A stretch of DNA of 64,000 nucleotides from Desulfitobacterium metallireducens DSM 15288 (lineage in GTDB: Bacteria; Bacillota; Desulfitobacteriia; Desulfitobacteriales; Desulfitobacteriaceae), in the NCBI RefSeq assembly GCF_000231405.2, contig NZ_CP007032.1, positions 1,054,001 to 1,118,000 of the forward strand, given 5' to 3'. The notes under the pieces are model-generated. The model was given only the letters and a program-made list of their open reading frames with translations, had not been told where the DNA came from and ran no database searches. The translations under genes and the position numbers were made by a program. Position 1 is the stretch's first letter, and every line of letters starts with the position of its first letter. This document shows positions 1-64,000 of the stretch, in pieces.

Positions 1-256
1 ATTCGACTCCTAGATTATGAGACATAGTATAGGAGAGTTCTTCACGGAGTTCAATAAGACCGGAATTGCTCGTATACATGGTTTTTCCTTGCTCAAGCGA
101 GAATATGCCACTTTCCCGAACCGTCCAGGGGGTTACGAAATCGGGTTCCCCAACGCCAAGAGAAATGACGTTTTTCATCGTTGAGACTAGATCAAAGAAT
201 TTTCGAATACCCGAGGGTGGAAGATTTCTCGCGATGGGTGAAAGATATTCATTCAT
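1..256 (-). CDS. PLP-dependent class I aminotransferase (N-terminal part only)
   Basis: This is the first 85 codons of a fold-type I aminotransferase of the AspC/PatA type; the rest lies beyond the left edge. Read leftwards from 256 it starts MNEYLSPIARNL and reaches ISLGVGEPDF near residues 31-40, followed by YTSNSGLIELREEL, the N-terminal signature of class I enzymes. The catalytic lysine is outside the window, so the substrate cannot be judged. The ATG overlaps the stop codon of the Lrp gene upstream (ATGA), so the two are translationally coupled. The regulator probably controls or senses the amino acid that this enzyme handles (inference). Confidence 0.88.
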   Translation of the reverse strand, partial: MNEYLSPIARNLPPSGIRKFFDLVSTMKNVISLGVGEPDFVTPWTVRESGIFSLEQGKTMYTSNSGLIELREELSYTMSHNLGVE

Positions 257-747
257 GGAGAAACCACAAGCCGTGCAAGCGCTTCTTCCTCTCCCATGAG
301 TTCAACACCGTCTTGTTTATAACGACGAAGAACAAAATGTGTGGCTGTGCTTTGAATATGCTCGAGCGGAGCAAGCTTTTCGGAAACGAAAAGCGCGACT
401 TCCTGCATTGTTTTTCCTTCAATCATTAGAGTGAGATCAAAGCCTCCGGACATAAGGTAAACCGCTTTAATCTCTGGGTATTTTTGCAAGCGCTTGGCAA
501 TTTTATCAAAGCCAAACCCACGTTGAGGAAGAACCTTAACCTCGATGAGGGCAGAGACATCTGGAGCTCCAGTGCGCTCCCAATTCACAAGGGGTCGGTA
601 AACAAGGACCCGGTCGTCTACCCACTGCTGGATACGACCTTCAATATATTCTTTAGATAATCCAGTTTGGATAGCCAGTTCATCTGGAGTTAGACGACTG
701 TTCTGAGAAATAAGCTCAAGTAAGTTACGGTCTTCGTTTGAAAACAA
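253..747 (-). CDS. Lrp/AsnC-family transcriptional regulator
   Basis: This 164-residue protein is predicted to be a feast/famine DNA-binding regulator. Residues 1-55 form a winged helix-turn-helix (LTPDELAIQTGLSKEYIEGRI). Residues 65-150 form the RAM effector-binding domain, with the usual GGFDLTLMIEG stretch. The length is normal for the family. It is co-transcribed with the aminotransferase, whose start codon overlaps its stop. The reverse strand carries a strong GGAGGAG-type ribosome site just before the start. Family knowledge suggests amino-acid binding; the ligand cannot be read from the sequence. Confidence 0.9.
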   Translation of the reverse strand: MFSNEDRNLLELISQNSRLTPDELAIQTGLSKEYIEGRIQQWVDDRVLVYRPLVNWERTGAPDVSALIEVKVLPQRGFGFDKIAKRLQKYPEIKAVYLMSGGFDLTLMIEGKTMQEVALFVSEKLAPLEHIQSTATHFVLRRYKQDGVELMGEEEALARLVVSP

Positions 748-920
748 GTTCGGCTCCTCCTTTTAACAAAAACTGAATTTTTAATATATAATTTTATAAT
801 ATCATGACGTCTGTGCTACTACAAGATAATAGAAAACAAAACTTGGGCATCGAAGCTATTTTGGGGTATAATAGGTTGATGCGTGTGATGACTGCGAATT
901 AATGGAGGTTGGGAAATGAA

Positions 921-1139
921 ATGCCAATCTATGAGTTTAAATGTCCAAGTTGTGGAACGAAGTTAACGCAGCTGTGCAAAATGGGTGAATTGGGACAGGA
1001 CTTAACCTGCTCTGAATGTAAACACCTTGGACTAACGCGCCAACTTTCCGGATTTTCAAGTCCGGGTATTGCTGGAGCAAGTGGTACAGGCGGTTGCTCG
1101 ACTCACTGCGGGGGTAATTGTTCAGGTTGTCACAGTTAA
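921..1139 (+). CDS. FmdB-type zinc-ribbon protein
   Basis: This small putative regulatory protein starts MPIYEFKCPSCG, the canonical start of the FmdB/CxxC family. CPSC and CSEC form the zinc ribbon, and the tail is rich in Gly, Ser, Cys and His (CSTHCGGNCSGCHS). I prefer ATG 921 to the in-frame TTG at 909, because family members begin MPxYEF and GGAGG at 904-908 suits it. The cysteine-rich tail could bind extra metal. It sits 22 bases before trmL and is probably co-transcribed with it. The function of the family is poorly defined. Confidence 0.85.
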   Translation: MPIYEFKCPSCGTKLTQLCKMGELGQDLTCSECKHLGLTRQLSGFSSPGIAGASGTGGCSTHCGGNCSGCHS

Positions 1140-1161
1140 AAGGAAAGGACTGTCGAAGTTA

Positions 1162-1623
1162 ATGCTAAACATCGTTATGGTCGAACCGGAGATTCCCCCG
1201 AATACAGGGAATGTAGCTCGTCTTTGTGCGGTTACCGGGGCGACACTTCATCTTGTTAAACCTCTAGGTTTTGAAATTACTGATAAATATATGAAACGAG
1301 CGGGCTTGGATTATTGGGATCAGCTTGATCTTCATATCTATGAAAACTTTGCTCAATTTGAAGAAATGAATCCTTCAGGGCCGCGCTATTTAGCAACGAC
1401 TAAGGGTTCACGTCCCCATACGGATGTTCAATTTGAACAGAATGGTTATTTCTTATTTGGTAAAGAAACAAAAGGGCTCGCCCCTGAGATTATTGCTAAG
1501 TATCCGGAAACGGCGATTCGGTTACCGATGCTTCCGAATGCACGGTGCTTGAATTTATCAAACTCAGTCGCGATCATCGCGTATGAGGCTTTACGTCAGT
1601 GGGGTTATCCGGGACTTGTCTAA
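1162..1623 (+). CDS. trmL: tRNA (cytidine/uridine-34-2'-O)-methyltransferase TrmL
   Basis: This SPOUT-class methyltransferase is predicted to 2'-O-methylate the wobble base of tRNA-Leu. The 153-residue protein starts MLNIVMVEPEIPPNTGNVAR, the family's motif 1. It also has FLFGKETKGL (motif 2) and LPMLPNARCLNLSNSVAI (motif 3), which build the SAM-binding trefoil knot. The open frame extends upstream to 1069, but the family start and the AGGAAAGGAC ribosome site support ATG 1162. A tRNA-Leu(CAA), one of the known TrmL substrates, lies further down at 13879. Confidence 0.93.
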   Translation: MLNIVMVEPEIPPNTGNVARLCAVTGATLHLVKPLGFEITDKYMKRAGLDYWDQLDLHIYENFAQFEEMNPSGPRYLATTKGSRPHTDVQFEQNGYFLFGKETKGLAPEIIAKYPETAIRLPMLPNARCLNLSNSVAIIAYEALRQWGYPGLV

Positions 1624-1688
1624 AGCAACCGAACAATATAGTATGAAACTGGAATCATAATAATAAAACAGATTTCGGAGGATAGATC

Positions 1689-2711
1689 ATGAGTTATGTT
1701 TGGACATTTATCCTTGCCCTGTTGATCGCAGTTTTGGCTACTCCAATTTCAATGATTTTAGGTCATCGTTGGGGTGCCATCGCGATTCCGGGAGGACGAC
1801 ATGTTCATAAAAGACCGATACCCCGAATTGGTGGATTAGCAATCTATGCCGCCTTTTGGCTTGCAATCGTGTTTACACAAAGCTGGAATTCAGACCTTTC
1901 TGGTTTATTTGTCGGAAGCACGATAATTGTAGGGGTAGGTCTTTGGGATGACATAAAAGACATGCGGCCCTTGACCAAACTCTTTTGGCAAATCGCTGCG
2001 GCTTCTGTGCTCGTTTTGTTTGGCTTTTCTATGGATTCCCTGCCGTATTTTGGCGCAATCAAGCTGTGGTGGGTTGGCGCCTTACTTGCGATTTTTTGGG
2101 TTATCGGGTTAGTCAATACCGTTAACATTTCAGATGGTCTTGATGGCTTGGCGGCAGGAATCTGTTTCATGGCAGCAATCCTTTTATTCTGGTCAGCAAA
2201 CCGAATTAACCAGGTTGTGCCGGCACATTTAACGTTAGCCTTAGCGGGTTCAGCACTCGGATTTCTCGTTTATAACTTTCACCCAGCCAAGGTGTTTATG
2301 GGGGATACAGGGAGTATGTTCCTGGGGTACATTATTGGCGGGATTTCAATTATGGGATTATTAAAAACAGCTACAGTACTTGGCTTGGTTTTCCCTCTAG
2401 TCGTTTTGGGGATGCCACTTACCGATTTAACCTTTGCTATTATTCGCCGTAAAATTCATGGCCAGTCGATTGGACAAGCAGACCGGGGGCATCTCCATCA
2501 TCGCTTGATTGATGCAGGGCTATCTCAGCGACAAGCTGTGCTTATGCTCTATGCGATGAGCGCATGTTTTGGAATTGCTGCAGTGTTAGGAGCAATGGGT
2601 TCATGGATCTGGGCAGCCGTATTATTGATTGCGGATTTTACCTTCATTCTCTTCATTATGCTCCGTCGGACTCAGGCGCTGACAGCATTTGCGCGAAAGC
2701 ACAGTAAATAA
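1689..2711 (+). CDS. Undecaprenyl-phosphate GlcNAc-1-phosphate transferase, MraY/WecA/TagO family
   Basis: This 340-residue integral membrane enzyme has about 10-11 hydrophobic segments. It probably transfers GlcNAc-1-phosphate from UDP-GlcNAc to undecaprenyl phosphate, the first step of teichoic-acid or other cell-wall polymer synthesis. Visible motifs are HKRPIPRIGG near residue 40, LWDDIKD near 90, NTVNISDGLDGLAAG near 140, FMGDTGSMFLG near 205 and the WecA/TagO-specific RGHLHHRL near 265. A GGAGG site precedes the ATG. The HLHH motif separates it from MraY. The exact polymer is unknown, because no other wall-polymer genes are nearby. Confidence 0.9.
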   Translation: MSYVWTFILALLIAVLATPISMILGHRWGAIAIPGGRHVHKRPIPRIGGLAIYAAFWLAIVFTQSWNSDLSGLFVGSTIIVGVGLWDDIKDMRPLTKLFWQIAAASVLVLFGFSMDSLPYFGAIKLWWVGALLAIFWVIGLVNTVNISDGLDGLAAGICFMAAILLFWSANRINQVVPAHLTLALAGSALGFLVYNFHPAKVFMGDTGSMFLGYIIGGISIMGLLKTATVLGLVFPLVVLGMPLTDLTFAIIRRKIHGQSIGQADRGHLHHRLIDAGLSQRQAVLMLYAMSACFGIAAVLGAMGSWIWAAVLLIADFTFILFIMLRRTQALTAFARKHSK

Positions 2712-2800
2712 TGAGGAAATAATTAAGATAGAACAAAATAATAAAGAGGAACATTCCCCCCTTTCTGGTGCATAAACTGCTTGGAGAGGGGGGAAGATTT

Positions 2801-3757
2801 ATGCCTCTAAGTCTTTTGGGTTTTTATAACGGCTTGACGGAACGAGAAAGAGCTTATCCCTATTTTCAACGCTATGGATATCTTCTTGATGAAATCGCCT
2901 TCTTCCAGATTTCAATTCAGGCCAATGGGGACTTATCAGCACATCCGAGTCGCCAACTAATCGCTGAAGCTCATCAGAAGGGGAATAAAGCGTTGCTCGT
3001 GATCTCAAATCTTACGCCGAAAGGGCAATTTTCGACGGAGCTGCTGTCGCAACTTGTGCGTAATCCATCGTTTTCTAACCGTGTTGTCCAGAATATACGC
3101 AATTTATTAAGCCAATATCGCTTGGATGGTGTTAATTTCGACCTCGAGAAAGCAGCCGTTCAGGATCGAAATCTTTACACACAACTTATCTATAATTGGA
3201 CCATGCAGTTGAAACGGGAAAACTATCGAGTAACTATGGATGTGCCAGCAAAAACGGGGGAAGATACAACCGATGTCTGGAAGGGTGCGTTTGATTATCA
3301 GGCATTAGGACAAATCGTTGATGAAATTGTTTTGATGACCTATGAAGAGCATTGGCCGGGAAGCGCACCGGGATCTGTTGCTTCTTTACCCTGGGTGAAT
3401 CAAGTCTTGGATTACGCTTTAAGAACTATTCCGGCTCAAAAGATCATGATGGGAGTTCCTCTATATGGATATGACTGGGTTCAAGGAAATGGGGCAAAAG
3501 TGATAAGCTATAGACGCGCGACGGAGTTGGCACGTCGCATGGGTGCACCTCTGCGATGGGATGCCCAACAACATTCGACCTTCTTCACCTACGCCAGTGA
3601 AGGCAAACGTCATACAGTCTACTTTGAAGACGTACGGAGCTTGAAGGAGAAATTAGATCTGGCTATCCGGCGAGGAATTCGAGGCGTGGCCCTTTGGGAA
3701 ATGAATCTTAGCTATCCAGAGTTATGGGCGACGTTACAAACTTATAAGCAAGGTTAG
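2801..3757 (+). CDS. Glycoside hydrolase family 18 protein (spore-cortex/YaaH-like)
   Basis: This 318-residue GH18 TIM-barrel protein resembles the catalytic domain of YaaH/SleL spore peptidoglycan N-acetylglucosaminidases. The active-site segment DGVNFDLE near residues 109-116 keeps the catalytic acid Glu and the preceding Asp. MTYEEHWPGSAPG, GVPLYGYDW and GVALWEMN are the other barrel-strand motifs. There is no LysM domain and no signal peptide, so targeting would need another route. The frame opens at 2768, but a long purine-rich ribosome site (GGAGAGGGGGG, 2782-2792) places the start at ATG 2801. The exact substrate is inferred. Confidence 0.85.
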   Translation: MPLSLLGFYNGLTERERAYPYFQRYGYLLDEIAFFQISIQANGDLSAHPSRQLIAEAHQKGNKALLVISNLTPKGQFSTELLSQLVRNPSFSNRVVQNIRNLLSQYRLDGVNFDLEKAAVQDRNLYTQLIYNWTMQLKRENYRVTMDVPAKTGEDTTDVWKGAFDYQALGQIVDEIVLMTYEEHWPGSAPGSVASLPWVNQVLDYALRTIPAQKIMMGVPLYGYDWVQGNGAKVISYRRATELARRMGAPLRWDAQQHSTFFTYASEGKRHTVYFEDVRSLKEKLDLAIRRGIRGVALWEMNLSYPELWATLQTYKQG

Positions 3758-3951
3758 TTTTTTATAGCATAACTGCTCATGCAGCAGTAAGATTGTTGCG
3801 TGTTTTCGGTCGGTGAGCCACTCTCATGTGACTCACCCCGCTAAGGTAGGCGCAGTTCTGCCCAAGATTAGTATCTGCTCAACGTATAGTCCTTACTTAC
3901 TCTAATCATAATTTTGCATACACTCTGCGTACATATGGGAGGAAATTCTGC

Positions 3952-4656
3952 ATGGAAATTCGTTATCATGGCCATTCCTGTTTTGAAATTGTAGGGAATG
4001 AAGGGCGACTCTTGATTGATCCGTTTTTGACAGGGAATCCGAAAGCAGATATCAAAGCTGAGGATATTGAAGAATTGGATGGGATCCTTGTCTCGCATGG
4101 TCATGCAGATCATTTGGGGGACGCGATTGAGATTTCGAAAAGGACGGGTGCGCCGATTATCGGGGTTTATGAATTAGCATTGCTTTGTGAGCGAGCTGGA
4201 GCGAAAACGCATGCGATGCATATCGGCGGTAAATATCAGTTTGGCTTTGGCATGGTCCGCTTAACACAGGCTCTGCATGGATCGTTTTTTGAAGTTCCAG
4301 AGAGTGAAAACGGTTTCGTATATGCCGGTCTTGCCTGTGGTTTTCTTCTGCAAATGGAAGGTAAATGGCTCTATCATGCTGGGGATACTGGTCTTTTCGG
4401 AGATATGGAGCTGATTGGACGTCGGCATCCTTTGGAGCTGGCGATGCTTCCAATTGGGGATAATTTCGTCATGGGTCCGGAAGAGGCAGCTTATGCAGCA
4501 ACGCTTCTGCGGGCCAAACGTGTGATTCCGATGCACTATAATACCTTCCCGAATATCAGGCAGGATGAGGCTGAATTCACTGAGCTCTTAAACCGTAAAT
4601 TCCCGGAAAGCCAAGGGATAGCGTTGAAACCGGGTGAAGTACTTAGAATTGACTAA
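3952..4656 (+). CDS. UPF0173 metallo-beta-lactamase-fold hydrolase
   Basis: This 234-residue protein is a YtkL/UPF0173-type MBL-fold hydrolase. It begins MEIRYHGHSCFEI and carries the metal-binding motif SHGHADHLGD near residues 45-54. Further metal ligands are HAGDTGLFGDM and PMHYNTFP near the C terminus. A dinuclear metal site is expected from the family; the physiological substrate is unknown. GGAGGAAATTCTGC precedes the ATG. The gene is a single transcription unit facing the HAD phosphatase gene, with a bidirectional hairpin between them. Confidence 0.9.
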   Translation: MEIRYHGHSCFEIVGNEGRLLIDPFLTGNPKADIKAEDIEELDGILVSHGHADHLGDAIEISKRTGAPIIGVYELALLCERAGAKTHAMHIGGKYQFGFGMVRLTQALHGSFFEVPESENGFVYAGLACGFLLQMEGKWLYHAGDTGLFGDMELIGRRHPLELAMLPIGDNFVMGPEEAAYAATLLRAKRVIPMHYNTFPNIRQDEAEFTELLNRKFPESQGIALKPGEVLRID

Positions 4657-4682
4657 AATAATTACGAACAAATTCAATAGTA

Positions 4683-4723
4683 AAAAACTCGGGAAATTCA
4701 TAGAGTGAATCACCCGAGTTTTT
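4683..4723. terminator. Bidirectional intrinsic terminator
   Basis: A perfect 11-bp inverted repeat, AAAAACTCGGG at 4683-4693 and CCCGAGTTTTT at 4713-4723, separates two convergent genes. The A-run and T-run make it usable in both directions. Confidence 0.9.
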
Positions 4724-4779
4724 CTTTGTAAAATTTCATTAAGCGAGGATCGCTATATCGGCGAATGATAGCTAATGAA

Positions 4780-5445
4780 TTAAAGTAAGATTTTTCTCAA
4801 ATCGTCCACTGTATTTGCTAGGTGAGTTGGATTTTCTCTTTCAAGTTCAGTTTGAGAACCATACCCATATAACACACCAATGGAATCAATTCCGATTTCC
4901 CTGGCGCCGATCAGGTCGAATTTCCGATCTCCAATCATCACCGCATTAGAGCGGCTTTTTACTTGGCTTTCCTGTAAAACATAAGCTATAACTTCGCTTT
5001 TCTTTGTACGGCTCCCGTCGAGATTACTCCCGCCTGTAAAAGAAAAATATTGTTTCAAGTTAAAATGATCTAAGATGCGCTGAGCAAAATCCGTAGGTTT
5101 CGAAGTGGCAAGAGCTATTTTTTTGCCTTGGGCGGATAGCTCTTTAAGCAACATCGGAATTCTCGGATAAACTGCATTTTCGAAGATGCCTTTCGTCGCA
5201 AAATACTCTCGATATTTATCAATGGCATGGAGGGCTAGCTCTTCATCAAAGTGATAATACTCCATAAAAGAATCTTTAAGCGGAGGTCCAATAAATTTTA
5301 TTAACCGTTCGCGATCGTTTTCTCTAATGCCAAGGGAATTTAAGGCATACAGAATTGAGTTTACAATTCCTAGTTTGGGATCAGTCAGGGTACCATCTAA
5401 ATCAAATAGTATTACGTCATAGTTGCGTTTCATCGTTCTCAACAT
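4780..5445 (-). CDS. HAD-superfamily phosphatase (Gph/PpaX-like)
   Basis: This 221-residue HAD hydrolase with an alpha-helical cap is related to phosphoglycolate phosphatase and pyrophosphatase PpaX. Motif I is DLDGTLTD near residues 15-22 (nucleophile Asp15, acid Asp17). Motif II is ATSKP, with the invariant lysine following, and motif III/IV is MIGDRKFDLIGA near 170. ATG 5445 has an AAAGGA ribosome site; ATG 5433 is an alternative start. Small phosphoesters are the likely substrates; the exact one cannot be stated. Confidence 0.88.
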   Translation of the reverse strand: MLRTMKRNYDVILFDLDGTLTDPKLGIVNSILYALNSLGIRENDRERLIKFIGPPLKDSFMEYYHFDEELALHAIDKYREYFATKGIFENAVYPRIPMLLKELSAQGKKIALATSKPTDFAQRILDHFNLKQYFSFTGGSNLDGSRTKKSEVIAYVLQESQVKSRSNAVMIGDRKFDLIGAREIGIDSIGVLYGYGSQTELERENPTHLANTVDDLRKILL

Positions 5446-5596
5446 TCATTCCTTTGCTTTACTTATTATTTTACCTGATTTAATACGCTGTTCTCATTCT
5501 AACCTTTTTTAACTTAAAAATGAAAGTTAGCTCATTGAAAGATGGGTATTTTTTTTGTAAATTCGGCAAAAATGGAAATAAAGGAGTTGAAGGAGT

Positions 5597-5731
5597 ATGA
5601 CACAAAAAATGTGCGCAGCGAATTGCCTTTTTCATGTTGATGGACGTTGTCGGTTGGAGCACCGGCACGGTGAAAAGACACCCGTTTGTCCGCATTATTT
5701 AGGACAAGGGATCAGCAGAGGAGGACTTTGA
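5597..5731 (+). CDS. Small cysteine-rich protein, 44 aa
   Basis: This short gene encodes MTQKMCAANC and onwards, with cysteines at 6, 10, 18 and 31 (CxxxC-x7-C-x12-C). The pattern NCLFHVDGRC resembles the DUF1540 group of small Cys proteins, which are common in spore-forming clostridia, so zinc binding is likely. AAGGAGTATG gives a good ribosome site. The stop codon is 2 bases from the start of the next gene, the SASP, so the two form an operon. Function unknown; the family link is tentative. Confidence 0.7.
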   Translation: MTQKMCAANCLFHVDGRCRLEHRHGEKTPVCPHYLGQGISRGGL

Positions 5732-5733
5732 TC

Positions 5734-5991
5734 ATGAATGATGAAGAAATTGTGAAAAGTGATCCATCTTTAAAGAAAAATTCATTGAAAAAAGATAAAA
5801 AAGAAAAGAAACCGAAAGTAAAGCGAACAGATCCGTATGAAGCTTTGAAGATGGAGATTGCGGCTGAATTAGGCTTAATGGATCAAGTCCGCGATGAGGG
5901 GTGGCATTCTCTCAGCGCGAGAGATGCGGGAAAAATTGGTGGAATCATGACTCAACGCAAGAAAAAACAGAAGACCGAGAATAATATTTAA
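5734..5991 (+). CDS. Alpha/beta-type small acid-soluble spore protein with Lys-rich N-terminus
   Basis: This 85-residue protein carries both SASP motifs. KMEIAAELGL matches the first helix with the germination-protease region (compare EIASEFG). LSARDAGKIGGIMTQR matches the second DNA-binding helix (compare TSRANGSVGGEITKR). These proteins coat and protect spore DNA. Residues 1-32 are an unusual basic extension in which nearly half the residues are Lys, absent from the short classical SASPs. GAGGAGG before ATG 5734 fixes the start. Expression in the forespore is expected from the family, but no sigma-G promoter was verified. Confidence 0.8.
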   Translation: MNDEEIVKSDPSLKKNSLKKDKKEKKPKVKRTDPYEALKMEIAAELGLMDQVRDEGWHSLSARDAGKIGGIMTQRKKKQKTENNI

Positions 5992-6106
5992 TTGACGGTT
6001 GATAATATCTATTTGACTTGATGGTTGTAAGTGAATTCTTATGTTATAATGCAGTTAAAGTTTAAAATCTATATTTTTCCGATGAAGAGTGGGGAGCGTA
6101 AATACT

Positions 6107-7411
6107 TTGAGTCAAACAAAACATCAACAGATTTTGAGTTTTATAGAAGACCTTGCTGTGGGAAGCAAGGTTTCTGTGCGTTTTATTGCACGGGAATTGG
6201 ATGTCAGCGAAGGAACGGCTTACAGGGCGATTAAAGAAGCTGAGAATAAAGGCTTTGTTCGTTCTATTCCAAAAGTCGGGACGATACGAATTGAAGGGGT
6301 CAAAGAACGCCAGATTGAGGACTTAACTTTGCGTGAAGTCTCTCAAATCGTGGAAGGCATGGTCCTTTGCGGAGCGGAAACTTTGGATCATTCTCCTAAT
6401 AAATTTATTATCGCTGCGATGGAACTGGATGCCATGGAACGTTATCTTGAAGAAGAAGGACTCTGTATTGTGGGAAATCGTCATGATGCCCAACTGTACG
6501 CTTTGAATCAAGGGTCACCGTTGCTGATTACGGGCGGGTTTGAACCCCAACAAGATGTGATAGATTTAGCTCGTCAAAAGAATTTGGCGGTTATCGAATC
6601 ACCCTATGATACATTTGCAGTAACGACGATGATCAATAGGGCTTTGTATGATCGATTAATTGAGAAGGAACTCGTACTCGTCGAAGATATTATGGTTAAG
6701 GATGTTCATTATTTAACGACGAAAGCTACGGTTCAAGATTGGTATGAACTTGCTCAGAAAACGAGCCATAGCCGATTCCCTGTGGTTGATGAAGAAATGA
6801 TTGTGGTTGGGATTATAACGGCTGTCGATCTCGCAGGAGCGGATATGAAGACTTCAGTCGTCGATGTCATGAATTCGAAGCCCTATGTCGTAGGTCGAGA
6901 TGATTCAGTGACTCATGTTTCCCGGATCATGGTGTGGGAAGGATGGGAGATCGCCGCTGTTGTCGAGCAGGGAAAATTGATTGGGATCATTAGTCTTCAA
7001 GATGTGATCGAAGCCTATCAGCAGGTGCAAAAACAGCCTCAATTTGGAGAAACCGTCGATAATCTCATTTTAAGTGGTTTTCGTTATCTCGAAGATTCGG
7101 AAAACCTCACGATCGAGGGCGAAATCACCCAATTTATGATCAATGAATTTGGCTCAGCAAGCGTTGGTGTATTGGTTACGGTTATGAATATGGCGGGTTA
7201 TATTGCTTTACGTAAACAATATCGATTAGATGCCATCACAGAGAATTTTACACTTTATCAGTTGCAACCGCTTGCAGTAGGTACTCAGGTGCGAATTACT
7301 GCAAAACTTCTTTTAGTTTCTAAAAAACATAGCAATATTGAAATTGATGTTTATGCTGAAGATTCACTCGTAGCTAAGGGTCTAATGTCAGCGCGAATGG
7401 GACATAAATAA
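6107..7411 (+). CDS. ytoI: YtoI-like regulator: HTH + DRTGG + two CBS + thioesterase-fold domain
   Basis: This 434-residue protein has four parts. Residues 1-60 are a winged helix (LDVSEGTAYRAIKEAENKGF). Residues 75-185 are a DRTGG domain (SPLLITGGFEPQQDVIDLA). Residues 195-305 are a CBS pair (MVKDVHYLTTKATVQDWYEL, HVSRIMVWEGWEIAAVV). Residues 315-430 form a hot-dog thioesterase-like fold. This order is that of B. subtilis YtoI, whose gene also lies close to dnaE. CBS and DRTGG domains usually bind adenine nucleotides, so a nucleotide-sensing regulator is likely; targets are unknown. TTG 6107 is favoured because GGGGAG sits 10 bases upstream; GTG 6089 is the alternative. Confidence 0.85.
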   Translation: MSQTKHQQILSFIEDLAVGSKVSVRFIARELDVSEGTAYRAIKEAENKGFVRSIPKVGTIRIEGVKERQIEDLTLREVSQIVEGMVLCGAETLDHSPNKFIIAAMELDAMERYLEEEGLCIVGNRHDAQLYALNQGSPLLITGGFEPQQDVIDLARQKNLAVIESPYDTFAVTTMINRALYDRLIEKELVLVEDIMVKDVHYLTTKATVQDWYELAQKTSHSRFPVVDEEMIVVGIITAVDLAGADMKTSVVDVMNSKPYVVGRDDSVTHVSRIMVWEGWEIAAVVEQGKLIGIISLQDVIEAYQQVQKQPQFGETVDNLILSGFRYLEDSENLTIEGEITQFMINEFGSASVGVLVTVMNMAGYIALRKQYRLDAITENFTLYQLQPLAVGTQVRITAKLLLVSKKHSNIEIDVYAEDSLVAKGLMSARMGHK

Positions 7412-7435
7412 TCCCTTGCACTAAAATAAATAATT

Positions 7436-7460
7436 GGCCTTGATTTACGAAATCAAGGCC
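7436..7460 (+). terminator. Intrinsic terminator before dnaE
   Basis: An 11-bp perfect stem with a 3-nt loop (GGCCTTGATTT/AAATCAAGGCC) is followed by a short T-run (TTTCC). It probably ends or attenuates transcription of the ytoI-like gene 28 bases before dnaE. Confidence 0.75.
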
Positions 7461-7487
7461 TTTCCTATATAAAGAGGAGAGAAAACG

Positions 7488-10400
7488 ATGTTTACCCACT
7501 TACATGTCCACACAGAATACAGTTTGCTCGATGGTGCCGCCCGGATTGATAAAGTTGTAAAACGGGCAATGGAACTCGGGATGACGTCTTTAGCTATAAC
7601 CGATCATGGCGTGATGTATGGTGTGATCGACTTTTATAAAGCATGTCACAAAGTGGGAATCAAGCCGATCATTGGGTGTGAGGTTTATGTTGCTCCGCAT
7701 GGACGGAAGGAACGTATTCCGGGCAGAGATGATAAAAACCGTCACCTGGTCTTACTTGCGGAAAATGAGGAGGGCTATCATAATATTGTCCGTTTGGTGA
7801 CCCTTGCCCAGGTGGAAGGCTTTTATTATAAGCCCCGTGTAGATAAAGCCTTGTTAAAGGAATATAGTAGCGGCATAATCGCGCTTAGTGCGTGTTTGGC
7901 AGGAGAAGTTTCAGAGTATCTTTTAGGGAATCAATATGAAAGTGCTTGTAAGGCAGCTTTAGAGTATCAAGAAATTTTTGGAAAGGGAAATTTCTACTTA
8001 GAAATCCAAGATCACGGGATTGAGGAGCAGCGTCGGGTTAATGCAGGCATGTATAAAGTTCATAAGGAGACAGGAATCCCCTTAGTAGCGACGAACGATG
8101 TTCACTATATCAAACAGGAAGATGCGTTTGTCCAGGATGTACTCCTTTGCATTCAGACCGGAAAAAGCTTAACTGATGCTTCACGTATGAGTTTTTCCAG
8201 TCAAGAGTTTTTCTTGAAATCCGAACAAGAGATGAAACTACTTTTTGGGGAACACCCGGAAGCCCTCGAAAATACGGCACGGATTGCAGAACGTTGCCAG
8301 GTGGATTTTAAATTTGGGGACCACTATTTGCCTGTTTTCCAGGTTCCGGAGGGGTATACGCTCGATACCTTTTTACGCCAAGAATGTCTGGAAGCCTTCC
8401 CTAAGTATTATCCTGAGCAAACGGAGGAACAAAAAGAACGCTTGGAGTATGAACTTGGGGTTATCTCGCAAACAGGCTTTTCAGGATATTTTTTGATCGT
8501 TGCCGATTTTTGTCAGTATGCGCGTACGCATGGTGTAGCGGTGGGACCGGGTCGTGGGTCAGCGGCCGCAAGCATGGTCGCGTATCTCATGGAAATTACC
8601 ACCGTTGAACCGTTGCAACATGATTTGCTTTTTGAACGTTTCCTTAATCCGGAACGAATCAGTATGCCGGATATCGATATTGATTTTGACCCTGAAGGGC
8701 GAGAGAGTGTCATCCATTACGTGACTGAAAAATATGGGGCAGATAAAGTCTGCCAAATTATTACCTTCGGAACGATGGGGGCTAAGGCTGCGATCCGTGA
8801 TGTTGGGCGGGTCTTGGCGTTACCCTTGGCCCGGGTAGATAAAGTGGCCAAAGCGATTCCCAGCGATCTGGGAATGACTTTGGAGAAAGCGTTAACAGCA
8901 TCTCCGGAATTGGTTAAGATGGTCGCTGAGGATCCCGAAATCAAACGCCTTTATGAGTTGTCTCAAGCGGTTGAAGGGATGCCACGTCACGCTTCAACTC
9001 ATGCAGCGGGCGTTGTGATTGCGAAGAAACCCTTAATGAGCTATCTACCACTGCAAAAGACCTCAGACGGAAGTTTCCTCATGACCCAATTTCCGATGAA
9101 AACTGTAGAGGAAATTGGACTTTTAAAAATGGACTTTTTGGGCTTGCGAAACTTGACGATCCTCCAAGTTGCTCAGCGTATGATTGAAGAGACACGGGGT
9201 ATTGAGTTAAATTTTCGGACTCTCCCCCTTGAAGATGAGGCAACTTATGAATTGCTTTCCACGGGGAATAGCACCGGCGTGTTTCAGCTCGAAAGTGGGG
9301 GTATGCGTGCTGTTCTAAAAGACTTAAAACCGACCTGTTTTGAGGACATTATTGCAGTGTTAGCCCTTTACCGTCCAGGCCCGATGGACCAAATTCCTGA
9401 GTTTATCCGACGTAAGCATGGGGGTAAAATTACCTATCTGCATCCTAAGCTTGAACCGATTCTGCGCTCAACCTACGGAATTATCGTCTACCAGGAACAG
9501 GTCATGCAGATTGCCCGAAATTTAGCAGGCTACTCACTGGGGCGAGCCGATTTGCTACGTCGGGCGATGGGAAAAAAGAAAAAAGAAATCATGGAAGAAG
9601 AGCGACAGAATTTTGTCCATGGGTTACAAAATGATACCGGAGAATGGATTATTCCCGGTGCGTTGCGGTTAGGACTCACAGAGCAAGAAGCCGGAGAGAT
9701 CTTCGATTTGATGGCTAAGTTCGCAGAATATGGGTTCAATAAAGGTCATGCAACGGCTTATGCCGTAATTTCATATCAAACCGCCTTTTTAAAAGCTCAT
9801 TATCCTCAAGAATTTACGGCTGCGCTACTGAGTACGGTCATGAATTCTTCAGATAAAGTATCCTTTTATATTCAAGAAGCCAAATCACTAGAGATTCAAG
9901 TCCTTCCACCGTCTGTGCAAAAAAGCGGAGTTGATTTCAGCATTGAAGGGGACGGTATCCGATTTGGGTTAGGGGCGATACGCAATGTGGGTGCAAATGT
10001 CGTTGAGAAAATTATTGAAGCACGTCAAGAAGGTGCCTTTACTTCTCTTTATGATTTTTGCATTCGGGTGGATAGCAAGGTATTAAATAAACGTGTTTTA
10101 GAAAGCTTATTAAGAGCAGGGGCTTTTAGCTCGCTCTGTGGCCGTGCTCAGGGCCTTTTAGGGTTAGACCGGGTTCTGGAAATGGCTCAGCAGCGACAAA
10201 AAGATAAAGAAAGTGGACAAATTTCTCTTTTCGATTTTGGTGATTCTGTGGATGAAGGCGTGACTCTGCAGGAGGTGCCAGAATTCCCAGAACGAGAAAT
10301 ACTTAATATGGAAAAAGAGTATTTAGGGCTCTATCTCTCCGGACATCCACTTTCAAGCGTTCAGGACAAGCTTAAAGCGGCCATTTCTTCTGATGTAATG

Positions 10401-10967
10401 ACCTGTCTTGAGCTTGAAGAAGATCAGAGGGTTATTTTAGGTGGCTTAGTTACGGGATATAGAACGACTCTTACCAAAAAAGGGGAGATGATGGCTAGCT
10501 TTGTCCTTGAAGACTTGACTGGCACGATCGAAGTTCTCGTTTTTCCGCGTGTTTTTGCGCAAATATCGGGGCTAGGCGATGATCAAATCTCGATTATTGA
10601 AGGAAAATTCAATGTCCGCGAGGATGAAAAGAAACTTTTTGCTGAAAAAATTTATGATTTAGAGCATTTACCTGAGCATCGAACTTCGAAGGGTTATTTA
10701 AGTACGCCTACGATCCCAAATTCGAATGAAACGCTTACTCAAAGAAAGCTTTTTCTGAGATTTGCTCAGGAGGGTACCCCTCTTCTAGAACAAGTTCTAT
10801 CCGTATTACAAAAGTATACGGGTCCTTGTCCAGTCTATTTTTTTTATGAGGAGAATAAGAAACTGATCCAAAGTAGACAAGAATATTGGGTGAAGGATTT
10901 AGAAGCGCTGATAGGAGATCTTGGCCAAATTTTAGGACAAGAGAATGTGGCGTGGAAGGTTAGTTGA
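7488..10967 (+). CDS. dnaE: DNA polymerase III alpha subunit (DnaE)
   Basis: This 1159-residue replicative C-family polymerase has an N-terminal PHP domain (HLHVHTEYSLLDGA at residues 4-17). The palm contains the metal-binding acidic motif MPDIDIDFDPEGR near 392-404 and the fingers follow. A helix-hairpin-helix region around 830-900 and a C-terminal OB fold (VILGGLVTGYRTTL near 980) complete the chain. Its length and domain order fit the Firmicute DnaE1/DnaE3 type rather than PolC. GAGGAG precedes ATG 7488. It is followed 18 bases later by coaD. PolC would be expected elsewhere in the genome. Confidence 0.97.
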   Translation: MFTHLHVHTEYSLLDGAARIDKVVKRAMELGMTSLAITDHGVMYGVIDFYKACHKVGIKPIIGCEVYVAPHGRKERIPGRDDKNRHLVLLAENEEGYHNIVRLVTLAQVEGFYYKPRVDKALLKEYSSGIIALSACLAGEVSEYLLGNQYESACKAALEYQEIFGKGNFYLEIQDHGIEEQRRVNAGMYKVHKETGIPLVATNDVHYIKQEDAFVQDVLLCIQTGKSLTDASRMSFSSQEFFLKSEQEMKLLFGEHPEALENTARIAERCQVDFKFGDHYLPVFQVPEGYTLDTFLRQECLEAFPKYYPEQTEEQKERLEYELGVISQTGFSGYFLIVADFCQYARTHGVAVGPGRGSAAASMVAYLMEITTVEPLQHDLLFERFLNPERISMPDIDIDFDPEGRESVIHYVTEKYGADKVCQIITFGTMGAKAAIRDVGRVLALPLARVDKVAKAIPSDLGMTLEKALTASPELVKMVAEDPEIKRLYELSQAVEGMPRHASTHAAGVVIAKKPLMSYLPLQKTSDGSFLMTQFPMKTVEEIGLLKMDFLGLRNLTILQVAQRMIEETRGIELNFRTLPLEDEATYELLSTGNSTGVFQLESGGMRAVLKDLKPTCFEDIIAVLALYRPGPMDQIPEFIRRKHGGKITYLHPKLEPILRSTYGIIVYQEQVMQIARNLAGYSLGRADLLRRAMGKKKKEIMEEERQNFVHGLQNDTGEWIIPGALRLGLTEQEAGEIFDLMAKFAEYGFNKGHATAYAVISYQTAFLKAHYPQEFTAALLSTVMNSSDKVSFYIQEAKSLEIQVLPPSVQKSGVDFSIEGDGIRFGLGAIRNVGANVVEKIIEARQEGAFTSLYDFCIRVDSKVLNKRVLESLLRAGAFSSLCGRAQGLLGLDRVLEMAQQRQKDKESGQISLFDFGDSVDEGVTLQEVPEFPEREILNMEKEYLGLYLSGHPLSSVQDKLKAAISSDVMTCLELEEDQRVILGGLVTGYRTTLTKKGEMMASFVLEDLTGTIEVLVFPRVFAQISGLGDDQISIIEGKFNVREDEKKLFAEKIYDLEHLPEHRTSKGYLSTPTIPNSNETLTQRKLFLRFAQEGTPLLEQVLSVLQKYTGPCPVYFFYEENKKLIQSRQEYWVKDLEALIGDLGQILGQENVAWKVS

Positions 10968-10985
10968 GTTGAGGAGAAGTGAGAT

Positions 10986-11474
10986 ATGAATGTAAAGACA
11001 GCTATTTATCCAGGTACATTTGACCCCGTGACCAATGGTCACTTGGATATTCTAGTCAGAGCATCGGAGATTTTTGATGAAATTATTATAGCGGTCGCGG
11101 TCGATAGCCAAAAAAGTACGCTTTTTTCCCTTAACGAACGGGTGGCTTTTCTGGAAGAAGCGACGAAAGACTTAAAAGGGATAAGCGTCAAAGGCTTTGA
11201 GGGACTCACGATCGAATTCGCCAGGCAGTGCGGGGCAACCGCTATCATTCGTGGTTTGAGAGTTACAGGAGATTTTGAGTACGAATTACAACTTGCTTTG
11301 ATGAACAAGAAACTCGCTCCAGATATTGAAACCATCTTTCTGATGACGAAGAGTGACTATTCCTTTATCAGTTCGAGTGCGATTCGTTGGGCAGCCAGTC
11401 TTAAAGGCGAAATTTCGGAATTTGTGCCTTCTCATGTCAAAAAGGCGCTATTAGAAAGATATCCACTCGATTGA
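10986..11474 (+). CDS. coaD: Phosphopantetheine adenylyltransferase
   Basis: This is the penultimate enzyme of coenzyme A synthesis: 4'-phosphopantetheine plus ATP gives dephospho-CoA plus PPi. The 162-residue protein has the nucleotidyl-transferase motif YPGTFDPVTNGHLDI at residues 8-22 and the C-terminal SSSAIR (ISSTxxR-like) motif near 133-138. RGLRVTGDFEYELQLALMN contains the substrate-binding residues. GGAG precedes the ATG. coaE, which encodes the next step, is in this window at 32997. Confidence 0.97.
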   Translation: MNVKTAIYPGTFDPVTNGHLDILVRASEIFDEIIIAVAVDSQKSTLFSLNERVAFLEEATKDLKGISVKGFEGLTIEFARQCGATAIIRGLRVTGDFEYELQLALMNKKLAPDIETIFLMTKSDYSFISSSAIRWAASLKGEISEFVPSHVKKALLERYPLD

Positions 11475-11589
11475 TCTATCATGCTCCTTTCTTGCAGAAA
11501 CAAGGGTGACATGATATGATATTTCTTACAAACGTATGTTAGCTATTATTTTGTTAGCTGGTCATAATTATGAACTCAGTAACGGTTAG

Positions 11590-11616
11590 AACATATCCGT
11601 CCAAGTAGGGTATGTT
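11590..11616 (+). promoter_or_regulatory. Stem-loop plus T-run before the acc operon (attenuator or terminator)
   Basis: AACATATCC at 11590-11598 pairs with GGGTATGTT at 11608-11616 (one G-U pair, 9-nt loop), followed by TCTCTTTTT. It lies 31 bases before a small gene and accDA. It could end coaD transcription or attenuate the acc operon. Upstream, TGTTAGCT occurs twice (around 11535 and 11553) as a direct repeat of unknown meaning. No clear FapR operator was recognised. Confidence 0.45.
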
Positions 11617-11646
11617 TCTCTTTTTGAACAAGGAGGAATCAGTGTT

Positions 11647-11847
11647 ATGTGGACCGTTATTTACATTGCACCAAATAGAGCTATTGCAGAGAAGTATAAG
11701 AAAAATTTAACGGATGAAGGGATGCTGGTTCAACTCAGACCCATTGGTTCAGCCCATTTGGGAGAGCATGCTTCTGTTGAAATTCTTGTTCCGGAATCGG
11801 AAGCAGAAGAAGCGCATGAAATTGTAACTAGCTTGATGGGGAGCTAG
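11647..11847 (+). CDS. DUF2007-like small protein
   Basis: This 66-residue protein (MWTVIYIAPN and onwards, ending in SEAEEAHEIV) has the two-strand, two-helix ACT/ferredoxin-like pattern of the DUF2007 group. It has no cysteines and no membrane segment. AAGGAGG lies 10 bases before the ATG. The stop is 7 bases from accD, so it is the first gene of an accDA operon and may have a role in carboxylase control (inference from position only). Function unknown. Confidence 0.75.
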   Translation: MWTVIYIAPNRAIAEKYKKNLTDEGMLVQLRPIGSAHLGEHASVEILVPESEAEEAHEIVTSLMGS

Positions 11848-11854
11848 TTAGAGT

Positions 11855-12763
11855 ATGTTCAAAGATATATTTCATAAAACAAAATATGTAACCATTCAAT
11901 CCACGGAGCCAGTACAAAACCAACCCCAGAAATCCTCCGTCACCGCCTCAAGTCGGAAAGAAATCCCAGACGGTGTTTGGGTGAAGTGCCCAGAATGCGG
12001 GGAGACTCTCTATAAGAAAGCAGTATCAGAGAATCTCGAGGTTTGTCCACTCTGTAGTTATCATTTTCGAATCACTTCGCGGGAACGTTTAGAATCGATC
12101 GCTGATCCCGGAAGCTTCGAGGAATGGGATGTAGAAATCCATACGAATAATCCTTTAGAATTTCCTGGTTATGAAGAAAAACTGGCAAAAGCTGAAGAGA
12201 GCACGGATCAGACGGAATCCGTACTCACAGGAAGAGTGACCGTTGAGGGCCTTCCGGTTGTTTTGGCGCTCAATGAAGGAAACTTCATGATGGGGAGTAT
12301 GGGTTCGGTGACAGGAGAGAAGATTACGCGGGCGATTGAACGCGCCATCGACCTACGTTTACCCGTGATCATATTTTCGACGTCTGGTGGAGCACGGATG
12401 CAGGAAGGCATTTTGTCCCTCTATCAAATGGCAAAAACAAGTGCTGCACTATCTCGCTTGTCCGAAAATCACTTGCTTTATATTTCCGTTATGACCGATC
12501 CTACATTTGGAGGAGTCACTGCAAGCTATGCTTCCTTGGGAGATATTCAGATTGCAGAACCAGGAGCACTGATTGGCTTTACTGGTCCACGCGTGATTAA
12601 ACAAACCATGCGGCAAGAACTTCCTCCTGGAGCACAGACGGCTGAATTTAACCAAGAACATGGACTTATTGACCTCGTGGTTGAGCGCTCACAGATGCGT
12701 TCTGTTTTAGCTCGTTTGTTGCGTTATCATCAGGAAGGGGCAGATTATGGCACAACACTTTGA
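11855..12763 (+). CDS. accD: Acetyl-CoA carboxylase carboxyltransferase beta subunit
   Basis: AccD and AccA form the carboxyltransferase that moves the carboxyl group from biotin to acetyl-CoA, giving malonyl-CoA for fatty acid synthesis. The 302-residue protein has the diagnostic four-Cys zinc ribbon (CPECGETL and CPLCSYHF, residues about 45-70). It also has the crotonase-fold motifs [12 protein letters not shown] and [14 protein letters not shown]. It overlaps accA by 17 bases. Biotin carboxylase and carrier genes (accBC) are not in the window. Confidence 0.97.
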
Positions 12764-13829
12764 ATTTGAAAAGCCAATTCTTGAACTCGAACAGAAAATA
12801 GCTGAACTGCAAGCATTTTCTCGAGAAAAAGAGATTGATTTGACCCAAGAGATATTTAAATTACAACATAAACTTATACGTCAGAGAAAAGAAATCTATA
12901 GTCATCTTGAACCTTGGCAAAAGGTGCAAATTGCTCGACATGCGGAACGACCTAACTTCTATGACTACGCGCCCTTGCTCTTTGAGGATTTCATCGAGCT
13001 AAAGGGGGATCGCTTTTTTGCCGATGATCATGCGATTGTCGGAGGTATTGCGAGTTTCCATGGGATTCCTGTGACGGTAGTGGCCCATGTCAAAGGGAAA
13101 GATACGAAGGAAAATATCCAGCGTAATTTTGGAATGCCTCATCCGGAAGGCTACCGTAAAGCCATGCGCTTAATGGATCAAGCGAATAAGTTTAATCGAC
13201 CGATTCTGACGTTTATTGATACTCCCGGGGCAGCGTGCGATCTCGCGGCTGAAGAACGGGGTCAGGGTGAAGCAATTGCTCGTTGCTTAGAGGCCATGGC
13301 CGGTTATGGGGTACCGATTATCAGCACAGTCATTGGGGAAGGTGGCAGTGGTGGAGCGTTGGCTCTGGGTGTCGGAAACGTTGTTCTGATGCTGGAGAAC
13401 TCGTTCTATTCTGTTATTGCTCCGGAAAGTTGTGCATCGATCCTTTGGAAGGATCCCAGCAAAGCGAAAGAGGCAGCTTCTTCTTTGAAGTTTACAGCTC
13501 AAGATCTGCTTTCGTTAGGGGTTGCTGATGGAATTCTGCGCGAACCCTTAGGGGGAGCTCATAAGAATGTCAAAAAAACGGCCGATGAGATCGCGAAAGG
13601 GATAGCACAACATCTGATTAAACTCCGAGAACAATCTCCCGAAGCATTAAAGCAACAACGCTATAAAAAGTTAAGAGCGATTGGGCAATTTGAAGTGCGA
13701 GCCAGTCAAGAAGCGACGGAGTGCTCTGAGGTCAGTGAGGTATCAGATATGCAAGAGTTGATTGGGGCGACTGAGGATGCTGAAGGCATGAAGCCAGCTG
13801 TGACATTTCAGGAAGAAGTACTTGACTAA
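12747..13829 (+). CDS. accA: Acetyl-CoA carboxylase carboxyltransferase alpha subunit
   Basis: This is the alpha partner of AccD, 360 residues. Core motifs are [45 protein letters not shown] and [15 protein letters not shown]. The last 45 residues form an acidic, Ser/Glu-rich tail that goes beyond the usual length of about 315 and looks disordered. The start lies inside accD, with AAGGGG upstream, so translation is coupled. Equimolar production with AccD is expected. Confidence 0.96.
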
Positions 13830-13878
13830 TTTTTTGAGAAATGATATTATAACACACGTCATCTGATTCGTAAGCTTT

Positions 13879-13965
13879 GCGAGTGTGGCGGAATCGGCAG
13901 ACGCGATGGTCTCAAAAACCATTGGGTGAAAGCCCGTATCGGTTCAAGTCCGATCACTCGCACCA
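13879..13965 (+). tRNA. tRNA-Leu (anticodon CAA)
   Basis: This is an 87-nt class II tRNA. The acceptor GCGAGTG pairs with CACTCGC, the anticodon stem ATGGT/ACCAT encloses loop CTCAAAA (anticodon CAA, reads UUG), the variable arm is long, the T arm contains GGTTCAAGTCC, and ACCA is encoded at 13962-13965. Confidence 0.95.
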
Positions 13966-13980
13966 TATATGATTTTAGAG

Positions 13981-14004
13981 AAGAGCCTGCGAGGGCTCTT
14001 TTTT
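13981..14004 (+). terminator. Intrinsic terminator after tRNA-Leu
   Basis: AAGAGCC and GGGCTCTT form an 8-bp stem with loop TGCGA (the first A pairs with the last T), followed by TTTT. It ends the tRNA transcript. Confidence 0.88.
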
Positions 14005-14058
14005 ATGTAACTTTCTACTCCATATCTTCTATTAACGAGATGAATAAGGATTGAATTT

Positions 14059-14973
14059 ATGAAGATTACAAAACGAATGGCGAATATGGTGTTACTCTTG
14101 ATTTCGGCACTTTGGGGTTCGGGTTTTGTCGTTACAAGAATGGCCTTGGATGCCAATGTCTCCGCAGGGTTTATTAACTTTGCGAGAGGATTAATTTTTG
14201 CTTTGTTGGTGCTCCTACTTTTTCATCAAAAAATCTTTCGAATGACCTTTAATGATTTTAAGATTGGGTTGATTGCTGGACTCCTCAATTTTGGAGGCTA
14301 CATTGCGCAGACGGTAGGCGTGAAATATACGACCCCTTCTAACAATGCGTTTATTTCAGCAACTTATGTTGTCATAGTACCGTTTATGGCTTATCTTGCA
14401 TTTAAGAAGTCTCTTAAGATTAAAAGTTTTATAGCGATAGCCTTTTGCTTATGGGGGATGGCAATACTTACGGGCATAATGAGGAGAGGGTTCGTGCTCA
14501 ATATTGGTGACGTTTACTCCCTCATTTGTGCATTTTTTTATGCCGGTTCGATTACGTATATAAGTTATGGCGCGAGGGAAACGGATGCGACGATTGTTGC
14601 ATTTATGTTGGCAATAGTACAAGCAATCGGTGGATTGGGATATTTTTTCATAGCCGATGGAGGTCAGCTCGTTAATGTGAATTGGCAAGCAGCAATTCTT
14701 CCGCTCCTCTATATGGGTGTGATGTGCTCCTTTGTTGCGCAGACGTTGCAGGTTATTGCTCAAAAACATACTTCAGCAACAACTGCAGGGCTGATTATGA
14801 TGCTTGAGGGCCTTTTTGGAAGCCTATTTTCAGTTGCTTTCCGCTTTGAACCTTTTACCTCCAGCATGGCAGTGGGAGGTACCATAATTATGCTTGCTCT
14901 TATTTTGATGGAAGTGAATATTGAACAGTTGCGTAATAAAACTAGTCCGATCTCGGAAAAAAGAATTGAGTAA
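14059..14973 (+). CDS. EamA/DMT-superfamily membrane transporter
   Basis: This 304-residue protein has ten predicted membrane segments and two EamA repeats. The first repeat starts NMVLLLISALWGSGFVVTR, and the second contains LYMGVMCSFVAQTLQVIAQK. It probably exports a small metabolite such as an amino acid; the substrate cannot be deduced. A TAAGGAT site lies 9 bases before the ATG. It is a single gene between the tRNA terminator and a 260-base spacer before the menA-like gene. Confidence 0.88.
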   Translation: MKITKRMANMVLLLISALWGSGFVVTRMALDANVSAGFINFARGLIFALLVLLLFHQKIFRMTFNDFKIGLIAGLLNFGGYIAQTVGVKYTTPSNNAFISATYVVIVPFMAYLAFKKSLKIKSFIAIAFCLWGMAILTGIMRRGFVLNIGDVYSLICAFFYAGSITYISYGARETDATIVAFMLAIVQAIGGLGYFFIADGGQLVNVNWQAAILPLLYMGVMCSFVAQTLQVIAQKHTSATTAGLIMMLEGLFGSLFSVAFRFEPFTSSMAVGGTIIMLALILMEVNIEQLRNKTSPISEKRIE

Positions 14974-15234
14974 AGTGTTTCGGTTATTTGGAAAAAATGA
15001 TTAAAAGTGATGCACAAATATATTGATGTAAGTATGAGTTGAGCATCATCTCATATTTTTACGAGGGAAATTAATGCTACTATACAATCCTTTAACGTTT
15101 GGGTAGAATATTAAGTAAGGCAAAAAAATATCTAAAAACGGATTCGATTCTATTCCCCAAAACCTGATGATAGATATGCAAGGTATATTGATGCAAATGA
15201 ATGATGTATTAAATAAATAGAGGAGAAAAGAAAT

Positions 15235-16164
15235 ATGCAATTACAATATAATACTCAACAATCGCTTCCGAATACGCGGAGTTGGAAAGTTTGGTGGGAA
15301 TTAATACGGCCACATACCTTAACTGCTGCTTTTGTCCCCGTTCTTCTGGGAACAATATTAGCCCTTCTCGAAGGTAAGTCGAATGGATTACTTTTTGCGG
15401 CAATGATGCTCGCTAGCATTCTCATTCAAGCGGCGACGAACCTTTTCAATGAATATTACGATTTTAAACGGGGTTTAGATACTGAAGAATCTATAGGTAT
15501 TGGTGGGGGAATTGTCCGACATGGTATGACTCCCCAATTGATTATGAATCTTGCCTTAAGTATGTACGGGATCTCTCTTTTATTAGGGATCTATATCTGT
15601 GCTGCATCGTCCTGGTGGCTTGCAGCAGTTGGATTAGTGTGTATGTTAGTGGGTTACCTTTATACAGGAGGCCCACTGCCGATTTCGAGAACTCCTTTTG
15701 GAGAGCTGTTATCTGGTTTATTCATGGGCTTTTTGATTATTTTGATAGCCTTCTTTATTCAAACAGGATATGTCTCGAATATAGCTGTTCTTGTGGCTGT
15801 ACCCAGTGGAATTTTGGTCGGCCTCATTAATCTCAGTAACAATCTTCGTGATCATGATGGAGATAAAGCCAATGGTCGTAAAACTCTTCCCATCGTACTT
15901 GGACCTAAGAAGGCAACTTACTTCATGGGAATTATGTTCTCGGTTTCTTATTTATGGGTTGTCGGACTCATTGTAACAAAGACTGCAACGCCGTGGATAC
16001 TCCTAGTCTTTCTAAGCCTACCTAAAGCTGTTGCAGCAACCAAAGGGTTTGTGGGTAAAACTGAACCAATAACCATGATGCCAGCAATGAAGGCAACAGC
16101 ACAAACAAATACCTTCTTTGGTTTTTTTATGGCCCTTGGATTATTTATTAGTTATCTAATGTAA
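15235..16164 (+). CDS. menA: UbiA-family prenyltransferase (MenA-like)
   Basis: This membrane enzyme probably attaches a polyprenyl chain to 1,4-dihydroxy-2-naphthoate in menaquinone synthesis. The 309-residue protein has about eight or nine membrane segments and the two Asp-rich prenyl-diphosphate motifs. These are NLFNEYYDFKRGLD near residues 64-77 and NNLRDHDGDKANGRKTLP near 201-218. GAGGAG precedes ATG 15235. Menaquinone would serve the Psr-type membrane complex further down (inference). Other UbiA family roles cannot be fully excluded, because no other men genes are adjacent. Confidence 0.85.
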   Translation: MQLQYNTQQSLPNTRSWKVWWELIRPHTLTAAFVPVLLGTILALLEGKSNGLLFAAMMLASILIQAATNLFNEYYDFKRGLDTEESIGIGGGIVRHGMTPQLIMNLALSMYGISLLLGIYICAASSWWLAAVGLVCMLVGYLYTGGPLPISRTPFGELLSGLFMGFLIILIAFFIQTGYVSNIAVLVAVPSGILVGLINLSNNLRDHDGDKANGRKTLPIVLGPKKATYFMGIMFSVSYLWVVGLIVTKTATPWILLVFLSLPKAVAATKGFVGKTEPITMMPAMKATAQTNTFFGFFMALGLFISYLM

Positions 16165-16195
16165 ATCTTGACCGCTTGCTAAGATGATTTAGAAA

Positions 16196-16250
16196 TGACA
16201 GCAAAAAGACACGGGAATTCATATGAAATTCCCGTGTCTTTTTGCTGTCA
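16196..16250. terminator. Long bidirectional hairpin terminator
   Basis: A 24-bp perfect inverted repeat with a 7-nt loop includes AAAAAGACACGGGAATT and its complement. It lies in the 309-base spacer between the menA-like gene and the next gene. The rest of that spacer holds an extended -10-like TGATATAAT at 16363-16371 and no gene. Confidence 0.9.
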
Positions 16251-16473
16251 ATTGAATCGTGTTGATATTTCAATTCTCATTCTTTCTGTAATTTCCTGTT
16301 TTTAACTGGAGAAGAGTGGGTGCTTTTTGAGGAGGAACAGAGAATTTTGAAAAGAGAACGTATGATATAATACTTCTATGTATTAGTTAACAAGATTATC
16401 AATCAAATGACTTTCCTGAAATTTGAATAGTGTGTAGATTGGGTAGACTAGGTTTGACATAAGGGGGATTACA

Positions 16474-17733
16474 ATGCCTAAAGGTGAACATATGAAGGTT
16501 GCTGTAGTTGGAGGAGGGGCAGCGGGTTTATTTGCTGCTGTGATAGCGGGCCAGAAAGGGGCACACGTGACTATTTTAGAGAAAAACCAGCGTGTGGGTA
16601 AGAAGATTTTAGCCACAGGTAATGGTCGATGTAATTTAACGAATATGGATATACATATCACTCATTTTCATGGCTCTAATCCTAAATTTGCGTATAGTGC
16701 CCTGCAGGAATTTGATAATTTTCAGGTTATCGATTTTTTTGAACACTTAGGGATTACCCATAAGGTGGAGGATGGAGGAAAGGTTTTTCCTTTTTCTAAT
16801 CAGGCGTCGAGTGTATTAGATGTGCTTCGCTATGAGGTGGAGCAGTTAGGTATCGATACCCTGGTTGAAACGGAAGTGAAAGAGATTCGAAAAACATCCA
16901 AGGGCTTTGATATTTTCATGAAGGATGGAACTAAGTTTTTTGCACACCGCGTTATTCTTGCACCGGGTGGTAAAGCAGCCCCGAATTTAGGCTCTAATGG
17001 AAGTGGTTATACTTTAGCTGAAAAACTGGGCCACCATCTGATTGAACCCTTTCCGGCTCTCGTCCAGCTTAAGTTAGATGAGCCCTTTCTTAAACAAATT
17101 AAAGGAATTAAATTTGAAGGAGAGGCAGAGATTATCGTCAGGGAAAAGGTATTAGCTAAGGCACAAGGCGAAATTTTATTTACGGAGTATGGTATTTCGG
17201 GGCCGCCTATTTTCGATTTGAGTCGCACGGCCGCAGAGCAATTGAAGAGAAATCAAGAGGTATGGGTTAAGACCAGGATCATCAATCACTTATCCAAGGA
17301 TGAACTTAGCAACTATGTGCTCAAACGTTGGCATGATAATCCTGAAAAAAATGTGTCCTTTAGTTTTGTAGGCTTTCTCAATAAACAACTCGTACCTGTA
17401 TTACTCAAACAAGCGGGGATTGTTGACATTAATAAACCTGTGATACAATTGACCGCTCAGGAGAGAGAAAAAATCATAAATATCCTTCAAGATTGGCGCT
17501 TTAAGGTCATAGGCACGAACAGCTGGACTGCGGCGCAAGTTACCGCAGGGGGAATTGATGTTCGAGATATTAACCCGAATACGATGGAATCGAAGATAGT
17601 CCCCGGTCTTTTCTTTGCTGGAGAAATCTTGGATATTGATGGCGATTGTGGGGGATATAATCTGCAGTGGGCCTGGTCTTCGGGTTATGCGGCGGCAAAA
17701 AATGCGGTAATACCTTTGAGGAAGGATGAATAG
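16474..17733 (+). CDS. HI0933/YhiN-family FAD-dependent oxidoreductase
   Basis: This 419-residue flavoprotein belongs to the HI0933 (BaiN/aminoacetone-oxidase) family. Residues 7-40 carry the FAD-binding VAVVGGGAAGLFAAV and the ILEKNQRVGKKILATGNGRC motif. FTEYGISGPPIFDLSR and the C-terminal DIDGDCGGYNLQWAWSSGY are also family hallmarks. GGGGG precedes ATG 16474. The next gene, a Na+ symporter, starts right after the stop. The substrate is unknown. Confidence 0.9.
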   Translation: MPKGEHMKVAVVGGGAAGLFAAVIAGQKGAHVTILEKNQRVGKKILATGNGRCNLTNMDIHITHFHGSNPKFAYSALQEFDNFQVIDFFEHLGITHKVEDGGKVFPFSNQASSVLDVLRYEVEQLGIDTLVETEVKEIRKTSKGFDIFMKDGTKFFAHRVILAPGGKAAPNLGSNGSGYTLAEKLGHHLIEPFPALVQLKLDEPFLKQIKGIKFEGEAEIIVREKVLAKAQGEILFTEYGISGPPIFDLSRTAAEQLKRNQEVWVKTRIINHLSKDELSNYVLKRWHDNPEKNVSFSFVGFLNKQLVPVLLKQAGIVDINKPVIQLTAQEREKIINILQDWRFKVIGTNSWTAAQVTAGGIDVRDINPNTMESKIVPGLFFAGEILDIDGDCGGYNLQWAWSSGYAAAKNAVIPLRKDE

Positions 17734-17736
17734 GTG

Positions 17737-19113
17737 ATGCAAGAAACGCAACACGATAAACTCCAACGTGAAGGATTTTCTAGTAGTTTAGGGGTAATTG
17801 CTGCCACCTTGGGTTCGGCAGTGGGTTTAGGTAACATCTGGAAGTTCCCGTATGTAACCGGTCAAAATGGGGGAGCAGCCTTTATCTTGATCTATCTGAT
17901 TGCTACTCTGCTCATCAGTATGCCAGTCATGCTGTCAGAATTGATGATTGGACGGAAAACCAACGCGAATGCAGTGGGAGCACTTCGTAAATTAGCCCCG
18001 CAGGAACCCTGGTTTTTACTCGGAGTTTCAGGAGTTCTGAGTGCTTTTTTGATTATGGCCTTTTATACGGATGTAGCGGGTTGGGTATTTTCATATATTT
18101 TCAAAGCGGCAGTTGGAACGATTCACTCAACGAGTCCTGAACAAACTTATGCTGTTTTTCAGGGTTTAGTAAGTGGAGTAGGGGAACCTCTATTTTGGCA
18201 GATCTTTGTTCTCGTAGTTACGGGTACTATCATTATGTCCGGGGTTGCCAAAGGAATTGAGCGGGTGACTAAAATCTTAATGCCCGTTTTGTTTGTCCTA
18301 CTCTTTATCGTTGATATCCGGTCTCTGATGTTACCCGGTGCCTCGGAAGGGTTGAAATTTTTGTTTGATCCGGATTTTAGCAAGATTAGTTTTAGCGTGG
18401 TGTTAGCAGCCTTAGGATTAGCATTCTTCAAGTTAAGTGTTGGGATGGGGACCATGACGACCTATGGCAGTTATATTGGGAAGGAAGAGGATCTTCCCCG
18501 AATAGCCCTTAAAGTGATGTTGTCAGATACTCTCGTTTCTATTATGGCGGGGATCGCAATCTTTCCCGCTGTTTTCGCTTTTGGATTTAAGCCAAATGAC
18601 GGGCCTTCTCTTTTATTTATCACGATTCCCATGGTATTTAGTTCGATGCCTTTTGGACGTCCTTTTATGGTTCTATTCTTTATCCTTGTTGCAGTCGCAG
18701 CAACGGGAGCCATGCTTTCCTTGCTTGAAGTCCCGGTGGCCTATCTTGTAGAAGAGCACAAACTCACAAGACGTGTGGCGACGCTGGGAACGATTAGTGC
18801 GGTAGCTTTAGTGGGTTCGACGGCAACCTTGTCCACCAGCTTGCTCTCGGATGTGATGTTTTTTGGAAAGAATATGTTTGATTTTTATGATTTTCTGACG
18901 TCCAATATTTTGTTGCCCTTAGGGGGTATTTTCTTTGCTCTTTTTGTCGGCTGGCGTTGGGGATATCAAAGAATGTTTACTGAATTCAGCAATGATCGCC
19001 ATTTAAAAAATGAGGGGTTTGCCAAGATTTATTTCTTTCTCGTTAAGTATGTTGCTCCCATTGCCATTATGCTTGTTCTTTTAGCTGGGTTAGGATTTTT
19101 AAAACTTAAATAA
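17737..19113 (+). CDS. Neurotransmitter:sodium symporter family transporter
   Basis: This 458-residue, 11-12-segment Na+-coupled amino-acid transporter is of the LeuT/NSS type. The N-terminal signature ATLGSAVGLGNIWKFPYV (TM1, with the unwound Na+ site) is followed by NGGAAFILIYL. The length fits bacterial NSS proteins with 11 helices. AAGGA lies 10 bases before ATG 17737; GTG 17734 is also possible. It directly follows the flavoprotein gene, so the two share a transcript. The amino-acid substrate is not deducible. Confidence 0.92.
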   Translation: MQETQHDKLQREGFSSSLGVIAATLGSAVGLGNIWKFPYVTGQNGGAAFILIYLIATLLISMPVMLSELMIGRKTNANAVGALRKLAPQEPWFLLGVSGVLSAFLIMAFYTDVAGWVFSYIFKAAVGTIHSTSPEQTYAVFQGLVSGVGEPLFWQIFVLVVTGTIIMSGVAKGIERVTKILMPVLFVLLFIVDIRSLMLPGASEGLKFLFDPDFSKISFSVVLAALGLAFFKLSVGMGTMTTYGSYIGKEEDLPRIALKVMLSDTLVSIMAGIAIFPAVFAFGFKPNDGPSLLFITIPMVFSSMPFGRPFMVLFFILVAVAATGAMLSLLEVPVAYLVEEHKLTRRVATLGTISAVALVGSTATLSTSLLSDVMFFGKNMFDFYDFLTSNILLPLGGIFFALFVGWRWGYQRMFTEFSNDRHLKNEGFAKIYFFLVKYVAPIAIMLVLLAGLGFLKLK

Positions 19114-19167
19114 TACAATGAAAAGTGCCCAACAAAAGAATATCAAACGAATGAGGTCGTGTGAAAT

Positions 19168-19806
19168 ATGACTACAAAGTCTTTATCTAATCTTGATTTA
19201 TTTAAGATTTTAGATAAAACTACGAATCAATCGTATTATGGCTGCCACCAACTTTGGTATCCTAAAAAGTGGCAGCGCCTTTCAGGATGCGGACCCACTG
19301 TGGCGACAAATCTCTTTTTTTATCTCAGTCATAATCAAGCTTTGCTGGAGTTAGAAAAGGCCTCCAATAGTAAAGAAAATTGGATAGCTCTCATGGAGGA
19401 AATATGGGAGTATGTTACCCCGTCTATGCGAGGGGTTCATACAACCCAGATGTTTTATACCCCCTTGCGTGCTTTCATGGAATCTAAGGGACTAAATGTT
19501 GAGTATCGCTTTTTTAATATACCAAAAGAGAAATCTCAACGCCCTGAGTTCCATCAAATATTGAATTTTATCGACGAAGCACTAACCCAAGATGTTCCGA
19601 TTGCCTTCCTTAATTTGGATAATGGTGAAGCGAAAAATCTGGATCGTTATCATTGGGTTACGCTCATTTCGCTTGAGTATACAGAGGATGGAACCCATTC
19701 TTTTGTAAACATTTTGGATGAAGGCCGGATTAAAAGAGTTGACCTATGCTTGTGGTTCCAAACGACAACCCTGGGTGGCGGATTCGTCTATTTTAAGATA
19801 AACTGA
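19168..19806 (+). CDS. Putative C39-like papain-fold protein, cytoplasmic
   Basis: This 212-residue protein has the layout of a papain-like (peptidase C39-like) fold. SGCGPTVATNLFFYL near residues 43-57 provides a candidate nucleophile Cys with an upstream Gln/Trp-rich segment. RYHWVTLISLEY near 159-170 provides a His, and NILDEG gives a candidate third residue. There is no signal peptide or membrane segment, so it would act in the cytoplasm. The catalytic assignment comes from motif shape only and needs structural comparison. It lies 54 bases after the NSS gene and 34 bases before the DUF2157 gene. Confidence 0.6.
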   Translation: MTTKSLSNLDLFKILDKTTNQSYYGCHQLWYPKKWQRLSGCGPTVATNLFFYLSHNQALLELEKASNSKENWIALMEEIWEYVTPSMRGVHTTQMFYTPLRAFMESKGLNVEYRFFNIPKEKSQRPEFHQILNFIDEALTQDVPIAFLNLDNGEAKNLDRYHWVTLISLEYTEDGTHSFVNILDEGRIKRVDLCLWFQTTTLGGGFVYFKIN

Positions 19807-19840
19807 AGTTGCTATCGGAACGTTTGAAGGGAGGGCTTTT

Positions 19841-21157
19841 ATGAAAGACCGAAATATCAAATGGCTTCATGAAGAGATACCGAAGTGGGTCGCCAAAGAT
19901 GTGGTTAGTGAAGAAACTGGAATTAAAATCCAGAACTATTACGGTGAGGTTGAGGAACCCAATGGATTGAAGATGGCACTCGCAATTTTTGGAACTCTTG
20001 GAGCAGTTCTGATCGGGAGCGGGATTATTCTCTTGTTTGCTAAGAACTGGGATAATTTTTCGCTCACCTTACGAACGGTTCTGTCTTTGCTCCCCTTGAT
20101 CCTCGCTCAAATACTGACAGGATGGGTTATCTTCACGGGGAAGAATTCACCCGCTTGGAGAGAGGGAACGGCGGTCTTTCTCTTTTTAATGATCGGCGCT
20201 TCGATTTCCTTGATCGGTCAGACATATCATATTCCCGGTGATACGCCACAGTTTATTTTGACATGGATCTTGCTTTCCCTTCCGATAATCTATCTATTAG
20301 AGGTGACAGTTCCCGCGATCCTCTATATTTTGGGAACTGTTATTTGGGCTGGGGTTACCCGTGGTGAAGGGGGATATACGTTCCTTTACTGGTTGCTCCT
20401 TGCTTTAGTTAGTGGCTTTTTGTATAAAATGTTCAAATATTGGAGATCTTCTAATCATTTCCTATTCTTAGAGCTGGCCTTGATCCTGAGTTTGTGTATT
20501 TCCTTAAGCATCGTTCTGGAGCAGGTGTTACCGGGAATTTGGATTATTGTATACAGTTGCTACTTTACGATTCTTTTCTTAATGGGCTGGATAGATTGGA
20601 AGCAATCTGAATCGGATTGGCAAAAACCGCTGCTTTTGATTGGGCTTATGGGTTCGCTGATTTTCTCGATCGTTCTTTCTTATAAAGGAATTTGGGAGCA
20701 GGTGGGTTGGAAATATTATGGCCAAGATTATTATCACAATACATTAAATGCAACTCAGGATTATATTTTAATGGCGTTAATGGGGGTAGGAGTAGGCTAT
20801 CTGCTCAATAAATTTTTCAAGCAGAAAGATACGTTAGGACTGATTTTTTCCGCGTTACCGGTTCTTGCTATTTTGGGTTTCCTTCTTGCATCTTTTCAAG
20901 GGGCTGGCATATCCGATTTACTCTTCGATGCGTATTTGCTTATTTTGGGAATATTTATTGTCATTCGGGGTTTGAAAATTCATAGTCTGGGATTGACCAA
21001 CGGTGGAATGCTCATTCTTGCCGTGCTTATTATATTGAGGTTTTTCGACAGTGGGCTGGGTTTTCTCGAAAAGGGAATCGCTTTTATCCTTGTAGGCTTA
21101 GGCTTTTTACTGGCCAATTATGTGTTGGTTAGACGCCAGAAAGGAGGAGAACAATGA
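19841..21157 (+). CDS. DUF2157 integral membrane protein
   Basis: This 438-residue protein has a soluble N-terminal helix region (residues 1-45, WLHEEIPKWVAKDVVSEETG) and about 12 membrane helices, as in DUF2157 proteins. AGIGFLL-type helices end in a short basic tail. Its stop overlaps the start of the GDYXXLXY gene (ATGA). These two families occur together in many bacteria. Their joint role is unknown, perhaps envelope-related. Confidence 0.82.
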   Translation: MKDRNIKWLHEEIPKWVAKDVVSEETGIKIQNYYGEVEEPNGLKMALAIFGTLGAVLIGSGIILLFAKNWDNFSLTLRTVLSLLPLILAQILTGWVIFTGKNSPAWREGTAVFLFLMIGASISLIGQTYHIPGDTPQFILTWILLSLPIIYLLEVTVPAILYILGTVIWAGVTRGEGGYTFLYWLLLALVSGFLYKMFKYWRSSNHFLFLELALILSLCISLSIVLEQVLPGIWIIVYSCYFTILFLMGWIDWKQSESDWQKPLLLIGLMGSLIFSIVLSYKGIWEQVGWKYYGQDYYHNTLNATQDYILMALMGVGVGYLLNKFFKQKDTLGLIFSALPVLAILGFLLASFQGAGISDLLFDAYLLILGIFIVIRGLKIHSLGLTNGGMLILAVLIILRFFDSGLGFLEKGIAFILVGLGFLLANYVLVRRQKGGEQ

Positions 21158-21723
21158 AGAGAAATGTGAAAATGATCATCTTCATTGGTATGGTGATTCT
21201 CCAATTGGCTGTGCCAATCTCGATGATTCAGGATCATCAGTCAATCCTGCAACAAGGGCAACAATATAAATTTAAGGCAGCGCCGGTAGATCCTTATGAT
21301 GCATTCATGGGGCGCTATCTTAATATTGATATTGAAGAACAGCGGGTACCGGTTGAGGATATTCAAAAATACCCGCCGGGAAGAACGGTCTATGCCACGC
21401 TTGAAAATAACGCTCAAGGCTATGTGGAGGTTTCCAGCATAAGCTTTAATCATCCAGCTAATGAGGCTTATTTTAAGACAAAGATTGCCTTTACCGAGGA
21501 GTTGAATTCTCAGTCGGGGAATGTTGTTCTGAAAATTCCTTTTAGCCGTTATTACATGCCTGAGGATCAAGCGCTAAACGCCGAAAAGGAACTCAATACA
21601 CGTTTTATGGAAAGAATCAATGATGTATATATAACCGTTAGAATCCATAACGGAAAGGCTGTCATGGAAAGGGTTTATGTCGCGGGAAAAACAATCGAGG
21701 ATTATCTGAAGGATAACCCTTAA
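21154..21723 (+). CDS. GDYXXLXY-family membrane-anchored protein
   Basis: This 189-residue protein has an N-terminal signal-anchor helix (residues 5-22) and an extracellular domain. The segment APVDPYDAFMGRYLNIDIE matches the family's conserved PxDPxxxxxGxYxxLxY site, with some substitution. Translation is coupled to the DUF2157 gene by a 4-base overlap, and GGAGGA lies just upstream. No catalytic residues are evident. Pairing with the DUF2157 protein suggests a complex (inference). Confidence 0.82.
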   Translation: MKRNVKMIIFIGMVILQLAVPISMIQDHQSILQQGQQYKFKAAPVDPYDAFMGRYLNIDIEEQRVPVEDIQKYPPGRTVYATLENNAQGYVEVSSISFNHPANEAYFKTKIAFTEELNSQSGNVVLKIPFSRYYMPEDQALNAEKELNTRFMERINDVYITVRIHNGKAVMERVYVAGKTIEDYLKDNP

Positions 21724-21923
21724 AACAGAAAATTATAGGCATGTACTTCTTAGCGCCAGCAGCTCTATTTGAAGAGAAGCTGGCTTTTAATTGTTTAGAA
21801 ATAAATCAAAATTTACGACTAATTTCGACACAAATCATGTATAGCCGTGATATAAAATCATATTTAGATAGAGCTATTATTGTAATTGGAGAATAGGCAT
21901 AGAATGTATTAGGAGCTGATTTA

Positions 21924-23621
21924 ATGAAAAGTGGTGTTAGATTTAAGTTATTGTTATTAGTTGCAGTTTTTTTCCTAATTGGTATCACTTCTATTGGTGT
22001 ATATTCGGTCCTTAGATTTAATAATGAAGTCATCAATTCTTCTCATGAAAAATTAAAGTCTGACTTAGGATTAGGCAAAGCATATTTAAGTGAGAAATTG
22101 CCGGGAGAGTGGTCAATCAAGGATGGTAACCTGTATAAAGGAAATGAAAAGATAAATGGTAATTTTACAGTTGTTGATGAAATTGGTTCATTGGCTGGAG
22201 ATACAGTTACAATTTTTCAGGGCAATACACGTGTGGCAACGAACGTGAAAAAATCTGACGGGTCGCGAGCAATTGGCACAACAGTTGCTGCAAATATAGA
22301 GCAAATAACTTTGAAAGAGGGCCAAAGTTATTTTGGTGAGGCAGAAGTCGTCGGGATTATATATCAAACCGCTTATGAGCCGATAAAAAATGCTCAAGGG
22401 GAAATTATCGGGATGTGGTATGTTGGAGTACCCAATACTCCTTATGAACAGATGACAGTTAACATGCGTAATAGTGTTATTATTTTAGGATTGGCGGAAC
22501 TGTTGATCGCATTAGTATTAATGTGGTTGATCATTGGGCGGAGTATTAGATCATTACTGAGTGTCAATGAATCCATTGGCCGAGTTGCTCAAGGTGATTT
22601 GAGTTCAAACAAGTTAACGACCAAATCAAATGATGAAATCGGTCAAATGGCTAATGCGATAAACAGTATGACCGATTTTCTTAACAATCTCATTAAGCAG
22701 TTAATGGACCGCTCCCAACAAGTTACTTTAATGAATGCTACTCTTTCTTCTTCCGTGAGAGAAATATATACTCAGACTCAAATGATTAATGCTACGAGCC
22801 AAGAAATTGCAGCAGGTATGGAGGAAAATAGTGCAGCGACTGAGGAAGTAACAGCAGCAAGTCAGACTATTTTAGATTTGACAAAGGACTTGGTGGAACA
22901 GGCCAATGTTGGTTTTAACAATGCTAAAGAAATTTCCGAGAGGGCCAAAGATACAAAGGTCAAGTCGCTTAAAGCATCCGAAACTACCAATCAACTCTTT
23001 GAAGAGAAACAGATGAGTATCCTTCAGGCGATCGAAGAAGGAAAAGTCGTTCAAGAAATTGAAATTATGGCTGGAGTTATATCTGATATCGCAGATCAAA
23101 CCAATCTACTTGCCTTAAATGCGGCTATTGAGGCTGCGCGCGCAGGGGAACAGGGTAGAGGGTTTGCTGTAGTTGCGGATGAAGTACGGAAATTAGCAGA
23201 ACAATCGGCGAATACAGTTTCGGAAATACAGTCCGTTATCAAACAAGTGCAAGAAGCGTTCAGAAATCTGACCGGAAATGCCCAGGACGTGCTTCAATTT
23301 ATCAATCAAAATGTTAGCAATGACTATCAAGCGATGATAAATATTGGAGCGCAATACGAACAAGATGCGGAATTCGTGGCTCAATTGGTACACGACTTTG
23401 CAGGAAGTTCCGAACAAATATCGGATTCTATCGGACAAATTTTAGAAACCATAGAGTCTGTGGCAGTATCTGTAGAGCAAGGAGCTACTCAATCACAATT
23501 AATAGTGACTTCGATCGATGAAACATCTAAGGCAGTTGAAGGAGTAACTGAAATCGAAGAGAAACAAAATGGTTTAGCCCAAAGCTTAAATGCATTGGTA
23601 CAACGATTTAAAGTTGAATAA
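21924..23621 (+). CDS. Methyl-accepting chemotaxis protein with single-Cache sensor
   Basis: This 565-residue transmembrane chemoreceptor has TM1 at about residues 8-28 and an extracellular single-Cache domain at about 35-175 (ending in [13 protein letters not shown]). TM2 lies near 190-210, followed by HAMP and a long coiled-coil signalling domain. The CheA/CheW-binding tip contains [20 protein letters not shown] and [14 protein letters not shown]. sCache receptors often bind small organic acids; the ligand is not readable. AGGAG precedes ATG 21924, and a terminator follows. No che genes are nearby. Confidence 0.93.
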
Positions 23622-23675
23622 TTTTAATGTTTTAATGGGACAAATAAAGAATCACAAAATTTAACTTAAAATCAA

Positions 23676-23700
23676 CAAAACCCGCTAAATGCGGGTTTTG
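23676..23700 (+). terminator. Intrinsic terminator after the chemoreceptor gene
   Basis: CAAAACCCGC/GCGGGTTTTG form a 10-bp stem with loop TAAAT, followed by TTAT. It ends the mcp transcript. Confidence 0.88.
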
Positions 23701-23787
23701 TTATAATGGCGACTGAAGGCGGGTGTATAATTAAAAGGCTTATCAAAGTGTAGTGGATATTCAGAATTTGAAAGTGAGGAAATAGTT

Positions 23788-24621
23788 ATGTTGAATATCG
23801 GGTGTCATCTATCCGTTTCCAAGGGCTTTGAGGCTATGGGGAAAGAGGCCTTGAAAATAAATGCGAATACGTTTCAGTTCTTTACTCGGAATCCCAGAGG
23901 AAGTAAAGCTAAGGCGATTGATCCTAAAGACGCTGAGGGATTGTTGGAGATTGTTAAGAAAAATCAGTTTGCCACTCTTTTGGCTCATGCTCCTTACACC
24001 CTCAATCCATGTTCAGCTGAAGAAAAGACACGAGAGTTTGCGGCTCAAGTAATGGCAGACGATTTGGCTCGAATGGAGTATTTGCCCAATAATCTTTATA
24101 ACTTTCATCCTGGTAGTCATGTTGGCCAAGGCGTAGACGTCGGCATTGAGCTAATCACGTCGTTACTCAATATGCTTCTGAAGCCTGAGCAGACCACTAC
24201 TGTTTTGCTGGAAACGATGGCAGGTAAAGGGACAGAAGTGGGTCGCACCTTTGAAGAATTGAAACGGATTTTAGACGGAATAACTTTGTCTGAAAAGGTG
24301 GGCATTTGTCTGGATACGTGTCATGTTTATGATGGTGGTTATGATCTCGTTAACGATCTTGAGGGTGTGTTTGAGAAGTTTGATCAGGTTATCGGTTTGG
24401 ACAAGCTCCGAGCAATTCACCTTAATGATGACATGAATCCGATGAGCAGTCATAAAGATCGCCATGCCAAAATCGGTGAAGGTTCTCTTGGACTGGAAGC
24501 TATTACGCGAATTATCAATCATCCCAAACTTCGCCACTTGCCTTTCTTCCTTGAAACTCCTAACGACCTCGCAGGCTATGCGAAGGAGATTGCTTTACTT
24601 AGAGGCGTTTACAAGGAATAA
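23788..24621 (+). CDS. nfo: Endonuclease IV (AP endonuclease)
   Basis: This base-excision-repair enzyme cuts DNA 5' of abasic sites using three zinc ions. The 277-residue TIM barrel has the family motifs [40 protein letters not shown] and [16 protein letters not shown], plus the C-terminal FFLETPN. These together provide the His/Glu/Asp zinc ligands. GTGAGGAAATAG precedes the ATG. It is followed by the NRDE and dehydrogenase genes with short spacing. Confidence 0.95.
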
Positions 24622-24638
24622 GGGGGTAATCCATAGCG

Positions 24639-25418
24639 ATGTGTCTGATTCTTTTTGCATATGATTGTGATCCCCGATATAAACTGGTGATTGCGGCTAA
24701 TCGAGATGAGGCCTATAAACGACCAACTTTGCCTGCAAATTTCTGGTCAGATAATCCTTCCATTTTAGCCGGAAGGGATTTGGAACAGGGTGGAACCTGG
24801 ATGGGGATTGCCATGAACGGTCGATTTGCCGCTCTGACGAATTACCGAGATCCTTCTCAAGATAAGGCTAAAGCTCCGTCACGGGGAAACCTGGTTCGAG
24901 GTTACCTTGAGAGTGATCTTTCTCCAGACTCCTACTTACAAGTCCTAAATGAGGAGCAGATAGAGTATAATGGGTTCAATCTGCTGGCGGGAACGACTCA
25001 GTCACTTTATTACTACTCGAATAGGGAAAAGGTTATCCGTCAAGTTGAAAAGGGCTTTCATGGGCTGAGCAATAGCTTGCTCGATGAGGCTTGGCCTAAA
25101 GTAAAAAAAGGAGTAAATGCATTTAAAGGCGGTTTGAAGGAAAATAAGATTAATGTGGAGCATTTATTTGAAATAATGGCCGATCAGGTACGGCCAGACG
25201 ATCAAGAGCTACCACAGACGGGGGTGAGTTTAGAATTGGAACGCATGCTTTCTCCCCTGTATATTGTGAGCCCTGATTATGGTACACGGTCAACCACAAT
25301 TCTGCTTGTGGATAATTATAATCATGTTCAGTTTTGGGAGCGCCGTTCTTTGCCGGTAAGGTCGGAAATGGGGAACGAAGTTTTCTATGAATTTAATATC
25401 AAAGAGGGTGTTTCTTAA
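24639..25418 (+). CDS. NRDE (TANGO2-like) family protein
   Basis: This 259-residue protein has the eponymous AANRDEAYKRPT at residues 20-31, and Cys2 right after Met (MCLILFAYD) as a possible N-terminal nucleophile. RDLEQGGTWMGI and ALTNYRDP follow the family pattern. The eukaryotic homologue TANGO2 has been linked to haem or lipid handling, but the bacterial role is unclear. GGGGG lies before ATG 24639. Its stop abuts the next start. Confidence 0.85.
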   Translation: MCLILFAYDCDPRYKLVIAANRDEAYKRPTLPANFWSDNPSILAGRDLEQGGTWMGIAMNGRFAALTNYRDPSQDKAKAPSRGNLVRGYLESDLSPDSYLQVLNEEQIEYNGFNLLAGTTQSLYYYSNREKVIRQVEKGFHGLSNSLLDEAWPKVKKGVNAFKGGLKENKINVEHLFEIMADQVRPDDQELPQTGVSLELERMLSPLYIVSPDYGTRSTTILLVDNYNHVQFWERRSLPVRSEMGNEVFYEFNIKEGVS

Positions 25419-26393
25419 ATGAAGATTGTTGTATTAGATGGCCATACCCTTAACCCAGGTGACCTCTCATGGAGGGAATTGGAAAATCTTGGCGAAGTAA
25501 TTGTCTATGATCGTACAACCTTTGATCGAAGCGGTATAAATTTAATTCTTGAAAGAGCAAAGGATGCGGAGGTTATTTTTACCAATAAAACGCCCTTATC
25601 AAGAGAAGTTTTGGACCTGCTGCCTCGTTTAAAATATATAGGTGTTCTTGCAACAGGGTATAATGTCGTAGATATTGAAGCTGCCAAAGAAAAAGGTATT
25701 GTGGTCACGAATATTCCTGCTTATGGTACTGATTCTGTGGGTCAGATGACTATCGCCCTTTTGTTGGAGCTATGTAATCATGTTGGGGCACATAGCGAAT
25801 CGGTAAAACAAGGGGAATGGACGAATAATGTGGATTGGTGTTACTGGATGCACCCCATGATTGAGCTTTCAGGAAAGACCATGGGTATTATTGGATATGG
25901 AAGAATTGGTCAAGCTACAGGCCGGATAGCCCAGGCTTTTGGGATGAAGGTCATCGCCTATAATCGCCATCCCCATAAAGAGTTAGAAAATGAAACGATG
26001 AAATATGTAGATCTCGATACTTTATTTTCAGATTCAGAGATTATTTCACTCCACTGTCCGCTCTTTGATGATACAAAGGGCATGATTAACAAAAAAACAA
26101 TTGCCCAAATGAAAGATGGAGTTTTGATAATCAACACCTCTAGGGGGCCGTTAGTTGTGGAAGAAGATTTAGCGGAAGCCTTAAACAGAGGAAAAGTAGC
26201 TGGAGCTGCCTTAGATGTTGTTTCCACCGAACCGATTAAAGCAGATAACCCACTGCTGACCGCTAAGAATTGTCTTATAACTCCTCATATCGCATGGGCA
26301 CCTGTGGAAACAAGACAAAGATTGATGGATTTCGCCATTGATAATTTAGAAAAATTCCTTGCGGGTATTTCAGTGAATGTTGTTACTCAATAA
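25419..26393 (+). CDS. D-2-hydroxyacid dehydrogenase (glycerate/hydroxypyruvate reductase-like)
   Basis: This 324-residue NAD(P)-dependent D-isomer-specific dehydrogenase interconverts a 2-oxo acid and the D-2-hydroxy acid. The Rossmann motif GIIGYGRIGQATGR lies near residue 151. The catalytic Arg is in NTSRGPLV near 231-238, with Glu in DVVSTEP and His in ITPHIAWAP. The best functional guess is hydroxypyruvate reductase, from overall similarity; the substrate is not certain. A strong hairpin follows. Confidence 0.9.
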   Translation: MKIVVLDGHTLNPGDLSWRELENLGEVIVYDRTTFDRSGINLILERAKDAEVIFTNKTPLSREVLDLLPRLKYIGVLATGYNVVDIEAAKEKGIVVTNIPAYGTDSVGQMTIALLLELCNHVGAHSESVKQGEWTNNVDWCYWMHPMIELSGKTMGIIGYGRIGQATGRIAQAFGMKVIAYNRHPHKELENETMKYVDLDTLFSDSEIISLHCPLFDDTKGMINKKTIAQMKDGVLIINTSRGPLVVEEDLAEALNRGKVAGAALDVVSTEPIKADNPLLTAKNCLITPHIAWAPVETRQRLMDFAIDNLEKFLAGISVNVVTQ

Positions 26394-26413
26394 TGATCTG
26401 TAAATAAGATTTA

Positions 26414-26443
26414 GAAAGCGTTCTCGAGGTAGAGAACGCTTTC
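26414..26443. terminator. Intrinsic terminator between convergent genes
   Basis: GAAAGCGTTCTC/GAGAACGCTTTC form a 12-bp perfect stem with a 6-nt loop. It lies between the dehydrogenase gene and a reverse-strand small gene. Confidence 0.85.
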
Positions 26444-26455
26444 CATGATAATGGG

Positions 26456-26656
26456 TTAAGTGGTAGGAACAAGTCCTGCTGCAATAATCTCACTGATTAC
26501 TACATTTGCCAACGTAACAGCAATACCATTAATTGTCGCATCAGTAAGGGTAAGCAAATCCTCGCTAATGATGGCAATAGCACCCGTAATTATGCCACCT
26601 GCAGTCTGGAGGCCGATTGAAGTTCCTTGAGCCCAATTATCGAGCACTCCATTCAT
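26456..26656 (-). CDS. Small hydrophobic protein, 66 aa, unknown
   Basis: This short protein starts MNGVLDNWAQGTS and then is almost entirely Ala, Ile, Leu, Val, Gly and Thr, with only a few acidic residues and no Lys or Arg. ATG 26656 has a near-perfect AAAGGAGGGG ribosome site, which argues for real expression. An in-frame start at 26677 lacks such a site. The composition suggests a self-assembling or membrane-seeking peptide. I do not recognise the family. Polar-free amphipathic helices would fit a spore-coat, gas-vesicle-like or bacteriocin-like role, none of it demonstrated. Confidence 0.6.
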   Translation of the reverse strand: MNGVLDNWAQGTSIGLQTAGGIITGAIAIISEDLLTLTDATINGIAVTLANVVISEIIAAGLVPTT

Positions 26657-26786
26657 AAAGTCACCCCTCCTTTGCATGATAATTTGAGTGTGAGTCAGGG
26701 CTTGTCTCCCTGTACTAGTATCATATTCATCGAAGTGGGCAAGTGTGAACGCTGAAGTTGCCTTATCACATCAACTCCCTTCTTAT

Positions 26787-26816
26787 TTGGCACAATCTGT
26801 ATCGATATGGTATAGT
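26787..26816 (+). promoter_or_regulatory. Sigma-A-type promoter for polA
   Basis: TTGGCA (26787-26792) and TATAGT (26811-26816) are separated by 18 bases and lie 26 bases before the polA start. Confidence 0.6.
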
Positions 26817-26842
26817 AATGTTGGATAGAAAGGGGTATTTTT

Positions 26843-29482
26843 ATGCCAAAAATCCTAATTCTTGATGGAAACAGCCTAGCTAATCGGGCTTTTTATGCAT
26901 TACCCATGCTGACCACGACCGATGGTAAGCCAACGAATGTTTTACATGGATTCATGACCATGCTTCTTCGACTTCTTGCGGAGCAAAAACCGGATTATTG
27001 GGTCGTTGCTTTTGATAAAACCAAAGCCACTGTTCGCATCGAGCAGTATGCGGAGTATAAAGGGACTCGAAAAGAAACGCCCGAAGCGTTAAAACCTCAG
27101 TTTGACTACTTGAAAGAAGTACTTACTGCTTTTGCTGTACCGTATATTGAATGTGCGGGGTATGAAGGGGATGATCTAATTGCGACCGTGACCACGCTTG
27201 CGGAAGTACGTGACTGGGAGGTTCAGATCTACACCGGAGATCGGGATGCACTTCAACTTATTTCACCAAAAACGACTGTTTTTTTAACGCGTAAAGGGAT
27301 CAGTGAAGTGGATGCTTACAATGAAGAAGCGCTTTATGAGAAGTACAAACTCCGTCCTGCTCAAGTCATTGACCTAAAAGGACTGATGGGAGATGCTTCC
27401 GACAATATTCCGGGTGTACCTGGAGTCGGGGAGAAAACTGCGCTGAAACTGCTTGGAGAATTTGAGACGATTGAAAATGTATTGACTAATATCGAGAAGG
27501 TCTCAGGGAAGAAGCTTCAGGAAAAGCTTAGTACTTATACTAATCAGGCTCTTTTGAGTAAAAAGCTAGCGACAATGTTACATGAAGTACCGCTAGAAAT
27601 GGATTTAGATACTTTTATTTATAAGCGCCCAGAGGAGACTACCTTCGCGGCAATTCTTGATAAATATACGTTGAAAAGTGTGGCACGAATTTGGCAACAA
27701 CATCATGCGGAAGGCACGAAACCCAAGAATCAAACGAGTGGAGTTGAAAAAGCTGTAACGAACGATACTCTTACGCCTTGGCTAGTTAAAACCTTAGGCA
27801 CTAAGGAATGGCTCCAACAGATTGAGGACTGGCGTAAAGCGAAAGCTCCTGTTACGCTTGCGTACCGGATAACTCCTGGAAACCCTCACTGGAGTCAAAT
27901 CCGTGAATGGGGAATTGCTGCTCAGGGAGAATCGTTTAGCTTAATTTGGGAGGAGGCTGATTCTTCAGTCAAACGAGATTGGATATCCTTCTTAGAAGAC
28001 CCGGATGCCTCTAAGGTAGTTGGTGAAGGAAAAACTCTTTATAGTGTATTATTGAATGAAGATATTACATTAAGAGGTGTTAGTCTCGATTTAAGCTTGG
28101 CCGCTTACTTAATTAATCCTACTCATAATAAGTTTGAAGCGGTAGAATTGGTGCGTGAATATGCACCAGGATATCCTGATTTTGGGAGCACTGCGGAGGA
28201 AGCGTCTCTTCTCGCGCAAGTTTCGAGTCGTTATACGGAAACGCTCAATGAACTTGGTTTGGTTGCTCTCCTACACGAAGTCGAGGAACCGGTAAGCATG
28301 GTCTTGGCTCAAATCGAGAGAGTCGGTATTGGTGTGGATGCAAAGCAATTGGAGACTTTTGGTCAGGAGCTAACCTGGGAACTGCAACATCTCGAACAGG
28401 AAATCTATGCGTTAGCCGGAGAAACGTTTAATCTCAATTCTCCGCATCAGCTGGGACATATTCTTTTTGAGGCCCTAGGATTACCCCCGGTTAAAAAGAC
28501 AAAAACCGGTTATTCTACTGACGCAGAAACGCTGGAGGAATTGCGATTATCTCACCCGATCGTTGATAACGTACTCAATTATCGACAATTAAGTAAGTTG
28601 ATGTCCACTTATGTGAATGGCTTGCTGGGACAAATTCGGGAGGGAAAAATTCATACCACCTTCCAGCAGACGGTGACCGCTACAGGACGGTTATCGAGCA
28701 CGGAACCCAATCTTCAGAATATCCCGATTCGACTGGAACAAGGCCGTCTGTTGCGTAAGGTTTTCCAAGCGCCACACAAGGATTGGGTCTTGCTTTCGGC
28801 CGATTATTCCCAGATTGAGCTCCGGATTTTAGCGCATTATTCCAAGGACGAAGTCCTTTCAGAATCGTTTGCACTGAATCAAGACGTGCATACCCGGACG
28901 GCTTCGGAAGTTTTTGGGGTCCCTATGGATCAAGTGACAAAAGACATGCGACGAAAAGCAAAAGCGGTCAATTTTGGCCTTGTGTATGGCTTAACGGAGT
29001 TTGGACTTTCTCGTGATTTAGGAATTCCGCGGAAAGAATCAAAGTATTATATTGAGAAGTATTTTGAACGGTATGCTGGAGTAAAACGATATTTAGCCGA
29101 GATTGTTCTTCAAGCGAAAGAATATGGAGAAGTTCGGACGCTGATGAATCGGCTCAGGAGAATTCCTGAATTGCGTCATCCCAATAGGAATCAGCGCCAG
29201 TTTGGGGAGAGAATTGCGATGAATACTCCAATTCAAGGAACGGCTGCTGATATCATGAAACTTGCAATGCTTAACGTGGCGCAAGCTTTAGAGCCTTATC
29301 AAGCAGATGTTCTGTTGCAAGTCCATGACGAACTCGTGGTTCAGGTTGCCCCTGCGGAACTGGAACGGGTTGCAAAAATCGTTCAAGAGGAAATGGAGAA
29401 TGCTTTCCCACTTTCTGTACCCTTAACCGTTGATTGCAAGACAGGACCGAACTGGTATGAAATGATGTCCCTTGTTCTCTAA
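26843..29482 (+). CDS. polA: DNA polymerase I
   Basis: This 879-residue A-family polymerase serves Okazaki-fragment processing and repair. Residues 1-290 form the 5' nuclease (GYEGDDLIATV, GDRDALQL, GLMGDASDNIPGV). The 3'-5' exonuclease-like region (about 310-470) lacks the DxE metal motif and looks inactive, as in Geobacillus Pol I. The polymerase has motif A DYSQIELRILAH near 653, the O helix RRKAKAVNFGLVYG near 700 and motif C QVHDELVV near 825. AAAGGGG precedes the ATG. It leads the polA-mutM-coaE neighbourhood typical of Firmicutes. Confidence 0.97.
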   Translation: MPKILILDGNSLANRAFYALPMLTTTDGKPTNVLHGFMTMLLRLLAEQKPDYWVVAFDKTKATVRIEQYAEYKGTRKETPEALKPQFDYLKEVLTAFAVPYIECAGYEGDDLIATVTTLAEVRDWEVQIYTGDRDALQLISPKTTVFLTRKGISEVDAYNEEALYEKYKLRPAQVIDLKGLMGDASDNIPGVPGVGEKTALKLLGEFETIENVLTNIEKVSGKKLQEKLSTYTNQALLSKKLATMLHEVPLEMDLDTFIYKRPEETTFAAILDKYTLKSVARIWQQHHAEGTKPKNQTSGVEKAVTNDTLTPWLVKTLGTKEWLQQIEDWRKAKAPVTLAYRITPGNPHWSQIREWGIAAQGESFSLIWEEADSSVKRDWISFLEDPDASKVVGEGKTLYSVLLNEDITLRGVSLDLSLAAYLINPTHNKFEAVELVREYAPGYPDFGSTAEEASLLAQVSSRYTETLNELGLVALLHEVEEPVSMVLAQIERVGIGVDAKQLETFGQELTWELQHLEQEIYALAGETFNLNSPHQLGHILFEALGLPPVKKTKTGYSTDAETLEELRLSHPIVDNVLNYRQLSKLMSTYVNGLLGQIREGKIHTTFQQTVTATGRLSSTEPNLQNIPIRLEQGRLLRKVFQAPHKDWVLLSADYSQIELRILAHYSKDEVLSESFALNQDVHTRTASEVFGVPMDQVTKDMRRKAKAVNFGLVYGLTEFGLSRDLGIPRKESKYYIEKYFERYAGVKRYLAEIVLQAKEYGEVRTLMNRLRRIPELRHPNRNQRQFGERIAMNTPIQGTAADIMKLAMLNVAQALEPYQADVLLQVHDELVVQVAPAELERVAKIVQEEMENAFPLSVPLTVDCKTGPNWYEMMSLVL

Positions 29483-29527
29483 GAAACATGCTTAAATATT
29501 TTTTACTTAAAAGTGAGGCGAACTGTT

Positions 29528-30349
29528 ATGCCAGAATTACCCGAAGTCGAAACGATTCGCCGAACACTTTGTCAACACATCCTGCAACAAACGATTGAAG
29601 ATGTTCTGATTCGTTGGCCTGGAGCGGTTAAGGGATGGGACATATTCCCGTTTGAGCAGGGTGTCAAAGGACGTCGTATTCTGAGTGTAGATCGTCGAGG
29701 TAAGTATCTCTTGTTCCATTTGGATGAAGATTGGTCTCTTCTTGCGCATATGAGGATGACGGGACGGTTGAACTTTTATGGTGAGCTTCGAGAGCCTGAA
29801 AAGCATACCCATGTGGTATTTAAGTTATCCAATGGAGAACTGCATTTCACCGATACACGTAAATTCGGAAGAATCATGCTCGTCCCGACCCAGGAATGTT
29901 CGCAACATCCGTCGATATGTATCCTCGGGCCTGAGCCGCTGGAAGAAGATTTTACCCCCCAAGTGCTTGGTGAGCGCTTAAAGAAAAGAAGTGTGGCTTT
30001 GAAAATCGCCTTGCTTGATCAAAAGGTAGTTGCCGGGTTAGGTAATATTTATGTGGATGAATCGTTATTCCGGGCTAAGCTATCCCCAGAGCGTGCAGCC
30101 AATTCCTTATCACGCAAGGAGCTTAAGGCTTTACATGCGGCTATTCGTATAGTACTCCAAGCCGGAATTGATGCTCAAGGGACCTCGTTCCGCGATTATC
30201 GAGATGCCAATGGGGAAAAGGGGAACTTTCAAAGGGCACTCCAGGTATATGGACGCGGTGGGGAGAAGTGTACCCATTGTGGAAGCTCACTGGTTAGGAT
30301 ACGTTTAGGTGGGCGAACGACTGTTTTTTGCACACATTGCCAAAAGTAG
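29528..30349 (+). CDS. mutM: Formamidopyrimidine-DNA glycosylase (Fpg/MutM)
   Basis: This enzyme removes 8-oxoguanine and FaPy bases and cleaves the AP site. The 273-residue protein starts MPELPEVETI, where Pro2 is the catalytic nucleophile, so ATG 29528 must be the start. An upstream in-frame start at 29513 would bury Pro2. RRGKYLLF carries the catalytic lysine region, GLGNIYVDESLF is the helix-two-turn-helix, and CTHCG and CTHCQK form the C-terminal zinc finger. It sits 45 bases after polA. Confidence 0.96.
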   Translation: MPELPEVETIRRTLCQHILQQTIEDVLIRWPGAVKGWDIFPFEQGVKGRRILSVDRRGKYLLFHLDEDWSLLAHMRMTGRLNFYGELREPEKHTHVVFKLSNGELHFTDTRKFGRIMLVPTQECSQHPSICILGPEPLEEDFTPQVLGERLKKRSVALKIALLDQKVVAGLGNIYVDESLFRAKLSPERAANSLSRKELKALHAAIRIVLQAGIDAQGTSFRDYRDANGEKGNFQRALQVYGRGGEKCTHCGSSLVRIRLGGRTTVFCTHCQK

Positions 30350-30386
30350 AAGCGTAAATTGAAAGAAGCGAGGAGTTTATTCGAAC

Positions 30387-32258
30387 ATGAGTATACTTTA
30401 CTGCCGGAATTGTGGAGTGGATATTTCAGGTGAACCTCTTTTCCGGCAAGTGACGTTTGGAATAGAACCGGGTGATAAAATCGGTCTTGTGGGACCGAAT
30501 GGTGCCGGTAAGACAACCTTATTGCGGGCCTGTCTGGGGGAACTACGCTTAGAAAGCGGACAGGTTCAAATCACGGGAACGTATGGCTATCTTCCCCAAA
30601 ATCCGATGCTTGCCGAAACAGGGACTGTTTGGGAAAGCATGTTAGAAGAGCGTTCCGAAATTATCCAGATGCGGGAGCAACTAAGGACACTTGAAGAACG
30701 GATGGCTGAAGCTCCTGAGGAGAAAGTATTTGAACAATATAGTACGCTGACGGAGAGTTATGAACGTTCGGGAGGATATGCGTTAGAAGCTCAGATTCGG
30801 AAGATCCTTTCCGGTCTAGGATTAGAGAAAGAAATCCAAACTCCAGTGGCTCGTTTAAGCGGTGGACAAAAAACACGCTTGGCGTTAAGTAAACTTTTAC
30901 TGAGCGGACCAGAGCTTTTAGTGTTGGATGAACCGACAAACCATCTTGATATGGAAGCACTCGAATGGCTAGAGAGTTTTCTGCACGGGTATGCGGGAGC
31001 AATCCTTGTGGTCTCCCATGATCGCTATTTCTTGGATCACGTGGCTCAGAAAATTCTTCATCTTGAAAGTGGAAGTCTAAAAACGTATCCAGGAAATTAT
31101 TCCGAATACGAGCTACAGCGAGCGGTTGAAGAGACGACGCTTGCTCGAGAGGTAGAAAAGCTGAGTAAAAAGATTAGCCGTCTTGAAGAATATATCCGTC
31201 GGAACAAAGCAGGTGTTAATGCCCGGCAAGCTCGGGGGCGAGAGATTCAGTTAAACAAGCTTAAGCCGATCCAAACTGGGAAGTCATCAACAGAGGTGCA
31301 TTTTAATTTACAAACGGGGAAACGGAGTGGCGATAAGGTTCTCATGCTGGAAAAGGTCGGAATCCGTTTTTCGGAACGGACGCTTTTCAGGGATGTTGAC
31401 TTAGACTTACGCCGAGGAGATCGAGTGGCCCTTTTAGGTAAAAACGGGGTTGGCAAGACGAGTCTGCTCAAGGCGATCTCACGAAAAGTTACCTACCAAG
31501 GCGAAATCCGTCTTGGAGCCAATGTACAACTGGGGTATTATTCTCAGGAGCATGAAGATCTGCACTTGAAGGGGACTATTATTGATGAGATCCGCGGGGA
31601 TTCTGCGCTGAAAGATCCGGAGATTCGCAGCCTCTTAGCCCGTTTTGGATTTACGGGAGAAGAAGTCTTTAAACTGGTGAGCGTTTTAAGTGGAGGGGAG
31701 AAGAGTCGACTCGAACTTGCTAAGCTATTTTTAGCGCAGGGCAATCTTCTCCTTTTGGACGAGCCGACAAATCACTTGGACACGCAGATGCGCGATGTGT
31801 TAGAAGAAGCTTTGGCTGATTATGAAGGGACGTTGTTCATCGTTTCTCATGATCGCTATTTTTTAGATAGAGTGGTCAACAAAATTGCGCATTTAACTCC
31901 ATCCGGTCTGCAGGTTTATGAAGGAGATTATAGTGATTATAAAGCTCAAGTTCAGGAGGAGGTCATGGAAGTTTCTGTAACCGCTAATGCTAGAAATTCT
32001 GCGATGACGCTAGCGCCTGGATCTGAAAGAGGAATTCGGGATCGCGAGCTTCAAAAAAAGCTGAAACGTGTTCAGAGTCTTGAAAAACAGATTGTTGAAA
32101 TTGAAGATCAGTTGCAGGAAATTGAGAGTAAGCTTGCTCAGACCGTATCTAATTATGAACGGGCGATGGAATTGCAGCAGGAATATGACACTGTGAAAGA
32201 GAATCTAGATTCAACGATGATAGAATGGTTGGAACTTTCAGAGGGGTTAACTAACTGA
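30387..32258 (+). CDS. ABC-F family ATPase
   Basis: This 623-residue soluble protein has two ABC domains and no membrane segment. Walker A motifs are GPNGAGKTTL near 36 and GKNGVGKTSL near 350. The signatures are LSGGQKTRLALSK and LSGGEKSRLELAK, and both Walker B sites read LVLDEPTNHLD or LLLDEPTNHLD. A charged linker (residues about 240-300) joins the domains, and a C-terminal coiled coil (about 560-623) follows. ABC-F proteins act on ribosomes as translation factors or antibiotic-protection factors; the subfamily cannot be told by eye. Confidence 0.92.
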   Translation: MSILYCRNCGVDISGEPLFRQVTFGIEPGDKIGLVGPNGAGKTTLLRACLGELRLESGQVQITGTYGYLPQNPMLAETGTVWESMLEERSEIIQMREQLRTLEERMAEAPEEKVFEQYSTLTESYERSGGYALEAQIRKILSGLGLEKEIQTPVARLSGGQKTRLALSKLLLSGPELLVLDEPTNHLDMEALEWLESFLHGYAGAILVVSHDRYFLDHVAQKILHLESGSLKTYPGNYSEYELQRAVEETTLAREVEKLSKKISRLEEYIRRNKAGVNARQARGREIQLNKLKPIQTGKSSTEVHFNLQTGKRSGDKVLMLEKVGIRFSERTLFRDVDLDLRRGDRVALLGKNGVGKTSLLKAISRKVTYQGEIRLGANVQLGYYSQEHEDLHLKGTIIDEIRGDSALKDPEIRSLLARFGFTGEEVFKLVSVLSGGEKSRLELAKLFLAQGNLLLLDEPTNHLDTQMRDVLEEALADYEGTLFIVSHDRYFLDRVVNKIAHLTPSGLQVYEGDYSDYKAQVQEEVMEVSVTANARNSAMTLAPGSERGIRDRELQKKLKRVQSLEKQIVEIEDQLQEIESKLAQTVSNYERAMELQQEYDTVKENLDSTMIEWLELSEGLTN

Positions 32259-32327
32259 ACAGGTAGGAAAAGCACTCTCCCGAGCCGTACCCCATATATT
32301 ATCCTAACCGTAAAAAGGGGGATGATT

Positions 32328-32987
32328 ATGGGGATCGCGATAATGTTTGCTATCGCTTTAAGCCTGGATGGATTCGGAGTGGGAATGTCATATGGGTTGA
32401 GAAGAATTCGAATTCCATGGGCGTCGATGCTGATGATTGCGTTTTGTACTGTTGTGGCAATGAGCTTGGCCGTTTTATTTGGGGGGTGGTTTGTCCAGTG
32501 GGTTCAATTTCTTCCGCCGAATATGCTGGGAGCTATAATTTTACTTAGCTTAGGAATTTACCAAGTCGTTCGAGCTTTAAGTCAGAAATACGATCCGGAG
32601 GAAGAAGCGATCGAAGTTTCAACCTTTGGAGCAGTGGCTAGAGTCCCTGTTATTAAATTTCAGTTCGAGATCTTAGGGATCGTCATTCAAGTGCTTAGGT
32701 ATCCAGAACAAGCTGACTTGGATGGATCAGGAATAATTACGATTAAGGAAAGTGCGTTACTTGGTACGGCTTTATCCTTGGATGCATTTGCTTCCGGTCT
32801 CGCTATTGGATTTTCATCCGGGATCATTCATTCTTTTCCTGTCATTTTACTGGTGGCACTGACACAGGTATTGATGTTGCGGATTGGTCAGGTCGTGACA
32901 GGATTGGTGCCGAGAGCGATTTTAACACGAATTGGGTTCTTGCCTGGAACGCTACTTATTTTGATTGGATTGGGAAAACTTATATGA
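32328..32987 (+). CDS. ytaF: Sporulation membrane protein YtaF (MntP-like)
   Basis: This 219-residue membrane protein has six hydrophobic segments in two repeats, each with the ALSLDGFGVGMSYG or ALSLDAFASGLAIG motif of the MntP/YtaF family. The loop ADLDGSGIITIKES resembles an EF-hand-like Ca2+ loop. The location between mutM and coaE is as in Bacillus (mutM-ytaF-coaE), which supports the name. AAGGGGG at 32315-32321 fits ATG 32328 better than ATG 32322. A cation-related role in sporulation is suggested by the family. Confidence 0.85.
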   Translation: MGIAIMFAIALSLDGFGVGMSYGLRRIRIPWASMLMIAFCTVVAMSLAVLFGGWFVQWVQFLPPNMLGAIILLSLGIYQVVRALSQKYDPEEEAIEVSTFGAVARVPVIKFQFEILGIVIQVLRYPEQADLDGSGIITIKESALLGTALSLDAFASGLAIGFSSGIIHSFPVILLVALTQVLMLRIGQVVTGLVPRAILTRIGFLPGTLLILIGLGKLI

Positions 32988-32996
32988 GGTGGAAAC

Positions 32997-33602
32997 ATGC
33001 GGGTTATTGGTCTGACAGGAGGAATAGGGAGTGGGAAGTCCTCGGTCGCGAGCTGGCTAAAGGAACACAATATCTCAGTTTTGGATGCGGATCAAACGGT
33101 ACATCAGTTACTGGCAGAGGATCAGACGACGATTTCCCGTGTGGCTCAAACCTTTGGTGATGATATTTTAGATTCGCAGGGAAAGATTGATCGCAAGGGT
33201 TTGGGGGCTAAGATTTTCCGTAATGATGAAGCCCGAAAACGTTTGGAGGGGATTCTACATCCCTTAGTTAGAGGTAAGCTGTTTTCTGATCAAATGGCTC
33301 TGGCTGCAGCTGGGGTAAAGGTATGCGTCTGGGATGTACCCCTTCTTTTTGAAGCGGGTTTTAATACAGCGATGGATGAAGTTTGGGTGGTCTGGGTTTC
33401 TCCTCAGGTCCAACTTGAACGGGTCATGAAGCGTGATTCTTTCACTCGTGCTGAAGCGGAACTTCGAATTTCAGCACAATGGTCCTTAGAGGATAAAACA
33501 AAATTAGCAGATGTTTTGATCGATAACTCGGGAACCTGGGAGAATACAGTGGATCAATTGGAAGAACTTTTGGTTAGAATAAAGGATAGAGTTTCCCTAT
33601 AA
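32997..33602 (+). CDS. coaE: Dephospho-CoA kinase
   Basis: This enzyme catalyses the last step of CoA synthesis, phosphorylation of the ribose 3'-OH of dephospho-CoA. The 201-residue P-loop kinase has GLTGGIGSGKSSVASWL at residues 5-21, LDADQTVHQLL, HPLVRGKL and the lid RVMKRDSFTRAEAELRI. GAGGTGG precedes ATG 32997. It is packed between ytaF and the transglycosylase gene. Confidence 0.96.
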   Translation: MRVIGLTGGIGSGKSSVASWLKEHNISVLDADQTVHQLLAEDQTTISRVAQTFGDDILDSQGKIDRKGLGAKIFRNDEARKRLEGILHPLVRGKLFSDQMALAAAGVKVCVWDVPLLFEAGFNTAMDEVWVVWVSPQVQLERVMKRDSFTRAEAELRISAQWSLEDKTKLADVLIDNSGTWENTVDQLEELLVRIKDRVSL

Positions 33603-33642
33603 AGATAGAGTGTGAATTGATAAAATTGATAGGGAGTTTGAA

Positions 33643-34218
33643 TTGCGAAACAAACGGTCTAGAATTCAAAAACTGAAGAGAAGGTTATTTGTTTTTCTAA
33701 TCTTCATTATAGGGATAGGATCACTGCTACAGATGCCATTGGCTCAGAAGATATTTTACCCTTATCCTTATCGCCCAACTGTTGAAAAGTATGCGCGAGA
33801 GTACGGGGTTGATCCTTACTTAGTGATCGCAGTGATCCGAGCGGAAAGTAGTTTTATGCCGCAGTCGGAGTCTCATAAGGGAGCTTTGGGATTAATGCAA
33901 CTCATGCCAAACACAGCGAGTGATATTGCCGAGAAGATGGATGATAAAAGCTTTACGCAGGAGGAATTAAAGGATCCTGAAAAAAATATTCAGTATGGAA
34001 CGTGGTATCTTGCCAATTTGCAGAAAGAATTTAATAATATTGCCTTGACTGTTGCTGCCTATAATGGAGGAAGAGGGCATGTGAAGGAGTGGATTAGCAC
34101 ACAACAGATAGACCCTAATAATTTACAGATCGCGGATATTCCTTTCCAGGAAACGCGTCAATATGTGCAGCGTGTTTTACAATTTTACGATAAATATAAA
34201 GAACTTTATGGTTATTAA
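33643..34218 (+). CDS. Lytic transglycosylase (SLT domain), membrane-anchored
   Basis: This 191-residue protein has a basic N-terminus, one signal-anchor helix (residues 14-31) and a goose-lysozyme-like SLT domain. The catalytic Glu is in VIRAESSFMPQSES near residue 67. GALGLMQLMP and AAYNGG are the other SLT motifs. It should cleave peptidoglycan glycan strands, forming anhydro-MurNAc, outside the membrane. The start is TTG 33643, with AGGGAG 6 bases upstream. It follows coaE by 40 bases, an order conserved in many Firmicutes. Confidence 0.92.
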   Translation: MRNKRSRIQKLKRRLFVFLIFIIGIGSLLQMPLAQKIFYPYPYRPTVEKYAREYGVDPYLVIAVIRAESSFMPQSESHKGALGLMQLMPNTASDIAEKMDDKSFTQEELKDPEKNIQYGTWYLANLQKEFNNIALTVAAYNGGRGHVKEWISTQQIDPNNLQIADIPFQETRQYVQRVLQFYDKYKELYGY

Positions 34219-34292
34219 ATTCAAGCAAGCCGAGTAGGATAGAGTTTATTGAGGAGAGCATTAGCGGGATATAGAAGAAAGCAGGGAAACAA

Positions 34293-34586
34293 ATGGACGA
34301 AGATATTCTAAAGTATATTGATCCAGAGGAGCAAAATAAGATCCTCACACGTCTAAAAACAGTTAAAGGGCATGTCGCAGCTGTTGAACGAATGGTTGAA
34401 GATGGAAAGAGTTGTGAGGAAGTTCTGCATCAATTGATTGCGATAAAATCCGCAGTTCAAAAGGTTTCAGTGGTTATTGCGCAGCAGTATGCTAATATTT
34501 GTTTGGTAGAAGCGATGGAAAAAGGCGATGATAAGAAGGAAGTCATGAGTAAAGCGGTTGAAACGTTAATGAAATTAAATCAGTAA
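34293..34586 (+). CDS. CsoR/CstR-family (DUF156) repressor, CstR-like ligand set
   Basis: This 97-residue all-alpha repressor belongs to the DUF156 family. Aligned by eye to M. tuberculosis CsoR (Cu ligands C36, H61, C65), the equivalent positions are C41, Y66 and C70. The two Cys keep the exact 29-residue separation, but the copper-binding His is a Tyr. That is the pattern of CstR, which senses persulfide and polysulfide through its two Cys (established for S. aureus). The other family features are RLKTVKGHVAAVERMVEDG and the helix around CEEVLHQLIAIKSAVQKVS. It lies just upstream of the hdr cluster. Candidate operators are listed at 40476, 51810 and 61456. Confidence 0.85.
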   Translation: MDEDILKYIDPEEQNKILTRLKTVKGHVAAVERMVEDGKSCEEVLHQLIAIKSAVQKVSVVIAQQYANICLVEAMEKGDDKKEVMSKAVETLMKLNQ

Positions 34587-34620
34587 CATTAACACCCTAT
34601 AAATAGGTTTCAATTTTAAA

Positions 34621-34646
34621 GGTGCTTCGTAGAAGCATCTTTTTTT
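34621..34646 (+). terminator. Intrinsic terminator after the DUF156 gene
   Basis: GGTGCTTC/GAAGCATC (one G-U pair) with loop GTA is followed by seven T. Confidence 0.85.
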
Positions 34647-34729
34647 ATACCGTTGACTAAGGGATAATAAAGGCATATTTCATAATCAATTGTGTCGAAA
34701 TAAGGGGATAAATAATCTATCAAAACATA

Positions 34730-34758
34730 TTGACGCAGAATTAAAATGGAGTTATATT
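34730..34758 (+). promoter_or_regulatory. Sigma-A-type promoter for the hdr-like cluster
   Basis: TTGACG (34730-34735) and TATATT (34753-34758) are separated by 17 bases, 44 bases before the first small gene of the cluster. Transcription would begin near 34765. Confidence 0.6.
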
Positions 34759-34801
34759 TGAGTCGAACAATCCCAGACCCTTGGGGGAGGGGGTGCAAAA
34801 C

Positions 34802-35056
34802 TTGCTTGAGTGTTCTCATTGTGGTCAATTGATCTCAGAATTCAGACCCAAGTTCTTTATGGTTCTAGAAAAAGTGGATCCTTTACCGCCAAATGTGAAA
34901 GAAATACTATGCCCAAAATGTCAAGGACTCAATTATGCTATCAATTTAAACTACTGTTCTCAGTCGTGCGAATTTTTCAAACCCCTTATTAATCCTATGA
35001 ATCCAGCCCAAATTCTCAACCTAGGTTGCCGTGGGCAATGTATGAAAGACTATTAA
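34802..35056 (+). CDS. Cys-rich small protein upstream of the hdr cluster
   Basis: This 84-residue protein has eight cysteines in pairs: CSHC, CPKC, CSQSC and CRGQC. The first two pairs look like a zinc ribbon (about residues 4-43), and the CxxxC pairs near the C terminus could bind a second metal or an Fe-S centre. I choose TTG 34802 because GGGGGAGGGGG lies about 10 bases upstream; GTG 34793 overlaps that site. A promoter precedes it. I do not recognise the family. Location suggests service to the Hdr-like complex. Confidence 0.65.
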   Translation: MLECSHCGQLISEFRPKFFMVLEKVDPLPPNVKEILCPKCQGLNYAINLNYCSQSCEFFKPLINPMNPAQILNLGCRGQCMKDY

Positions 35057-35134
35057 CGTCTTTCAACTTGTTTATTTCATAAAATAATTTTTTGTGAAGT
35101 TCTTAACTAACCAGATTATTGGGAGGTGGACCTT

Positions 35135-35377
35135 ATGGCTGACAACTATCTAGAAGAGTATGGAAAGGAAACAAGTCAAGATGCTGGTGAACGTACGCTC
35201 AATTACTTTAGCGAACTTTTCAGTATGGAGATGCCTTTGTCTCGAATGATGAAGATGATGCCCGGGATGGTCAAATTCATGATGGCTGGAAAAGACACAC
35301 GAGAAGATTTGATGAGTTTCATGCCTCAAATGATGCCGATGATGAAGCAAGCTATTACGGGTAAGAAAGAGGAATAA
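35135..35377 (+). CDS. Methionine-rich small protein, 80 aa
   Basis: This 80-residue protein starts MADNYLEEYGK and has a middle part packed with Met (SRMMKMMPGMVKFMMAG, then MPQMMPMMK), nearly 20 percent Met overall. It has no Cys, signal peptide or clear membrane helix, although residues 30-50 could be amphipathic. GGGAGGTGG fixes ATG 35135. It lies 12 bases before hdrC1 and so belongs to that operon. The Met-rich part could bind a soft metal or pack against a hydrophobic partner. Function unknown. Confidence 0.7.
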   Translation: MADNYLEEYGKETSQDAGERTLNYFSELFSMEMPLSRMMKMMPGMVKFMMAGKDTREDLMSFMPQMMPMMKQAITGKKEE

Positions 35378-35389
35378 GGGGGGAACACC

Positions 35390-36100
35390 GTGCTCGAAAA
35401 AACCAAGGACTGGAGCGATGATTTTTACGAGAGATGGAAGCCAATTGCAATGGGCTTCGTCAATGAAGCTGAAAAATGCTTACAGTGTGGGAAGTGTACG
35501 GGTCAATGCCCAGCTGCTGCTGTGACGCCGAGTTATAATCCTCGTAAATTGATCCGGGATTTAGTGAATGGCAATATTAAACGGCTCTTATCTAGTGTAG
35601 AACTCTGGCAATGTTTCTTTTGTAGCGGATGTTATTCAACATGTCCAATGGATATAAACTTTCCCTTCTTCATCTTTATGTTGCGGTTAGGTGCGATGAA
35701 TGAAGGCTATGGCTGGGAGGATGTTAAACAACTCGAAGCCTATGCAGAAAAGGATTATTTGAAAACCGGGACCACGGTTTCTTCCTTTGAGAGAAATCCC
35801 TTTGTGGTGGAAACGCTAGGAGATATAGGTGAAATCCGTGAGGCAGCAGGGCTGCCTAGGAAACGCCAAGTCAGCGATCGAGGAATAGCAGAAATTAATA
35901 TGCTATCTGACTTAACCGGGATGACTTCTTTTATGAAGAAAATCGGTGGGGTCGAACTTTTAGATTGCAAGACGTGTACTTCCGAACAGGAGAAAAAGTG
36001 CAAGCATAAACCGATGCCATCACGAGTCGGAAAAATCAAGACCCATTTACGTTTTTATAATTACGGAGAACCGGGAGGGAAAAAGAATGCCGAGGCTTGA
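35390..36100 (+). CDS. HdrC-like 4Fe-4S protein (first copy)
   Basis: This 236-residue heterodisulfide-reductase subunit C homologue has two complete [4Fe-4S] motifs. The first is CLQCGKCTGQCP (C30, C33, C36, C40) and the second is CFFCSGCYSTCP (C75, C78, C81, C85). The C-terminal 100 residues include CKTCTSEQEKKC, an extra Cys group not needed for the clusters. It should pass electrons between the HdrA flavin and the HdrB site. The start is GTG 35390 with GGGGGG upstream. It overlaps hdrB1 by 14 bases. Confidence 0.9.
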   Translation: MLEKTKDWSDDFYERWKPIAMGFVNEAEKCLQCGKCTGQCPAAAVTPSYNPRKLIRDLVNGNIKRLLSSVELWQCFFCSGCYSTCPMDINFPFFIFMLRLGAMNEGYGWEDVKQLEAYAEKDYLKTGTTVSSFERNPFVVETLGDIGEIREAAGLPRKRQVSDRGIAEINMLSDLTGMTSFMKKIGGVELLDCKTCTSEQEKKCKHKPMPSRVGKIKTHLRFYNYGEPGGKKNAEA

Positions 36101-37019
36101 TAAAGTTGCTCAGATTCCTAAACCTAAACAAATCTTTTTTTTCAAAAGCTGTGTAGCGAGTAATAAATATCCGGGTATTGAATCCTGCGGGAAGGAGGCA
36201 CTTGAGATTCTTGGTGTTGAACCGGTAGAATCTGATGAACAGACTTGTTGCGGGGGCTTTGTTACCTTTGCCAATGTGGCTGCTCCTACCGCTTCCATGC
36301 CAGCAGTTGCACGTAACCTTGCTCTTGCTGAGGAAAAGAACCTCGATACCTGTGTTCTCTGCAATGGATGCTGGACGTTTCTTAATGAGTTTGGACATTT
36401 TATGGCCCATAATGAGGAAATCAAGACGAGTATTAATATGATGATGAATATGATGGGCCGAGAATTCAAGGGAACGAGTAATGTTTACCATATTGCTGAG
36501 ATGTTTTATCGGCTTAAAGATGATATCGCCAAGAATGTAAAACGACCGCTTACAGGAGTTAAGATTGCTACACACTATGGTTGCCATTACCTGGGCGGCG
36601 GTAAGTATTCAGCAATTGACGATGCCCAAATGCCAACTTATATGGAAGAATTGATCGAGCTGATGGGAGGGACCGTTGTTCCCTACACTGCTAATCGCGA
36701 GTGCTGTGGTACCGGCTTTACCCAAATTATCAATGGTAAAGATTTATCGCTTGAGCACACCCAGCACAAACTAGATTCTGTTAATGAAGCAGATCCAGAT
36801 CTATTGATCGTTCAATGTCCTTACTGCCATAGTCAGCTTGACCGTGTTCAACAACAGTTGAATTATCGTCAGAATACAAATGATTATCAAACTCCGGTGA
36901 TTCATATTGCTCAGCTTGTGGGGTTAGCCTTGGGACTCGACCTTCCTAAACTTGCCTTTGCAGCCCATATAAGCGGGCGTGAACGGTTGGAAAAAGTTCT
37001 CGACAAGATCGGTCGTTAG
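36087..37019 (+). CDS. HdrB-like CCG-domain protein (first copy)
   Basis: This 310-residue protein is a homologue of the catalytic heterodisulfide-reductase subunit B. It has two cysteine-rich CCG domains: FKSCVASNK, TCCGGF and CNGCWTFL in the first half, and HYGCHYLGGG, ECCGTGF and CPYCHSQLD in the second. In HdrB these bind two non-cubane [4Fe-4S] clusters that act on a disulfide. All motif Cys look present. The substrate here is unlikely to be CoM-S-S-CoB, because no methanogenesis genes are seen. GGAGGG precedes ATG 36087. Confidence 0.9.
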   Translation: MPRLDKVAQIPKPKQIFFFKSCVASNKYPGIESCGKEALEILGVEPVESDEQTCCGGFVTFANVAAPTASMPAVARNLALAEEKNLDTCVLCNGCWTFLNEFGHFMAHNEEIKTSINMMMNMMGREFKGTSNVYHIAEMFYRLKDDIAKNVKRPLTGVKIATHYGCHYLGGGKYSAIDDAQMPTYMEELIELMGGTVVPYTANRECCGTGFTQIINGKDLSLEHTQHKLDSVNEADPDLLIVQCPYCHSQLDRVQQQLNYRQNTNDYQTPVIHIAQLVGLALGLDLPKLAFAAHISGRERLEKVLDKIGR

Positions 37020-37033
37020 AAGGAGGAAAGAAC

Positions 37034-38047
37034 GTGAAGAAAACGTTAGTTATTGGCGGGGGAATAGCTGGAATTACCGCTGCAGAAAAACTTGCTCAAA
37101 ATGGCGGTGAAGTTATCCTTGTTGAAAAGGAAAAAGAACTTGGCGGGAATTTTGCTAAGTTAACCTTCACTTTTCCGGTACTGGGTGATGCAAATTCACT
37201 ACTTAACAAAGAAATTGATACCGCTCAATCTCTTAAGGGAATCGAGATTTTGAAAGAAACAACACTACAGAGTGTCAGCGGAAGTGCTGGGAATTTTACG
37301 GTAGAGCTAAGTACTCCAGCGGGTAAACGATCAGAAAATGTTTCGTCTATTATTGTTGCTCCAGGATTTCATTATATGGAGCCAACAGCCTATACTGAAT
37401 ATTACTATGGCCACAGTCCTAAGGTTGTGACGAGCCTTGAATTCGAGAAGATGGCAGCAGAAGGCCGTTTACCGAAGGGCAAAGCACGAGTGGTTTTTGT
37501 ACACTGTGTTGGCTCTCGGGATAAAGCCAAAGGGTACCGTTATTGCTCAAAAATCTGTTGTTCTTACTCAGCAAAGCATGCCATCATGATGAAGAAAGCA
37601 AATCCAGAATCGAAAAATTATGTTTTCTATATTGATATTCGCGCTTTAGGCAAGGGCTATGAAGAATTTATTCGCTCAGCAATGGAAGAGTACAATGTTC
37701 GCTATATTCGCGGACGTGTTGCCAAAGTGCTCCCTGAAGGAGATAGACTTCTCGTCCGAGCAGAGGATTCTTTAATGGGCAATCCTGTTGAAGTTGAAGC
37801 AGATTTAGTCGTTTTAGCTTCGGCGATGGAGCCGCCCGTGGGTTCACGTGAGCTCGCTCAAATTCTAGGGATTGAGACCGATGAATATGGATTCTTCCAA
37901 GAGATTGAAGCAAACGTTCGTCCCTGTCATTCAACAAAATCGGGAGTATTTTTAGCTGGAAGTTGTACTCAACCCATGGAAATTGCCAGTGCAGTTGCAA
38001 TGGGCGGTTTAGCTGCAACAGAGGCTCTGACTCTGGCACAGCAATAA
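37034..38047 (+). CDS. HdrA-like flavoprotein, short core form
   Basis: This 337-residue protein matches only the thioredoxin-reductase-like FAD core of HdrA. It has VIGGGIAGITAAEKLA at residues 6-21, EKELGGNFAK, VAPGFHYMEP, and a C-terminal FAD motif GVFLAGSCTQPMEIASAV. HCVGSRD followed by YCSKICC supplies the Cys for the [4Fe-4S] cluster bound by HdrA next to FAD. The ferredoxin extensions of methanogen HdrA (about 650 residues) are absent, as in sHdrA of sulfur oxidisers and in QmoA. GTG start with AAGGAGG 8 bases upstream. Confidence 0.9.
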   Translation: MKKTLVIGGGIAGITAAEKLAQNGGEVILVEKEKELGGNFAKLTFTFPVLGDANSLLNKEIDTAQSLKGIEILKETTLQSVSGSAGNFTVELSTPAGKRSENVSSIIVAPGFHYMEPTAYTEYYYGHSPKVVTSLEFEKMAAEGRLPKGKARVVFVHCVGSRDKAKGYRYCSKICCSYSAKHAIMMKKANPESKNYVFYIDIRALGKGYEEFIRSAMEEYNVRYIRGRVAKVLPEGDRLLVRAEDSLMGNPVEVEADLVVLASAMEPPVGSRELAQILGIETDEYGFFQEIEANVRPCHSTKSGVFLAGSCTQPMEIASAVAMGGLAATEALTLAQQ

Positions 38048-38076
38048 GGTAGTGAATCTGTAAGGAAGTGAATTGG

Positions 38077-38490
38077 ATGCGCTTACGTATTCATGAAGAT
38101 GGAATTCGGAATGAGGTCGAAGCAGGGATCCAAAGAACTCTAACGGCTTGTCTTCAATGCTCAAAGTGTGGAGGGGGCTGTGCTCATACTGAAGAGTTCG
38201 ATCTTACGCCACGACAAGTCATCGAATCATTGTTAGACTGTCAGGATGATCAGGTTTTAGACAGTCGAACCATTTGGCTATGCGGACAAAATTGTTCTGG
38301 ATGTCAGATAATCTGCCCAGTGGGGCTGCCCCTAAATGAAATCATGGCAGTGCTTAGAGTAGAGGCGGATAAACGGGGTATTGAGCCGAAATATCAACAA
38401 CCGTCGCTGATCTATCATAAATTTAACCACTGTGCGAAACACCGAAGAGAGGGTGAAGCGAGTGAAAGTATGGATGGACGAGAAGCATAG
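38077..38490 (+). CDS. Small HdrC-like Cys protein between hdrA and hdrC2
   Basis: This 137-residue protein has two Cys clusters: CLQCSKCGGGC near residues 26-36, and CGQNCSGCQIICP near 69-81. The first lacks the usual Pro after the fourth Cys and the second has a variant spacing (CxxxCxxCxxxC), so it is an HdrC relative that may bind one normal and one atypical cluster. ATG 38077 follows AAGGAA by 10 bases. The gene occupies the place held by a hypothetical gene in published sHdr loci. It overlaps the next gene by 29 bases. Confidence 0.75.
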   Translation: MRLRIHEDGIRNEVEAGIQRTLTACLQCSKCGGGCAHTEEFDLTPRQVIESLLDCQDDQVLDSRTIWLCGQNCSGCQIICPVGLPLNEIMAVLRVEADKRGIEPKYQQPSLIYHKFNHCAKHRREGEASESMDGREA

Positions 38491-39046
38491 CTTCTTGGAA
38501 GAGGTTGAAGCCCGTAGTGGGCAGAAGATTCAGGAATGTTACCAATGCAGTAAATGTTCAGGAGGATGCCCATTTTCTGGGATTATGGACTATGCTCCAA
38601 ATTCCATTTTGGAAATGATTGTTTATAATATGAAAGACCAATTACTTTCAAGTAAAGCAATTCAGATGTGTATTCAATGTGGAACATGTGGAGCTCAATG
38701 TCCAGCGGGTTTTGAACTTTATGAAGTTATGAATGTCCTGAGGGCGATGGCAAAAGAAGATGGATATACCACAAATGAGAAAAAAATTCCTAAAATGAAT
38801 GGTATTTTTCTTGGCGAAGTGAGGAACATTGGGCGTATGCATGAAGTAAATTTGATGCTCAAAAATATGCTCAAGCAAGGCCAATTTGTGAAGGATGCAG
38901 TTTCCTTAATCCCGATTGGACCGCCTATGTTTTTAAGAGGAATTATGGGACCGGGCGATATACTGCCCCATAAGATTGAAGGGCAACGTGCTGTAGCTAA
39001 GATCTTTGAGAATGTCGAGAAAATGCAAGGGGGACATGCAAGATGA
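38462..39046 (+). CDS. HdrC-like 4Fe-4S protein (second copy)
   Basis: This 194-residue HdrC homologue has two standard [4Fe-4S] motifs, CYQCSKCSGGCP near residues 27-38 and CIQCGTCGAQCP near 67-78. It lacks the Cys-rich tail of the first copy, so the two are not simple duplicates. I favour GTG 38462 with GAGAGGG 8 bases upstream; the open frame begins at 38432. Its stop overlaps the start of hdrB2 (ATGA), which indicates coupled translation. Confidence 0.88.
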   Translation: MKVWMDEKHSFLEEVEARSGQKIQECYQCSKCSGGCPFSGIMDYAPNSILEMIVYNMKDQLLSSKAIQMCIQCGTCGAQCPAGFELYEVMNVLRAMAKEDGYTTNEKKIPKMNGIFLGEVRNIGRMHEVNLMLKNMLKQGQFVKDAVSLIPIGPPMFLRGIMGPGDILPHKIEGQRAVAKIFENVEKMQGGHAR

Positions 39047-39909
39047 AAACTGGATACTTCCCGGGGTGCTCCCTTCATTCCACCGCTAAAAACTATGAAT
39101 CTTCAACTCAAGCCGTGCTAAAAACATTAGGGGTTCAACTCGAAGAAATTCCAGATTGGAACTGCTGTGGATCAACTCCTGCGCATCAAACAGATCATCT
39201 TTTAGCATTGTCTCTATCTGCCCGTAATTTAGCCTTAGCCGAAAAAGCTGGAATGAAAGATGTTATGGCTCCATGTGCAGCTTGTTTTAATCATTTGCGT
39301 ACTGCTGAGGTGGAATGTGCTAAGGATAAAAAAATTCATCAAGAAGTTCAAAAAGCGATTGAAATGAAGTATAATAATCAAGTTCACGTCGTTAACATTC
39401 TTGAACTCTTAGTCGATCGAATTGGAATTCAGAATATCGGCAAAAAAGTTAAAAAACCGTTATCAGGATTGAAAGTTGCACCCTATTACGGATGTATGTT
39501 AACTCGCCCTGCGAAAATTGCCCAGTTCGATGATCCCATTAATCCACAAAGCATGGATCGTTTATTAGAAACCCTGGGGGCAGAAGTTGTTACATGGGGA
39601 GCGAAAACAGACTGTTGTGGCGCGGCTCATGTGTTAACTCGACAAGAGGTTGTTATTGAACTGACTGGACGAATCGTCCATCAGGCGAAGGAAGCGCAAG
39701 CTGACGTTATTGCAACAGCATGCCCTATGTGCATGTCTAATCTGGATTTGCGGCAAACTGCAGTTGAAAAATCCACAGGTAAAGAAACTAAAGTCCCGGT
39801 TATGTATATTACAGAACTTTTGGGAATGGCTTTTGGAATTCCAAATTCAGAGTTGGGAACACGTAAACATGTCGTGAGTACTGCGGCAGTGACTGCTAAA
39901 ATTAGTTAA
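39043..39909 (+). CDS. HdrB-like CCG-domain protein (second copy)
   Basis: This 288-residue HdrB homologue has two CCG domains: YFPGCSLHSTA, NCCGS and CAACFNHL, then YYGCMLTRP, DCCGAA and CPMCMSNLD. It is closer to the classical HdrB layout (FPGCS start) than the first copy, whose start is degenerate. Two different HdrB subunits around a single HdrA is the arrangement of sHdr. It is the last hdr gene and is followed by an XRE regulator 32 bases on. Confidence 0.9.
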   Translation: MKTGYFPGCSLHSTAKNYESSTQAVLKTLGVQLEEIPDWNCCGSTPAHQTDHLLALSLSARNLALAEKAGMKDVMAPCAACFNHLRTAEVECAKDKKIHQEVQKAIEMKYNNQVHVVNILELLVDRIGIQNIGKKVKKPLSGLKVAPYYGCMLTRPAKIAQFDDPINPQSMDRLLETLGAEVVTWGAKTDCCGAAHVLTRQEVVIELTGRIVHQAKEAQADVIATACPMCMSNLDLRQTAVEKSTGKETKVPVMYITELLGMAFGIPNSELGTRKHVVSTAAVTAKIS

Positions 39910-39941
39910 AATATTATACGAAGATAAGGAAGGGTATTACT

Positions 39942-40337
39942 ATGTCTTTGAGTAGAGAGCTGAATGAGAATGCACCTTATTTCGAAATTGGCCGCTATAT
40001 CAATCAATGCAGAGTAAAAAGAGGAGTTTCACTTCAGCATCTCAGTGTACGATTAGGGGTGAATCCATCCTATCTGCGTGAGGTTGAACGGGGAGAGCGA
40101 GTTCCGAGCGATGAATTTATTCGGAGTTTAACTGAAAACTGTGATCTTGATGAGAACTATATTTTTAGTTGTCTAGGTAAATCACCTCTGATCGCCCGTG
40201 AGGAACTGGATCACCATGCTATCTTACAAGAAACGCTCAAAGAGATTGGAATGTCCGAGCTATCTGAACAACAGAAAGAAGAACTTTATCAAAAGTTTTC
40301 TGCAATTGCGGAATCTGCATTAATAAAAAATATATAA
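39942..40337 (+). CDS. XRE-family transcriptional regulator
   Basis: This 131-residue protein has an N-terminal Cro/C1-type helix-turn-helix (residues 18-75, VSLQHLSVRLGVNPSYLREVERGERVPS, quoted here in outline). A helical C-terminal part probably serves dimerisation, and there is no recognisable ligand domain. It follows hdrB2 with AAGGAAGGG as ribosome site and ends at a long terminator, so it closes the hdr operon and may regulate it. No target sites were identified. Confidence 0.88.
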   Translation: MSLSRELNENAPYFEIGRYINQCRVKRGVSLQHLSVRLGVNPSYLREVERGERVPSDEFIRSLTENCDLDENYIFSCLGKSPLIAREELDHHAILQETLKEIGMSELSEQQKEELYQKFSAIAESALIKNI

Positions 40338-40396
40338 AAAATACAACAAAAACTGCGTGTAATTTTTGAGTTACACGCAGTTTTTGTTGTATTTTT
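40337..40396. terminator. Very long hairpin terminator closing the hdr operon
   Basis: A 26-bp perfect inverted repeat (40337-40362 and 40371-40396) has an 8-nt loop. The core is ACTGCGTGTAA/TTACACGCAGT, and the outer arms are A/T-rich. Confidence 0.92.
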
Positions 40397-40430
40397 GCTT
40401 TATTTCGGTATCTAATTTCCTATAATATAA

Positions 40431-40490
40431 TTGACAAAAAAGGAGGTATCCTATATATTATAAATATAGTATATATACCCCCCGGGGGTT
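40431..40490 (+). promoter_or_regulatory. Promoter and CstR-type dyad before the Trx-TrxR fusion gene
   Basis: TTGACA (40431-40436) and TATATT (40454-40459) with a 17-base spacer form a good sigma-A promoter. Just past the expected start point lies TACCC-CCCGG-GGGTT (40476-40490), a GC-tract dyad with A/T flanks of the kind bound by CsoR/CstR repressors. Its placement would block initiation or early elongation. Confidence 0.65.
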
Positions 40491-40511
40491 AGGCGTTAAG
40501 GAGCGAAAAAA

Positions 40512-41792
40512 ATGAGCGATAAAATTTTGCATCTATCTACAGAAGAGTTTGACCATGAATTGAAAAGTTATAAAGGGTTACTCGTACTTGATTTCTTTTC
40601 GGAGGATTGTCCACCATGTGCACAATTAGCTCCGATTTACGAGAGAATGGCTGAAAAGTTTCTGCAGGTCAAGTTTGTTAAGATGATGCGCCAAGAGCAT
40701 CGTCCATTAGCAGAACGGTTTAGTGTAAAAGGAAGTCCAACTGTCCTTTTCTTTGAAAACGGGCAAGAAGTTGGGAATAGATTAACCGGATATATTGCAA
40801 AATCCCAAATGCGAATAGCACTGGAAAAGCTTCTTGGGATTGAACCAGAAGAAATCAAAAAAGAAGTTGTTGAAGCCGATGTACTTGTTTTAGGCGGAGG
40901 TCCGGCAGGATTAACTACAGCGATTTATGCTTCTCGTTCTAGATTACGGACGATTGTGATTGAAGAAGGGATTGCTGGTGGTCAAGCCGCAACAACGTAT
41001 CATATCGCGAATTATCCAGGGACGCCGGGAACGCTTGGCGGTAAAGTTCTCATGGAAAATATGATCACCCAAGCGAAGAGCTTTGGAACTGAAATTCATG
41101 ATCTTAAAGAAGTGTTTAGTATTGATTTAAATGGTAAAACAAAGGAGATTGTTACTGAAGACACAGTTTATCATGCTCCGGTAGTAGTGATTGCAACTGG
41201 TGCAGAATCCCGTCGTCTTCCAGCAGAAGGAGAAGCAGACTTCCGAGGGAATGGAGTTCACTATTGTGCAACCTGTGATGGAGCTATGTACCAAGATGCT
41301 GACAACGTTATCGTTGTCGGTGGAGGTAATTCAGCTGTAGAGGAAGCAGTTTATCTTACTAAATTTGCGAAGCATGTGACAATTCTTCATCAATTTGATC
41401 ATTTCCAAGCATCGAAGACTGCTCAAGAAGAAGCTGCAGCGAATGATAAAATCAGTGTCATTTGGGATTCAGAAGTGCGTTCGCTTCTTGGTGAAAAGCA
41501 TTTGACGGGAGTGAAAATCCAAAATGTCAAGACACATGAAGAGAGCAAAGTTGAAGCAAATGGTGTTTTTGTGTATATTGGCATGCAACCTCGGACCCAA
41601 CTCTTAAAAGATCAATTAAAAATTAACGATTGGGGTTATATTGAATCTGATAGTGAGATGAGGACGAATATTGAAGGCGTTTTTGTCGCTGGCGATGTAC
41701 GGAGTAAGACTGTTCGCCAAGTTGCTACAGCCGTTGGAGATGGAGCTGTTGCAGCTGTTAACGCGGAACGTTATTTAGCCTCTCATAAGTAA
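40512..41792 (+). CDS. Thioredoxin-thioredoxin reductase fusion
   Basis: This 426-residue protein has an N-terminal thioredoxin (residues 1-108, active site EDCPPCAQL rather than WCGPC). A thioredoxin-reductase flavoprotein follows (residues 118-426), with FAD motif VLVLGGGPAGLTTAIYA and redox site CATCDGAMY. The pyridine-nucleotide motif VVGGGNSAVEEA is intact. The segment that normally reads HRRDxFRA is HQFDHFQA, however, so the arginines that hold the NADPH phosphate are missing and NADH or another donor is possible. AAGGAG precedes the ATG. Confidence 0.92.
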   Translation: MSDKILHLSTEEFDHELKSYKGLLVLDFFSEDCPPCAQLAPIYERMAEKFLQVKFVKMMRQEHRPLAERFSVKGSPTVLFFENGQEVGNRLTGYIAKSQMRIALEKLLGIEPEEIKKEVVEADVLVLGGGPAGLTTAIYASRSRLRTIVIEEGIAGGQAATTYHIANYPGTPGTLGGKVLMENMITQAKSFGTEIHDLKEVFSIDLNGKTKEIVTEDTVYHAPVVVIATGAESRRLPAEGEADFRGNGVHYCATCDGAMYQDADNVIVVGGGNSAVEEAVYLTKFAKHVTILHQFDHFQASKTAQEEAAANDKISVIWDSEVRSLLGEKHLTGVKIQNVKTHEESKVEANGVFVYIGMQPRTQLLKDQLKINDWGYIESDSEMRTNIEGVFVAGDVRSKTVRQVATAVGDGAVAAVNAERYLASHK

Positions 41793-41885
41793 GGCATCAA
41801 TACTGTTTGTCCAAAGCTCACACGAATAAAATCCTAAGATTGGGGAAAACTTCACAGAGATTTTCGATTTTAGGAGGCTATTTAA

Positions 41886-42044
41886 ATGAACATTGAGTTG
41901 ACGAAAGATGAAGTCGAGATTTTATTGAAATCAGGGAGGCATTGTCTAGGCACTTGTGAAGAAGGTGGACCAGGTCAAGAATGTCCGGATTGCCAGAGGT
42001 TACAGCAAGTGATGGATAAATTGAAAGCCGGAGTGAGTGAATAA
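41886..42044 (+). CDS. Small Cys-rich protein, 52 aa
   Basis: This short protein (MNIELTKDEVEILLK and onwards) has four Cys at positions 20, 24, 33 and 36 (HCLGTC and CPDC), a likely zinc or Fe-S site between two helices. AGGAGG precedes the ATG. Its TAA stop overlaps the ATG of the following flavoprotein gene (TAATG), so the two are tightly coupled. It could be a redox partner or metal-binding chaperone of that reductase (inference from coupling). I do not recognise the family. Confidence 0.72.
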   Translation: MNIELTKDEVEILLKSGRHCLGTCEEGGPGQECPDCQRLQQVMDKLKAGVSE

Positions 42045-42928
42045 TGTTAGAAAACTTTCAATTTAAATCACATTATGAGTTAGCGATTGTAGGATGTGGG
42101 CCCGCAGGTATGGCGGCAGCTCTTAATGCGAAAATTAGGAACCGAGATTTTATCTTTTTGGGGTCTGAGTTGTGTAGTCCCAAACTCTCTAAATCACCTC
42201 AAGTAGATAATTTTTTGGGATTTCCCGAAATCAAAGGGGAAGAATTACGACAGCGGTTTTTAGACCATTTAAAACAAAAGGAAATAATAATCGTCCCTTG
42301 GAAGGTCGCTAATATTTATCCTGGGCCTCCGTTTACTTTGATCGGTAAGGATCAGTCGTTTGAAGCAGATGCAGTAATTCTGGCAACCGGCGTCTCAGTT
42401 CAGAAATTAGTACCTGGAGAAGCCGAATTTTTGGGCCGTGGTGTTGGGTATTGCGCCACCTGTGATGGTCCGCTTTATAAAGGGAAAACAGTTGCAATTA
42501 TTTCTTATGACAAGGAAGGGGAGACTGAGGCAAACTTTATGGCGGATATTTGCTCTACGGTCTACTACATCCCTTTCTATAAAGAAGTTGGGGAACTGGA
42601 TGAACGGATTATTCAGAAGAAGGATAAGGTCAGAGAAATCAAAGGAAATCAGCATGCTGAGACACTTGTGCTCGGGCAGGAGGATCTGAAGGTTGACGGC
42701 GTTTTCCTTTTACGGGATAATTTGCCTGCAGAGCAATTGGTGCCAGATCTACAGATGGAAAAGGGCTCTGTTTCAGTAAACCACCATTTAGAAACGAACA
42801 TTCCGGGTTTGTTTGCGGCAGGCGATTGCACGGGTCAACCTTATCAGCTGATAAAAGCGGCTGGTGAGGGTGGCACTGCATCCCTCCAAGCTATAAAATA
42901 TCTCGATGAACTAAAAAAAGAGAAATAA
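42044..42928 (+). CDS. Thioredoxin-reductase-like flavoprotein lacking the NADPH motif
   Basis: This 294-residue TrxR homologue keeps the FAD-binding VGCGPAGMAAALNA, the redox-active YCATCDGPLYKG near residues 142-153 and the C-terminal FAD motif GLFAAGDCTGQPYQ. The nucleotide-binding glycine motif is replaced by AIISYDKEGETEANF, and no HRRxxxR is seen. Such enzymes include ferredoxin-dependent flavin thioredoxin reductases, which do not use NADPH. A ferredoxin gene lies at 45585. Physiological donor and acceptor are inferred. Confidence 0.88.
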   Translation: MLENFQFKSHYELAIVGCGPAGMAAALNAKIRNRDFIFLGSELCSPKLSKSPQVDNFLGFPEIKGEELRQRFLDHLKQKEIIIVPWKVANIYPGPPFTLIGKDQSFEADAVILATGVSVQKLVPGEAEFLGRGVGYCATCDGPLYKGKTVAIISYDKEGETEANFMADICSTVYYIPFYKEVGELDERIIQKKDKVREIKGNQHAETLVLGQEDLKVDGVFLLRDNLPAEQLVPDLQMEKGSVSVNHHLETNIPGLFAAGDCTGQPYQLIKAAGEGGTASLQAIKYLDELKKEK

Positions 42929-42953
42929 GGAAAATGAGGGCTTAGAACGTTAT

Positions 42954-42968
42954 AACCCGTTGAGGGTT
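42954..42968 (+). promoter_or_regulatory. Possible CstR-type dyad before the methyltransferase gene
   Basis: AACCC-GTTGA-GGGTT has the same 5-5-5 layout as the stronger sites at 40476 and 61456, but AA replaces TA at the edge. No good promoter is visible beside it, and it may simply be a weak hairpin. Confidence 0.3.
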
Positions 42969-42981
42969 GGGGGGAACAGTT

Positions 42982-43611
42982 GTGTCGACTTTCGAGATTG
43001 TGAAAAGGTATACAGAAGAAAATATTAATTCCAATTTAAGTTGCGGTGGGAACATTCAATATTTGGAGCTAATAGAAGGTGAAAAGGTTCTTGACCTAGG
43101 ATGTGGCCGAGGCGGAGAAACGCTAGAAGCATCAAAGCATGTGGGCAGTAGTGGTTTTGCATGGGGGCTCGATTTAACTCCGCGGATGATTCAACTCGCT
43201 CAGGAACGAGCCAAGCAAGAGCAAGTTGAAAATGTTGATTTCCTAGTAGCTTCAATGGATCAAATTCCCTTAGAAGACAATAGCTTAGATGCTGTCCTCA
43301 GTAATTGTGCGATTAACCATGTTGAGGATAAAGTTACAGTCTATCGTGAGATTTATCGTGTGCTCAAACGGGGTGGGCGTTTTGTGGTTTCAGATATCAT
43401 GACTGAACAGCCCTTGCCCCAAGAGATTAGAGAAGATCCAGAAGCAATTGCAGACTGTTTTGGGGGAGCAATCACAATTCAGGAGTATGAAAATGTTTTA
43501 AAGAATGCAGGCTTTTCCCAAGTCGAAGTGTTTAAAGAACGGCGCTATATGAAAAACGGTTATGAAATGATTAGTCGTACTTTTCAAGGATATAAAGAAC
43601 CTATACTTTAG
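42982..43611 (+). CDS. ArsM-like SAM-dependent methyltransferase
   Basis: This 209-residue class I methyltransferase has SAM motif I VLDLGCGRGGETLEA, LDLTPRM, and the post-motif LSNCAINHVEDK. Cys at about 21, 96 and 148 (LSCGG, SNCAIN, ADCFGG) match the placement of conserved Cys in arsenite methyltransferase-like enzymes. It is shorter than ArsM and may act on another soft nucleophile. GTG 42982 follows GGGGGGA. It is immediately upstream of the five-Cys peptide and the radical SAM gene, so peptide methylation is a possible alternative. Confidence 0.8.
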   Translation: MSTFEIVKRYTEENINSNLSCGGNIQYLELIEGEKVLDLGCGRGGETLEASKHVGSSGFAWGLDLTPRMIQLAQERAKQEQVENVDFLVASMDQIPLEDNSLDAVLSNCAINHVEDKVTVYREIYRVLKRGGRFVVSDIMTEQPLPQEIREDPEAIADCFGGAITIQEYENVLKNAGFSQVEVFKERRYMKNGYEMISRTFQGYKEPIL

Positions 43612-43648
43612 GCAAAAAGATTAAAATTATGAAGGGGGGTGAGCGTTA

Positions 43649-43759
43649 ATGCGTCCAATTACTTCAACATCGTCAACTTGCTGTAACACAAGTCTAGCAC
43701 TTACAGTTGCACAATGTTGCTCGAAGTCTTCCCAAATCGTCGCGGGTTGCCACGACTAA
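43649..43759 (+). CDS. Five-cysteine short peptide, candidate RiPP precursor
   Basis: This 36-residue peptide starts MRPITSTSST and contains CCNTSLALTVAQCC, a third part SKSSQIVAG, and ends CHD. Cys lie at 11, 12, 23, 24 and 34. Six Ser and five Thr surround the Cys, which are the usual thioether or sactionine partners. The ribosome site GGGGGGTGAG is very strong. It lies directly in front of a radical SAM/SPASM enzyme and behind a methyltransferase. No double-Gly or Met leader cleavage site is seen, so the leader would be very short, which weakens the RiPP reading. Confidence 0.6.
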   Translation: MRPITSTSSTCCNTSLALTVAQCCSKSSQIVAGCHD

Positions 43760-43765
43760 TTAAGT

Positions 43766-43847
43766 GGCGGCAGAGAAAGTCTGCCGCCTTTTCCACACTG
43801 CGCATCAGCGATTTATTTATCGCTAAGCTCGGCACAAGCCGAGTTTT
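43766..43847 (+). terminator. Two tandem hairpins between peptide and maturase genes
   Basis: GGCGGCAGA/TCTGCCGCC with loop GAAAG, followed by TTTT (43766-43792), and CTCGGC/GCCGAG with loop ACAA, followed by TTTT (43828-43847). They would let the peptide be made in large excess over the downstream enzyme. Confidence 0.85.
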
Positions 43848-43933
43848 CTTCATATCATGATATTTCCTATTGAGGAAATTGATATACGAATAAAGAATAA
43901 AACGAAATTTGTTTATGAGAAAAGGGTGGGGAA

Positions 43934-45292
43934 ATGTACTTTAGCCAATATAATTTGATTTTGCCGATGAAAGAAAATCCGAAGTTTCCATATGCGATTT
44001 TGAACTCGCTTTCAGGAGGGTTTGATCTTGTTCCTCAGGAAGATTATGAGAAACTTCAATCTTTGAAGCGAGGAGAAGTTGTCGAAGATACTGAATTTTT
44101 AAATTACCTACAAAGCCGAGGTTACCTTTATCAGGATAAGGAGGCCGAAAATAAACGTCTCCAAGAACGGTACCCAGAATTTAATAATGCGCTTAATGAA
44201 ACAGCACCACAAGTGCTTTTCGTACCCACATATACCTGTAATTTAGCTTGCCCATATTGTTATGAAAACGGGATTAAACACAAAAAGGATTTGGTTACGA
44301 AGGAAGTTGTAGATGCGTTCTTTAACCATTTGGCCCAGAAGTTTCCGAATCGTAAACCTTTCATTACCTTGTTTGGTGGAGAGGCTTTAAAAAATTCGAT
44401 AAAACAAAAGGAAATGATCGATTATATCGTGAAAGAAGCCGCCCGAGGCGGATATGCTATTTCAGCTGTTTCAAATGGCTACGATTTGAAGGAATATCTG
44501 GATATCTTACAGCAAGCGGAGATTAAAGAAATTCAGGTGACGGTTGATGGCCCTAAGCCGGTTCATGATCTACGTCGTCCTACTGCAGGAGGACAAGGAA
44601 CATATGACCGTATTATGGAGGGACTCACAGAGGCAATTAAACGAGAAATTCCGATCAATCTTCGTGCCGTCGTCGATAAAACAAATTTTGAGGATCTTGT
44701 GACCTTAGCTGAGGACTTCGAGCGTCGAGGTTGGCTGGATTTTCCGCCCCAACGGTTTAAAACGGCAATTGGCCGTAATTATGAATTGTTTGAATGCTAT
44801 GCCACTCCACAACATTTACTCGGGCAGGCTGACCATTGGGCTATGTTTATCGAGCTGGCCGAAAAATATCCTATTCTCAAAAAGTTCCACAAGCCGGAAT
44901 TTAAAGGGATCAATCACCTAGTTCAGACGGGGGAACTTTATTTACCAACTTATGATACATGCCCAGCATGTAAAACGGAATGGGTTTATGATCTCTACGG
45001 CGATATTTATGGTTGTACGGCAAGCGCCGGACAGGATGAATTTAAGCTCGGCACTTTTTATCCTGAGTACACCCTTAAGGCTAATGAAGCGAAAGAATGG
45101 GAAGATAGAAGTGTCTTAACCATTCCGGAATGTAAGGATTGCGATGTTAGCTTAATTTGTGGAGGCGGCTGTGGTGCTATTGCTAAAGACCGGACAGGTC
45201 GTGTGCAAGGACCGGATTGTCGGCCGATTAAAGAAATCCTGACGTTAGGTCTAAAGTATTATGGTGATGATCTTCTCAAAATGGGATTTTAA
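43934..45292 (+). CDS. Radical SAM/SPASM peptide-modifying enzyme
   Basis: This 452-residue enzyme has the radical SAM motif TYTCNLACPYCYEN near residues 98-111 (CxxxCxxC, binding the SAM-cleaving [4Fe-4S] cluster). A C-terminal SPASM region carries CPACKTEW, GCTAS, CKDCDVSLICGGGC and DCRP. These are the auxiliary-cluster Cys found in sactionine and ranthipeptide maturases. The N-terminal 90 residues (NLILPM, YAILNSLSGGFDLV) resemble the usual maturase lead-in. It follows the five-Cys peptide and precedes a ferredoxin gene. The substrate is inferred to be that peptide. Confidence 0.9.
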   Translation: MYFSQYNLILPMKENPKFPYAILNSLSGGFDLVPQEDYEKLQSLKRGEVVEDTEFLNYLQSRGYLYQDKEAENKRLQERYPEFNNALNETAPQVLFVPTYTCNLACPYCYENGIKHKKDLVTKEVVDAFFNHLAQKFPNRKPFITLFGGEALKNSIKQKEMIDYIVKEAARGGYAISAVSNGYDLKEYLDILQQAEIKEIQVTVDGPKPVHDLRRPTAGGQGTYDRIMEGLTEAIKREIPINLRAVVDKTNFEDLVTLAEDFERRGWLDFPPQRFKTAIGRNYELFECYATPQHLLGQADHWAMFIELAEKYPILKKFHKPEFKGINHLVQTGELYLPTYDTCPACKTEWVYDLYGDIYGCTASAGQDEFKLGTFYPEYTLKANEAKEWEDRSVLTIPECKDCDVSLICGGGCGAIAKDRTGRVQGPDCRPIKEILTLGLKYYGDDLLKMGF

Positions 45293-45306
45293 AGGGGAGT
45301 GCTCAT

Positions 45307-45507
45307 ATGCCAAGCTATGATATGGTTTGTCAGGAGTGCGGGCATAAATTCTCAGTTTTTTGTAGTATAAGCCAAAAAGATCAGCAGAAGTGTCCGCAAT
45401 GTGAGAGTTCGAAGATTAGCCAGAGATTTACGGCAGTTAATATTGGTGGTGGCAAAAGTAACAGTAGTAGCAGTGGGGCGTCAGTTCCAACATCAGGGTT
45501 TGGCTGA
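45307..45507 (+). CDS. FmdB-type zinc-ribbon protein (second copy)
   Basis: This 66-residue protein has CQECGHKF and CPQCESSKI zinc-ribbon halves, and a Ser/Gly-rich tail like that of the copy at 921 but without extra Cys. It is 14 bases after the radical SAM gene and probably in its operon. The family function is not settled. Confidence 0.82.
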   Translation: MPSYDMVCQECGHKFSVFCSISQKDQQKCPQCESSKISQRFTAVNIGGGKSNSSSSGASVPTSGFG

Positions 45508-45584
45508 GCAGGCTGCTAAGGAACCGTGAGTTCCTTTTAAGATAGATAAAGTATAGGAAAGGGCTATAGAGGGGAGGAATTTGA

Positions 45585-45788
45585 GTGTCCGCGTATATTC
45601 TTGAAAAACTCTGTCGAGGTTGTCAGAGGTGCGTTCATGCCTGTCCGCAAAACGCCATTCAAATGCTGTCTCATATGGCAATCGTCAACCCAAGGCTATG
45701 TATCGAATGTGAAGAGTGTATGGAAGTATGTATGCAAGGAGCTATTACTTTCCGCGAGAATAGGGAGGAGGTCAGCACTCATGGATGA
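45585..45788 (+). CDS. 2[4Fe-4S] ferredoxin
   Basis: This 67-residue ferredoxin carries CRGCQRCVHACP and CIECEECMEVCM, two full CxxCxxCxxxC motifs, each fitting one [4Fe-4S] cluster. GTG 45585 follows GGGGAGG. It is a plausible electron donor for the radical SAM enzyme upstream or for the NADPH-independent reductase (inference). It overlaps the next small gene by 8 bases. Confidence 0.9.
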   Translation: MSAYILEKLCRGCQRCVHACPQNAIQMLSHMAIVNPRLCIECEECMEVCMQGAITFRENREEVSTHG

Positions 45789-45954
45789 GAATCAGAAGAG
45801 AACAGCTGAAGCACGTCTTGATAAATTGCAGAAGGAGTTAGCTGACCTCAAGCTGCGTTGGCCGGCACATTCGCTAAAGCCTGCTATGCTCATTGAATTA
45901 GAGGACCTAGAAGAGGAAATCGATAATCTGAAAAACCTTTTAAGCGAAAAATGA
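45781..45954 (+). CDS. Small coiled-coil protein, 57 aa
   Basis: This short charged protein (MDENQKRTAEARLDKLQKEL and onwards) has two helical, Leu-heptad halves around a Pro-containing turn (RWPAHSLKP). GGAGG lies 10 bases before ATG 45781. It overlaps the ferredoxin gene upstream by 8 bases and the membrane protein gene downstream by 4, so it is a real member of this operon. Perhaps it is an adaptor; function unknown. Confidence 0.7.
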   Translation: MDENQKRTAEARLDKLQKELADLKLRWPAHSLKPAMLIELEDLEEEIDNLKNLLSEK

Positions 45955-46646
45955 ACTCAACTCTTCAAATAGGCCCTTTTGTACTTCAGACTCAAGGCTT
46001 AGTCATTATTCTTTCAGCGCTTCTCGGTTACTATAGTCTCAATTTTCGCTTAAAACGTATCGACGGTATTAAGGATTCAGAGAAAAGTCGGATCGTTGAA
46101 ACGATTGAAATCGCAGCAATTCTTGCGATTGTGATCTGGAAATTCAGCTTAATCTTATTTGATCCTGTGCGTGTTCTTACCTATCCTACGTCATTACTTT
46201 ATTTTTCTGGAGGAGAGCGAGGAATAGGGTTATCCGTAATAGCTGCCGTCACCTATATTTACTATCATTCAAAAAAAGAGACTCACTCAATTTTGCTTTA
46301 TGCGAATTTGTTGGCAGCTGGTTATTTAGTGGGTATGGGAATATACTCTTGGGTTGCGATCTTTGAAAATTTGAATAAGGCCTGGGTTTATGGAAGTGAA
46401 GTTGTTATTGCTATACTCCTTTATCAGCAGCACTTTCGAAAAAGTAAGGAAATTGCGTCATTCGAAAATCTGAATCAATCTTTACTTTGGTTTAGCTTAG
46501 GACAAATTTTTATTTCGTTTTTTAATCCATTGAAACAAAATTATTGGTGGGGTTTTTCCAAATTACAATTGGTCTTTTTAAGCCTTGCTGTTTTATGTAT
46601 TGTTTTTGATTTTGTTGTGGCAAACAGGAAAAAAGAAGTGATCTAG
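45951..46646 (+). CDS. Lgt-like multipass membrane protein
   Basis: This 231-residue protein has about seven membrane helices. The start (LQIGPFVLQTQGLVIILSALLGYY, in outline) and a FSGGERGIG loop resemble prolipoprotein diacylglyceryl transferase, but the Lgt catalytic His/Arg signature is not complete, so it is probably a paralogue with another role. Linked to CcdA and TlpA-type genes, it might replace a membrane thiol-redox partner (inference). Translation is coupled to its neighbour by ATGA. Confidence 0.6.
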   Translation: MNSTLQIGPFVLQTQGLVIILSALLGYYSLNFRLKRIDGIKDSEKSRIVETIEIAAILAIVIWKFSLILFDPVRVLTYPTSLLYFSGGERGIGLSVIAAVTYIYYHSKKETHSILLYANLLAAGYLVGMGIYSWVAIFENLNKAWVYGSEVVIAILLYQQHFRKSKEIASFENLNQSLLWFSLGQIFISFFNPLKQNYWWGFSKLQLVFLSLAVLCIVFDFVVANRKKEVI

Positions 46647-46656
46647 GAGGAGTTCG

Positions 46657-47373
46657 ATGGAGAATATCTCAGTTCTTTTTGCCTTCACAGCAGGAATGTT
46701 ATCGTTTCTTTCACCCTGTGTATTTCCTTTGATTCCAGCTTATGTCGCGAATCTTACAGGTTCAACCTATGGTGATACTCGGATTGAGGCTTCCAAACGT
46801 GTGCTCTTCACGCGTTCAGTCGCTTTTATTCTGGGTTTTAGTCTTATCTTTGTGTTGATGGGGGCATCTGCTAGTGTTGTGGGCCGCCTCTTTGCTGATT
46901 ATCGCGGCTTGATTCAAAAGATTAGCGGAATATTGATTATTATCTTTGGTTTACAAATGGCAGGAGTGTTAAAACTTCGTTTTCTCATGATGGAAAAACG
47001 CTGGGAAGGCAAGCCAGCAATGGAAAACTCGGTATGGCGTTCTTTGCTCCTGGGAGTTTCTTTCGGGGCAGGCTGGACTCCCTGTGTTGGCTTGGCCTTG
47101 TCCTCCATCCTTTTGTTGGCCGGATCCGCTGAGACGGTTTACAGCGGGATGTTTTTACTTTTTATCTATTCACTCGGTTTGGGGATCCCCTTTTTAGCTA
47201 TTTCGTTAATTATTACGTATTCCTTTAAGGTTGTGAAAGCTATCAACAGCAAATTAGGGATACTTTCGAGCATCAGCGGGTGGATTTTGGTGGGTATGGG
47301 GATACTATTGTTTTCCGGCCAATTACGGAAGATGAGTGCTTGGCTATCCCAATTTACATTATTTTTCTACTAG
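46657..47373 (+). CDS. ccdA: CcdA/DsbD-type thiol-electron transporter
   Basis: This 238-residue, six-helix membrane protein passes reducing equivalents from cytoplasmic thioredoxin to extracytoplasmic thiol proteins. The redox Cys lie in SFLSPCVFPLIPAY (TM1) and GAGWTPCVGLALS (TM4), as in CcdA. The internal repeat is clear. TAGGAGG precedes ATG 46657. It is followed by a TlpA-like thioredoxin gene, the usual recipient. The reductant could come from the Trx-TrxR fusion upstream (inference). Confidence 0.93.
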   Translation: MENISVLFAFTAGMLSFLSPCVFPLIPAYVANLTGSTYGDTRIEASKRVLFTRSVAFILGFSLIFVLMGASASVVGRLFADYRGLIQKISGILIIIFGLQMAGVLKLRFLMMEKRWEGKPAMENSVWRSLLLGVSFGAGWTPCVGLALSSILLLAGSAETVYSGMFLLFIYSLGLGIPFLAISLIITYSFKVVKAINSKLGILSSISGWILVGMGILLFSGQLRKMSAWLSQFTLFFY

Positions 47374-47387
47374 AGGAGATGAGCAAA

Positions 47388-47939
47388 TTGAAGAAATATT
47401 TAGCTATTATCGTTTTAATTGGCTTGGCTCTTTGGGGTTTTGGAAGTGTGCAAGGGAACCGCAGTACATCTAATACGTCTTCATCAAACCAAGCGCAGGC
47501 GTTGACTGTGGGTCTTGAGGTCGGCAACTTAGCACCAGATTTTGCATTACAAACGTTAGAGGGAAAATCAATCACGCTTTCCAGTCTTAAAGGGAAAAAG
47601 GTCATTCTCAATTTCTGGGCCAGTTGGTGTCCCCCTTGTCGGCAAGAGATGCCGGACATGGAAAAGTTCTACAAAGAAAATAATAACGGTGAAATTGAAA
47701 TCTTGGCTGTTAATCTAACGGATGCAGAAAAAAGCCGAGCAGATGTCCCGACTTTCATGAAAACCAATGGTATTACTTTCCCTGTAGTTCTAGATGAAAA
47801 GGGTAAAGTAGGTCAGTTGTACAATGTATCGTCGATTCCAGCTAGTTTTATCATTGACTCGAAAGGTGTTATTCAAAAAAAACTGGTGGGTCCTATGACG
47901 TACGAGTCAATGAAGTCAATGCTGACTGCCATAAGATAG
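47388..47939 (+). CDS. TlpA/ResA-type membrane-anchored thioredoxin
   Basis: This 183-residue extracytoplasmic thioredoxin has an N-terminal signal-anchor (residues 4-20), a Ser/Asn-rich linker, and a TlpA fold with NFWASWCPPCRQEMPDME near 79-96. The cis-Pro region is VSSIPASFIID. It would reduce disulfides outside the membrane, for example apocytochrome c, with CcdA. GAGGAG at 47373-47378 favours TTG 47388 over ATG 47379, which touches the site. Confidence 0.9.
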   Translation: MKKYLAIIVLIGLALWGFGSVQGNRSTSNTSSSNQAQALTVGLEVGNLAPDFALQTLEGKSITLSSLKGKKVILNFWASWCPPCRQEMPDMEKFYKENNNGEIEILAVNLTDAEKSRADVPTFMKTNGITFPVVLDEKGKVGQLYNVSSIPASFIIDSKGVIQKKLVGPMTYESMKSMLTAIR

Positions 47940-47941
47940 GA

Positions 47942-48970
47942 TTATAATACTAGGGTGAAGTAGGAGACTATAGAAACTAATACAGAGGCGATAAGCATTG
48001 CCACTAACGGGCGGAGGGCTCGAGAACGTAGGCTTGCTAGATGAACATTTAAGCCGAGTCCAACCATTGCAGCTACGAGTAAGAAGGATGAAAGGGTTGT
48101 AAGGGAATCCAAGACCCGTGTAGGGATGGGTAAGTAAGAGCCAATGAGGCTCGTGAGAATAAAACCTATAAGAAACCAAGGAAACGAAGCAGTTTGGGTA
48201 GTTTCTGAATTGCCTTTTGAATTATGGCGTACCCACAAGGTAAGAATTAGGCTGATAGGGATAAGAAGGAAGACGCGTCCTAGTTTGGCGAGTAAGGCCT
48301 CTGCCAATGCATCAGAGCCTACTGGGCCAGCAGCGGCTGCAACATGAGCAATCTCGTGTAGGCTTACGCCGCTCCAAATTCCGTATTGGATCGGGGTTAG
48401 ATGTAAGTAAGGATAGAGAAGGGTATAGGCAAGGGTAAAAAGTGTACCGACCAGGGCAATTATACCGGCTCCGATAGCGGTATCCTCTTCATTGGCTTTA
48501 ATAATTGGAGCTACAGCCGCTATAGCAGCTGCTCCACACACACCGGTCCCGATCCCTAAAAGCAGAGAAAGTTGTTTCTCACCCTTAAGCCCTTTGGAAA
48601 TAAGTAACGTAGTGGAGATGGCGATTACGATGGTGAGGGTATCACGAAGTAATAAGGGGATTCCTTGCTGAAGAATCATATTGATATTTAAACGAAATCC
48701 ATAGAGTATGATTGCAAAACGTAAGACTTTTTGAGCACTAAACTGAATGCCAGGGCGAAGGCCTTCTGGATATCCTAGGATATTTCGATAGAGGACAGCA
48801 ATCAAAATAGCGCACAGCATAGCGCCAATTCTATTGGTTATAGGCAAGTTGGCTAACCCCGTACCGAGAGCGGCAATGACGATCGTAAATAAGAAACCTA
48901 AGATAAACCGTAAGGAATAGGACGTTTTTGATGCAAATAACTTTTGAATTGTAAATTTAGTGCTAGACAT
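47942..48970 (-). CDS. YeiH/UPF0324-family putative sulfate or sulfonate exporter
   Basis: This 342-residue membrane protein has about 10 helices and belongs to the YeiH family of putative sulfate exporters. Motifs such as RFAIILYGFRLNI, GIGTGVCGAAAIAAVAP and WSGVSLHEIAHVAAAA are typical. The substrate has not been firmly shown for the family; links to sulfite and cysteine metabolism are known. AAAGGAGG precedes the start. It is divergently oriented to a LysR regulator, which probably controls it. Its end is just 2 bases from the thioredoxin gene on the other strand. Confidence 0.88.
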   Translation of the reverse strand: MSSTKFTIQKLFASKTSYSLRFILGFLFTIVIAALGTGLANLPITNRIGAMLCAILIAVLYRNILGYPEGLRPGIQFSAQKVLRFAIILYGFRLNINMILQQGIPLLLRDTLTIVIAISTTLLISKGLKGEKQLSLLLGIGTGVCGAAAIAAVAPIIKANEEDTAIGAGIIALVGTLFTLAYTLLYPYLHLTPIQYGIWSGVSLHEIAHVAAAAGPVGSDALAEALLAKLGRVFLLIPISLILTLWVRHNSKGNSETTQTASFPWFLIGFILTSLIGSYLPIPTRVLDSLTTLSSFLLVAAMVGLGLNVHLASLRSRALRPLVAMLIASVLVSIVSYFTLVL

Positions 48971-49104
48971 GATTTCCTCCTTTGTTTATATAATTAAGAT
49001 TGGCTGCAAATGTAACTTTACAGCGAGTTAAGAGCATCAAGCAAGAAGGATTTATTATACTTACGATAGGAAAATATTATTCTACGGCAATCGGAGGGTA
49101 CATT

Positions 49105-50001
49105 TTGATCATTGAACCCCTTGAAATTTTTAAAAAGGTAGCAGAAGAAAAAAGCTTTTCCAAAGCGGCAGAGGATCTCTTCCTATCGCAACCTGGGGTT
49201 AGTTTACATATCCGTAATTTGGAGAACGAATTTGGTACGAAGCTTATTTATCGTTCGTCAAAACGCGTTGAGCTCACTCCAGCAGGTGAAATTCTCTATC
49301 AACAGGCCTGTCAGATCATTAATCTTTATACGCAGGCTAAAGAGAAAATCAATCAAATCCAGAGTATTGTTACAGGAAGTCTGCGTATAGGAGCAAGTTT
49401 CACAATAGGTGAATACATACTGCCTGAATTAGTTAGCCAGATGGCAGCAAAATATTCGAAACTCGATGTTTCAGTAACTATCGCAAATACGGAAGAAATA
49501 GCACAGGATCTCAGCCAGAATCGCTTGGATATAGCCTTGGTTGAGGGACGTGTCAGTGCTACCGAGTTTATTCTTGAGTCATTCATGGAAGATGAGATGG
49601 TTTTAATTGCCCCACCGGGGCATCCTCTGACACTGTTAAACAAGGTGACTTTAAAGAATATGGAGAACCAAATATGGATACTGCGGGAGGCAGGCTCAGG
49701 TACACGAGAGTTCAGTGATCATTTTATGCAAATACTTAAACTTAAGATGCAGCATTCTTATGTATTCAGCAGTAATAAAGGGGTTAAGGCTGCAGTGGTC
49801 AGTGGTTTAGGTATTGCCTTAGTCTCACATTTAATTATCGAAAAAGAGTTAGTTGCGGGAGAATTAGTGGTGATACCGCTTGATCAAGAGGTTGTTAGGC
49901 TAGCTAGGGAATTTGTAATTGTCCGACTACCTGATAATTATTTCACAAAGGCTTCTGAGGTGCTCCTGGCAGAGTTGCATGGTTACAGTCGCAAATCTTA
50001 A
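49105..50001 (+). CDS. LysR-family transcriptional regulator (CysL/YeiE-like)
   Basis: This 298-residue LysR regulator has an N-terminal helix-turn-helix (EIFKKVAEEKSFSKAAEDLF, near residues 7-26, then SQPGVSLHIRNLE) and a type-2 periplasmic-binding-like effector domain (residues 90-290). TTG 49105 is supported by GGAGGG 6 bases upstream; the frame runs open from 49000. It faces the yeiH-like gene across 134 bases, as YeiE does in other bacteria. The ligand is probably a sulfur compound or O-acetylserine (inference). No T-N11-A box was verified. Confidence 0.9.
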   Translation: MIIEPLEIFKKVAEEKSFSKAAEDLFLSQPGVSLHIRNLENEFGTKLIYRSSKRVELTPAGEILYQQACQIINLYTQAKEKINQIQSIVTGSLRIGASFTIGEYILPELVSQMAAKYSKLDVSVTIANTEEIAQDLSQNRLDIALVEGRVSATEFILESFMEDEMVLIAPPGHPLTLLNKVTLKNMENQIWILREAGSGTREFSDHFMQILKLKMQHSYVFSSNKGVKAAVVSGLGIALVSHLIIEKELVAGELVVIPLDQEVVRLAREFVIVRLPDNYFTKASEVLLAELHGYSRKS

Positions 50002-50051
50002 TTTTAGAGATGCGAGTGAAAATCATAGAAAAAGTAGGAGGCGATTACCCA

Positions 50052-50267
50052 TTGAATGATCTAACTAAGCTAAGTTTAGCCGATCTTAAGCGGCGCTTGC
50101 AGACCCTTGAAGAGGAACGAGAAGAATTAGAAGAAGAAAAAAACTATGTTCTCAGACAGACAGGTCTTCATATTAGTGCAGTTAAAGCACAAAAATATCA
50201 GTCTGAGTCGGAGGCCTTGGCTCAATCTATTGCAGAAATCAAGGCAGAACTTGCAAAGAGGGGCTAG
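50052..50267 (+). CDS. Small coiled-coil protein, 71 aa
   Basis: This charged helical protein contains LADLKRRLQTLEEEREELE and later ALAQSIAEIKAEL, with a loop (RQTGLHISA) between. It is probably a coiled-coil hairpin. TTG 50052 follows AGGAGG at 50036-50041. It lies 48 bases before the first Sec glutaredoxin. Function unknown. Confidence 0.6.
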   Translation: MNDLTKLSLADLKRRLQTLEEEREELEEEKNYVLRQTGLHISAVKAQKYQSESEALAQSIAEIKAELAKRG

Positions 50268-50315
50268 ATCGCATTTTAGATTAGCCAAGTTAGGCTAAAG
50301 TAAAGGAGTAGGAAG

Positions 50316-50561
50316 TTGAAAGAAGTTATTATGTATGTTGTTCCGCTATGACCCCATTGTATACGCGCTAAGCGGTTCCTTAAGGGTAAAGGAATTAAAT
50401 GGGTTGAGAAAAATATTATTGTGCCAGCGCATAGAAAAGAAATGGGGAAAATAACTAATGCGCAATCTGTTCCTGTAGTTCAGGTGGGTAATCAGGTTTT
50501 GGTGGGCTTTTCTGCCCAAGAGTATGAGGAAACATTTAAAGAATGGGGATTAGATAAATAA
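50316..50561 (+). CDS. Glutaredoxin-like selenoprotein (UPHC), first copy
   Basis: This reads as one 81-residue glutaredoxin fold only if the in-frame TGA at 50349-50351 is selenocysteine (residue 12). The protein is MYVVPL-U-PHCIRAKRFL, then IKWVEKN and SVPVVQVGNQVLVGF, the standard glutaredoxin beta-strand and cis-Pro (SVPVV) pattern. The UxxC replaces CxxC. Translation starts at TTG 50316, 7 bases after AAAGGAG. A hairpin follows the TGA at the right distance (50376-50394). It would be about ten times more nucleophilic than a Cys enzyme, useful in thiol or peroxide reduction (family knowledge). Without Sec insertion it would be a 11-residue fragment. Confidence 0.85.
50376..50394 (+). other. 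Candidate bacterial SECIS hairpin for the first Sec glutaredoxin
   Basis: TTCCTT/AAGGAA with loop AAGGGTA starts 25 bases after the UGA, and a lower stem CCCATT/AATGGG extends it. The G-rich loop fits a SelB-binding element. Confidence 0.6.
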
Positions 50562-50604
50562 GCAGGGGATTGCTTAAAGAAGAGAGAGGCTGGAGTGATA
50601 AGCT

Positions 50605-51255
50605 ATGGTGAATGGTAATTTTCGTGATTATGCTATAGTCGCTTGCGGAACAATGATACCGGAACTAAACGCTTTGAAAGAAACTGGCTTTTTAGATGGA
50701 GTGCTTCTTTATACTGCACCAGGTCTTCATCAGGTGCCTGAGGAATTAGAAAAACAATTACAAAAACAGCTTGAAGTAGCTAAGGAACACGCGAAGAAAA
50801 TTATTGTGGTCTACGGCGGCAAGTATTGTTATATCAACATGAGAGATTCGTATCGTACGATTGATCGTGTTATAGATGAAATGCGCGAAGATGGATATTA
50901 TATTGCCAGGACTGAAGTGGAAAATTGCTTAGATATGCTCGCGACGGTGGAAGAGAGAGAGCAATTGGCAGAAGGTCAAAATATTTGGTTTTGTACTCCC
51001 GGATGGCTGAAATATCGGGATATGGTCTTTAAAGGTTGGGATAAGGCCAATGCTAATGAAAATTTTCCGCAATACACTGGCGGGGGAGTTATGCTTGACG
51101 GAATTGGTTTTTTTGATCAATATGCCATAGAACATGTGGAGGAAATTCTGGATTTCTCCGATTGGGCCGCAATACCGCTGGAAGCTCATTCAGTAAGCTT
51201 AGAGCGCTTAAAACAAGTTTTAATAGCAGCAATGGAGGAAAGTTCCTTTCAATAA
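50605..51255 (+). CDS. DUF1638 protein
   Basis: This 216-residue protein begins DYAIVACGTMIPELNALKE, then GLHQVPEELEKQLQKQL and IIVVYGGKYCYINM, a pattern I associate with DUF1638, which is linked to corrinoid and methylamine methyltransferase systems in some genomes. It has four Cys, including CTPGW. There is no signal peptide. It lies between two Sec glutaredoxin genes with short spacers, which is odd for a corrinoid-linked protein. Function here is unknown. Confidence 0.7.
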   Translation: MVNGNFRDYAIVACGTMIPELNALKETGFLDGVLLYTAPGLHQVPEELEKQLQKQLEVAKEHAKKIIVVYGGKYCYINMRDSYRTIDRVIDEMREDGYYIARTEVENCLDMLATVEEREQLAEGQNIWFCTPGWLKYRDMVFKGWDKANANENFPQYTGGGVMLDGIGFFDQYAIEHVEEILDFSDWAAIPLEAHSVSLERLKQVLIAAMEESSFQ

Positions 51256-51289
51256 ATAATTATAAAATATAATAAAAGGAGATGGAAAA

Positions 51290-51637
51290 ATGAAAGACGT
51301 GATCATGTTTACAACAAAAACCTGACCGTATTGTTCAATGGCGAAAGAGTTTCTTTCGCAGCATAAAATTCACTTCGTAGAAAAGGATATTAACGTGGAT
51401 ACTCAAGCTCAATCTGAGTTAATGCGACGAAATATTAGTGGTGTGCCTGCATTCTTTATTGGTGAAGATGTCGTGGTGGGATTGGATAAAGCAAAAATCC
51501 TCCAACTTGTCGATCATCGTATTATTGAATGTGAGAAATGTCAGACTAAGATGCGGGTACCTTTGGGCAAAGGGACAATTAAAGTAACGTGTCCGAAATG
51601 TGCCCATACTTTTAATGTAACTCCCAATTTACTTTAG
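51290..51637 (+). CDS. Sec glutaredoxin fused to an MJ0042-type zinc ribbon
   Basis: This 115-residue protein is continuous only if TGA 51323-51325 is Sec (residue 12): VIMFTTKT-U-PYCSMAKEFL, then EKDINVD and VPAFFIG, a glutaredoxin fold of about 76 residues. From about 82 it has CEKCQTKMRV and CPKCAHTFNV, a zinc ribbon of the MJ0042 shape. GGAGATGG precedes ATG 51290. An 8-bp hairpin follows the TGA (51341-51359). The sister gene at 50316 has UPHC and no zinc ribbon. Confidence 0.88.
51341..51359 (+). other. Candidate bacterial SECIS hairpin for the second Sec glutaredoxin
   Basis: GCGAAAGA/TCTTTCGC is a perfect 8-bp stem with loop GTT, 15 bases after the UGA. The codons still encode a normal glutaredoxin helix. 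Confidence 0.75.
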
Positions 51638-51658
51638 TGTTAATATGACGATAATTCT

Positions 51659-51696
51659 TTAAAATGCACCTGTAATAATTTACAGGTGCATTTTAA
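51659..51696. terminator. Terminator after the Sec glutaredoxin genes
   Basis: This is a 16-bp perfect inverted repeat built on AAAATGCACCTGTA and its complement with a 6-nt loop. The rest of the 369-base spacer (51638-52006) holds the operator pair at 51810 and no gene. Confidence 0.88.
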
Positions 51697-51809
51697 AGGC
51701 CCATTTTTCAAAGTGAGCCAGGGAGAGATCATGAGATGAGAGATTAAGTACTTGATGGTTTATAACCTTATGCTGCATAGAATAACTTAGTTATCAAGGT
51801 GATTTAATA

Positions 51810-51853
51810 TATACCTCCCCTTGGTATAAGGGGATTTACCTACCCAGGGTATA
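51810..51853 (+). promoter_or_regulatory. Tandem CstR-type dyads upstream of psrABC
   Basis: The first site is TACCT-CCCCT-TGGTA, embedded in TATACC-N7-GGTATA (51810-51828). The second is TACCT-ACCCA-GGGTA (51837-51851). A further overlapping repeat CCCCTT/AAGGGG (51817-51833) could form a hairpin with the first. Both lie about 155-195 bases before the psrA start; a promoter was not identified with confidence. Confidence 0.55.
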
Positions 51854-52006
51854 GGGGATAAACTAAGATAATCAAACAAAAATAGACTATTGAAGTGATT
51901 AGTGCACACAATCGCAAAATATGGCCTTTTTTGTCGTTCGCATAAAATTTAAAAACCATATATTATCTATCTATAAGTGAAAATATGAACAGAGGAGGTC
52001 CATGGT

Positions 52007-54676
52007 ATGAGTTCGCTAAAAGAACGTAACGTGGCAGCCAAACAAACCACCGCTTCACGCGATGTAGAGTGGGTACCAAGTATCTGCAATTTTTGCTCAA
52101 CGGTTTGTAATGTGCGCATTGGGGTTAAAGAAGTAAACGGTAAGAAGACTGCCGTTAAAATTGAAGGAAACCCTAATAGTCCTTTGAACCGAGGGAAAAC
52201 ATGTGCCCGTGGTCAGGCTGGATTAAAACAAACTTATGATGAAGGGCGTCTAACAACTCCATTAATTCGAGTTGAAGGATCTAAGCGGGGAGAGTGGAAC
52301 TTCCGTCCAGCATCATGGGAAGAAGCCACTAATTATTTTATGCAAAAGATGCAAGAAAACCAAGTTCAGCCTTGGGAAATGGCAATGGTCGGTGGCTGGA
52401 CCTCCTGCGTGTTCTATATGCCTTTAGCCTTGGCTTTTGCTTTTACAATGCAGATGCCTAACATTGTTGCGGCACCTATGCAACAATGTGTAACAGCAGG
52501 TCACTTAGGCAATGACTTCGTAACTGGAAACTTTAACTTTCATGATGAAGTGCTCGCAGATTTTGAAAATGCTAAATACATCATTTTTTCAGCAACAAAC
52601 TCTGGTGTAGCAGCTGCTTCAACAAGCCGCTTAGTTCGCTTTGCTGAAGCTAAAAAACGGGGTGCAAAAGTTGTTGTACTCGATCCCCGTATGTCTGAAT
52701 TAGCTGCGAAAGCGGATGAATGGCTTCCTATTAAACCTGGAACAGATTCAGCCTTTTTCTTAGCCATGATTCACGTCATTCTTCGTAACAAATTATATGA
52801 CCTTGATTTTGTAAGAGATCACACAAATATGTCTTTCCTTGCTGTTGAACATCAGGGCATGGTTGTGCCAATGATGGAAAATGACGAAAAAGGCAATCCA
52901 ACTGCTTTCTGGGTAATTGATGAGATTACCGGCGAAGTTCGCAAGCTTCCGGGTTATAACAATACAAATACGGTTGATGTGGATGGCAAGAAACTTGTTC
53001 CTGCATTAGAAGTTCCCAAAGGCTTCGAGATGAATGGACAAAAGCCAAAAACAATTTTCCAATATATGCTCGAACAAACTGCGAAATTCACGCCTGCTTG
53101 GGCTGAACAAGAAACGGATATCCCCGCAGCGACTATTGAGAAAATCGCAATTGAGTTTGGACAAACTCGTCCATCTCTTATTGATCCAGGTTGGCATGGT
53201 GCTCGTTATGGAAATATGATCAATACCCGTCGTTTGCAAAGTATTGTTCAAGCTCTTGTGGGTGGAATTGATACCACTGGCGGTTGGCTCATGTCCGGTG
53301 AATATCGGGAAAAGCTTCTTCATTTCGTTAAGAATATGAAAGAGGGTAAACCGACGCCAATTCTAGGACTTCCAGGGATGAACTTCCCATTGACGGCAGC
53401 CGGTAAATTTTTTGATCCAGCTTCATGGCAGCATGGTCATCCATCCTTTGCAATGGCCCATTCGATGGCTGAAAAAGCTGCAGGTCGCCAAGGTGTTGTT
53501 ATGCCAGCGTTCTCTGATTATGGGCTAGAGGAAGCAATAGACGGTAAACTTCAATATAACGGTCAACCCTATAAGATTAAAGCGATTTTAATGAATGCAG
53601 CAAATCCAGTTAGACATTACTATCCTGAATCACGATGGAAGAAGATGCTGTCAAGCCCAAATCTTGGAATACTTGCGGTAATCGATATTGTACCTTCCGA
53701 TACTGCGGCTTATGCAGACGTCATTTTCCCAAATCAAAACTATATTGAACGGGATGAGCCTTTCATCTATGGAGCAGGCCCTTCTACGGATCACGCAATT
53801 ACGACTCGGTTTAGTGCAGTTGAATCTAGCGCAGATTTAAAAGGAACTGCGGATATTCTCTTTGGTTTTGCCCAGGCCTTTGGAGCAACCGACGCTTTAG
53901 TTCAAACGATTTCAGAGCTTAACGGTATGAATCTTCAAGACCTTCAAGAGCAAATTGGCAAAGCTGTTAAAGGACAGCAAACATACACTAAAGCGTTACG
54001 TAATGTTTCCTTTAAGCATCATTCAAAGAATTTGGGAATGTCGCCAGAAAAGCTCGAACAAACCCTTCGTGAAAAAGGCGTGCTTATCGTTGAGACAGCT
54101 GATAAGATGCGGGAGCATGCAACTCTTCTTAAGGATCTACCGGTCCCAACTCCTTCTGGAAGAATTGAAATCTATTCCTTGTATCTTGCTGGTTTCACGA
54201 TGCAGCAAGGTCCTTCAGACACCTGGAATCCAGGATTCGTTTATATCCCTCCCCAGGTTAATCAAGCGAAAAAACCGGATGAATTCAACTTCATTTATGG
54301 AAAAGTGCCGACAGTTTCTTATGCATCAACAAACTCTAATAATCCCATTCTGATGGCATTATCCAAGGTTAAAGAAGATGAATTCATGGGCCTCTGGATA
54401 AACACCCAAAAAGCAACCCTATTAAATATCAAAACCGGTGATACCGTAACGGTTGAAAACTTGGTTAGTGGACAAAAAGCGCAAATTAAAGCTTTTGTAA
54501 CTGAGATGGTTCGTCCTGACACCGTATTCATGTCTTCATCTTGGGGAAGTGAAAACCCATTATTGAAAAATGCAGCTGGAGTCGGAACAGCTATCAATAA
54601 GTTGATTCCCTATCAAGTTGAACCTCTCGTAAGTGCATTCCGGAGTCAAGAATTCACCGTTCGCGTGACAAAGTAA
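52007..54676 (+). CDS. PsrA/PhsA-type molybdopterin oxidoreductase without Tat signal
   Basis: This 889-residue catalytic subunit belongs to the complex-iron-sulfur molybdoenzyme family. The N-terminal [4Fe-4S] motif is CNFCSTVCNV followed by CARGQ. The Mo-binding region has a candidate Cys ligand in QQCVTAGHL, and the C-terminal domain is GDTVTVENLVSG-like. Polysulfide, thiosulfate and tetrathionate reductases are the nearest roles. The N-terminus MSSLKERNVAAKQ lacks the twin-arginine signal that such PsrA proteins normally have, so this one would stay in the cytoplasm. GAGGAGG confirms the start. Confidence 0.88.
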   Translation: MSSLKERNVAAKQTTASRDVEWVPSICNFCSTVCNVRIGVKEVNGKKTAVKIEGNPNSPLNRGKTCARGQAGLKQTYDEGRLTTPLIRVEGSKRGEWNFRPASWEEATNYFMQKMQENQVQPWEMAMVGGWTSCVFYMPLALAFAFTMQMPNIVAAPMQQCVTAGHLGNDFVTGNFNFHDEVLADFENAKYIIFSATNSGVAAASTSRLVRFAEAKKRGAKVVVLDPRMSELAAKADEWLPIKPGTDSAFFLAMIHVILRNKLYDLDFVRDHTNMSFLAVEHQGMVVPMMENDEKGNPTAFWVIDEITGEVRKLPGYNNTNTVDVDGKKLVPALEVPKGFEMNGQKPKTIFQYMLEQTAKFTPAWAEQETDIPAATIEKIAIEFGQTRPSLIDPGWHGARYGNMINTRRLQSIVQALVGGIDTTGGWLMSGEYREKLLHFVKNMKEGKPTPILGLPGMNFPLTAAGKFFDPASWQHGHPSFAMAHSMAEKAAGRQGVVMPAFSDYGLEEAIDGKLQYNGQPYKIKAILMNAANPVRHYYPESRWKKMLSSPNLGILAVIDIVPSDTAAYADVIFPNQNYIERDEPFIYGAGPSTDHAITTRFSAVESSADLKGTADILFGFAQAFGATDALVQTISELNGMNLQDLQEQIGKAVKGQQTYTKALRNVSFKHHSKNLGMSPEKLEQTLREKGVLIVETADKMREHATLLKDLPVPTPSGRIEIYSLYLAGFTMQQGPSDTWNPGFVYIPPQVNQAKKPDEFNFIYGKVPTVSYASTNSNNPILMALSKVKEDEFMGLWINTQKATLLNIKTGDTVTVENLVSGQKAQIKAFVTEMVRPDTVFMSSSWGSENPLLKNAAGVGTAINKLIPYQVEPLVSAFRSQEFTVRVTK

Positions 54677-54689
54677 GGAGGAATATAAT

Positions 54690-55286
54690 ATGGCACGCTA
54701 TGGCATGGTCATAGATCTGCGATCCTGTGTAGGCTGTCAGGCCTGTAGTGCAGCTTGCTCTCTTGAAAATCAAACTCCATATTGGTCTAATAAATGGCGG
54801 ACTAAGGTAAAAGATATTGAAGTGGGTCAATACCCTAATACGGGTCGTCATTTTGTTCCAACGATTTGTATGCATTGTAAAGAACCGGCCTGCATGACGG
54901 TGTGTCCTTCTAAAGCGACTTTTAAAAATGATGATGGCTTTGTCTTGGTTAATTATGATACCTGCCTAGGATGTAAAGCATGTATGGCAGCATGTCCTTA
55001 TGGTGCACGTTACGTCTATGACAAAGAGGATGTGCGTCAAGCTAAAGAAATCTATGGTGATAGTACTCAACACACCAAAGTCCATATTGATAAGTGTACT
55101 TTCTGCCAAGATCGGATAGCCCGTGGGATGGAACCAGCTTGTGTTTCGACCTGTCCCACAACTTCAAGAATGGTTGGTGATTTGGACGATCCTAACAGCG
55201 AAGTAGCCAAAGCGGTATCTTCAGGTTTGGCCAAACCACTCCGTCCTGACCTCGATACTGAACCACGCGTCTATTATATTTATTAA
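54690..55286 (+). CDS. PsrB-type four-cluster ferredoxin subunit
   Basis: This 198-residue electron-transfer subunit has four [4Fe-4S] motifs. They start with CVGCQACSAACS, CMHCKEPACMTVCP, CLGCKACMAACP and CTFCQDRIARGMEPACVSTCP (last in outline). It transfers electrons between the NrfD-type anchor and the molybdopterin subunit. There is no signal peptide, consistent with partner export by Tat or, as here, a cytoplasmic complex. It is 13 bases after psrA. Confidence 0.93.
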   Translation: MARYGMVIDLRSCVGCQACSAACSLENQTPYWSNKWRTKVKDIEVGQYPNTGRHFVPTICMHCKEPACMTVCPSKATFKNDDGFVLVNYDTCLGCKACMAACPYGARYVYDKEDVRQAKEIYGDSTQHTKVHIDKCTFCQDRIARGMEPACVSTCPTTSRMVGDLDDPNSEVAKAVSSGLAKPLRPDLDTEPRVYYIY

Positions 55287-55299
55287 GGAGGGGATATTC

Positions 55300-56187
55300 A
55301 TGGCAAAACCGATGCATCTTGAACGCCAAGAAGCTTATGAATGGCCGGTGGCCGTCTATCTGTTCTTCGGTGGTTTTGGTGGAGCACTAATTACTCTGTC
55401 CTATATATTAAATTTCTTTGCAGCAACTGCATCGATGGTTGGACTTGCAACTCTAAGTGGACTTGTATTTTTCGCCATCGCGGGTTTATTCCTTGTTTTC
55501 TTTGATTTAGAGCGGCCTCTCAATGCAATCTACTCTATGAATAACGCAACTAAGTCGGGGATCTCTTGGGACGTCATGCTCATTATCGTCAATTATGTAT
55601 TTGGAATCCTTTTCGTAATTCCTGAGTTTGCGAATTTTAGTTTTCTAAGTGGATTATCAAGTATGCTTGCGCCTTATCAAGTGTTCTTTGGCGCCATTGC
55701 GGCAATTGCAGGATTCTTGTTCCCTATCATTTCAGGAGGGTTGCTCGCTGCTCCTGCATCAATCCCTCTCTGGCACACCCCTGCACTTCCGGTGCTCTAT
55801 CTTGTAACATCCTTCTCTCTTGCACTTGCTTACCTCGGTACGCTTTATGCTCCAAACGGGACCGTATATACAGCTTTCATGGGTGCTATTTTAGCCCTTT
55901 CAGCATTAACCTTCGGCTTATCTTTAGCTTATCTCGAGCATACACATAATGGTCCAATTGAGGCTAAAGAAGGAATGCATCGTATGCTAAAAACGGCTCG
56001 TTTCGTCATTCTTTATCCCTTAGTTGGAGTGCTATTCCCGTTAGGGTTAAGTGCATATTTATTCTTCTCGGGTGCCACTTTAACATGGGCTATGCCAGCT
56101 CTGGCGATTGCATTATTCCTTGGCGGTTTTGCTGCTAGGAATTGCGTTGTGAACAATGGAATTGAAACTTATCCCTGGCCCTATTAA
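55300..56187 (+). CDS. PsrC/NrfD-type membrane anchor
   Basis: This 295-residue quinone-interacting membrane subunit has eight predicted helices. The N-terminal WPVAVYLFFGGFGGALIT and later LERPL motifs fit NrfD/PsrC. It should exchange electrons with menaquinone. AAGGAGGGG lies before ATG 55300. It is the last gene of the operon and is followed by a terminator. Orientation relative to a cytoplasmic catalytic subunit needs experimental proof. Confidence 0.92.
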   Translation: MAKPMHLERQEAYEWPVAVYLFFGGFGGALITLSYILNFFAATASMVGLATLSGLVFFAIAGLFLVFFDLERPLNAIYSMNNATKSGISWDVMLIIVNYVFGILFVIPEFANFSFLSGLSSMLAPYQVFFGAIAAIAGFLFPIISGGLLAAPASIPLWHTPALPVLYLVTSFSLALAYLGTLYAPNGTVYTAFMGAILALSALTFGLSLAYLEHTHNGPIEAKEGMHRMLKTARFVILYPLVGVLFPLGLSAYLFFSGATLTWAMPALAIALFLGGFAARNCVVNNGIETYPWPY

Positions 56188-56236
56188 GAGATAAGATTTT
56201 CATGAAGTTAAATTATTGACAAGATGATTAAATAAA

Positions 56237-56280
56237 ATGCCCTGTAGAGTAGTCCGTGAAAAACTACTCTGCAGGGTATT
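56237..56280 (+). terminator. Terminator of the psr operon
   Basis: A long stem ATGCCCTG-T-AGAGTAGT pairs with ACTACTCT-G-CAGGGTAT and is followed by TTTT. One G-U pair is present. Confidence 0.85.
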
Positions 56281-56333
56281 TTGCTATAATCAAGTAAAGT
56301 TCATAAACCCTTAAAGGGGTGGAGTTAGAGAGT

Positions 56334-56468
56334 ATGAAGATTTTGCCCCCTGTGCGATACAGAGTTCATCTTCTAAGCCAAATAGAACTATGTTTTTTAG
56401 ATGTCTATTATTACCACGATGTGAATAGCATAGAGAGATATGAGTCCACGATGAGTGGACTCATATCT
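56334..56468 (+). other. Intergenic stretch with a strong hairpin and a doubtful reading frame
   Basis: Between psrC and the next gene lies ATG 56334 with GGAG upstream (MKILPPVRYRVHLLS and onwards). A perfect 14-bp hairpin (56436-56468) followed by six T sits inside this frame, so a full 85-residue protein is doubtful. Upstream, AACCC-TTAAA-GGGGT (56306-56320) resembles the CstR-type dyads loosely. It could be a short leader, a small RNA with its own terminator, or gene debris. Confidence 0.35.
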
Positions 56469-56592
56469 TTTTTTAAAAAGGGCTTTATTTTTTGGTTGCT
56501 TTTGTATACAATATACATGAGAGATAAATACCTGAGTTTAAGCAATCTTGAGACTTCCTCATCAAATAAGAGAATAAAGGAAGGCGATTAAA

Positions 56593-56745
56593 ATGAACCG
56601 TTTGCTCCAATTTTTTAAGGCCAAACTAGATAAATGTCCACTGCGTGAGGACGATCCTTATCGTACGTATTTTTATGGACTTGGATGTTATTCTTTCCCC
56701 AAAATAATAACAAGGGATGAAAAAATAAGAGAATTAACCCGTTGA
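56593..56745 (+). CDS. Small protein, 50 aa, unknown
   Basis: The short protein MNRLLQFFKAKLDKCPLRED and onwards ends in IRELTR. It has a basic amphipathic start, two Cys (15 and about 32), and an aromatic stretch YRTYFYGLGCYSF. AAGGAAGG lies 6 bases before the ATG, a good site. It is followed by TGA TGA. It stands alone between terminators, and I recognise no family. Confidence 0.45.
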   Translation: MNRLLQFFKAKLDKCPLREDDPYRTYFYGLGCYSFPKIITRDEKIRELTR

Positions 56746-56795
56746 TGATGTAACGTAAATTTCAAATCAATCGGTTCAATATTACAAGCTAACGA

Positions 56796-56841
56796 AAAGA
56801 GCGTTTATGGCAGATATAAGATTTTCTGCTATAACGCTCTT
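56796..56841. terminator. Terminator between convergent genes
   Basis: AAAGAGCGTT and AACGCTCTTT, extended by imperfect GCAGA/TCTGC pairing, form a long hairpin with an AT-rich loop. It serves the short gene on the left and the polyferredoxin gene on the right. Confidence 0.75.
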
Positions 56842-56870
56842 TATCATTATCTTTATTTTATAGTGTTGCT

Positions 56871-57989
56871 TTATTTTTCAAGACTTTCTTTGACTTCATC
56901 CCAATTGTAATCCGGAACTGTTTTACTGATCTCTTTCATCATCGTTTCTGCAGGGACATTTTTTGGAATTTTGAATGTCGTATAAAAATGTTCGAGTGGT
57001 GTATTAGTTGCTTCAGCAGCATCCTTAATCGTCATATAGCCTTTGATTTCATCATAAGTGATTGCTTCTCCAGCTTTGAGGGGAGCCGGTAAAACCGTAT
57101 ATACACCAGCAGCCTTGAAGGTAAGGATAGAACCGAAAAATACAACTACGACCAGAGCAATTACGATGAGAGGCTTCATCGATTTTTGACCTTCCTTGTT
57201 TTCCAAGGCTCCTGGTTTAGGACATTCTAAGACGCAAAGTTGGCAGTTAATGCATTCAGCACTTTTCACTTCCGTGTTATGCTGGATATCTATATTCATC
57301 GGACAGGAACGGTTGCATTTTCCACAATCGATGCAGGTATTTTCGTTTCTCACAACTTTAAAAGGACTGACTTTGCCCAGTATCCCATAAAGTGCACCCA
57401 TGGGGCAAAGATACTTGCAGAAGAAGCGGTCATAGAGTAGTGATCCAATCAAGGTTATGACTAAGAGGATTAAACCTACCGCAGATTCTCCCCATACACT
57501 TTCTAGACCTTCAGGTAAATGACCATAAGCTGACCAAGGATCATAAGGAGCCATCCATAAACCTGCAGTTCTCCAAGCATATAATACGGTAATGATGAGG
57601 ACGAGATATTTTAAATATCTTAAAGGTTTATCGACCTTTGCGGGAATAACAAATTTTTTTCTAAAGATTTTCTGACCCATTTTTGCAAAGAACTCCTGAA
57701 TAGCACCAAACGGACAGAGTAACCCACAAAAGCTTCGTCTGAAAAGAATCGCCAATAGAACAGTTACCCCAAAAAGGACAAGTGTCCCTGCAAATATTTT
57801 GCTAATGAAGCTCCCTGCTGTGAATATTTGATATAAACTCTCCAGTCCACCAAAGGGGCAGAGCGCGTGTATGGAAGGTGATTCTCCACCCCCCAGTTTA
57901 ATATGCAGGTATGCTTCAGTCGTAATAAACAGCGTAATAAGGGCTAAAAGAATCCAACGTAAAAATTTAATTTGTTTCTCTTTTCTCAA
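56871..57989 (-). CDS. NapH/CcoG-like membrane polyferredoxin
   Basis: This 372-residue membrane protein has about five helices. Two membrane-edge motifs, CGLLCPFGAIQEFF and CKYLCPMGALYG, are of NapH/NosR type, followed by two cytoplasmic [4Fe-4S] sites CIDCGKCNRSCPMNI and CINCQLCVLECPK. A further helix near 270-292 precedes a C-terminal soluble domain of about 75 residues (TIKDAAEATNTPLEHF) of unknown role. It likely moves electrons across or within the membrane. TTG start with AGAGGAAG upstream. It lies close to the psr operon. Confidence 0.88.
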   Translation of the reverse strand: MRKEKQIKFLRWILLALITLFITTEAYLHIKLGGGESPSIHALCPFGGLESLYQIFTAGSFISKIFAGTLVLFGVTVLLAILFRRSFCGLLCPFGAIQEFFAKMGQKIFRKKFVIPAKVDKPLRYLKYLVLIITVLYAWRTAGLWMAPYDPWSAYGHLPEGLESVWGESAVGLILLVITLIGSLLYDRFFCKYLCPMGALYGILGKVSPFKVVRNENTCIDCGKCNRSCPMNIDIQHNTEVKSAECINCQLCVLECPKPGALENKEGQKSMKPLIVIALVVVVFFGSILTFKAAGVYTVLPAPLKAGEAITYDEIKGYMTIKDAAEATNTPLEHFYTTFKIPKNVPAETMMKEISKTVPDYNWDEVKESLEK

Positions 57990-58108
57990 TTATTATCACT
58001 CTTCCTCTTATAAAAGGGCTACAGAAGGGTTTTCTTACCGTAGTGTAGCCCCTATTTCATTCTCTCTGTAAATGTCTTTGAAACTAAATTGATGTTGGAA
58101 TCTATTTT

Positions 58109-58606
58109 TTAGTTTAAAGCACCTTGAGTAGTACTTGGGGTAGCATTAGTAGTGCTTTGAGTAGCACCTAGGCCGCAAGCGCCACCTCTACCGAATCCTG
58201 CCCCATTACCGGCTCCTCTACCCATTCCGTAGCCACCACCCATGCCATAGCCTCTTCCTCCCATTCCTTGGCCATAGCAGGTTGCTTGATTATTTTTGAT
58301 GTTATTATAGATTTCATCGGCTTGCGCTTGGGTAATGTCACCAGCTGCAACCTGTTCGTCAAGAACAGCTTTTCTTTGTTCTAGCATTTGGGTTTGGAAT
58401 TCATCTAGCTTGCCTGCTTCCTCGGCAATCGTACCATAAGTTTTGCCTGTGGTAGACCGTTGTTCGGTTACAGTTTCAACAGTTTGGCCTGTCACACCGG
58501 CTGTGATTTCGGCTGGGGTCTTGAGTGTTGCTGCATAAACGCTACCTGCTGTCCCTAATACTCCTAGGGTTGTGACGACGACGAGGAGTTTCTTGAGATT
58601 TTTCAT
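58109..58606 (-). CDS. Secreted DUF2680-like protein with Gly/Met-rich tail
   Basis: This 165-residue protein has a signal peptide (residues 1-25, cleaved near VYAA) and a helical DUF2680-like middle (residues 40-105, DEFQTQMLEQRKAVLDEQV in outline). The last 55 residues are built from Gly, Met, Tyr and Arg (GQGMGGRGYGMGGGYG, GRGAGNGAGFGRGG). AAAAGGAGCG precedes the start. The HK at 59552 has a related Gly/Met segment. A metal or envelope-stress role is possible. Confidence 0.8.
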   Translation of the reverse strand: MKNLKKLLVVVTTLGVLGTAGSVYAATLKTPAEITAGVTGQTVETVTEQRSTTGKTYGTIAEEAGKLDEFQTQMLEQRKAVLDEQVAAGDITQAQADEIYNNIKNNQATCYGQGMGGRGYGMGGGYGMGRGAGNGAGFGRGGACGLGATQSTTNATPSTTQGALN

Positions 58607-58866
58607 GTTGACACGCTCCTTTTTATTGATAGTGTATATTTACCCTTAATTGAAGTATAGACAAGAAATGTGGCAAAACTTTGGCAAAAGTTTAAAAGAA
58701 TTTTGTCATTTCGATCATCGAGCAGTTCCTAAAGACGTAATCCTATGCCATAATTATGTCACACATTAGTTTCATTAAGTGGTAGATTAATGTTAGATAA
58801 CAATAATCCGGATTTTGAATGAAAATACTTAAAAAACAGTAGAGATGCAGACTGGAGGGAGCAATT

Positions 58867-59559
58867 ATGAACAAGACAATCCTGATCGCCGATGATCATG
58901 AGGATATTCTCGAAATAATGCAACGATATGTGATTAAGGAGGGTTATACGCCACTCCTTGCGCATGATGGAGAAGAAGCCATTCAGAAGTTTAATGAATC
59001 GCCACCTATCCTTCTGTTACTCGATGTTATGATGCCTAAGAAGGATGGATTCGACGTTTGCCGTAAGATCCGTGAAACTTCGAATGTACCTATTATTATG
59101 ATCACGGCTAAAGGCGAAGATGGAGATCGTATCATGGGTTTGGATATTGGGGCTGATGATTATATTGTTAAGCCCTTTAGTCCAGCAGAAGTTATGGCAC
59201 GGATACGGGCGATTTTAAGACGGATTGACATTTCTGAGGATGAAGAAAAAGATATTATTCGTTTTCCAGGGTTAGAAATCAATATTTCAACTTATGAAGT
59301 ATTAATACAGGGCCAAATCATTAATTTGACTAAGAAGGAAATCGAAATTCTATGGTTATTGGCAGGGAATCCAGGGAAAGTTTTTTCAAGGGATACCTTG
59401 CTTGATCGTGTCTGGGGTTATGATTATTTTGGTGATGCGCGAACAGTAGATACCCATATAAAAAGACTCAGATCTAAAATAGAAAATTCCCAATCGTTCA
59501 ATTGGGATATCAAGACCGTCTGGGGAGTGGGATATAAATTTGAGGTAAAGCATGTTTAG
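58867..59559 (+). CDS. OmpR/PhoB-family response regulator
   Basis: This 230-residue regulator has a receiver domain with phospho-acceptor Asp53 (LLLLDVMMPKKDG), acidic pair DDHED near residue 10 and Lys in IVKPFSP. It is followed by a winged-helix DNA-binding domain (residues 130-228, VDTHIKRLRSKIE). GGAGGG precedes ATG 58867. It overlaps the kinase gene by 8 bases. The DUF2680 gene upstream is divergent, and its spacer (58607-58866) probably holds the target site. Confidence 0.94.
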   Translation: MNKTILIADDHEDILEIMQRYVIKEGYTPLLAHDGEEAIQKFNESPPILLLLDVMMPKKDGFDVCRKIRETSNVPIIMITAKGEDGDRIMGLDIGADDYIVKPFSPAEVMARIRAILRRIDISEDEEKDIIRFPGLEINISTYEVLIQGQIINLTKKEIEILWLLAGNPGKVFSRDTLLDRVWGYDYFGDARTVDTHIKRLRSKIENSQSFNWDIKTVWGVGYKFEVKHV

Positions 59560-61408
59560 AAAAACGATTACATTTAAATTAACAGCCGGTTTTGTAGTTA
59601 TTGTTCTCATATCAATGCTAACGATTGGACTTTTTTTCATCCAAATGTTTAGACAATATACGTTCGACAGTAAAGAGCAAGTCCTGCTAGAAAGAGCGCG
59701 TAGTATTTCAGAACTATTCAGTGAAAATCCGCAAAGTAGCTCGCAGATGCGGGGCTATGGTGGACTGATGAAAGTATTAGGTAACCTTGCAGAGGCAAAA
59801 GTCTGGATAACTGATGACAAGGGTAACCCTGCTGCAATATCTGGTACGAATATAAACATGGGCATGGGAAACGGTATGGGGGGTAAGGGCGGTGGTCTAG
59901 GAAATAGCGCTGGAAATGGTATTGGTCAAGCCTTTAGTAAAGACCCTTTGCCTGCAGAAGCGGAAAACGTGATCACGGAAGTTTTAGCGGGTAAAGAATC
60001 AATAAGCGAAAATTTCAGCGGTGTCTACAACGAAGCAACGCTGACCGTAGGGGTTCCAATACGGAATTCGGATCAAAACGTAGTTGGTGCAGTCTTGTTA
60101 CATTCACCTGTTACAGGTATAACCGAAACTATTGATAAAGCGATTCATATGTTAGAGATCAGTCTTTTGGCCGCTCTAATCCTTGCTACAGGCTTAGGAA
60201 TATTCTATTCTTTACTTTTTACTCGCCCCTTGAAAGCCATGAATCGCACTGCCGTAGAAATGACGCGTGGCAATTATGCAACGCGAACAGGAATTAAACG
60301 TGAAGATGAATTGGGACAATTAGGAAACTCGCTTGACCAACTTGCCGAGAAGCTGGGTTACACGATTGATCAGCTTTTTCAGGAAAAGGGCAAAATAAGC
60401 GATATAATCGCCAGCATTTCTGAAGGAATAGTAGCCTTTGACCTGAATTTTAATTCACTGAGTATTAATAGTGCGCTTTCGGAAATCATGAATCAGACTT
60501 TGGTATACTCCAATGAAGGACTAAAAAAGGACTTTGAAGCTTTGGCGATCTACGACTCACTTGAACGAGTTATTATGGATAAAAAGTCGTTGCAAGTCCT
60601 CAAAGATTGGAAGGGGAAAAAACTAAGATTTACTTTATCTCCTATCATTGACAATCAAAACAAAGTTACGGGAAGTGTCGCCCTAGTTCAAGATATTAGT
60701 GAAAGCGAACGCCTCGAACAACTGCGTAAAGATTTCGTTGCTAACGTATCGCACGAATTCAGAACACCTTTGACGGTTATCAAAGGATCTGTCGAGGCCT
60801 TGATGGATGGGACTGTTGACCAAACACAGGATATCGAGCATTATTACCAAAGAATGCTAGCTGAAACCAAGGGGTTGGAGAGATTGGTTGGAGATCTGCT
60901 TGAGCTATCCAGGCTTCAGTCCGGAAAAATCTCAATTCATCAGGAAGAGATCTACCTTCCAGGCCTTATTTCCGATGTCATTAAGAGTCTGCAAACATTG
61001 GCCGATAAAAAAGAAATCCAAATCGTTTATCAAGGGTTGCCCAATGTTCCTGTCCTTAATGGGGATTATGATCGTTTAAGACAATTATTCGTGATTTTTA
61101 TTGACAATGCGGTGAAATATTCTCATACTTCAACAGTGATAACAGTTGAACTAAACGTAATAAAAGATAGTACACTCCAAGTCAAGATTAAGGATCAAGG
61201 TTATGGAATTCCTCAAGAAGAACTGCCTTATGTGTGGGATCGCTTTTATAAAGCAGATAAGTCGCGTCAAAGTAAGGGCACAGGACTTGGGTTGGCTATT
61301 GCTAAACACTTAGTTCAGCTTCATCAGGGTCAGGTATTCATGACCAGTGAAGAGGGGAAAGGTACAACCGTTACAGTACAACTTCCTTTAAATATTTGTG
61401 CAGATTAG
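59552..61408 (+). CDS. Sensor histidine kinase with Gly/Met-rich sensor segment
   Basis: This 618-residue membrane kinase has TM1 at about 9-31 and an extracytoplasmic sensor at 32-205. TM2 lies near 207-228, followed by HAMP, a PAS-like part, HisKA (VSHEFRTPLTVIKG, His near 401) and HATPase motifs (DQGYGIP, GTGLGLAIAK). Within the sensor a segment from about 103 to 130 is mostly Gly, Met and Asn (NMGMGNGMGGKGGG). Its ligand is unknown; Cu, Ni or other soft-metal sensing is conceivable because of the Met richness. Confidence 0.93.
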   Translation: MFRKTITFKLTAGFVVIVLISMLTIGLFFIQMFRQYTFDSKEQVLLERARSISELFSENPQSSSQMRGYGGLMKVLGNLAEAKVWITDDKGNPAAISGTNINMGMGNGMGGKGGGLGNSAGNGIGQAFSKDPLPAEAENVITEVLAGKESISENFSGVYNEATLTVGVPIRNSDQNVVGAVLLHSPVTGITETIDKAIHMLEISLLAALILATGLGIFYSLLFTRPLKAMNRTAVEMTRGNYATRTGIKREDELGQLGNSLDQLAEKLGYTIDQLFQEKGKISDIIASISEGIVAFDLNFNSLSINSALSEIMNQTLVYSNEGLKKDFEALAIYDSLERVIMDKKSLQVLKDWKGKKLRFTLSPIIDNQNKVTGSVALVQDISESERLEQLRKDFVANVSHEFRTPLTVIKGSVEALMDGTVDQTQDIEHYYQRMLAETKGLERLVGDLLELSRLQSGKISIHQEEIYLPGLISDVIKSLQTLADKKEIQIVYQGLPNVPVLNGDYDRLRQLFVIFIDNAVKYSHTSTVITVELNVIKDSTLQVKIKDQGYGIPQEELPYVWDRFYKADKSRQSKGTGLGLAIAKHLVQLHQGQVFMTSEEGKGTTVTVQLPLNICAD

Positions 61409-61417
61409 TGTATGGAT

Positions 61418-61470
61418 TTGACACAGACAAGGGTAAAAGTTATGATATTCGTATATACCCCCTGCGGGTA
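61418..61470 (+). promoter_or_regulatory. Promoter and CstR-type dyad for the HesB selenoprotein operon
   Basis: TTGACA (61418-61423) and TATGAT (61441-61446) with a 17-base spacer are near consensus. TACCC-CCTGC-GGGTA (61456-61470) overlaps the expected start point. The same dyad layout precedes the Trx-TrxR gene. Confidence 0.7.
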
Positions 61471-61516
61471 ATAATGATGAAATAAGATAAATACGGGAAA
61501 CGGGTGAAATAAACAG

Positions 61517-61816
61517 ATGATCAGCGTCACTGAAAAGGCTGCGAAAAAGCTTAAAGAACTTATCGCGAAAAAACCAAATTCACAAAATACGGTGATAAGG
61601 GTTTCTTTCGGGGGATTTGGCTGAGGCGGTCCTAATTTTAGCTTAACTCTGGATGAGTTAAATCAAGAAAGCGATAAAGTTGTTGAATGTAAAGGAATTA
61701 GAGTGGCATATATTTCCTCCATTGAAGAGTATATTGATAATGCTATTATTGATTATTCTAACTTTTTCTTAAATCGCGGCTTTTATATTAAAGGGTCAGG
61801 ACTATCGTCTTGCTAG
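61517..61816 (+). CDS. HesB/IscA-like selenoprotein
   Basis: This 99-residue protein is continuous only if TGA 61622-61624 is Sec (residue 36). The context SFGGFG-U-GGPNFSLTLDE is the HesB-like selenoprotein signature; the Cys form of the family reads GCGG at that spot. KAAKKLKELIAKK at the start, VAYISSIEEYID and the C-terminal GSGLSSC fit an IscA-related fold. HesB-like proteins with Sec are known in several anaerobes. A role in Fe-S or sulfur handling is inferred from the family. The start is ATG 61517; the ribosome site GGGTG is weak. Confidence 0.88.
61643..61661 (+). other. Candidate bacterial SECIS hairpin for the HesB selenoprotein
   Basis: TTAACTC/GAGTTAA, a perfect 7-bp stem with loop TGGAT, begins 18 bases after the UGA. 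It is a good fit to a SelB-binding element. Confidence 0.75.
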
Positions 61817-61825
61817 GAGGTAATA

Positions 61826-62401
61826 ATGAGTCATAAATTTGATCCAGCTCATAAAGATAAACTTAAAGCCGAATGGCGAATAAAGGCCATACCCCCAGTG
61901 CAAACCTTACAAAGATTAGGGCTAGTTGCTGAAGATAGTGTAGCTGATATTGGTTGTGGAATTGGATTTTTTGCGATTCCAGCAGCTAAAATCGTTGATT
62001 CATTGAATATAATTTATGCGTTGGATACATCAGTAGAAATGCTCGCTGAGGTTGAAAAAAGGATGAGGGAGGAAGAGCTTTCCAATGTCATTCCGATAAA
62101 AAGTGAAGAGTATAATTTTAAACTTTCTTCTGAATCAGTAAGTTTTGCGCTTTTGGTTACAGTTCTTCATGAGATTGAAAACAAGGAACGATTTCTTCAG
62201 GAAGCCCGTCGAATTCTGAAACCTGCTGGGAGAATAGCCATCATAGATTGGGAGAAAAAGCCGACTGAGATGGGCCCGCCGCTTAACCACCGTCTCAGTT
62301 TAGAAGAAGTCGAGGAGCTTTTGATGATGACCGATTTTGAAGTCAATCAGGAACACCATTTTACCGAAGCATTTTATGGCCTAGTTGCTGTAAAAAAATA
62401 A
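61826..62401 (+). CDS. SAM-dependent class I methyltransferase
   Basis: This 191-residue methyltransferase (type 11-like) has motif I VADIGCGIGFFAIPAAK near residues 38-54, YALDTSVEML and VTVLHEIENKERFLQEARRI, and it ends in AFYGLVAVKK. It lies 9 bases after the HesB selenoprotein with AGGAGG upstream, so it is in the same operon. The target is unknown. Confidence 0.88.
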   Translation: MSHKFDPAHKDKLKAEWRIKAIPPVQTLQRLGLVAEDSVADIGCGIGFFAIPAAKIVDSLNIIYALDTSVEMLAEVEKRMREEELSNVIPIKSEEYNFKLSSESVSFALLVTVLHEIENKERFLQEARRILKPAGRIAIIDWEKKPTEMGPPLNHRLSLEEVEELLMMTDFEVNQEHHFTEAFYGLVAVKK

Positions 62402-62552
62402 GAGATTTTAGAGCTAGATATAATATCTTTTGTGGTAATAAAGCATGATGATTCGCTTTTTACCTTGTAAACTTCAATAAGAATATTGAACACATTTCAA
62501 CCAGAATATTTAATTAGATTAAAAGCGGATGGAGGTAAAGAAGCAATAGAAG

Positions 62553-62677
62553 ATGGCTATAGTTTTATCAATTCATATTAGTGACAAAAGGGGACCCTAA
62601 AAAATGATGTTGCAGAAGTCAAAGTCCTTGAAGGTTGAGGACTTGAGGGGGATGCACACGGGGGAAACTAGTCATTG
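62553..62677 (+). pseudogene. MOSC-domain protein remnant
   Basis: The reading MAIVLSIHISDKRGP resembles the start of MOSC proteins (ISxKKGxxK). A TAA stop and a shift of frame follow at a run of six A near 62600. The other frame continues with DVAEVKVLEG, a TGA, GLEGDAH, and then TAG. This pattern (VxVLEG-GLEGDAHxG) is the MOSC N-terminal motif. The gene is broken by a frameshift and stops, and ends after about 40 codons. The rest of the 318-base spacer 62402-62719 holds nothing else recognised. Confidence 0.55.
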
Positions 62678-62719
62678 AAAATAAATAATAAGAACAAAAT
62701 AAAATTGGAGGGTTTCACA

Positions 62720-63076
62720 ATGAAAAAAATAGCAATTCCAACTAATGGTGAGGTTTTAGATGCCCATTTCGGCAGAGCTTTAGCATTCACAGTCTTTGAA
62801 ATCGAAGGAAATGAAGCGCGTAAAGTAGAGGTTCTCAGCGCTACTGGCCTGCAGCATCAACATGAAGGACTTGCAAGTATGTTTAAACGTGATGGGGTAA
62901 ATGTCCTCGTCTGCGGAGGTATTGGTGGGGGTATGATCAATGGTCTTAATGCTGTAGGTCTGGAAGTAGTTACAGGAGCTTCGGGAAATGTGGTTGATGT
63001 GGCGAATTCGTATGCCAAGGGGAATCTTGTGAGTACCGGGTCTGTCTGTCATGAACATGAACACGAACACCATTAA
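62720..63076 (+). CDS. NifX/NifB-type dinitrogenase iron-molybdenum cofactor-binding protein
   Basis: This 118-residue protein (MKKIAIPTNGEVLDAHFGR and onwards) has the DINASE FeMo-co fold, with VCGGIGGGMINGL near 72-84. The tail HEHEHEHH is His-rich. Related small proteins bind metal clusters without being part of nitrogenase. ATG 62720 follows TTGGAGGG; the frame opens at 62675. It follows the MOSC remnant and precedes the cobalamin riboswitch region. The role is inferred to be cluster or metal carriage. Confidence 0.87.
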   Translation: MKKIAIPTNGEVLDAHFGRALAFTVFEIEGNEARKVEVLSATGLQHQHEGLASMFKRDGVNVLVCGGIGGGMINGLNAVGLEVVTGASGNVVDVANSYAKGNLVSTGSVCHEHEHEHH

Positions 63077-63171
63077 GAATAAGAACCAGGTAAAGTAAAG
63101 ATTGAGAATATCTTTCAGAAAAATCTATACAAACAATCTTTTTTGATGCTATAATTAGTAAGAATTAAATA

Positions 63172-63345
63172 TCTGGACATGAGTGATTTTTCCTGAGGGA
63201 AAAATTTAAAAGGGAAGTTAGTGCAAGCTAACGCGGTACCCGCCACTGTAAGAGGGAGTTAACTTACATAGTGTCACTGGGGATATACCTGGGAAGACGT
63301 AAGTTGATGAAGATCTTGAGCCAGGAGACCTGCTCATACCAAACA
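63172..63345 (+). promoter_or_regulatory. Cobalamin (B12) riboswitch
   Basis: The core contains AAAAGGGAAG, GTGCAAGCTAACGCGGTACC, CGCCACTGTAAGAG, then GTCACTGG, CTGGGAAGACG, and the B12-box GAGCCAGGAGACCTGC. This is the adenosylcobalamin riboswitch layout. A -10 hexamer TATAAT at 63150-63155 precedes it. Together with the terminator at 63425 it controls the cobalamin gene at 63471 by B12-dependent premature termination. The stretch 63077-63470 holds no gene. Its limits are estimated to about 10 bases. Confidence 0.93.
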
Positions 63346-63424
63346 TTACGACTACCTACGGGATGTTAGGAAGGTGAATGCTTGTGTCTGCGGTTTTCGT
63401 ACCGGATACTAGTTATGAACTCTG

Positions 63425-63453
63425 AACCCTTCTGTTGGTGAAGGGTTTTTTTT
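63425..63453 (+). terminator. Riboswitch-controlled terminator
   Basis: AACCCTTC/GAAGGGTT with loop TGTTGGT is followed by a run of eight T that overlaps the stem end. It is the expression platform of the B12 riboswitch. Confidence 0.9.
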
Positions 63454-63470
63454 ATTGGAGGTAAACACGA

Positions 63471-64000
63471 ATGTTCATTCTTTTGGGAGAAACGGCTGCA
63501 GCACGTGAGATCAGTGAACATCTTAATAACAAGAGGATTGAGTATAAACGAATTCAAACCTGGTCAGAGAAGTCTAGTACGCAAATACCTACGGCCATTC
63601 TTGATGCCAGCCATCCTTCCTGTGGTGCTAAGTTTACCTCGTTGGGTAAATGGTGCGAACACCAAGGAATCCCCTTTCTGCGGCTGGAAAGACCTGAGAC
63701 TCAGCTTCCGACCAACTCCTTAATTTCTTCAGTACATAATTGGGAGGAAGCCTTGCTTCATTTGGAACAATGCGTCGAGACACTTTACCAAGCGAAAGGT
63801 CGACCGGTTACGATTTTTGCGACGACAGGGAGCCATCAACTCGAAAGTATGGTGAATAGTTCTTTTGCCAGCCATGTTCGTTTCGTTGTGCGTGTTCTTC
63901 CTGAAGGGCGCATCGTACAGAAATGCCAGGATATGGGCATCCACCCTAAAAATATTGTTGCGATCCAAGGTCCCTTCTCAAAAGAGCTAAATCGGGTATT
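63471..64000 (+). CDS. cbiJ: Precorrin-6A/cobalt-precorrin-6A reductase (partial)
   Basis: The first 176 codons of the CobK/CbiJ reductase, which adds hydride to the corrin ring; the rest lies beyond the right edge. Motifs are MFILLGETAAAREI, AILDASHPSCGAKF, PFLRLERPE, TIFATTGSHQLES and IVAIQGPFSKELN. ATG 63471 has TTGGAGG 8 bases upstream. It is probably the first gene of a cobalamin operon under the riboswitch. CobK and CbiJ act in the aerobic and anaerobic pathways respectively; an anaerobe suggests CbiJ. Confidence 0.93.
   Translation, partial: MFILLGETAAAREISEHLNNKRIEYKRIQTWSEKSSTQIPTAILDASHPSCGAKFTSLGKWCEHQGIPFLRLERPETQLPTNSLISSVHNWEEALLHLEQCVETLYQAKGRPVTIFATTGSHQLESMVNSSFASHVRFVVRVLPEGRIVQKCQDMGIHPKNIVAIQGPFSKELNRV

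Follow-up and report, generated by a model that had tools for sequence, protein, structure and literature searches.

Peptides matured by radical SAM enzymes have mostly been studied as secreted antibiotics or as cofactors of the PQQ/mycofactocin type. The nearest described counterparts of the locus reported here are the SCIFF/CteB (ScfB) ranthipeptide maturases, in which a radical SAM enzyme with an RRE-like N-terminus and a SPASM domain has a short, Cys-rich precursor encoded directly upstream. An ArsM-type methyltransferase lies beside a radical SAM enzyme in the biosynthesis of arsenosugars (ArsM/ArsS) and of arsinothricin (ArsM/ArsL). To our knowledge, neither of these radical SAM enzymes, ArsS and ArsL, has been reported to act on a ribosomal peptide; the cassette described here differs from both pairs in joining a SPASM maturase to a dedicated precursor peptide.

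The window analyzed is a 64,000-nucleotide stretch of the Desulfitobacterium metallireducens DSM 15288 genome, in which a 36-residue Cys-rich peptide is encoded between an ArsM-like methyltransferase and a radical SAM/SPASM enzyme (Table 1). The kind of system, a radical SAM/SPASM RiPP, is already known, and comparison of sequences argues strongly that the cassette is of the RiPP type, with the 36-residue peptide as precursor and the radical SAM/SPASM enzyme as maturase. For the precursor, the maturase clade and their constant partnership with an ArsM-like protein and a thioredoxin-thioredoxin reductase (Trx-TrxR) fusion, no NCBIfam or Pfam family and no open-access paper was found.

Table 1. 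Features of the cassette and its surroundings, in window coordinates
Feature	Position	Strand	Basis or remark
HdrB, HdrA and HdrC homologues	36087-39909		Also found upstream in several relatives
Thioredoxin-thioredoxin reductase fusion, 426 aa	40512-41792	+	Pfam Thioredoxin and Pyr_redox_2; TIGR01292 over cut-off
ArsM-like SAM methyltransferase (METHYLTRANSFERASE), 209 aa	42982-43611	+	PRK11873; aligns to ArsM PDB 4kw7/4fr0
Shine-Dalgarno sequence of peptide gene, AAGGGGGGTGA	43632-43642	+	Read in sequence
Precursor peptide, 36 aa	43649-43759	+	ORF MRPITSTSSTCCNTSLALTVAQCCSKSSQIVAGCHD; homologues in relatives; pN/pS 0.145
9-bp GC-rich RNA hairpin, then TTTT	43766-43788	+	Just 3' of peptide stop; z = -4.6
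Putative radical SAM/SPASM peptide maturase, 452 aa	43934-45292	+	PF04055; AlphaFold2 model; directly after peptide
RRE-like N-terminal domain, residues 1-90	43934-44203	+	Secondary structure of model: three strands, then three helices
CX3CX2C radical SAM motif (C102, C106, C109)	44237-44260	+	Invariant in enzyme alignment
SPASM cysteines C343-X17-C361, C400-X2-C403-X5-C409-X3-C413, C429	44960-45220	+	Invariant in enzyme alignment
FmdB-type zinc ribbon protein	45307-45507	+	TIGR02605 over cut-off; neighbour
2[4Fe-4S] ferredoxin	45585-45788	+	Fer4 Pfam matches; neighbour

A sequence-only reading of this DNA had singled out the peptide for its pattern CC-N10-CC-N9-C and its strong ribosome site. 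The pattern is exact in the window, and the near-consensus Shine-Dalgarno sequence has a near-perfect counterpart, AGGAGGTGA, at the equivalent place in relatives. The peptide consists of an N-terminal M[RK]..[TSA] stretch, a variable first Cys group and a fixed core, AQCCSKSSQIVAGCHD, at the C-terminus. This core, AQCC[SA]K.[SA][KQR][VIL][VI].GCH[DN], is common to all homologous peptides and forms the end of the protein, the stop codon always falling one residue past the His of GCH; eleven alignment columns are invariant, including A-Q-C-C, K, S and G-C-H. Among relatives, the Cys pattern holds in its second CC and last Cys, which are fixed, but not in its first pair, which varies (C-S-C in L025; C..C in L096, L099 and L101). 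Over the last 19 codons, third-position changes account for 2545 of the 3608 pairwise differences between homologues, and the pN/pS of 0.145 indicates strong purifying selection. Judged by its sequence, the 36-codon reading frame is a real gene. The window peptide had no match in Pfam, 20 homologous peptides had none in NCBIfam even at an E value of 10, and the peptide strings were not found in the open-access literature. The suggestion that the peptide resembles neither SCIFF nor other precursor types is borne out, in that its five cysteines fall as CC/CC/C before an invariant GCH[DN] end whereas SCIFF has six in 45 residues, and no precursor model matches it.

The enzyme encoded directly downstream, as that reading had placed it, is present in one copy in the single 3.18-Mb contig of this genome. 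Its best NCBIfam scores over the radical SAM region are to CefB (NF038107; 148 bits, cut-off 600) and TIGR04463 (146 bits, cut-off 525), and it lacks the peptide with Cys at every fifth position. Scores are lower for PapB (NF047865; 109 bits, cut-off 340) and the SCIFF maturase model TIGR03974 (86 bits, cut-off 425), and the enzymes of two other loci (L021 and L024) likewise score far below the cut-offs. By these sequence scores the enzyme is outside every named NCBIfam family, and it falls in no clade whose substrate is known. In an alignment of 18 enzyme sequences the motif RNYELFEC is invariant together with those listed in Table 1, and the SPASM cysteines are expected to hold two auxiliary clusters. 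The AlphaFold2 model (pLDDT 82) has CteB as its nearest PDB fold (5why/5wgg; E = 5e-17, full-length match), and the best PDB match by sequence is also CteB. From the topology of the model and the CteB match, we infer that residues 1-90 are an RRE. Searches for plasmid and phage copies returned only radical SAM proteins of approximately 25-29% identity, and the viral search gave no relative.

Linkage of peptide and enzyme was followed in species genomes, from which 27 relatives of the enzyme were fetched (complete ones 47-74% identical), 23 of them with enough upstream DNA to look for the peptide. A homologous peptide precedes the enzyme by 50-243 nt in all 23 loci, so the pairing is far above chance. 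In the family of the window organism, the enzyme occurs intact or partial in 12 genomes, with a remnant in one more (G008); the peptide model, searched independently of the enzyme, finds exactly those 12 genomes and not the one with the remnant. In a draw of 398 genomes from the phylum, all 19 full-length enzyme matches above 550 bits have the peptide, and two weaker relatives below 280 bits (G202 and G136) have no homologue of it. What precedes the G202 enzyme is a small Cys ORF of a different kind. Conservation of the peptide beside enzyme orthologues spans many Bacillota families; phyla beyond Bacillota were sampled only through one pattern scan. That the peptide is the substrate of the radical SAM/SPASM enzyme is, on this comparative evidence, very probable, and the RiPP-like interpretation of the sequence-only reading is supported.

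To tally the composition of the cassette, each partner was searched for by tblastn in 39 peptide loci, of which several are near-duplicates. The enzyme is directly downstream of the peptide in all 39. The methyltransferase is likewise present in all 39 (37 directly upstream, 2 downstream), the Trx-TrxR fusion in 36, with two of the three misses at contig ends, and DUF5714 in 22, none being found near about 40%. An ArsM-like methyltransferase always, and a Trx-TrxR fusion nearly always, set this cassette type apart from SCIFF/CteB.

The methyltransferase (GTG start at 42982, or possibly an in-frame TTG at 42967) belongs to the ArsM fold family (NF008823/PRK11873), and its closest solved relatives are arsenic methyltransferases (4kw7/4fr0). 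As(III) is bound in CmArsM by C72, C174 and C224, none of which can be spared for the first methylation (PMC3877260). By motif and alignments, their equivalents are kept in 36-37 of the 37 operon methyltransferases; the ArsM-like Cys that the sequence-only reading noted in the methyltransferase are real. The operon enzymes, of about 210 aa, differ from ArsM in several respects: none of the 37 has the N-terminal CC of true ArsM, the C-terminal domain is lacking, and they form one clade, embedded in a peptide operon, apart from canonical and other ArsM-like proteins (support 100/99). The window methyltransferase scores 203 bits against the PRK11873/NF008823 cut-off of 263. Because of the missing CC pair, the missing domain and this score, the operon methyltransferase may act on something other than the ArsM substrate. 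A separate full-length ArsM is encoded elsewhere in the genome (G000:C1:730692), and the operon methyltransferase therefore appears to have another job.

The Trx-TrxR fusion carries the active sites DCPPC (Trx) and CATC (TrxR), the former varying as DC[PAS]PC among loci. In the window genome the DUF5714 (PF18978) gene lies outside the cassette (G000:C1:2470527-2471048); in the L019-L031 lineages it is joined to the C-terminal end of the enzyme, and in others it is a separate gene. Within the family of the window organism, DUF5714 of the HGPE[HY]H type was found in 9 of the 12 genomes that bear the peptide and in 1 of the 34 that do not (Fisher p = 1.9e-6, not corrected for relatedness). The cassette protein shares PF18978 and a conserved Cys spacing with MbdU/DUF5714 and C-GCAxxG-C-C proteins, and differs from them in that no selenocysteine was noted in cassette copies and in its fusion to the enzyme in several lineages. 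Its model, of fair confidence (pLDDT 81), had no PDB match below an E value of 1.7, and nothing on DUF5714 was found in the literature.

Other neighbours are less constant, DUF1847 being a frequent one. The sequence-only reading had listed FmdB and ferredoxin genes after the enzyme; both are present in the window, but comparison of loci rules them out as conserved members, the FmdB cluster occurring in just 8 of those compared and the ferredoxin cluster in only four others, and the conserved partners are instead the Trx-TrxR fusion and DUF5714. The ferredoxin is a possible electron donor. Genes of arsenic type occur sparsely, in about three lineages: L024 has ArsR with an ArsP_1 permease, L026-L028 carry ArsP_1 halves, and beside L020 lie Pst, ArsR-family and LMWPc (LMW-phosphatase/ArsC-type) genes. 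They agree with a metal(loid) role but, being sparse, and ArsR and ArsP being common families, they are a weak signal on their own. The earlier remark that no exporter or protease adjoins the peptide extends to the loci compared, near which no exporter, protease/leader peptidase or immunity gene recurs, unlike the surroundings of a secreted RiPP or bacteriocin.

We propose that the N-terminal stretch of the peptide docks on the RRE-like front domain of the enzyme, which would then cross-link the C-terminal core (AQCCSKxSKxVxGCHD), probably by forming thioethers from Cys, like the CteB family. RRE-guided modification of this core is the best-supported step of the scheme. Thioether chemistry is likely from the fold similarity to CteB, although a CteB-like fold is no proof of it, since the products of SPASM enzymes include C-C and ether links too. 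The mature peptide would remain inside the cell, where its leftover thiols, terminal His and carboxylate would serve as ligands for a thiophilic metal(loid), with arsenic the likeliest candidate. The ArsM-like methyltransferase would pass methyl groups to the element bound in or near the peptide, and the Trx-TrxR fusion would re-reduce oxidised thiols after each turn. The Cys-rich DUF5714 protein might aid the hand-over of metal or peptide, a role that we put forward weakly. A thiophilic metal(loid) is proposed mainly because of the ArsM Cys triad and the dedicated Trx-TrxR fusion, and the fusion fits because ArsM chemistry requires thiol re-reduction. Taken whole, this chain of an intracellular RiPP binding a thiophilic metal(loid), methyl transfer and thioredoxin recycling falls just short of an even chance in our judgment, and the metalloid role of the cassette in itself is held tentatively. 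A bolder version, in which the cross-linked thiol peptide is an intracellular metalloid cofactor or scavenger that holds As(III) or a similar element during methylation by the dedicated three-cysteine ArsM-like enzyme, with a thioredoxin system of its own and possibly yielding a metalloid-containing RiPP, is rather doubtful.

The constancy of the methyltransferase, beside the peptide in every locus tallied, would also be explained if it modified the peptide itself, for instance by Cys S-methylation or by C-terminal methylation after cross-linking, with the ArsM-like Cys being a relic or a holder of peptide thiols. Tailoring methyltransferases are common in RiPP clusters, which counts in favour of such an activity. 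However, a peptide methylase would not need the three arsenite-coordinating Cys, all of which are kept over large divergence, nor is a dedicated Trx-TrxR expected for simple tailoring, and we consider peptide methylation unlikely. The near-constant Trx-TrxR fusion and the vicinal CC of the core would also suit a mature peptide that carries redox equivalents by switching between dithiol and disulfide, as a small cofactor in whose biosynthesis the methyltransferase takes part. Its reductants would be the fusion and, in Desulfitobacteriaceae, the HdrABC-like proteins encoded upstream in the window and in several relatives. Most other lineages are without Hdr-like genes, though, and a carrier role leaves the ArsM Cys triad unexplained; we regard it as distinctly unlikely.

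Two further explanations are much less probable than these. Instead of a substrate, the reading frame could encode a leader peptide whose Cys codons serve a transcription attenuator controlling the enzyme gene, and the stable hairpin right after its stop codon lends this some appeal: none of 200 shuffles was as stable, and most of the relatives folded have a strong hairpin in the corresponding position. The terminator scan called no intrinsic terminator there because it is followed by only four T. An attenuator between the peptide and enzyme genes is possible, but a RiPP operon, in which the precursor must outnumber the enzyme, would be expected to have a hairpin of this kind as well. Against a leader peptide, invariance extends beyond Cys to A, Q, K, S, G and H, codon changes are synonymous, the peptide still adjoins the enzyme where the methyltransferase is downstream (L017 and L117), and the enzyme has an RRE-like domain, which together make this reading very improbable. 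A part in selenium metabolism, using selenophosphate from SelD, is suggested by the position of selD, immediately before the peptide in L117 and in the vicinity of L024, by the proximity of the cassette-type DUF5714 of the window genome to selD and selA, and by the DUF5714 relative MbdU, a double selenoprotein. SelD scored over cut-off in 262 of the 398 genomes of the phylum draw, but five cassette genomes (G165, G199, G304, G434 and G248) have no SelD over cut-off, so selenium dependence as a requirement is ruled out and the selenium reading as a whole is very improbable; a link may exist in particular lineages.

The sequences show joint inheritance, in many anaerobic bacteria, of a peptide and a radical enzyme that would together yield an undescribed modified peptide, one probably concerned with thiol-binding elements such as arsenic. 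If true, a conserved intracellular cassette of maturase, ArsM-type methyltransferase and Trx-TrxR would link RiPP chemistry to metalloid or thiol metabolism in anaerobes, many of which come from metal-rich sites. The cassette is a defined and testable gene set, which offers hypotheses on what DUF5714 does and on the function of ArsM-like proteins that are now labelled arsenite methyltransferase by homology.

In G014, contig C17, a second copy of the cassette peptide (locus L119) lies beside nadA/nadC-like genes with no enzyme or methyltransferase adjoining; contamination of this genome is given as 8%. The closest relative outside the family, locus L104 of G202, carries another Cys peptide upstream (...TCGMICSPYCVKSTPS), which is perhaps a sister precursor type. 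In G008 a remnant of the enzyme gene covers about residues 300-436 and the peptide is absent, and the two were apparently lost jointly.

The ArsM-like methyltransferase of locus L151 is a fusion, lying within a far longer open frame of 741-790 aa. A 52-aa Cys-rich ORF (CLGTC...CPDC) overlaps the start of the window's second TrxR-like gene, and a related 50-aa ORF precedes the cassette in locus L006. The Cys-rich DUF1847 repeatedly adjoins the cassette or DUF5714 (L021, L024, L116, L122). In the window genome selD and a selA-like gene lie a few kb from the HGPE-type DUF5714 (L120), an arrangement that locus comparison also found in G001 and G002.

Positions of features in and beyond the window
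Feature	Location	Remark
HdrB, HdrA, HdrC, HdrC, HdrB homologues	window 36087-39909	upstream of cassette
52-aa Cys-rich ORF and second TrxR-like flavoprotein	window 41886-42928	
Enzyme gene remnant	G008:C3:1686092-1686499	
Fused ArsM-like methyltransferase	G357:C5:48909-49631	L151
selD, selA-like gene, DUF5714	G000:C1:2465249-2471048	L120

By locus comparison, the Hdr homologue set upstream of the cassette is in part common to L008, L009, L011 and L018, and its products in the window possibly form a disulfide-reducing complex.

Follow-up and report, generated by a model that had tools for sequence, protein, structure and literature searches.

UGrx1, a gene of Desulfitobacterium metallireducens DSM 15288, almost certainly encodes a selenocysteine (Sec)-containing glutaredoxin, as judged from comparison with its relatives, and we infer that the in-frame TGA at its catalytic position is translated as Sec in the host. 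It is a further bacterial member of a class that is already known: both the Sargasso Sea (PMC1088965) and sequenced bacteria (PMC1794560) have yielded Sec-containing glutaredoxins, and a 2026 review counts those with a UxxC motif (U, Sec) among the known families (PMC13188914). Together with a second gene beside it (UGrx2), this adds a well-supported selenoprotein and a neighbour that are both hidden from ORF listings treating TGA as a stop. The features are collected in Table 1; the window is the whole stretch of 64,000 nucleotides that was analysed.

Table 1 Positions of UGrx1, UGrx2 and associated features in the window.
Feature	Position	Strand	Description
Thioredoxin-thioredoxin reductase fusion	40512-41792	+	Upstream of UGrx1; candidate reductant
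Second thioredoxin reductase-like flavoprotein	42044-42928	+	Upstream of UGrx1; candidate reductant
Shine-Dalgarno-like AAGGAG	50303-50308	+	7 bases ahead of TTG 50316; read directly
UGrx1	50316-50561	+	81-residue glutaredoxin-like predicted selenoprotein, motif UPHC
In-frame TGA of UGrx1	50349-50351	+	Predicted Sec, residue 12; catalytic position of CxxC; TGA or TGC/TGT in relatives, never TAA/TAG
Bacterial SECIS-type hairpin of UGrx1	50375-50395	+	Stem GTTCCTT/AAGGAAT; synonymous constraint in TGA relatives only; pair counts
DUF1638 protein between UGrx1 and UGrx2	50605-51255	+	PF07796, E 4.4e-24; shared system with UGrx1/UGrx2 only putative
UGrx2	51290-51637	+	Predicted selenoprotein; UPYC glutaredoxin domain, C-terminal zinc ribbon (CEKC...CPKC); U = TGA 51323-51325
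SECIS-type hairpin of UGrx2	51341-51359	+	8 base pairs, GUU loop, 23 bases past TGA

UGrx1 encodes a glutaredoxin fold across an in-frame TGA

Between TTG 50316 and the terminal TAA (last base 50561), the TGA is the sole interruption of the UGrx1 frame under translation table 11. Read with TGA as U, the frame gives an 81-residue protein (LKEVIMYVVPLUPHCIRAKRFLKGKGIKWVEKNIIVPAHRKEMGKITNAQSVPVVQVGNQVLVGFSAQEYEETFKEWGLDK) in which the UPHC motif occupies residues 12-15, the TGA falling exactly at the first Cys of CxxC. The Pfam Glutaredoxin family (PF00462) matches residues 4-61 with an E value of 3.7e-12 and a score of 46.7 bits, above the gathering score of 22.9, and two residues ahead of the TGA, Y7 and P10, are invariant across all relatives. 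The preliminary description had proposed that the frame from this TTG runs through the TGA into a complete glutaredoxin, that the TGA replaces the catalytic first Cys and that gene callers would miss the gene; all three proposals held, since the domain match spans the TGA and the frame ends in TAA, the relatives carry either TGA or Cys codons in this column, and UGrx1 is missing from the table 11 ORF list of the window, which has no ORF of at least 60 amino acids in its frame. Among the 81 readthrough frames with at least 40 codons after the TGA that a scan of the whole window returned, only two, UGrx1 and the gene starting at 51290 (UGrx2), have a UxxC in a recognisable redox domain. Modelled with AlphaFold from 20 aligned sequences, the U12C form has a mean pLDDT of 92.5 and the strand-helix order of glutaredoxin, and the structures found to resemble it are those of glutaredoxins and NrdH-redoxins.

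For UGrx1 and UGrx2 alike, the best sequence match with a solved structure was cGrx1 of Clostridium (Alkaliphilus) oremlandii (PDB 7c10, 7c12, 7c13), a protein with the same UPHC motif and a native catalytic Sec, solved as its Cys form and proposed as the reductant of the selenoprotein MsrA (PMC7642778). UGrx1 and cGrx1 share the fold (42% of structurally aligned residues identical and a TM-score of 0.80-0.85, the UGrx1 side being a predicted model), with only moderate sequence likeness (phmmer E 1.1e-12); unlike cGrx1, the UGrx1 group has a P-L-U-P-x-C motif and, in the relatives, a mobA-fdhD neighbourhood. The bacterial Sec-glutaredoxins described from the Sargasso Sea, Geobacter sulfurreducens, Alkaliphilus and Moorella (PMC1088965, PMC1794560, PMC13188914) have, as UGrx1 does, a PF00462 domain and UxxC, and they have a bacterial SECIS, to which the hairpin of UGrx1 would correspond; our sequence comparison covered cGrx1, and the others are likened by description. 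The best NCBIfam match, TIGR02196 (GlrX_YruB), extends over nearly the full length of UGrx1 (C for U), its 62.3 bits lying below the family cut-off of 88.55. The UXX-star glutaredoxin-like selenoproteins (NF041212, NF041114, NF041211) are likewise short with Sec at the active site, but UGrx1 retains the second Cys (UxxC) and reaches 39.9 bits against NF041212, under its cut-off of 66.

The host genome encodes the selenocysteine machinery

The preliminary description had proposed looking for selA, selB, selC and selD, and all are present in the host genome (3,176,073 bases in one contig), including a tRNA-Sec with anticodon TCA (UCA in the tRNA). The host selD (G000:C1:2465249-2466175; match at positions 1501-2427 of locus L010) has an in-frame TGA of its own at the catalytic position (KAGUGCKIGP) and is, on this reading, itself a selenoprotein gene. 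Within the host's order, a complete or partial selA was detected in 17 of the 18 genomes with the TGA form of UGrx1, the one without a match (G041) being a 90% complete draft; among the 12 genomes with the Cys form it went undetected in one only, the closed genome G068. With this machinery, UGA 50349-50351 would be decoded as Sec by SelB and tRNA-Sec, steered by the downstream hairpin within the coding sequence.

Sec and Cys forms of UGrx1 exchange among relatives

UGrx1 or close relatives were present in 30 of the 73 genomes of the host's order that were searched, mostly sharing 46-63% of residues across the whole domain, apart from one partial match at a contig end. The catalytic column holds TGA in 18 of these genomes (the window's own included) and TGC or TGT in 12, and neither TAA nor TAG occurred there in any of the 30; the homologues thus carry either a Cys codon or TGA in this column, with no other stop codon, which answers the concern, raised beforehand, that they might prove to be broken frames. 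In a scan of named genomes the relatives belonged mostly to Desulfosporosinus, with others in Paradesulfitobacterium and more distant Bacillota, and the TGA form was also found in an Alicyclobacillaceae genome. Two TGA-type copies (L066, L068) occur in Desulfosporosinus fructosivorans, the second in a different neighbourhood. On a protein tree built without the trait column, the distribution of Sec and Cys needs five changes, at least two of which are forced by well-supported branches.

The downstream hairpin is constrained only where TGA is present

The apical GGG of the UGrx1 hairpin (50384-50386) lies about 32 bases past the TGA. The published bacterial SECIS model asks for a loop of 3-9 nt, a G within the first two loop positions, a distance of 16-37 nt from the UGA and an energy of -7.5 or lower (PMC13188914); the UGrx1 hairpin fits in distance and loop length, its local fold of -6.3 kcal/mol is short of the energy asked for and weaker than that of most relatives, and the loop G is conditional, since in the minimum-energy loop AAGGGUA the first G comes third, unless an inner A-U pair forms. 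Several relatives' hairpins fit the model fully. No SECIS-type family matched near UGrx1 in an Rfam scan of positions 45000-64000; the sole element to pass its gathering score in that scan was a cobalamin riboswitch (RF00174, 63164-63351, + strand, 109.6 bits). Among synonymous recodings of the window's UGrx1 gene, 2.6% equal it in pairing and 8.5% in folding; this per-gene significance is weak because the encoded amino acids by themselves predispose the stretch to a hairpin, and since the single-gene test was only marginal, the argument was moved to the relatives.

The relatives have a common hairpin type downstream of the TGA (ATTCCTTTCGGGTAAAGGAAT) and a variant in which both sides changed together (TTCTTCGAGTCTCGAGGAA). 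Their hairpin pairs are formed in 89.5% of cases, with double-sided changes present, against at most 68.6% in slid controls (two rows of this alignment, L022 and L023, end six bases early, leaving the hairpin columns unaffected). Over codons +8 to +15 the mean pairwise synonymous difference is 0.18 in the 18 TGA sequences, against 0.51 elsewhere in the gene, and 0.53 against 0.42 in 11 Cys sequences. The same holds within the single Desulfosporosinus clade (10 TGA and 10 Cys members): in the TGA members the hairpin block, at 0.115 against a mean of 0.39, is the lowest of 45 blocks, and in the Cys members, at 0.569, it is among the least constrained. Permutation of the labels in this clade reached the difference in 1 of 1000 trials, a figure that ignores relatedness and serves as a guide, not an exact probability. 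These comparisons of aligned genes show the hairpin to be under selection only in the TGA-bearing relatives, and the hairpin that had been predicted at the expected distance, weak on its own, becomes convincing through them. The repeated exchange of Sec and Cys within one genus amounts to a natural experiment, in which the SECIS constraint is switched off once the codon is Cys.

UGrx2, a second predicted selenoprotein beside UGrx1

UGrx2 starts at ATG 51290, 0.7 kb downstream of UGrx1, reads MKDVIMFTTKTUPYCSMAKEFL at its beginning and is 36% identical to UGrx1. Its TGA is kept in 20 of the 20 sequences read (own included), and an open UGrx2-type frame without TGA was found in a few other sequences. 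Its hairpin fits the published SECIS model (PMC13188914), and in the hairpin codons the synonymous difference drops from about 0.52 to 0.23. The table 11 ORF list starts the gene at ATG 51338, past the active site. TGA-bearing glutaredoxins similar to UGrx2, of about 80 residues and without the zinc ribbon, occur in many relatives (G007, G008, G016, G024 and others). The Sec-glutaredoxin interpretation of UGrx1 in the preliminary description is supported by our comparisons; that description mentioned neither UGrx2 nor the UPHC Sec-glutaredoxins already known.

Alternative readings of the TGA codon

TGA recurs at this very codon in 18 genomes (closed ones included) and is present in two paralogue families; the frame beyond it is conserved, and the hairpin codons are frozen in TGA-bearing genes only. 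These observations bear directly on whether UGrx1 could be a pseudogene whose nonsense TGA arose by chance, or the product of a sequencing error. Decaying genes commonly show a single in-frame stop, and the UGrx1 hairpin, taken by itself, has only a marginal advantage over synonymous recodings; this explanation is nevertheless extremely improbable, and the conservation across the aligned genes in practice refutes it. The UGA might instead be a real stop, the functional product being a separate protein with a downstream start, as the plain ORF of UGrx2 from ATG 51338 would allow. UGrx1, however, has no listed ORF of at least 60 amino acids in its frame, would lose its first strand and the catalytic residue, and has relatives that all conserve Y7 and P10 ahead of the TGA, so that a separate downstream product can hardly be the case.

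Genomic neighbourhood and possible function of UGrx1

The gene order in the window is: a LysR regulator (close to the selenium-metabolism LysR model, below its cut-off); an 85-amino acid coiled-coil-like protein; UGrx1; the DUF1638 protein; UGrx2; a PhsA-like molybdoenzyme, about 1.4 kb downstream; and iron-sulfur and NrfD-like subunits. DUF1638 was tied by mutant fitness to the reactivation of vitamin B12 in methionine synthesis (PMC5764234). The UGrx1-DUF1638-UGrx2 cluster seems to be particular to the host genome, because this arrangement was not found near the UGrx1 or UGrx2 of the relatives. At 16-17 loci of the relatives (L051-L067), UGrx1 immediately precedes mobA, after which come fdhD (opposite strand), moaA, moaC, MOSC and mogA; this location beside mobA is common to the Sec and Cys forms, and a formate-dehydrogenase-like molybdopterin oxidoreductase is encoded upstream of UGrx1 at 10 loci. 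None of these molybdenum neighbourhood genes (mobA, fdhD and moaA among them) lies within the window, and in the host genome fdhD is about 160 kb from UGrx1.

UGrx1 would act as a Sec-containing glutaredoxin-like thiol/selenol-disulfide oxidoreductase, the U12 selenol attacking a disulfide or selenenyl-sulfide of the target and C15 resolving the intermediate. Its re-reduction may depend on a flavoprotein reductase rather than glutathione, because a glutamate-cysteine ligase of the PF04262 type, the family searched, had no match in the host genome; we consider this proposal to be evenly balanced, and the two thioredoxin reductase-like genes upstream (Table 1) would be the candidates.

Because the UGrx1 of the relatives adjoins mobA, fdhD, moaA, moaC, MOSC and mogA, its neighbourhood gives a weak indication that it may help to mature or protect molybdenum enzymes. 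UGrx1 might do so by keeping reduced either the FdhD/MobA step or the Sec/Cys ligands in formate dehydrogenase and other molybdoenzymes related to it. A molybdoenzyme client, which draws on the relatives' neighbourhoods, is a tentative and rather unlikely suggestion, and it is similarly doubtful that UGrx1 represents a Sec-glutaredoxin subfamily dedicated to the maturation of molybdenum/tungsten enzymes. UGrx1 could also serve mainly as a general reductant, methionine sulfoxide reductase being one possible target, a view that differs over the client only: it agrees with the proposed role of cGrx1, whose UPHC motif is the same (PMC7642778), and with the CcdA-like, ResA-like and thioredoxin-thioredoxin reductase fusion genes upstream in the window, but sits less well with the conserved neighbours in 16-17 relatives, which are molybdenum-cofactor and FdhD genes, and we place it slightly short of an even chance.

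If the molybdoenzyme link were true, UGrx1 would offer a role that can be tested in the Sec-glutaredoxins, whose clients are mostly unknown, and one selenoprotein would help to mature another.
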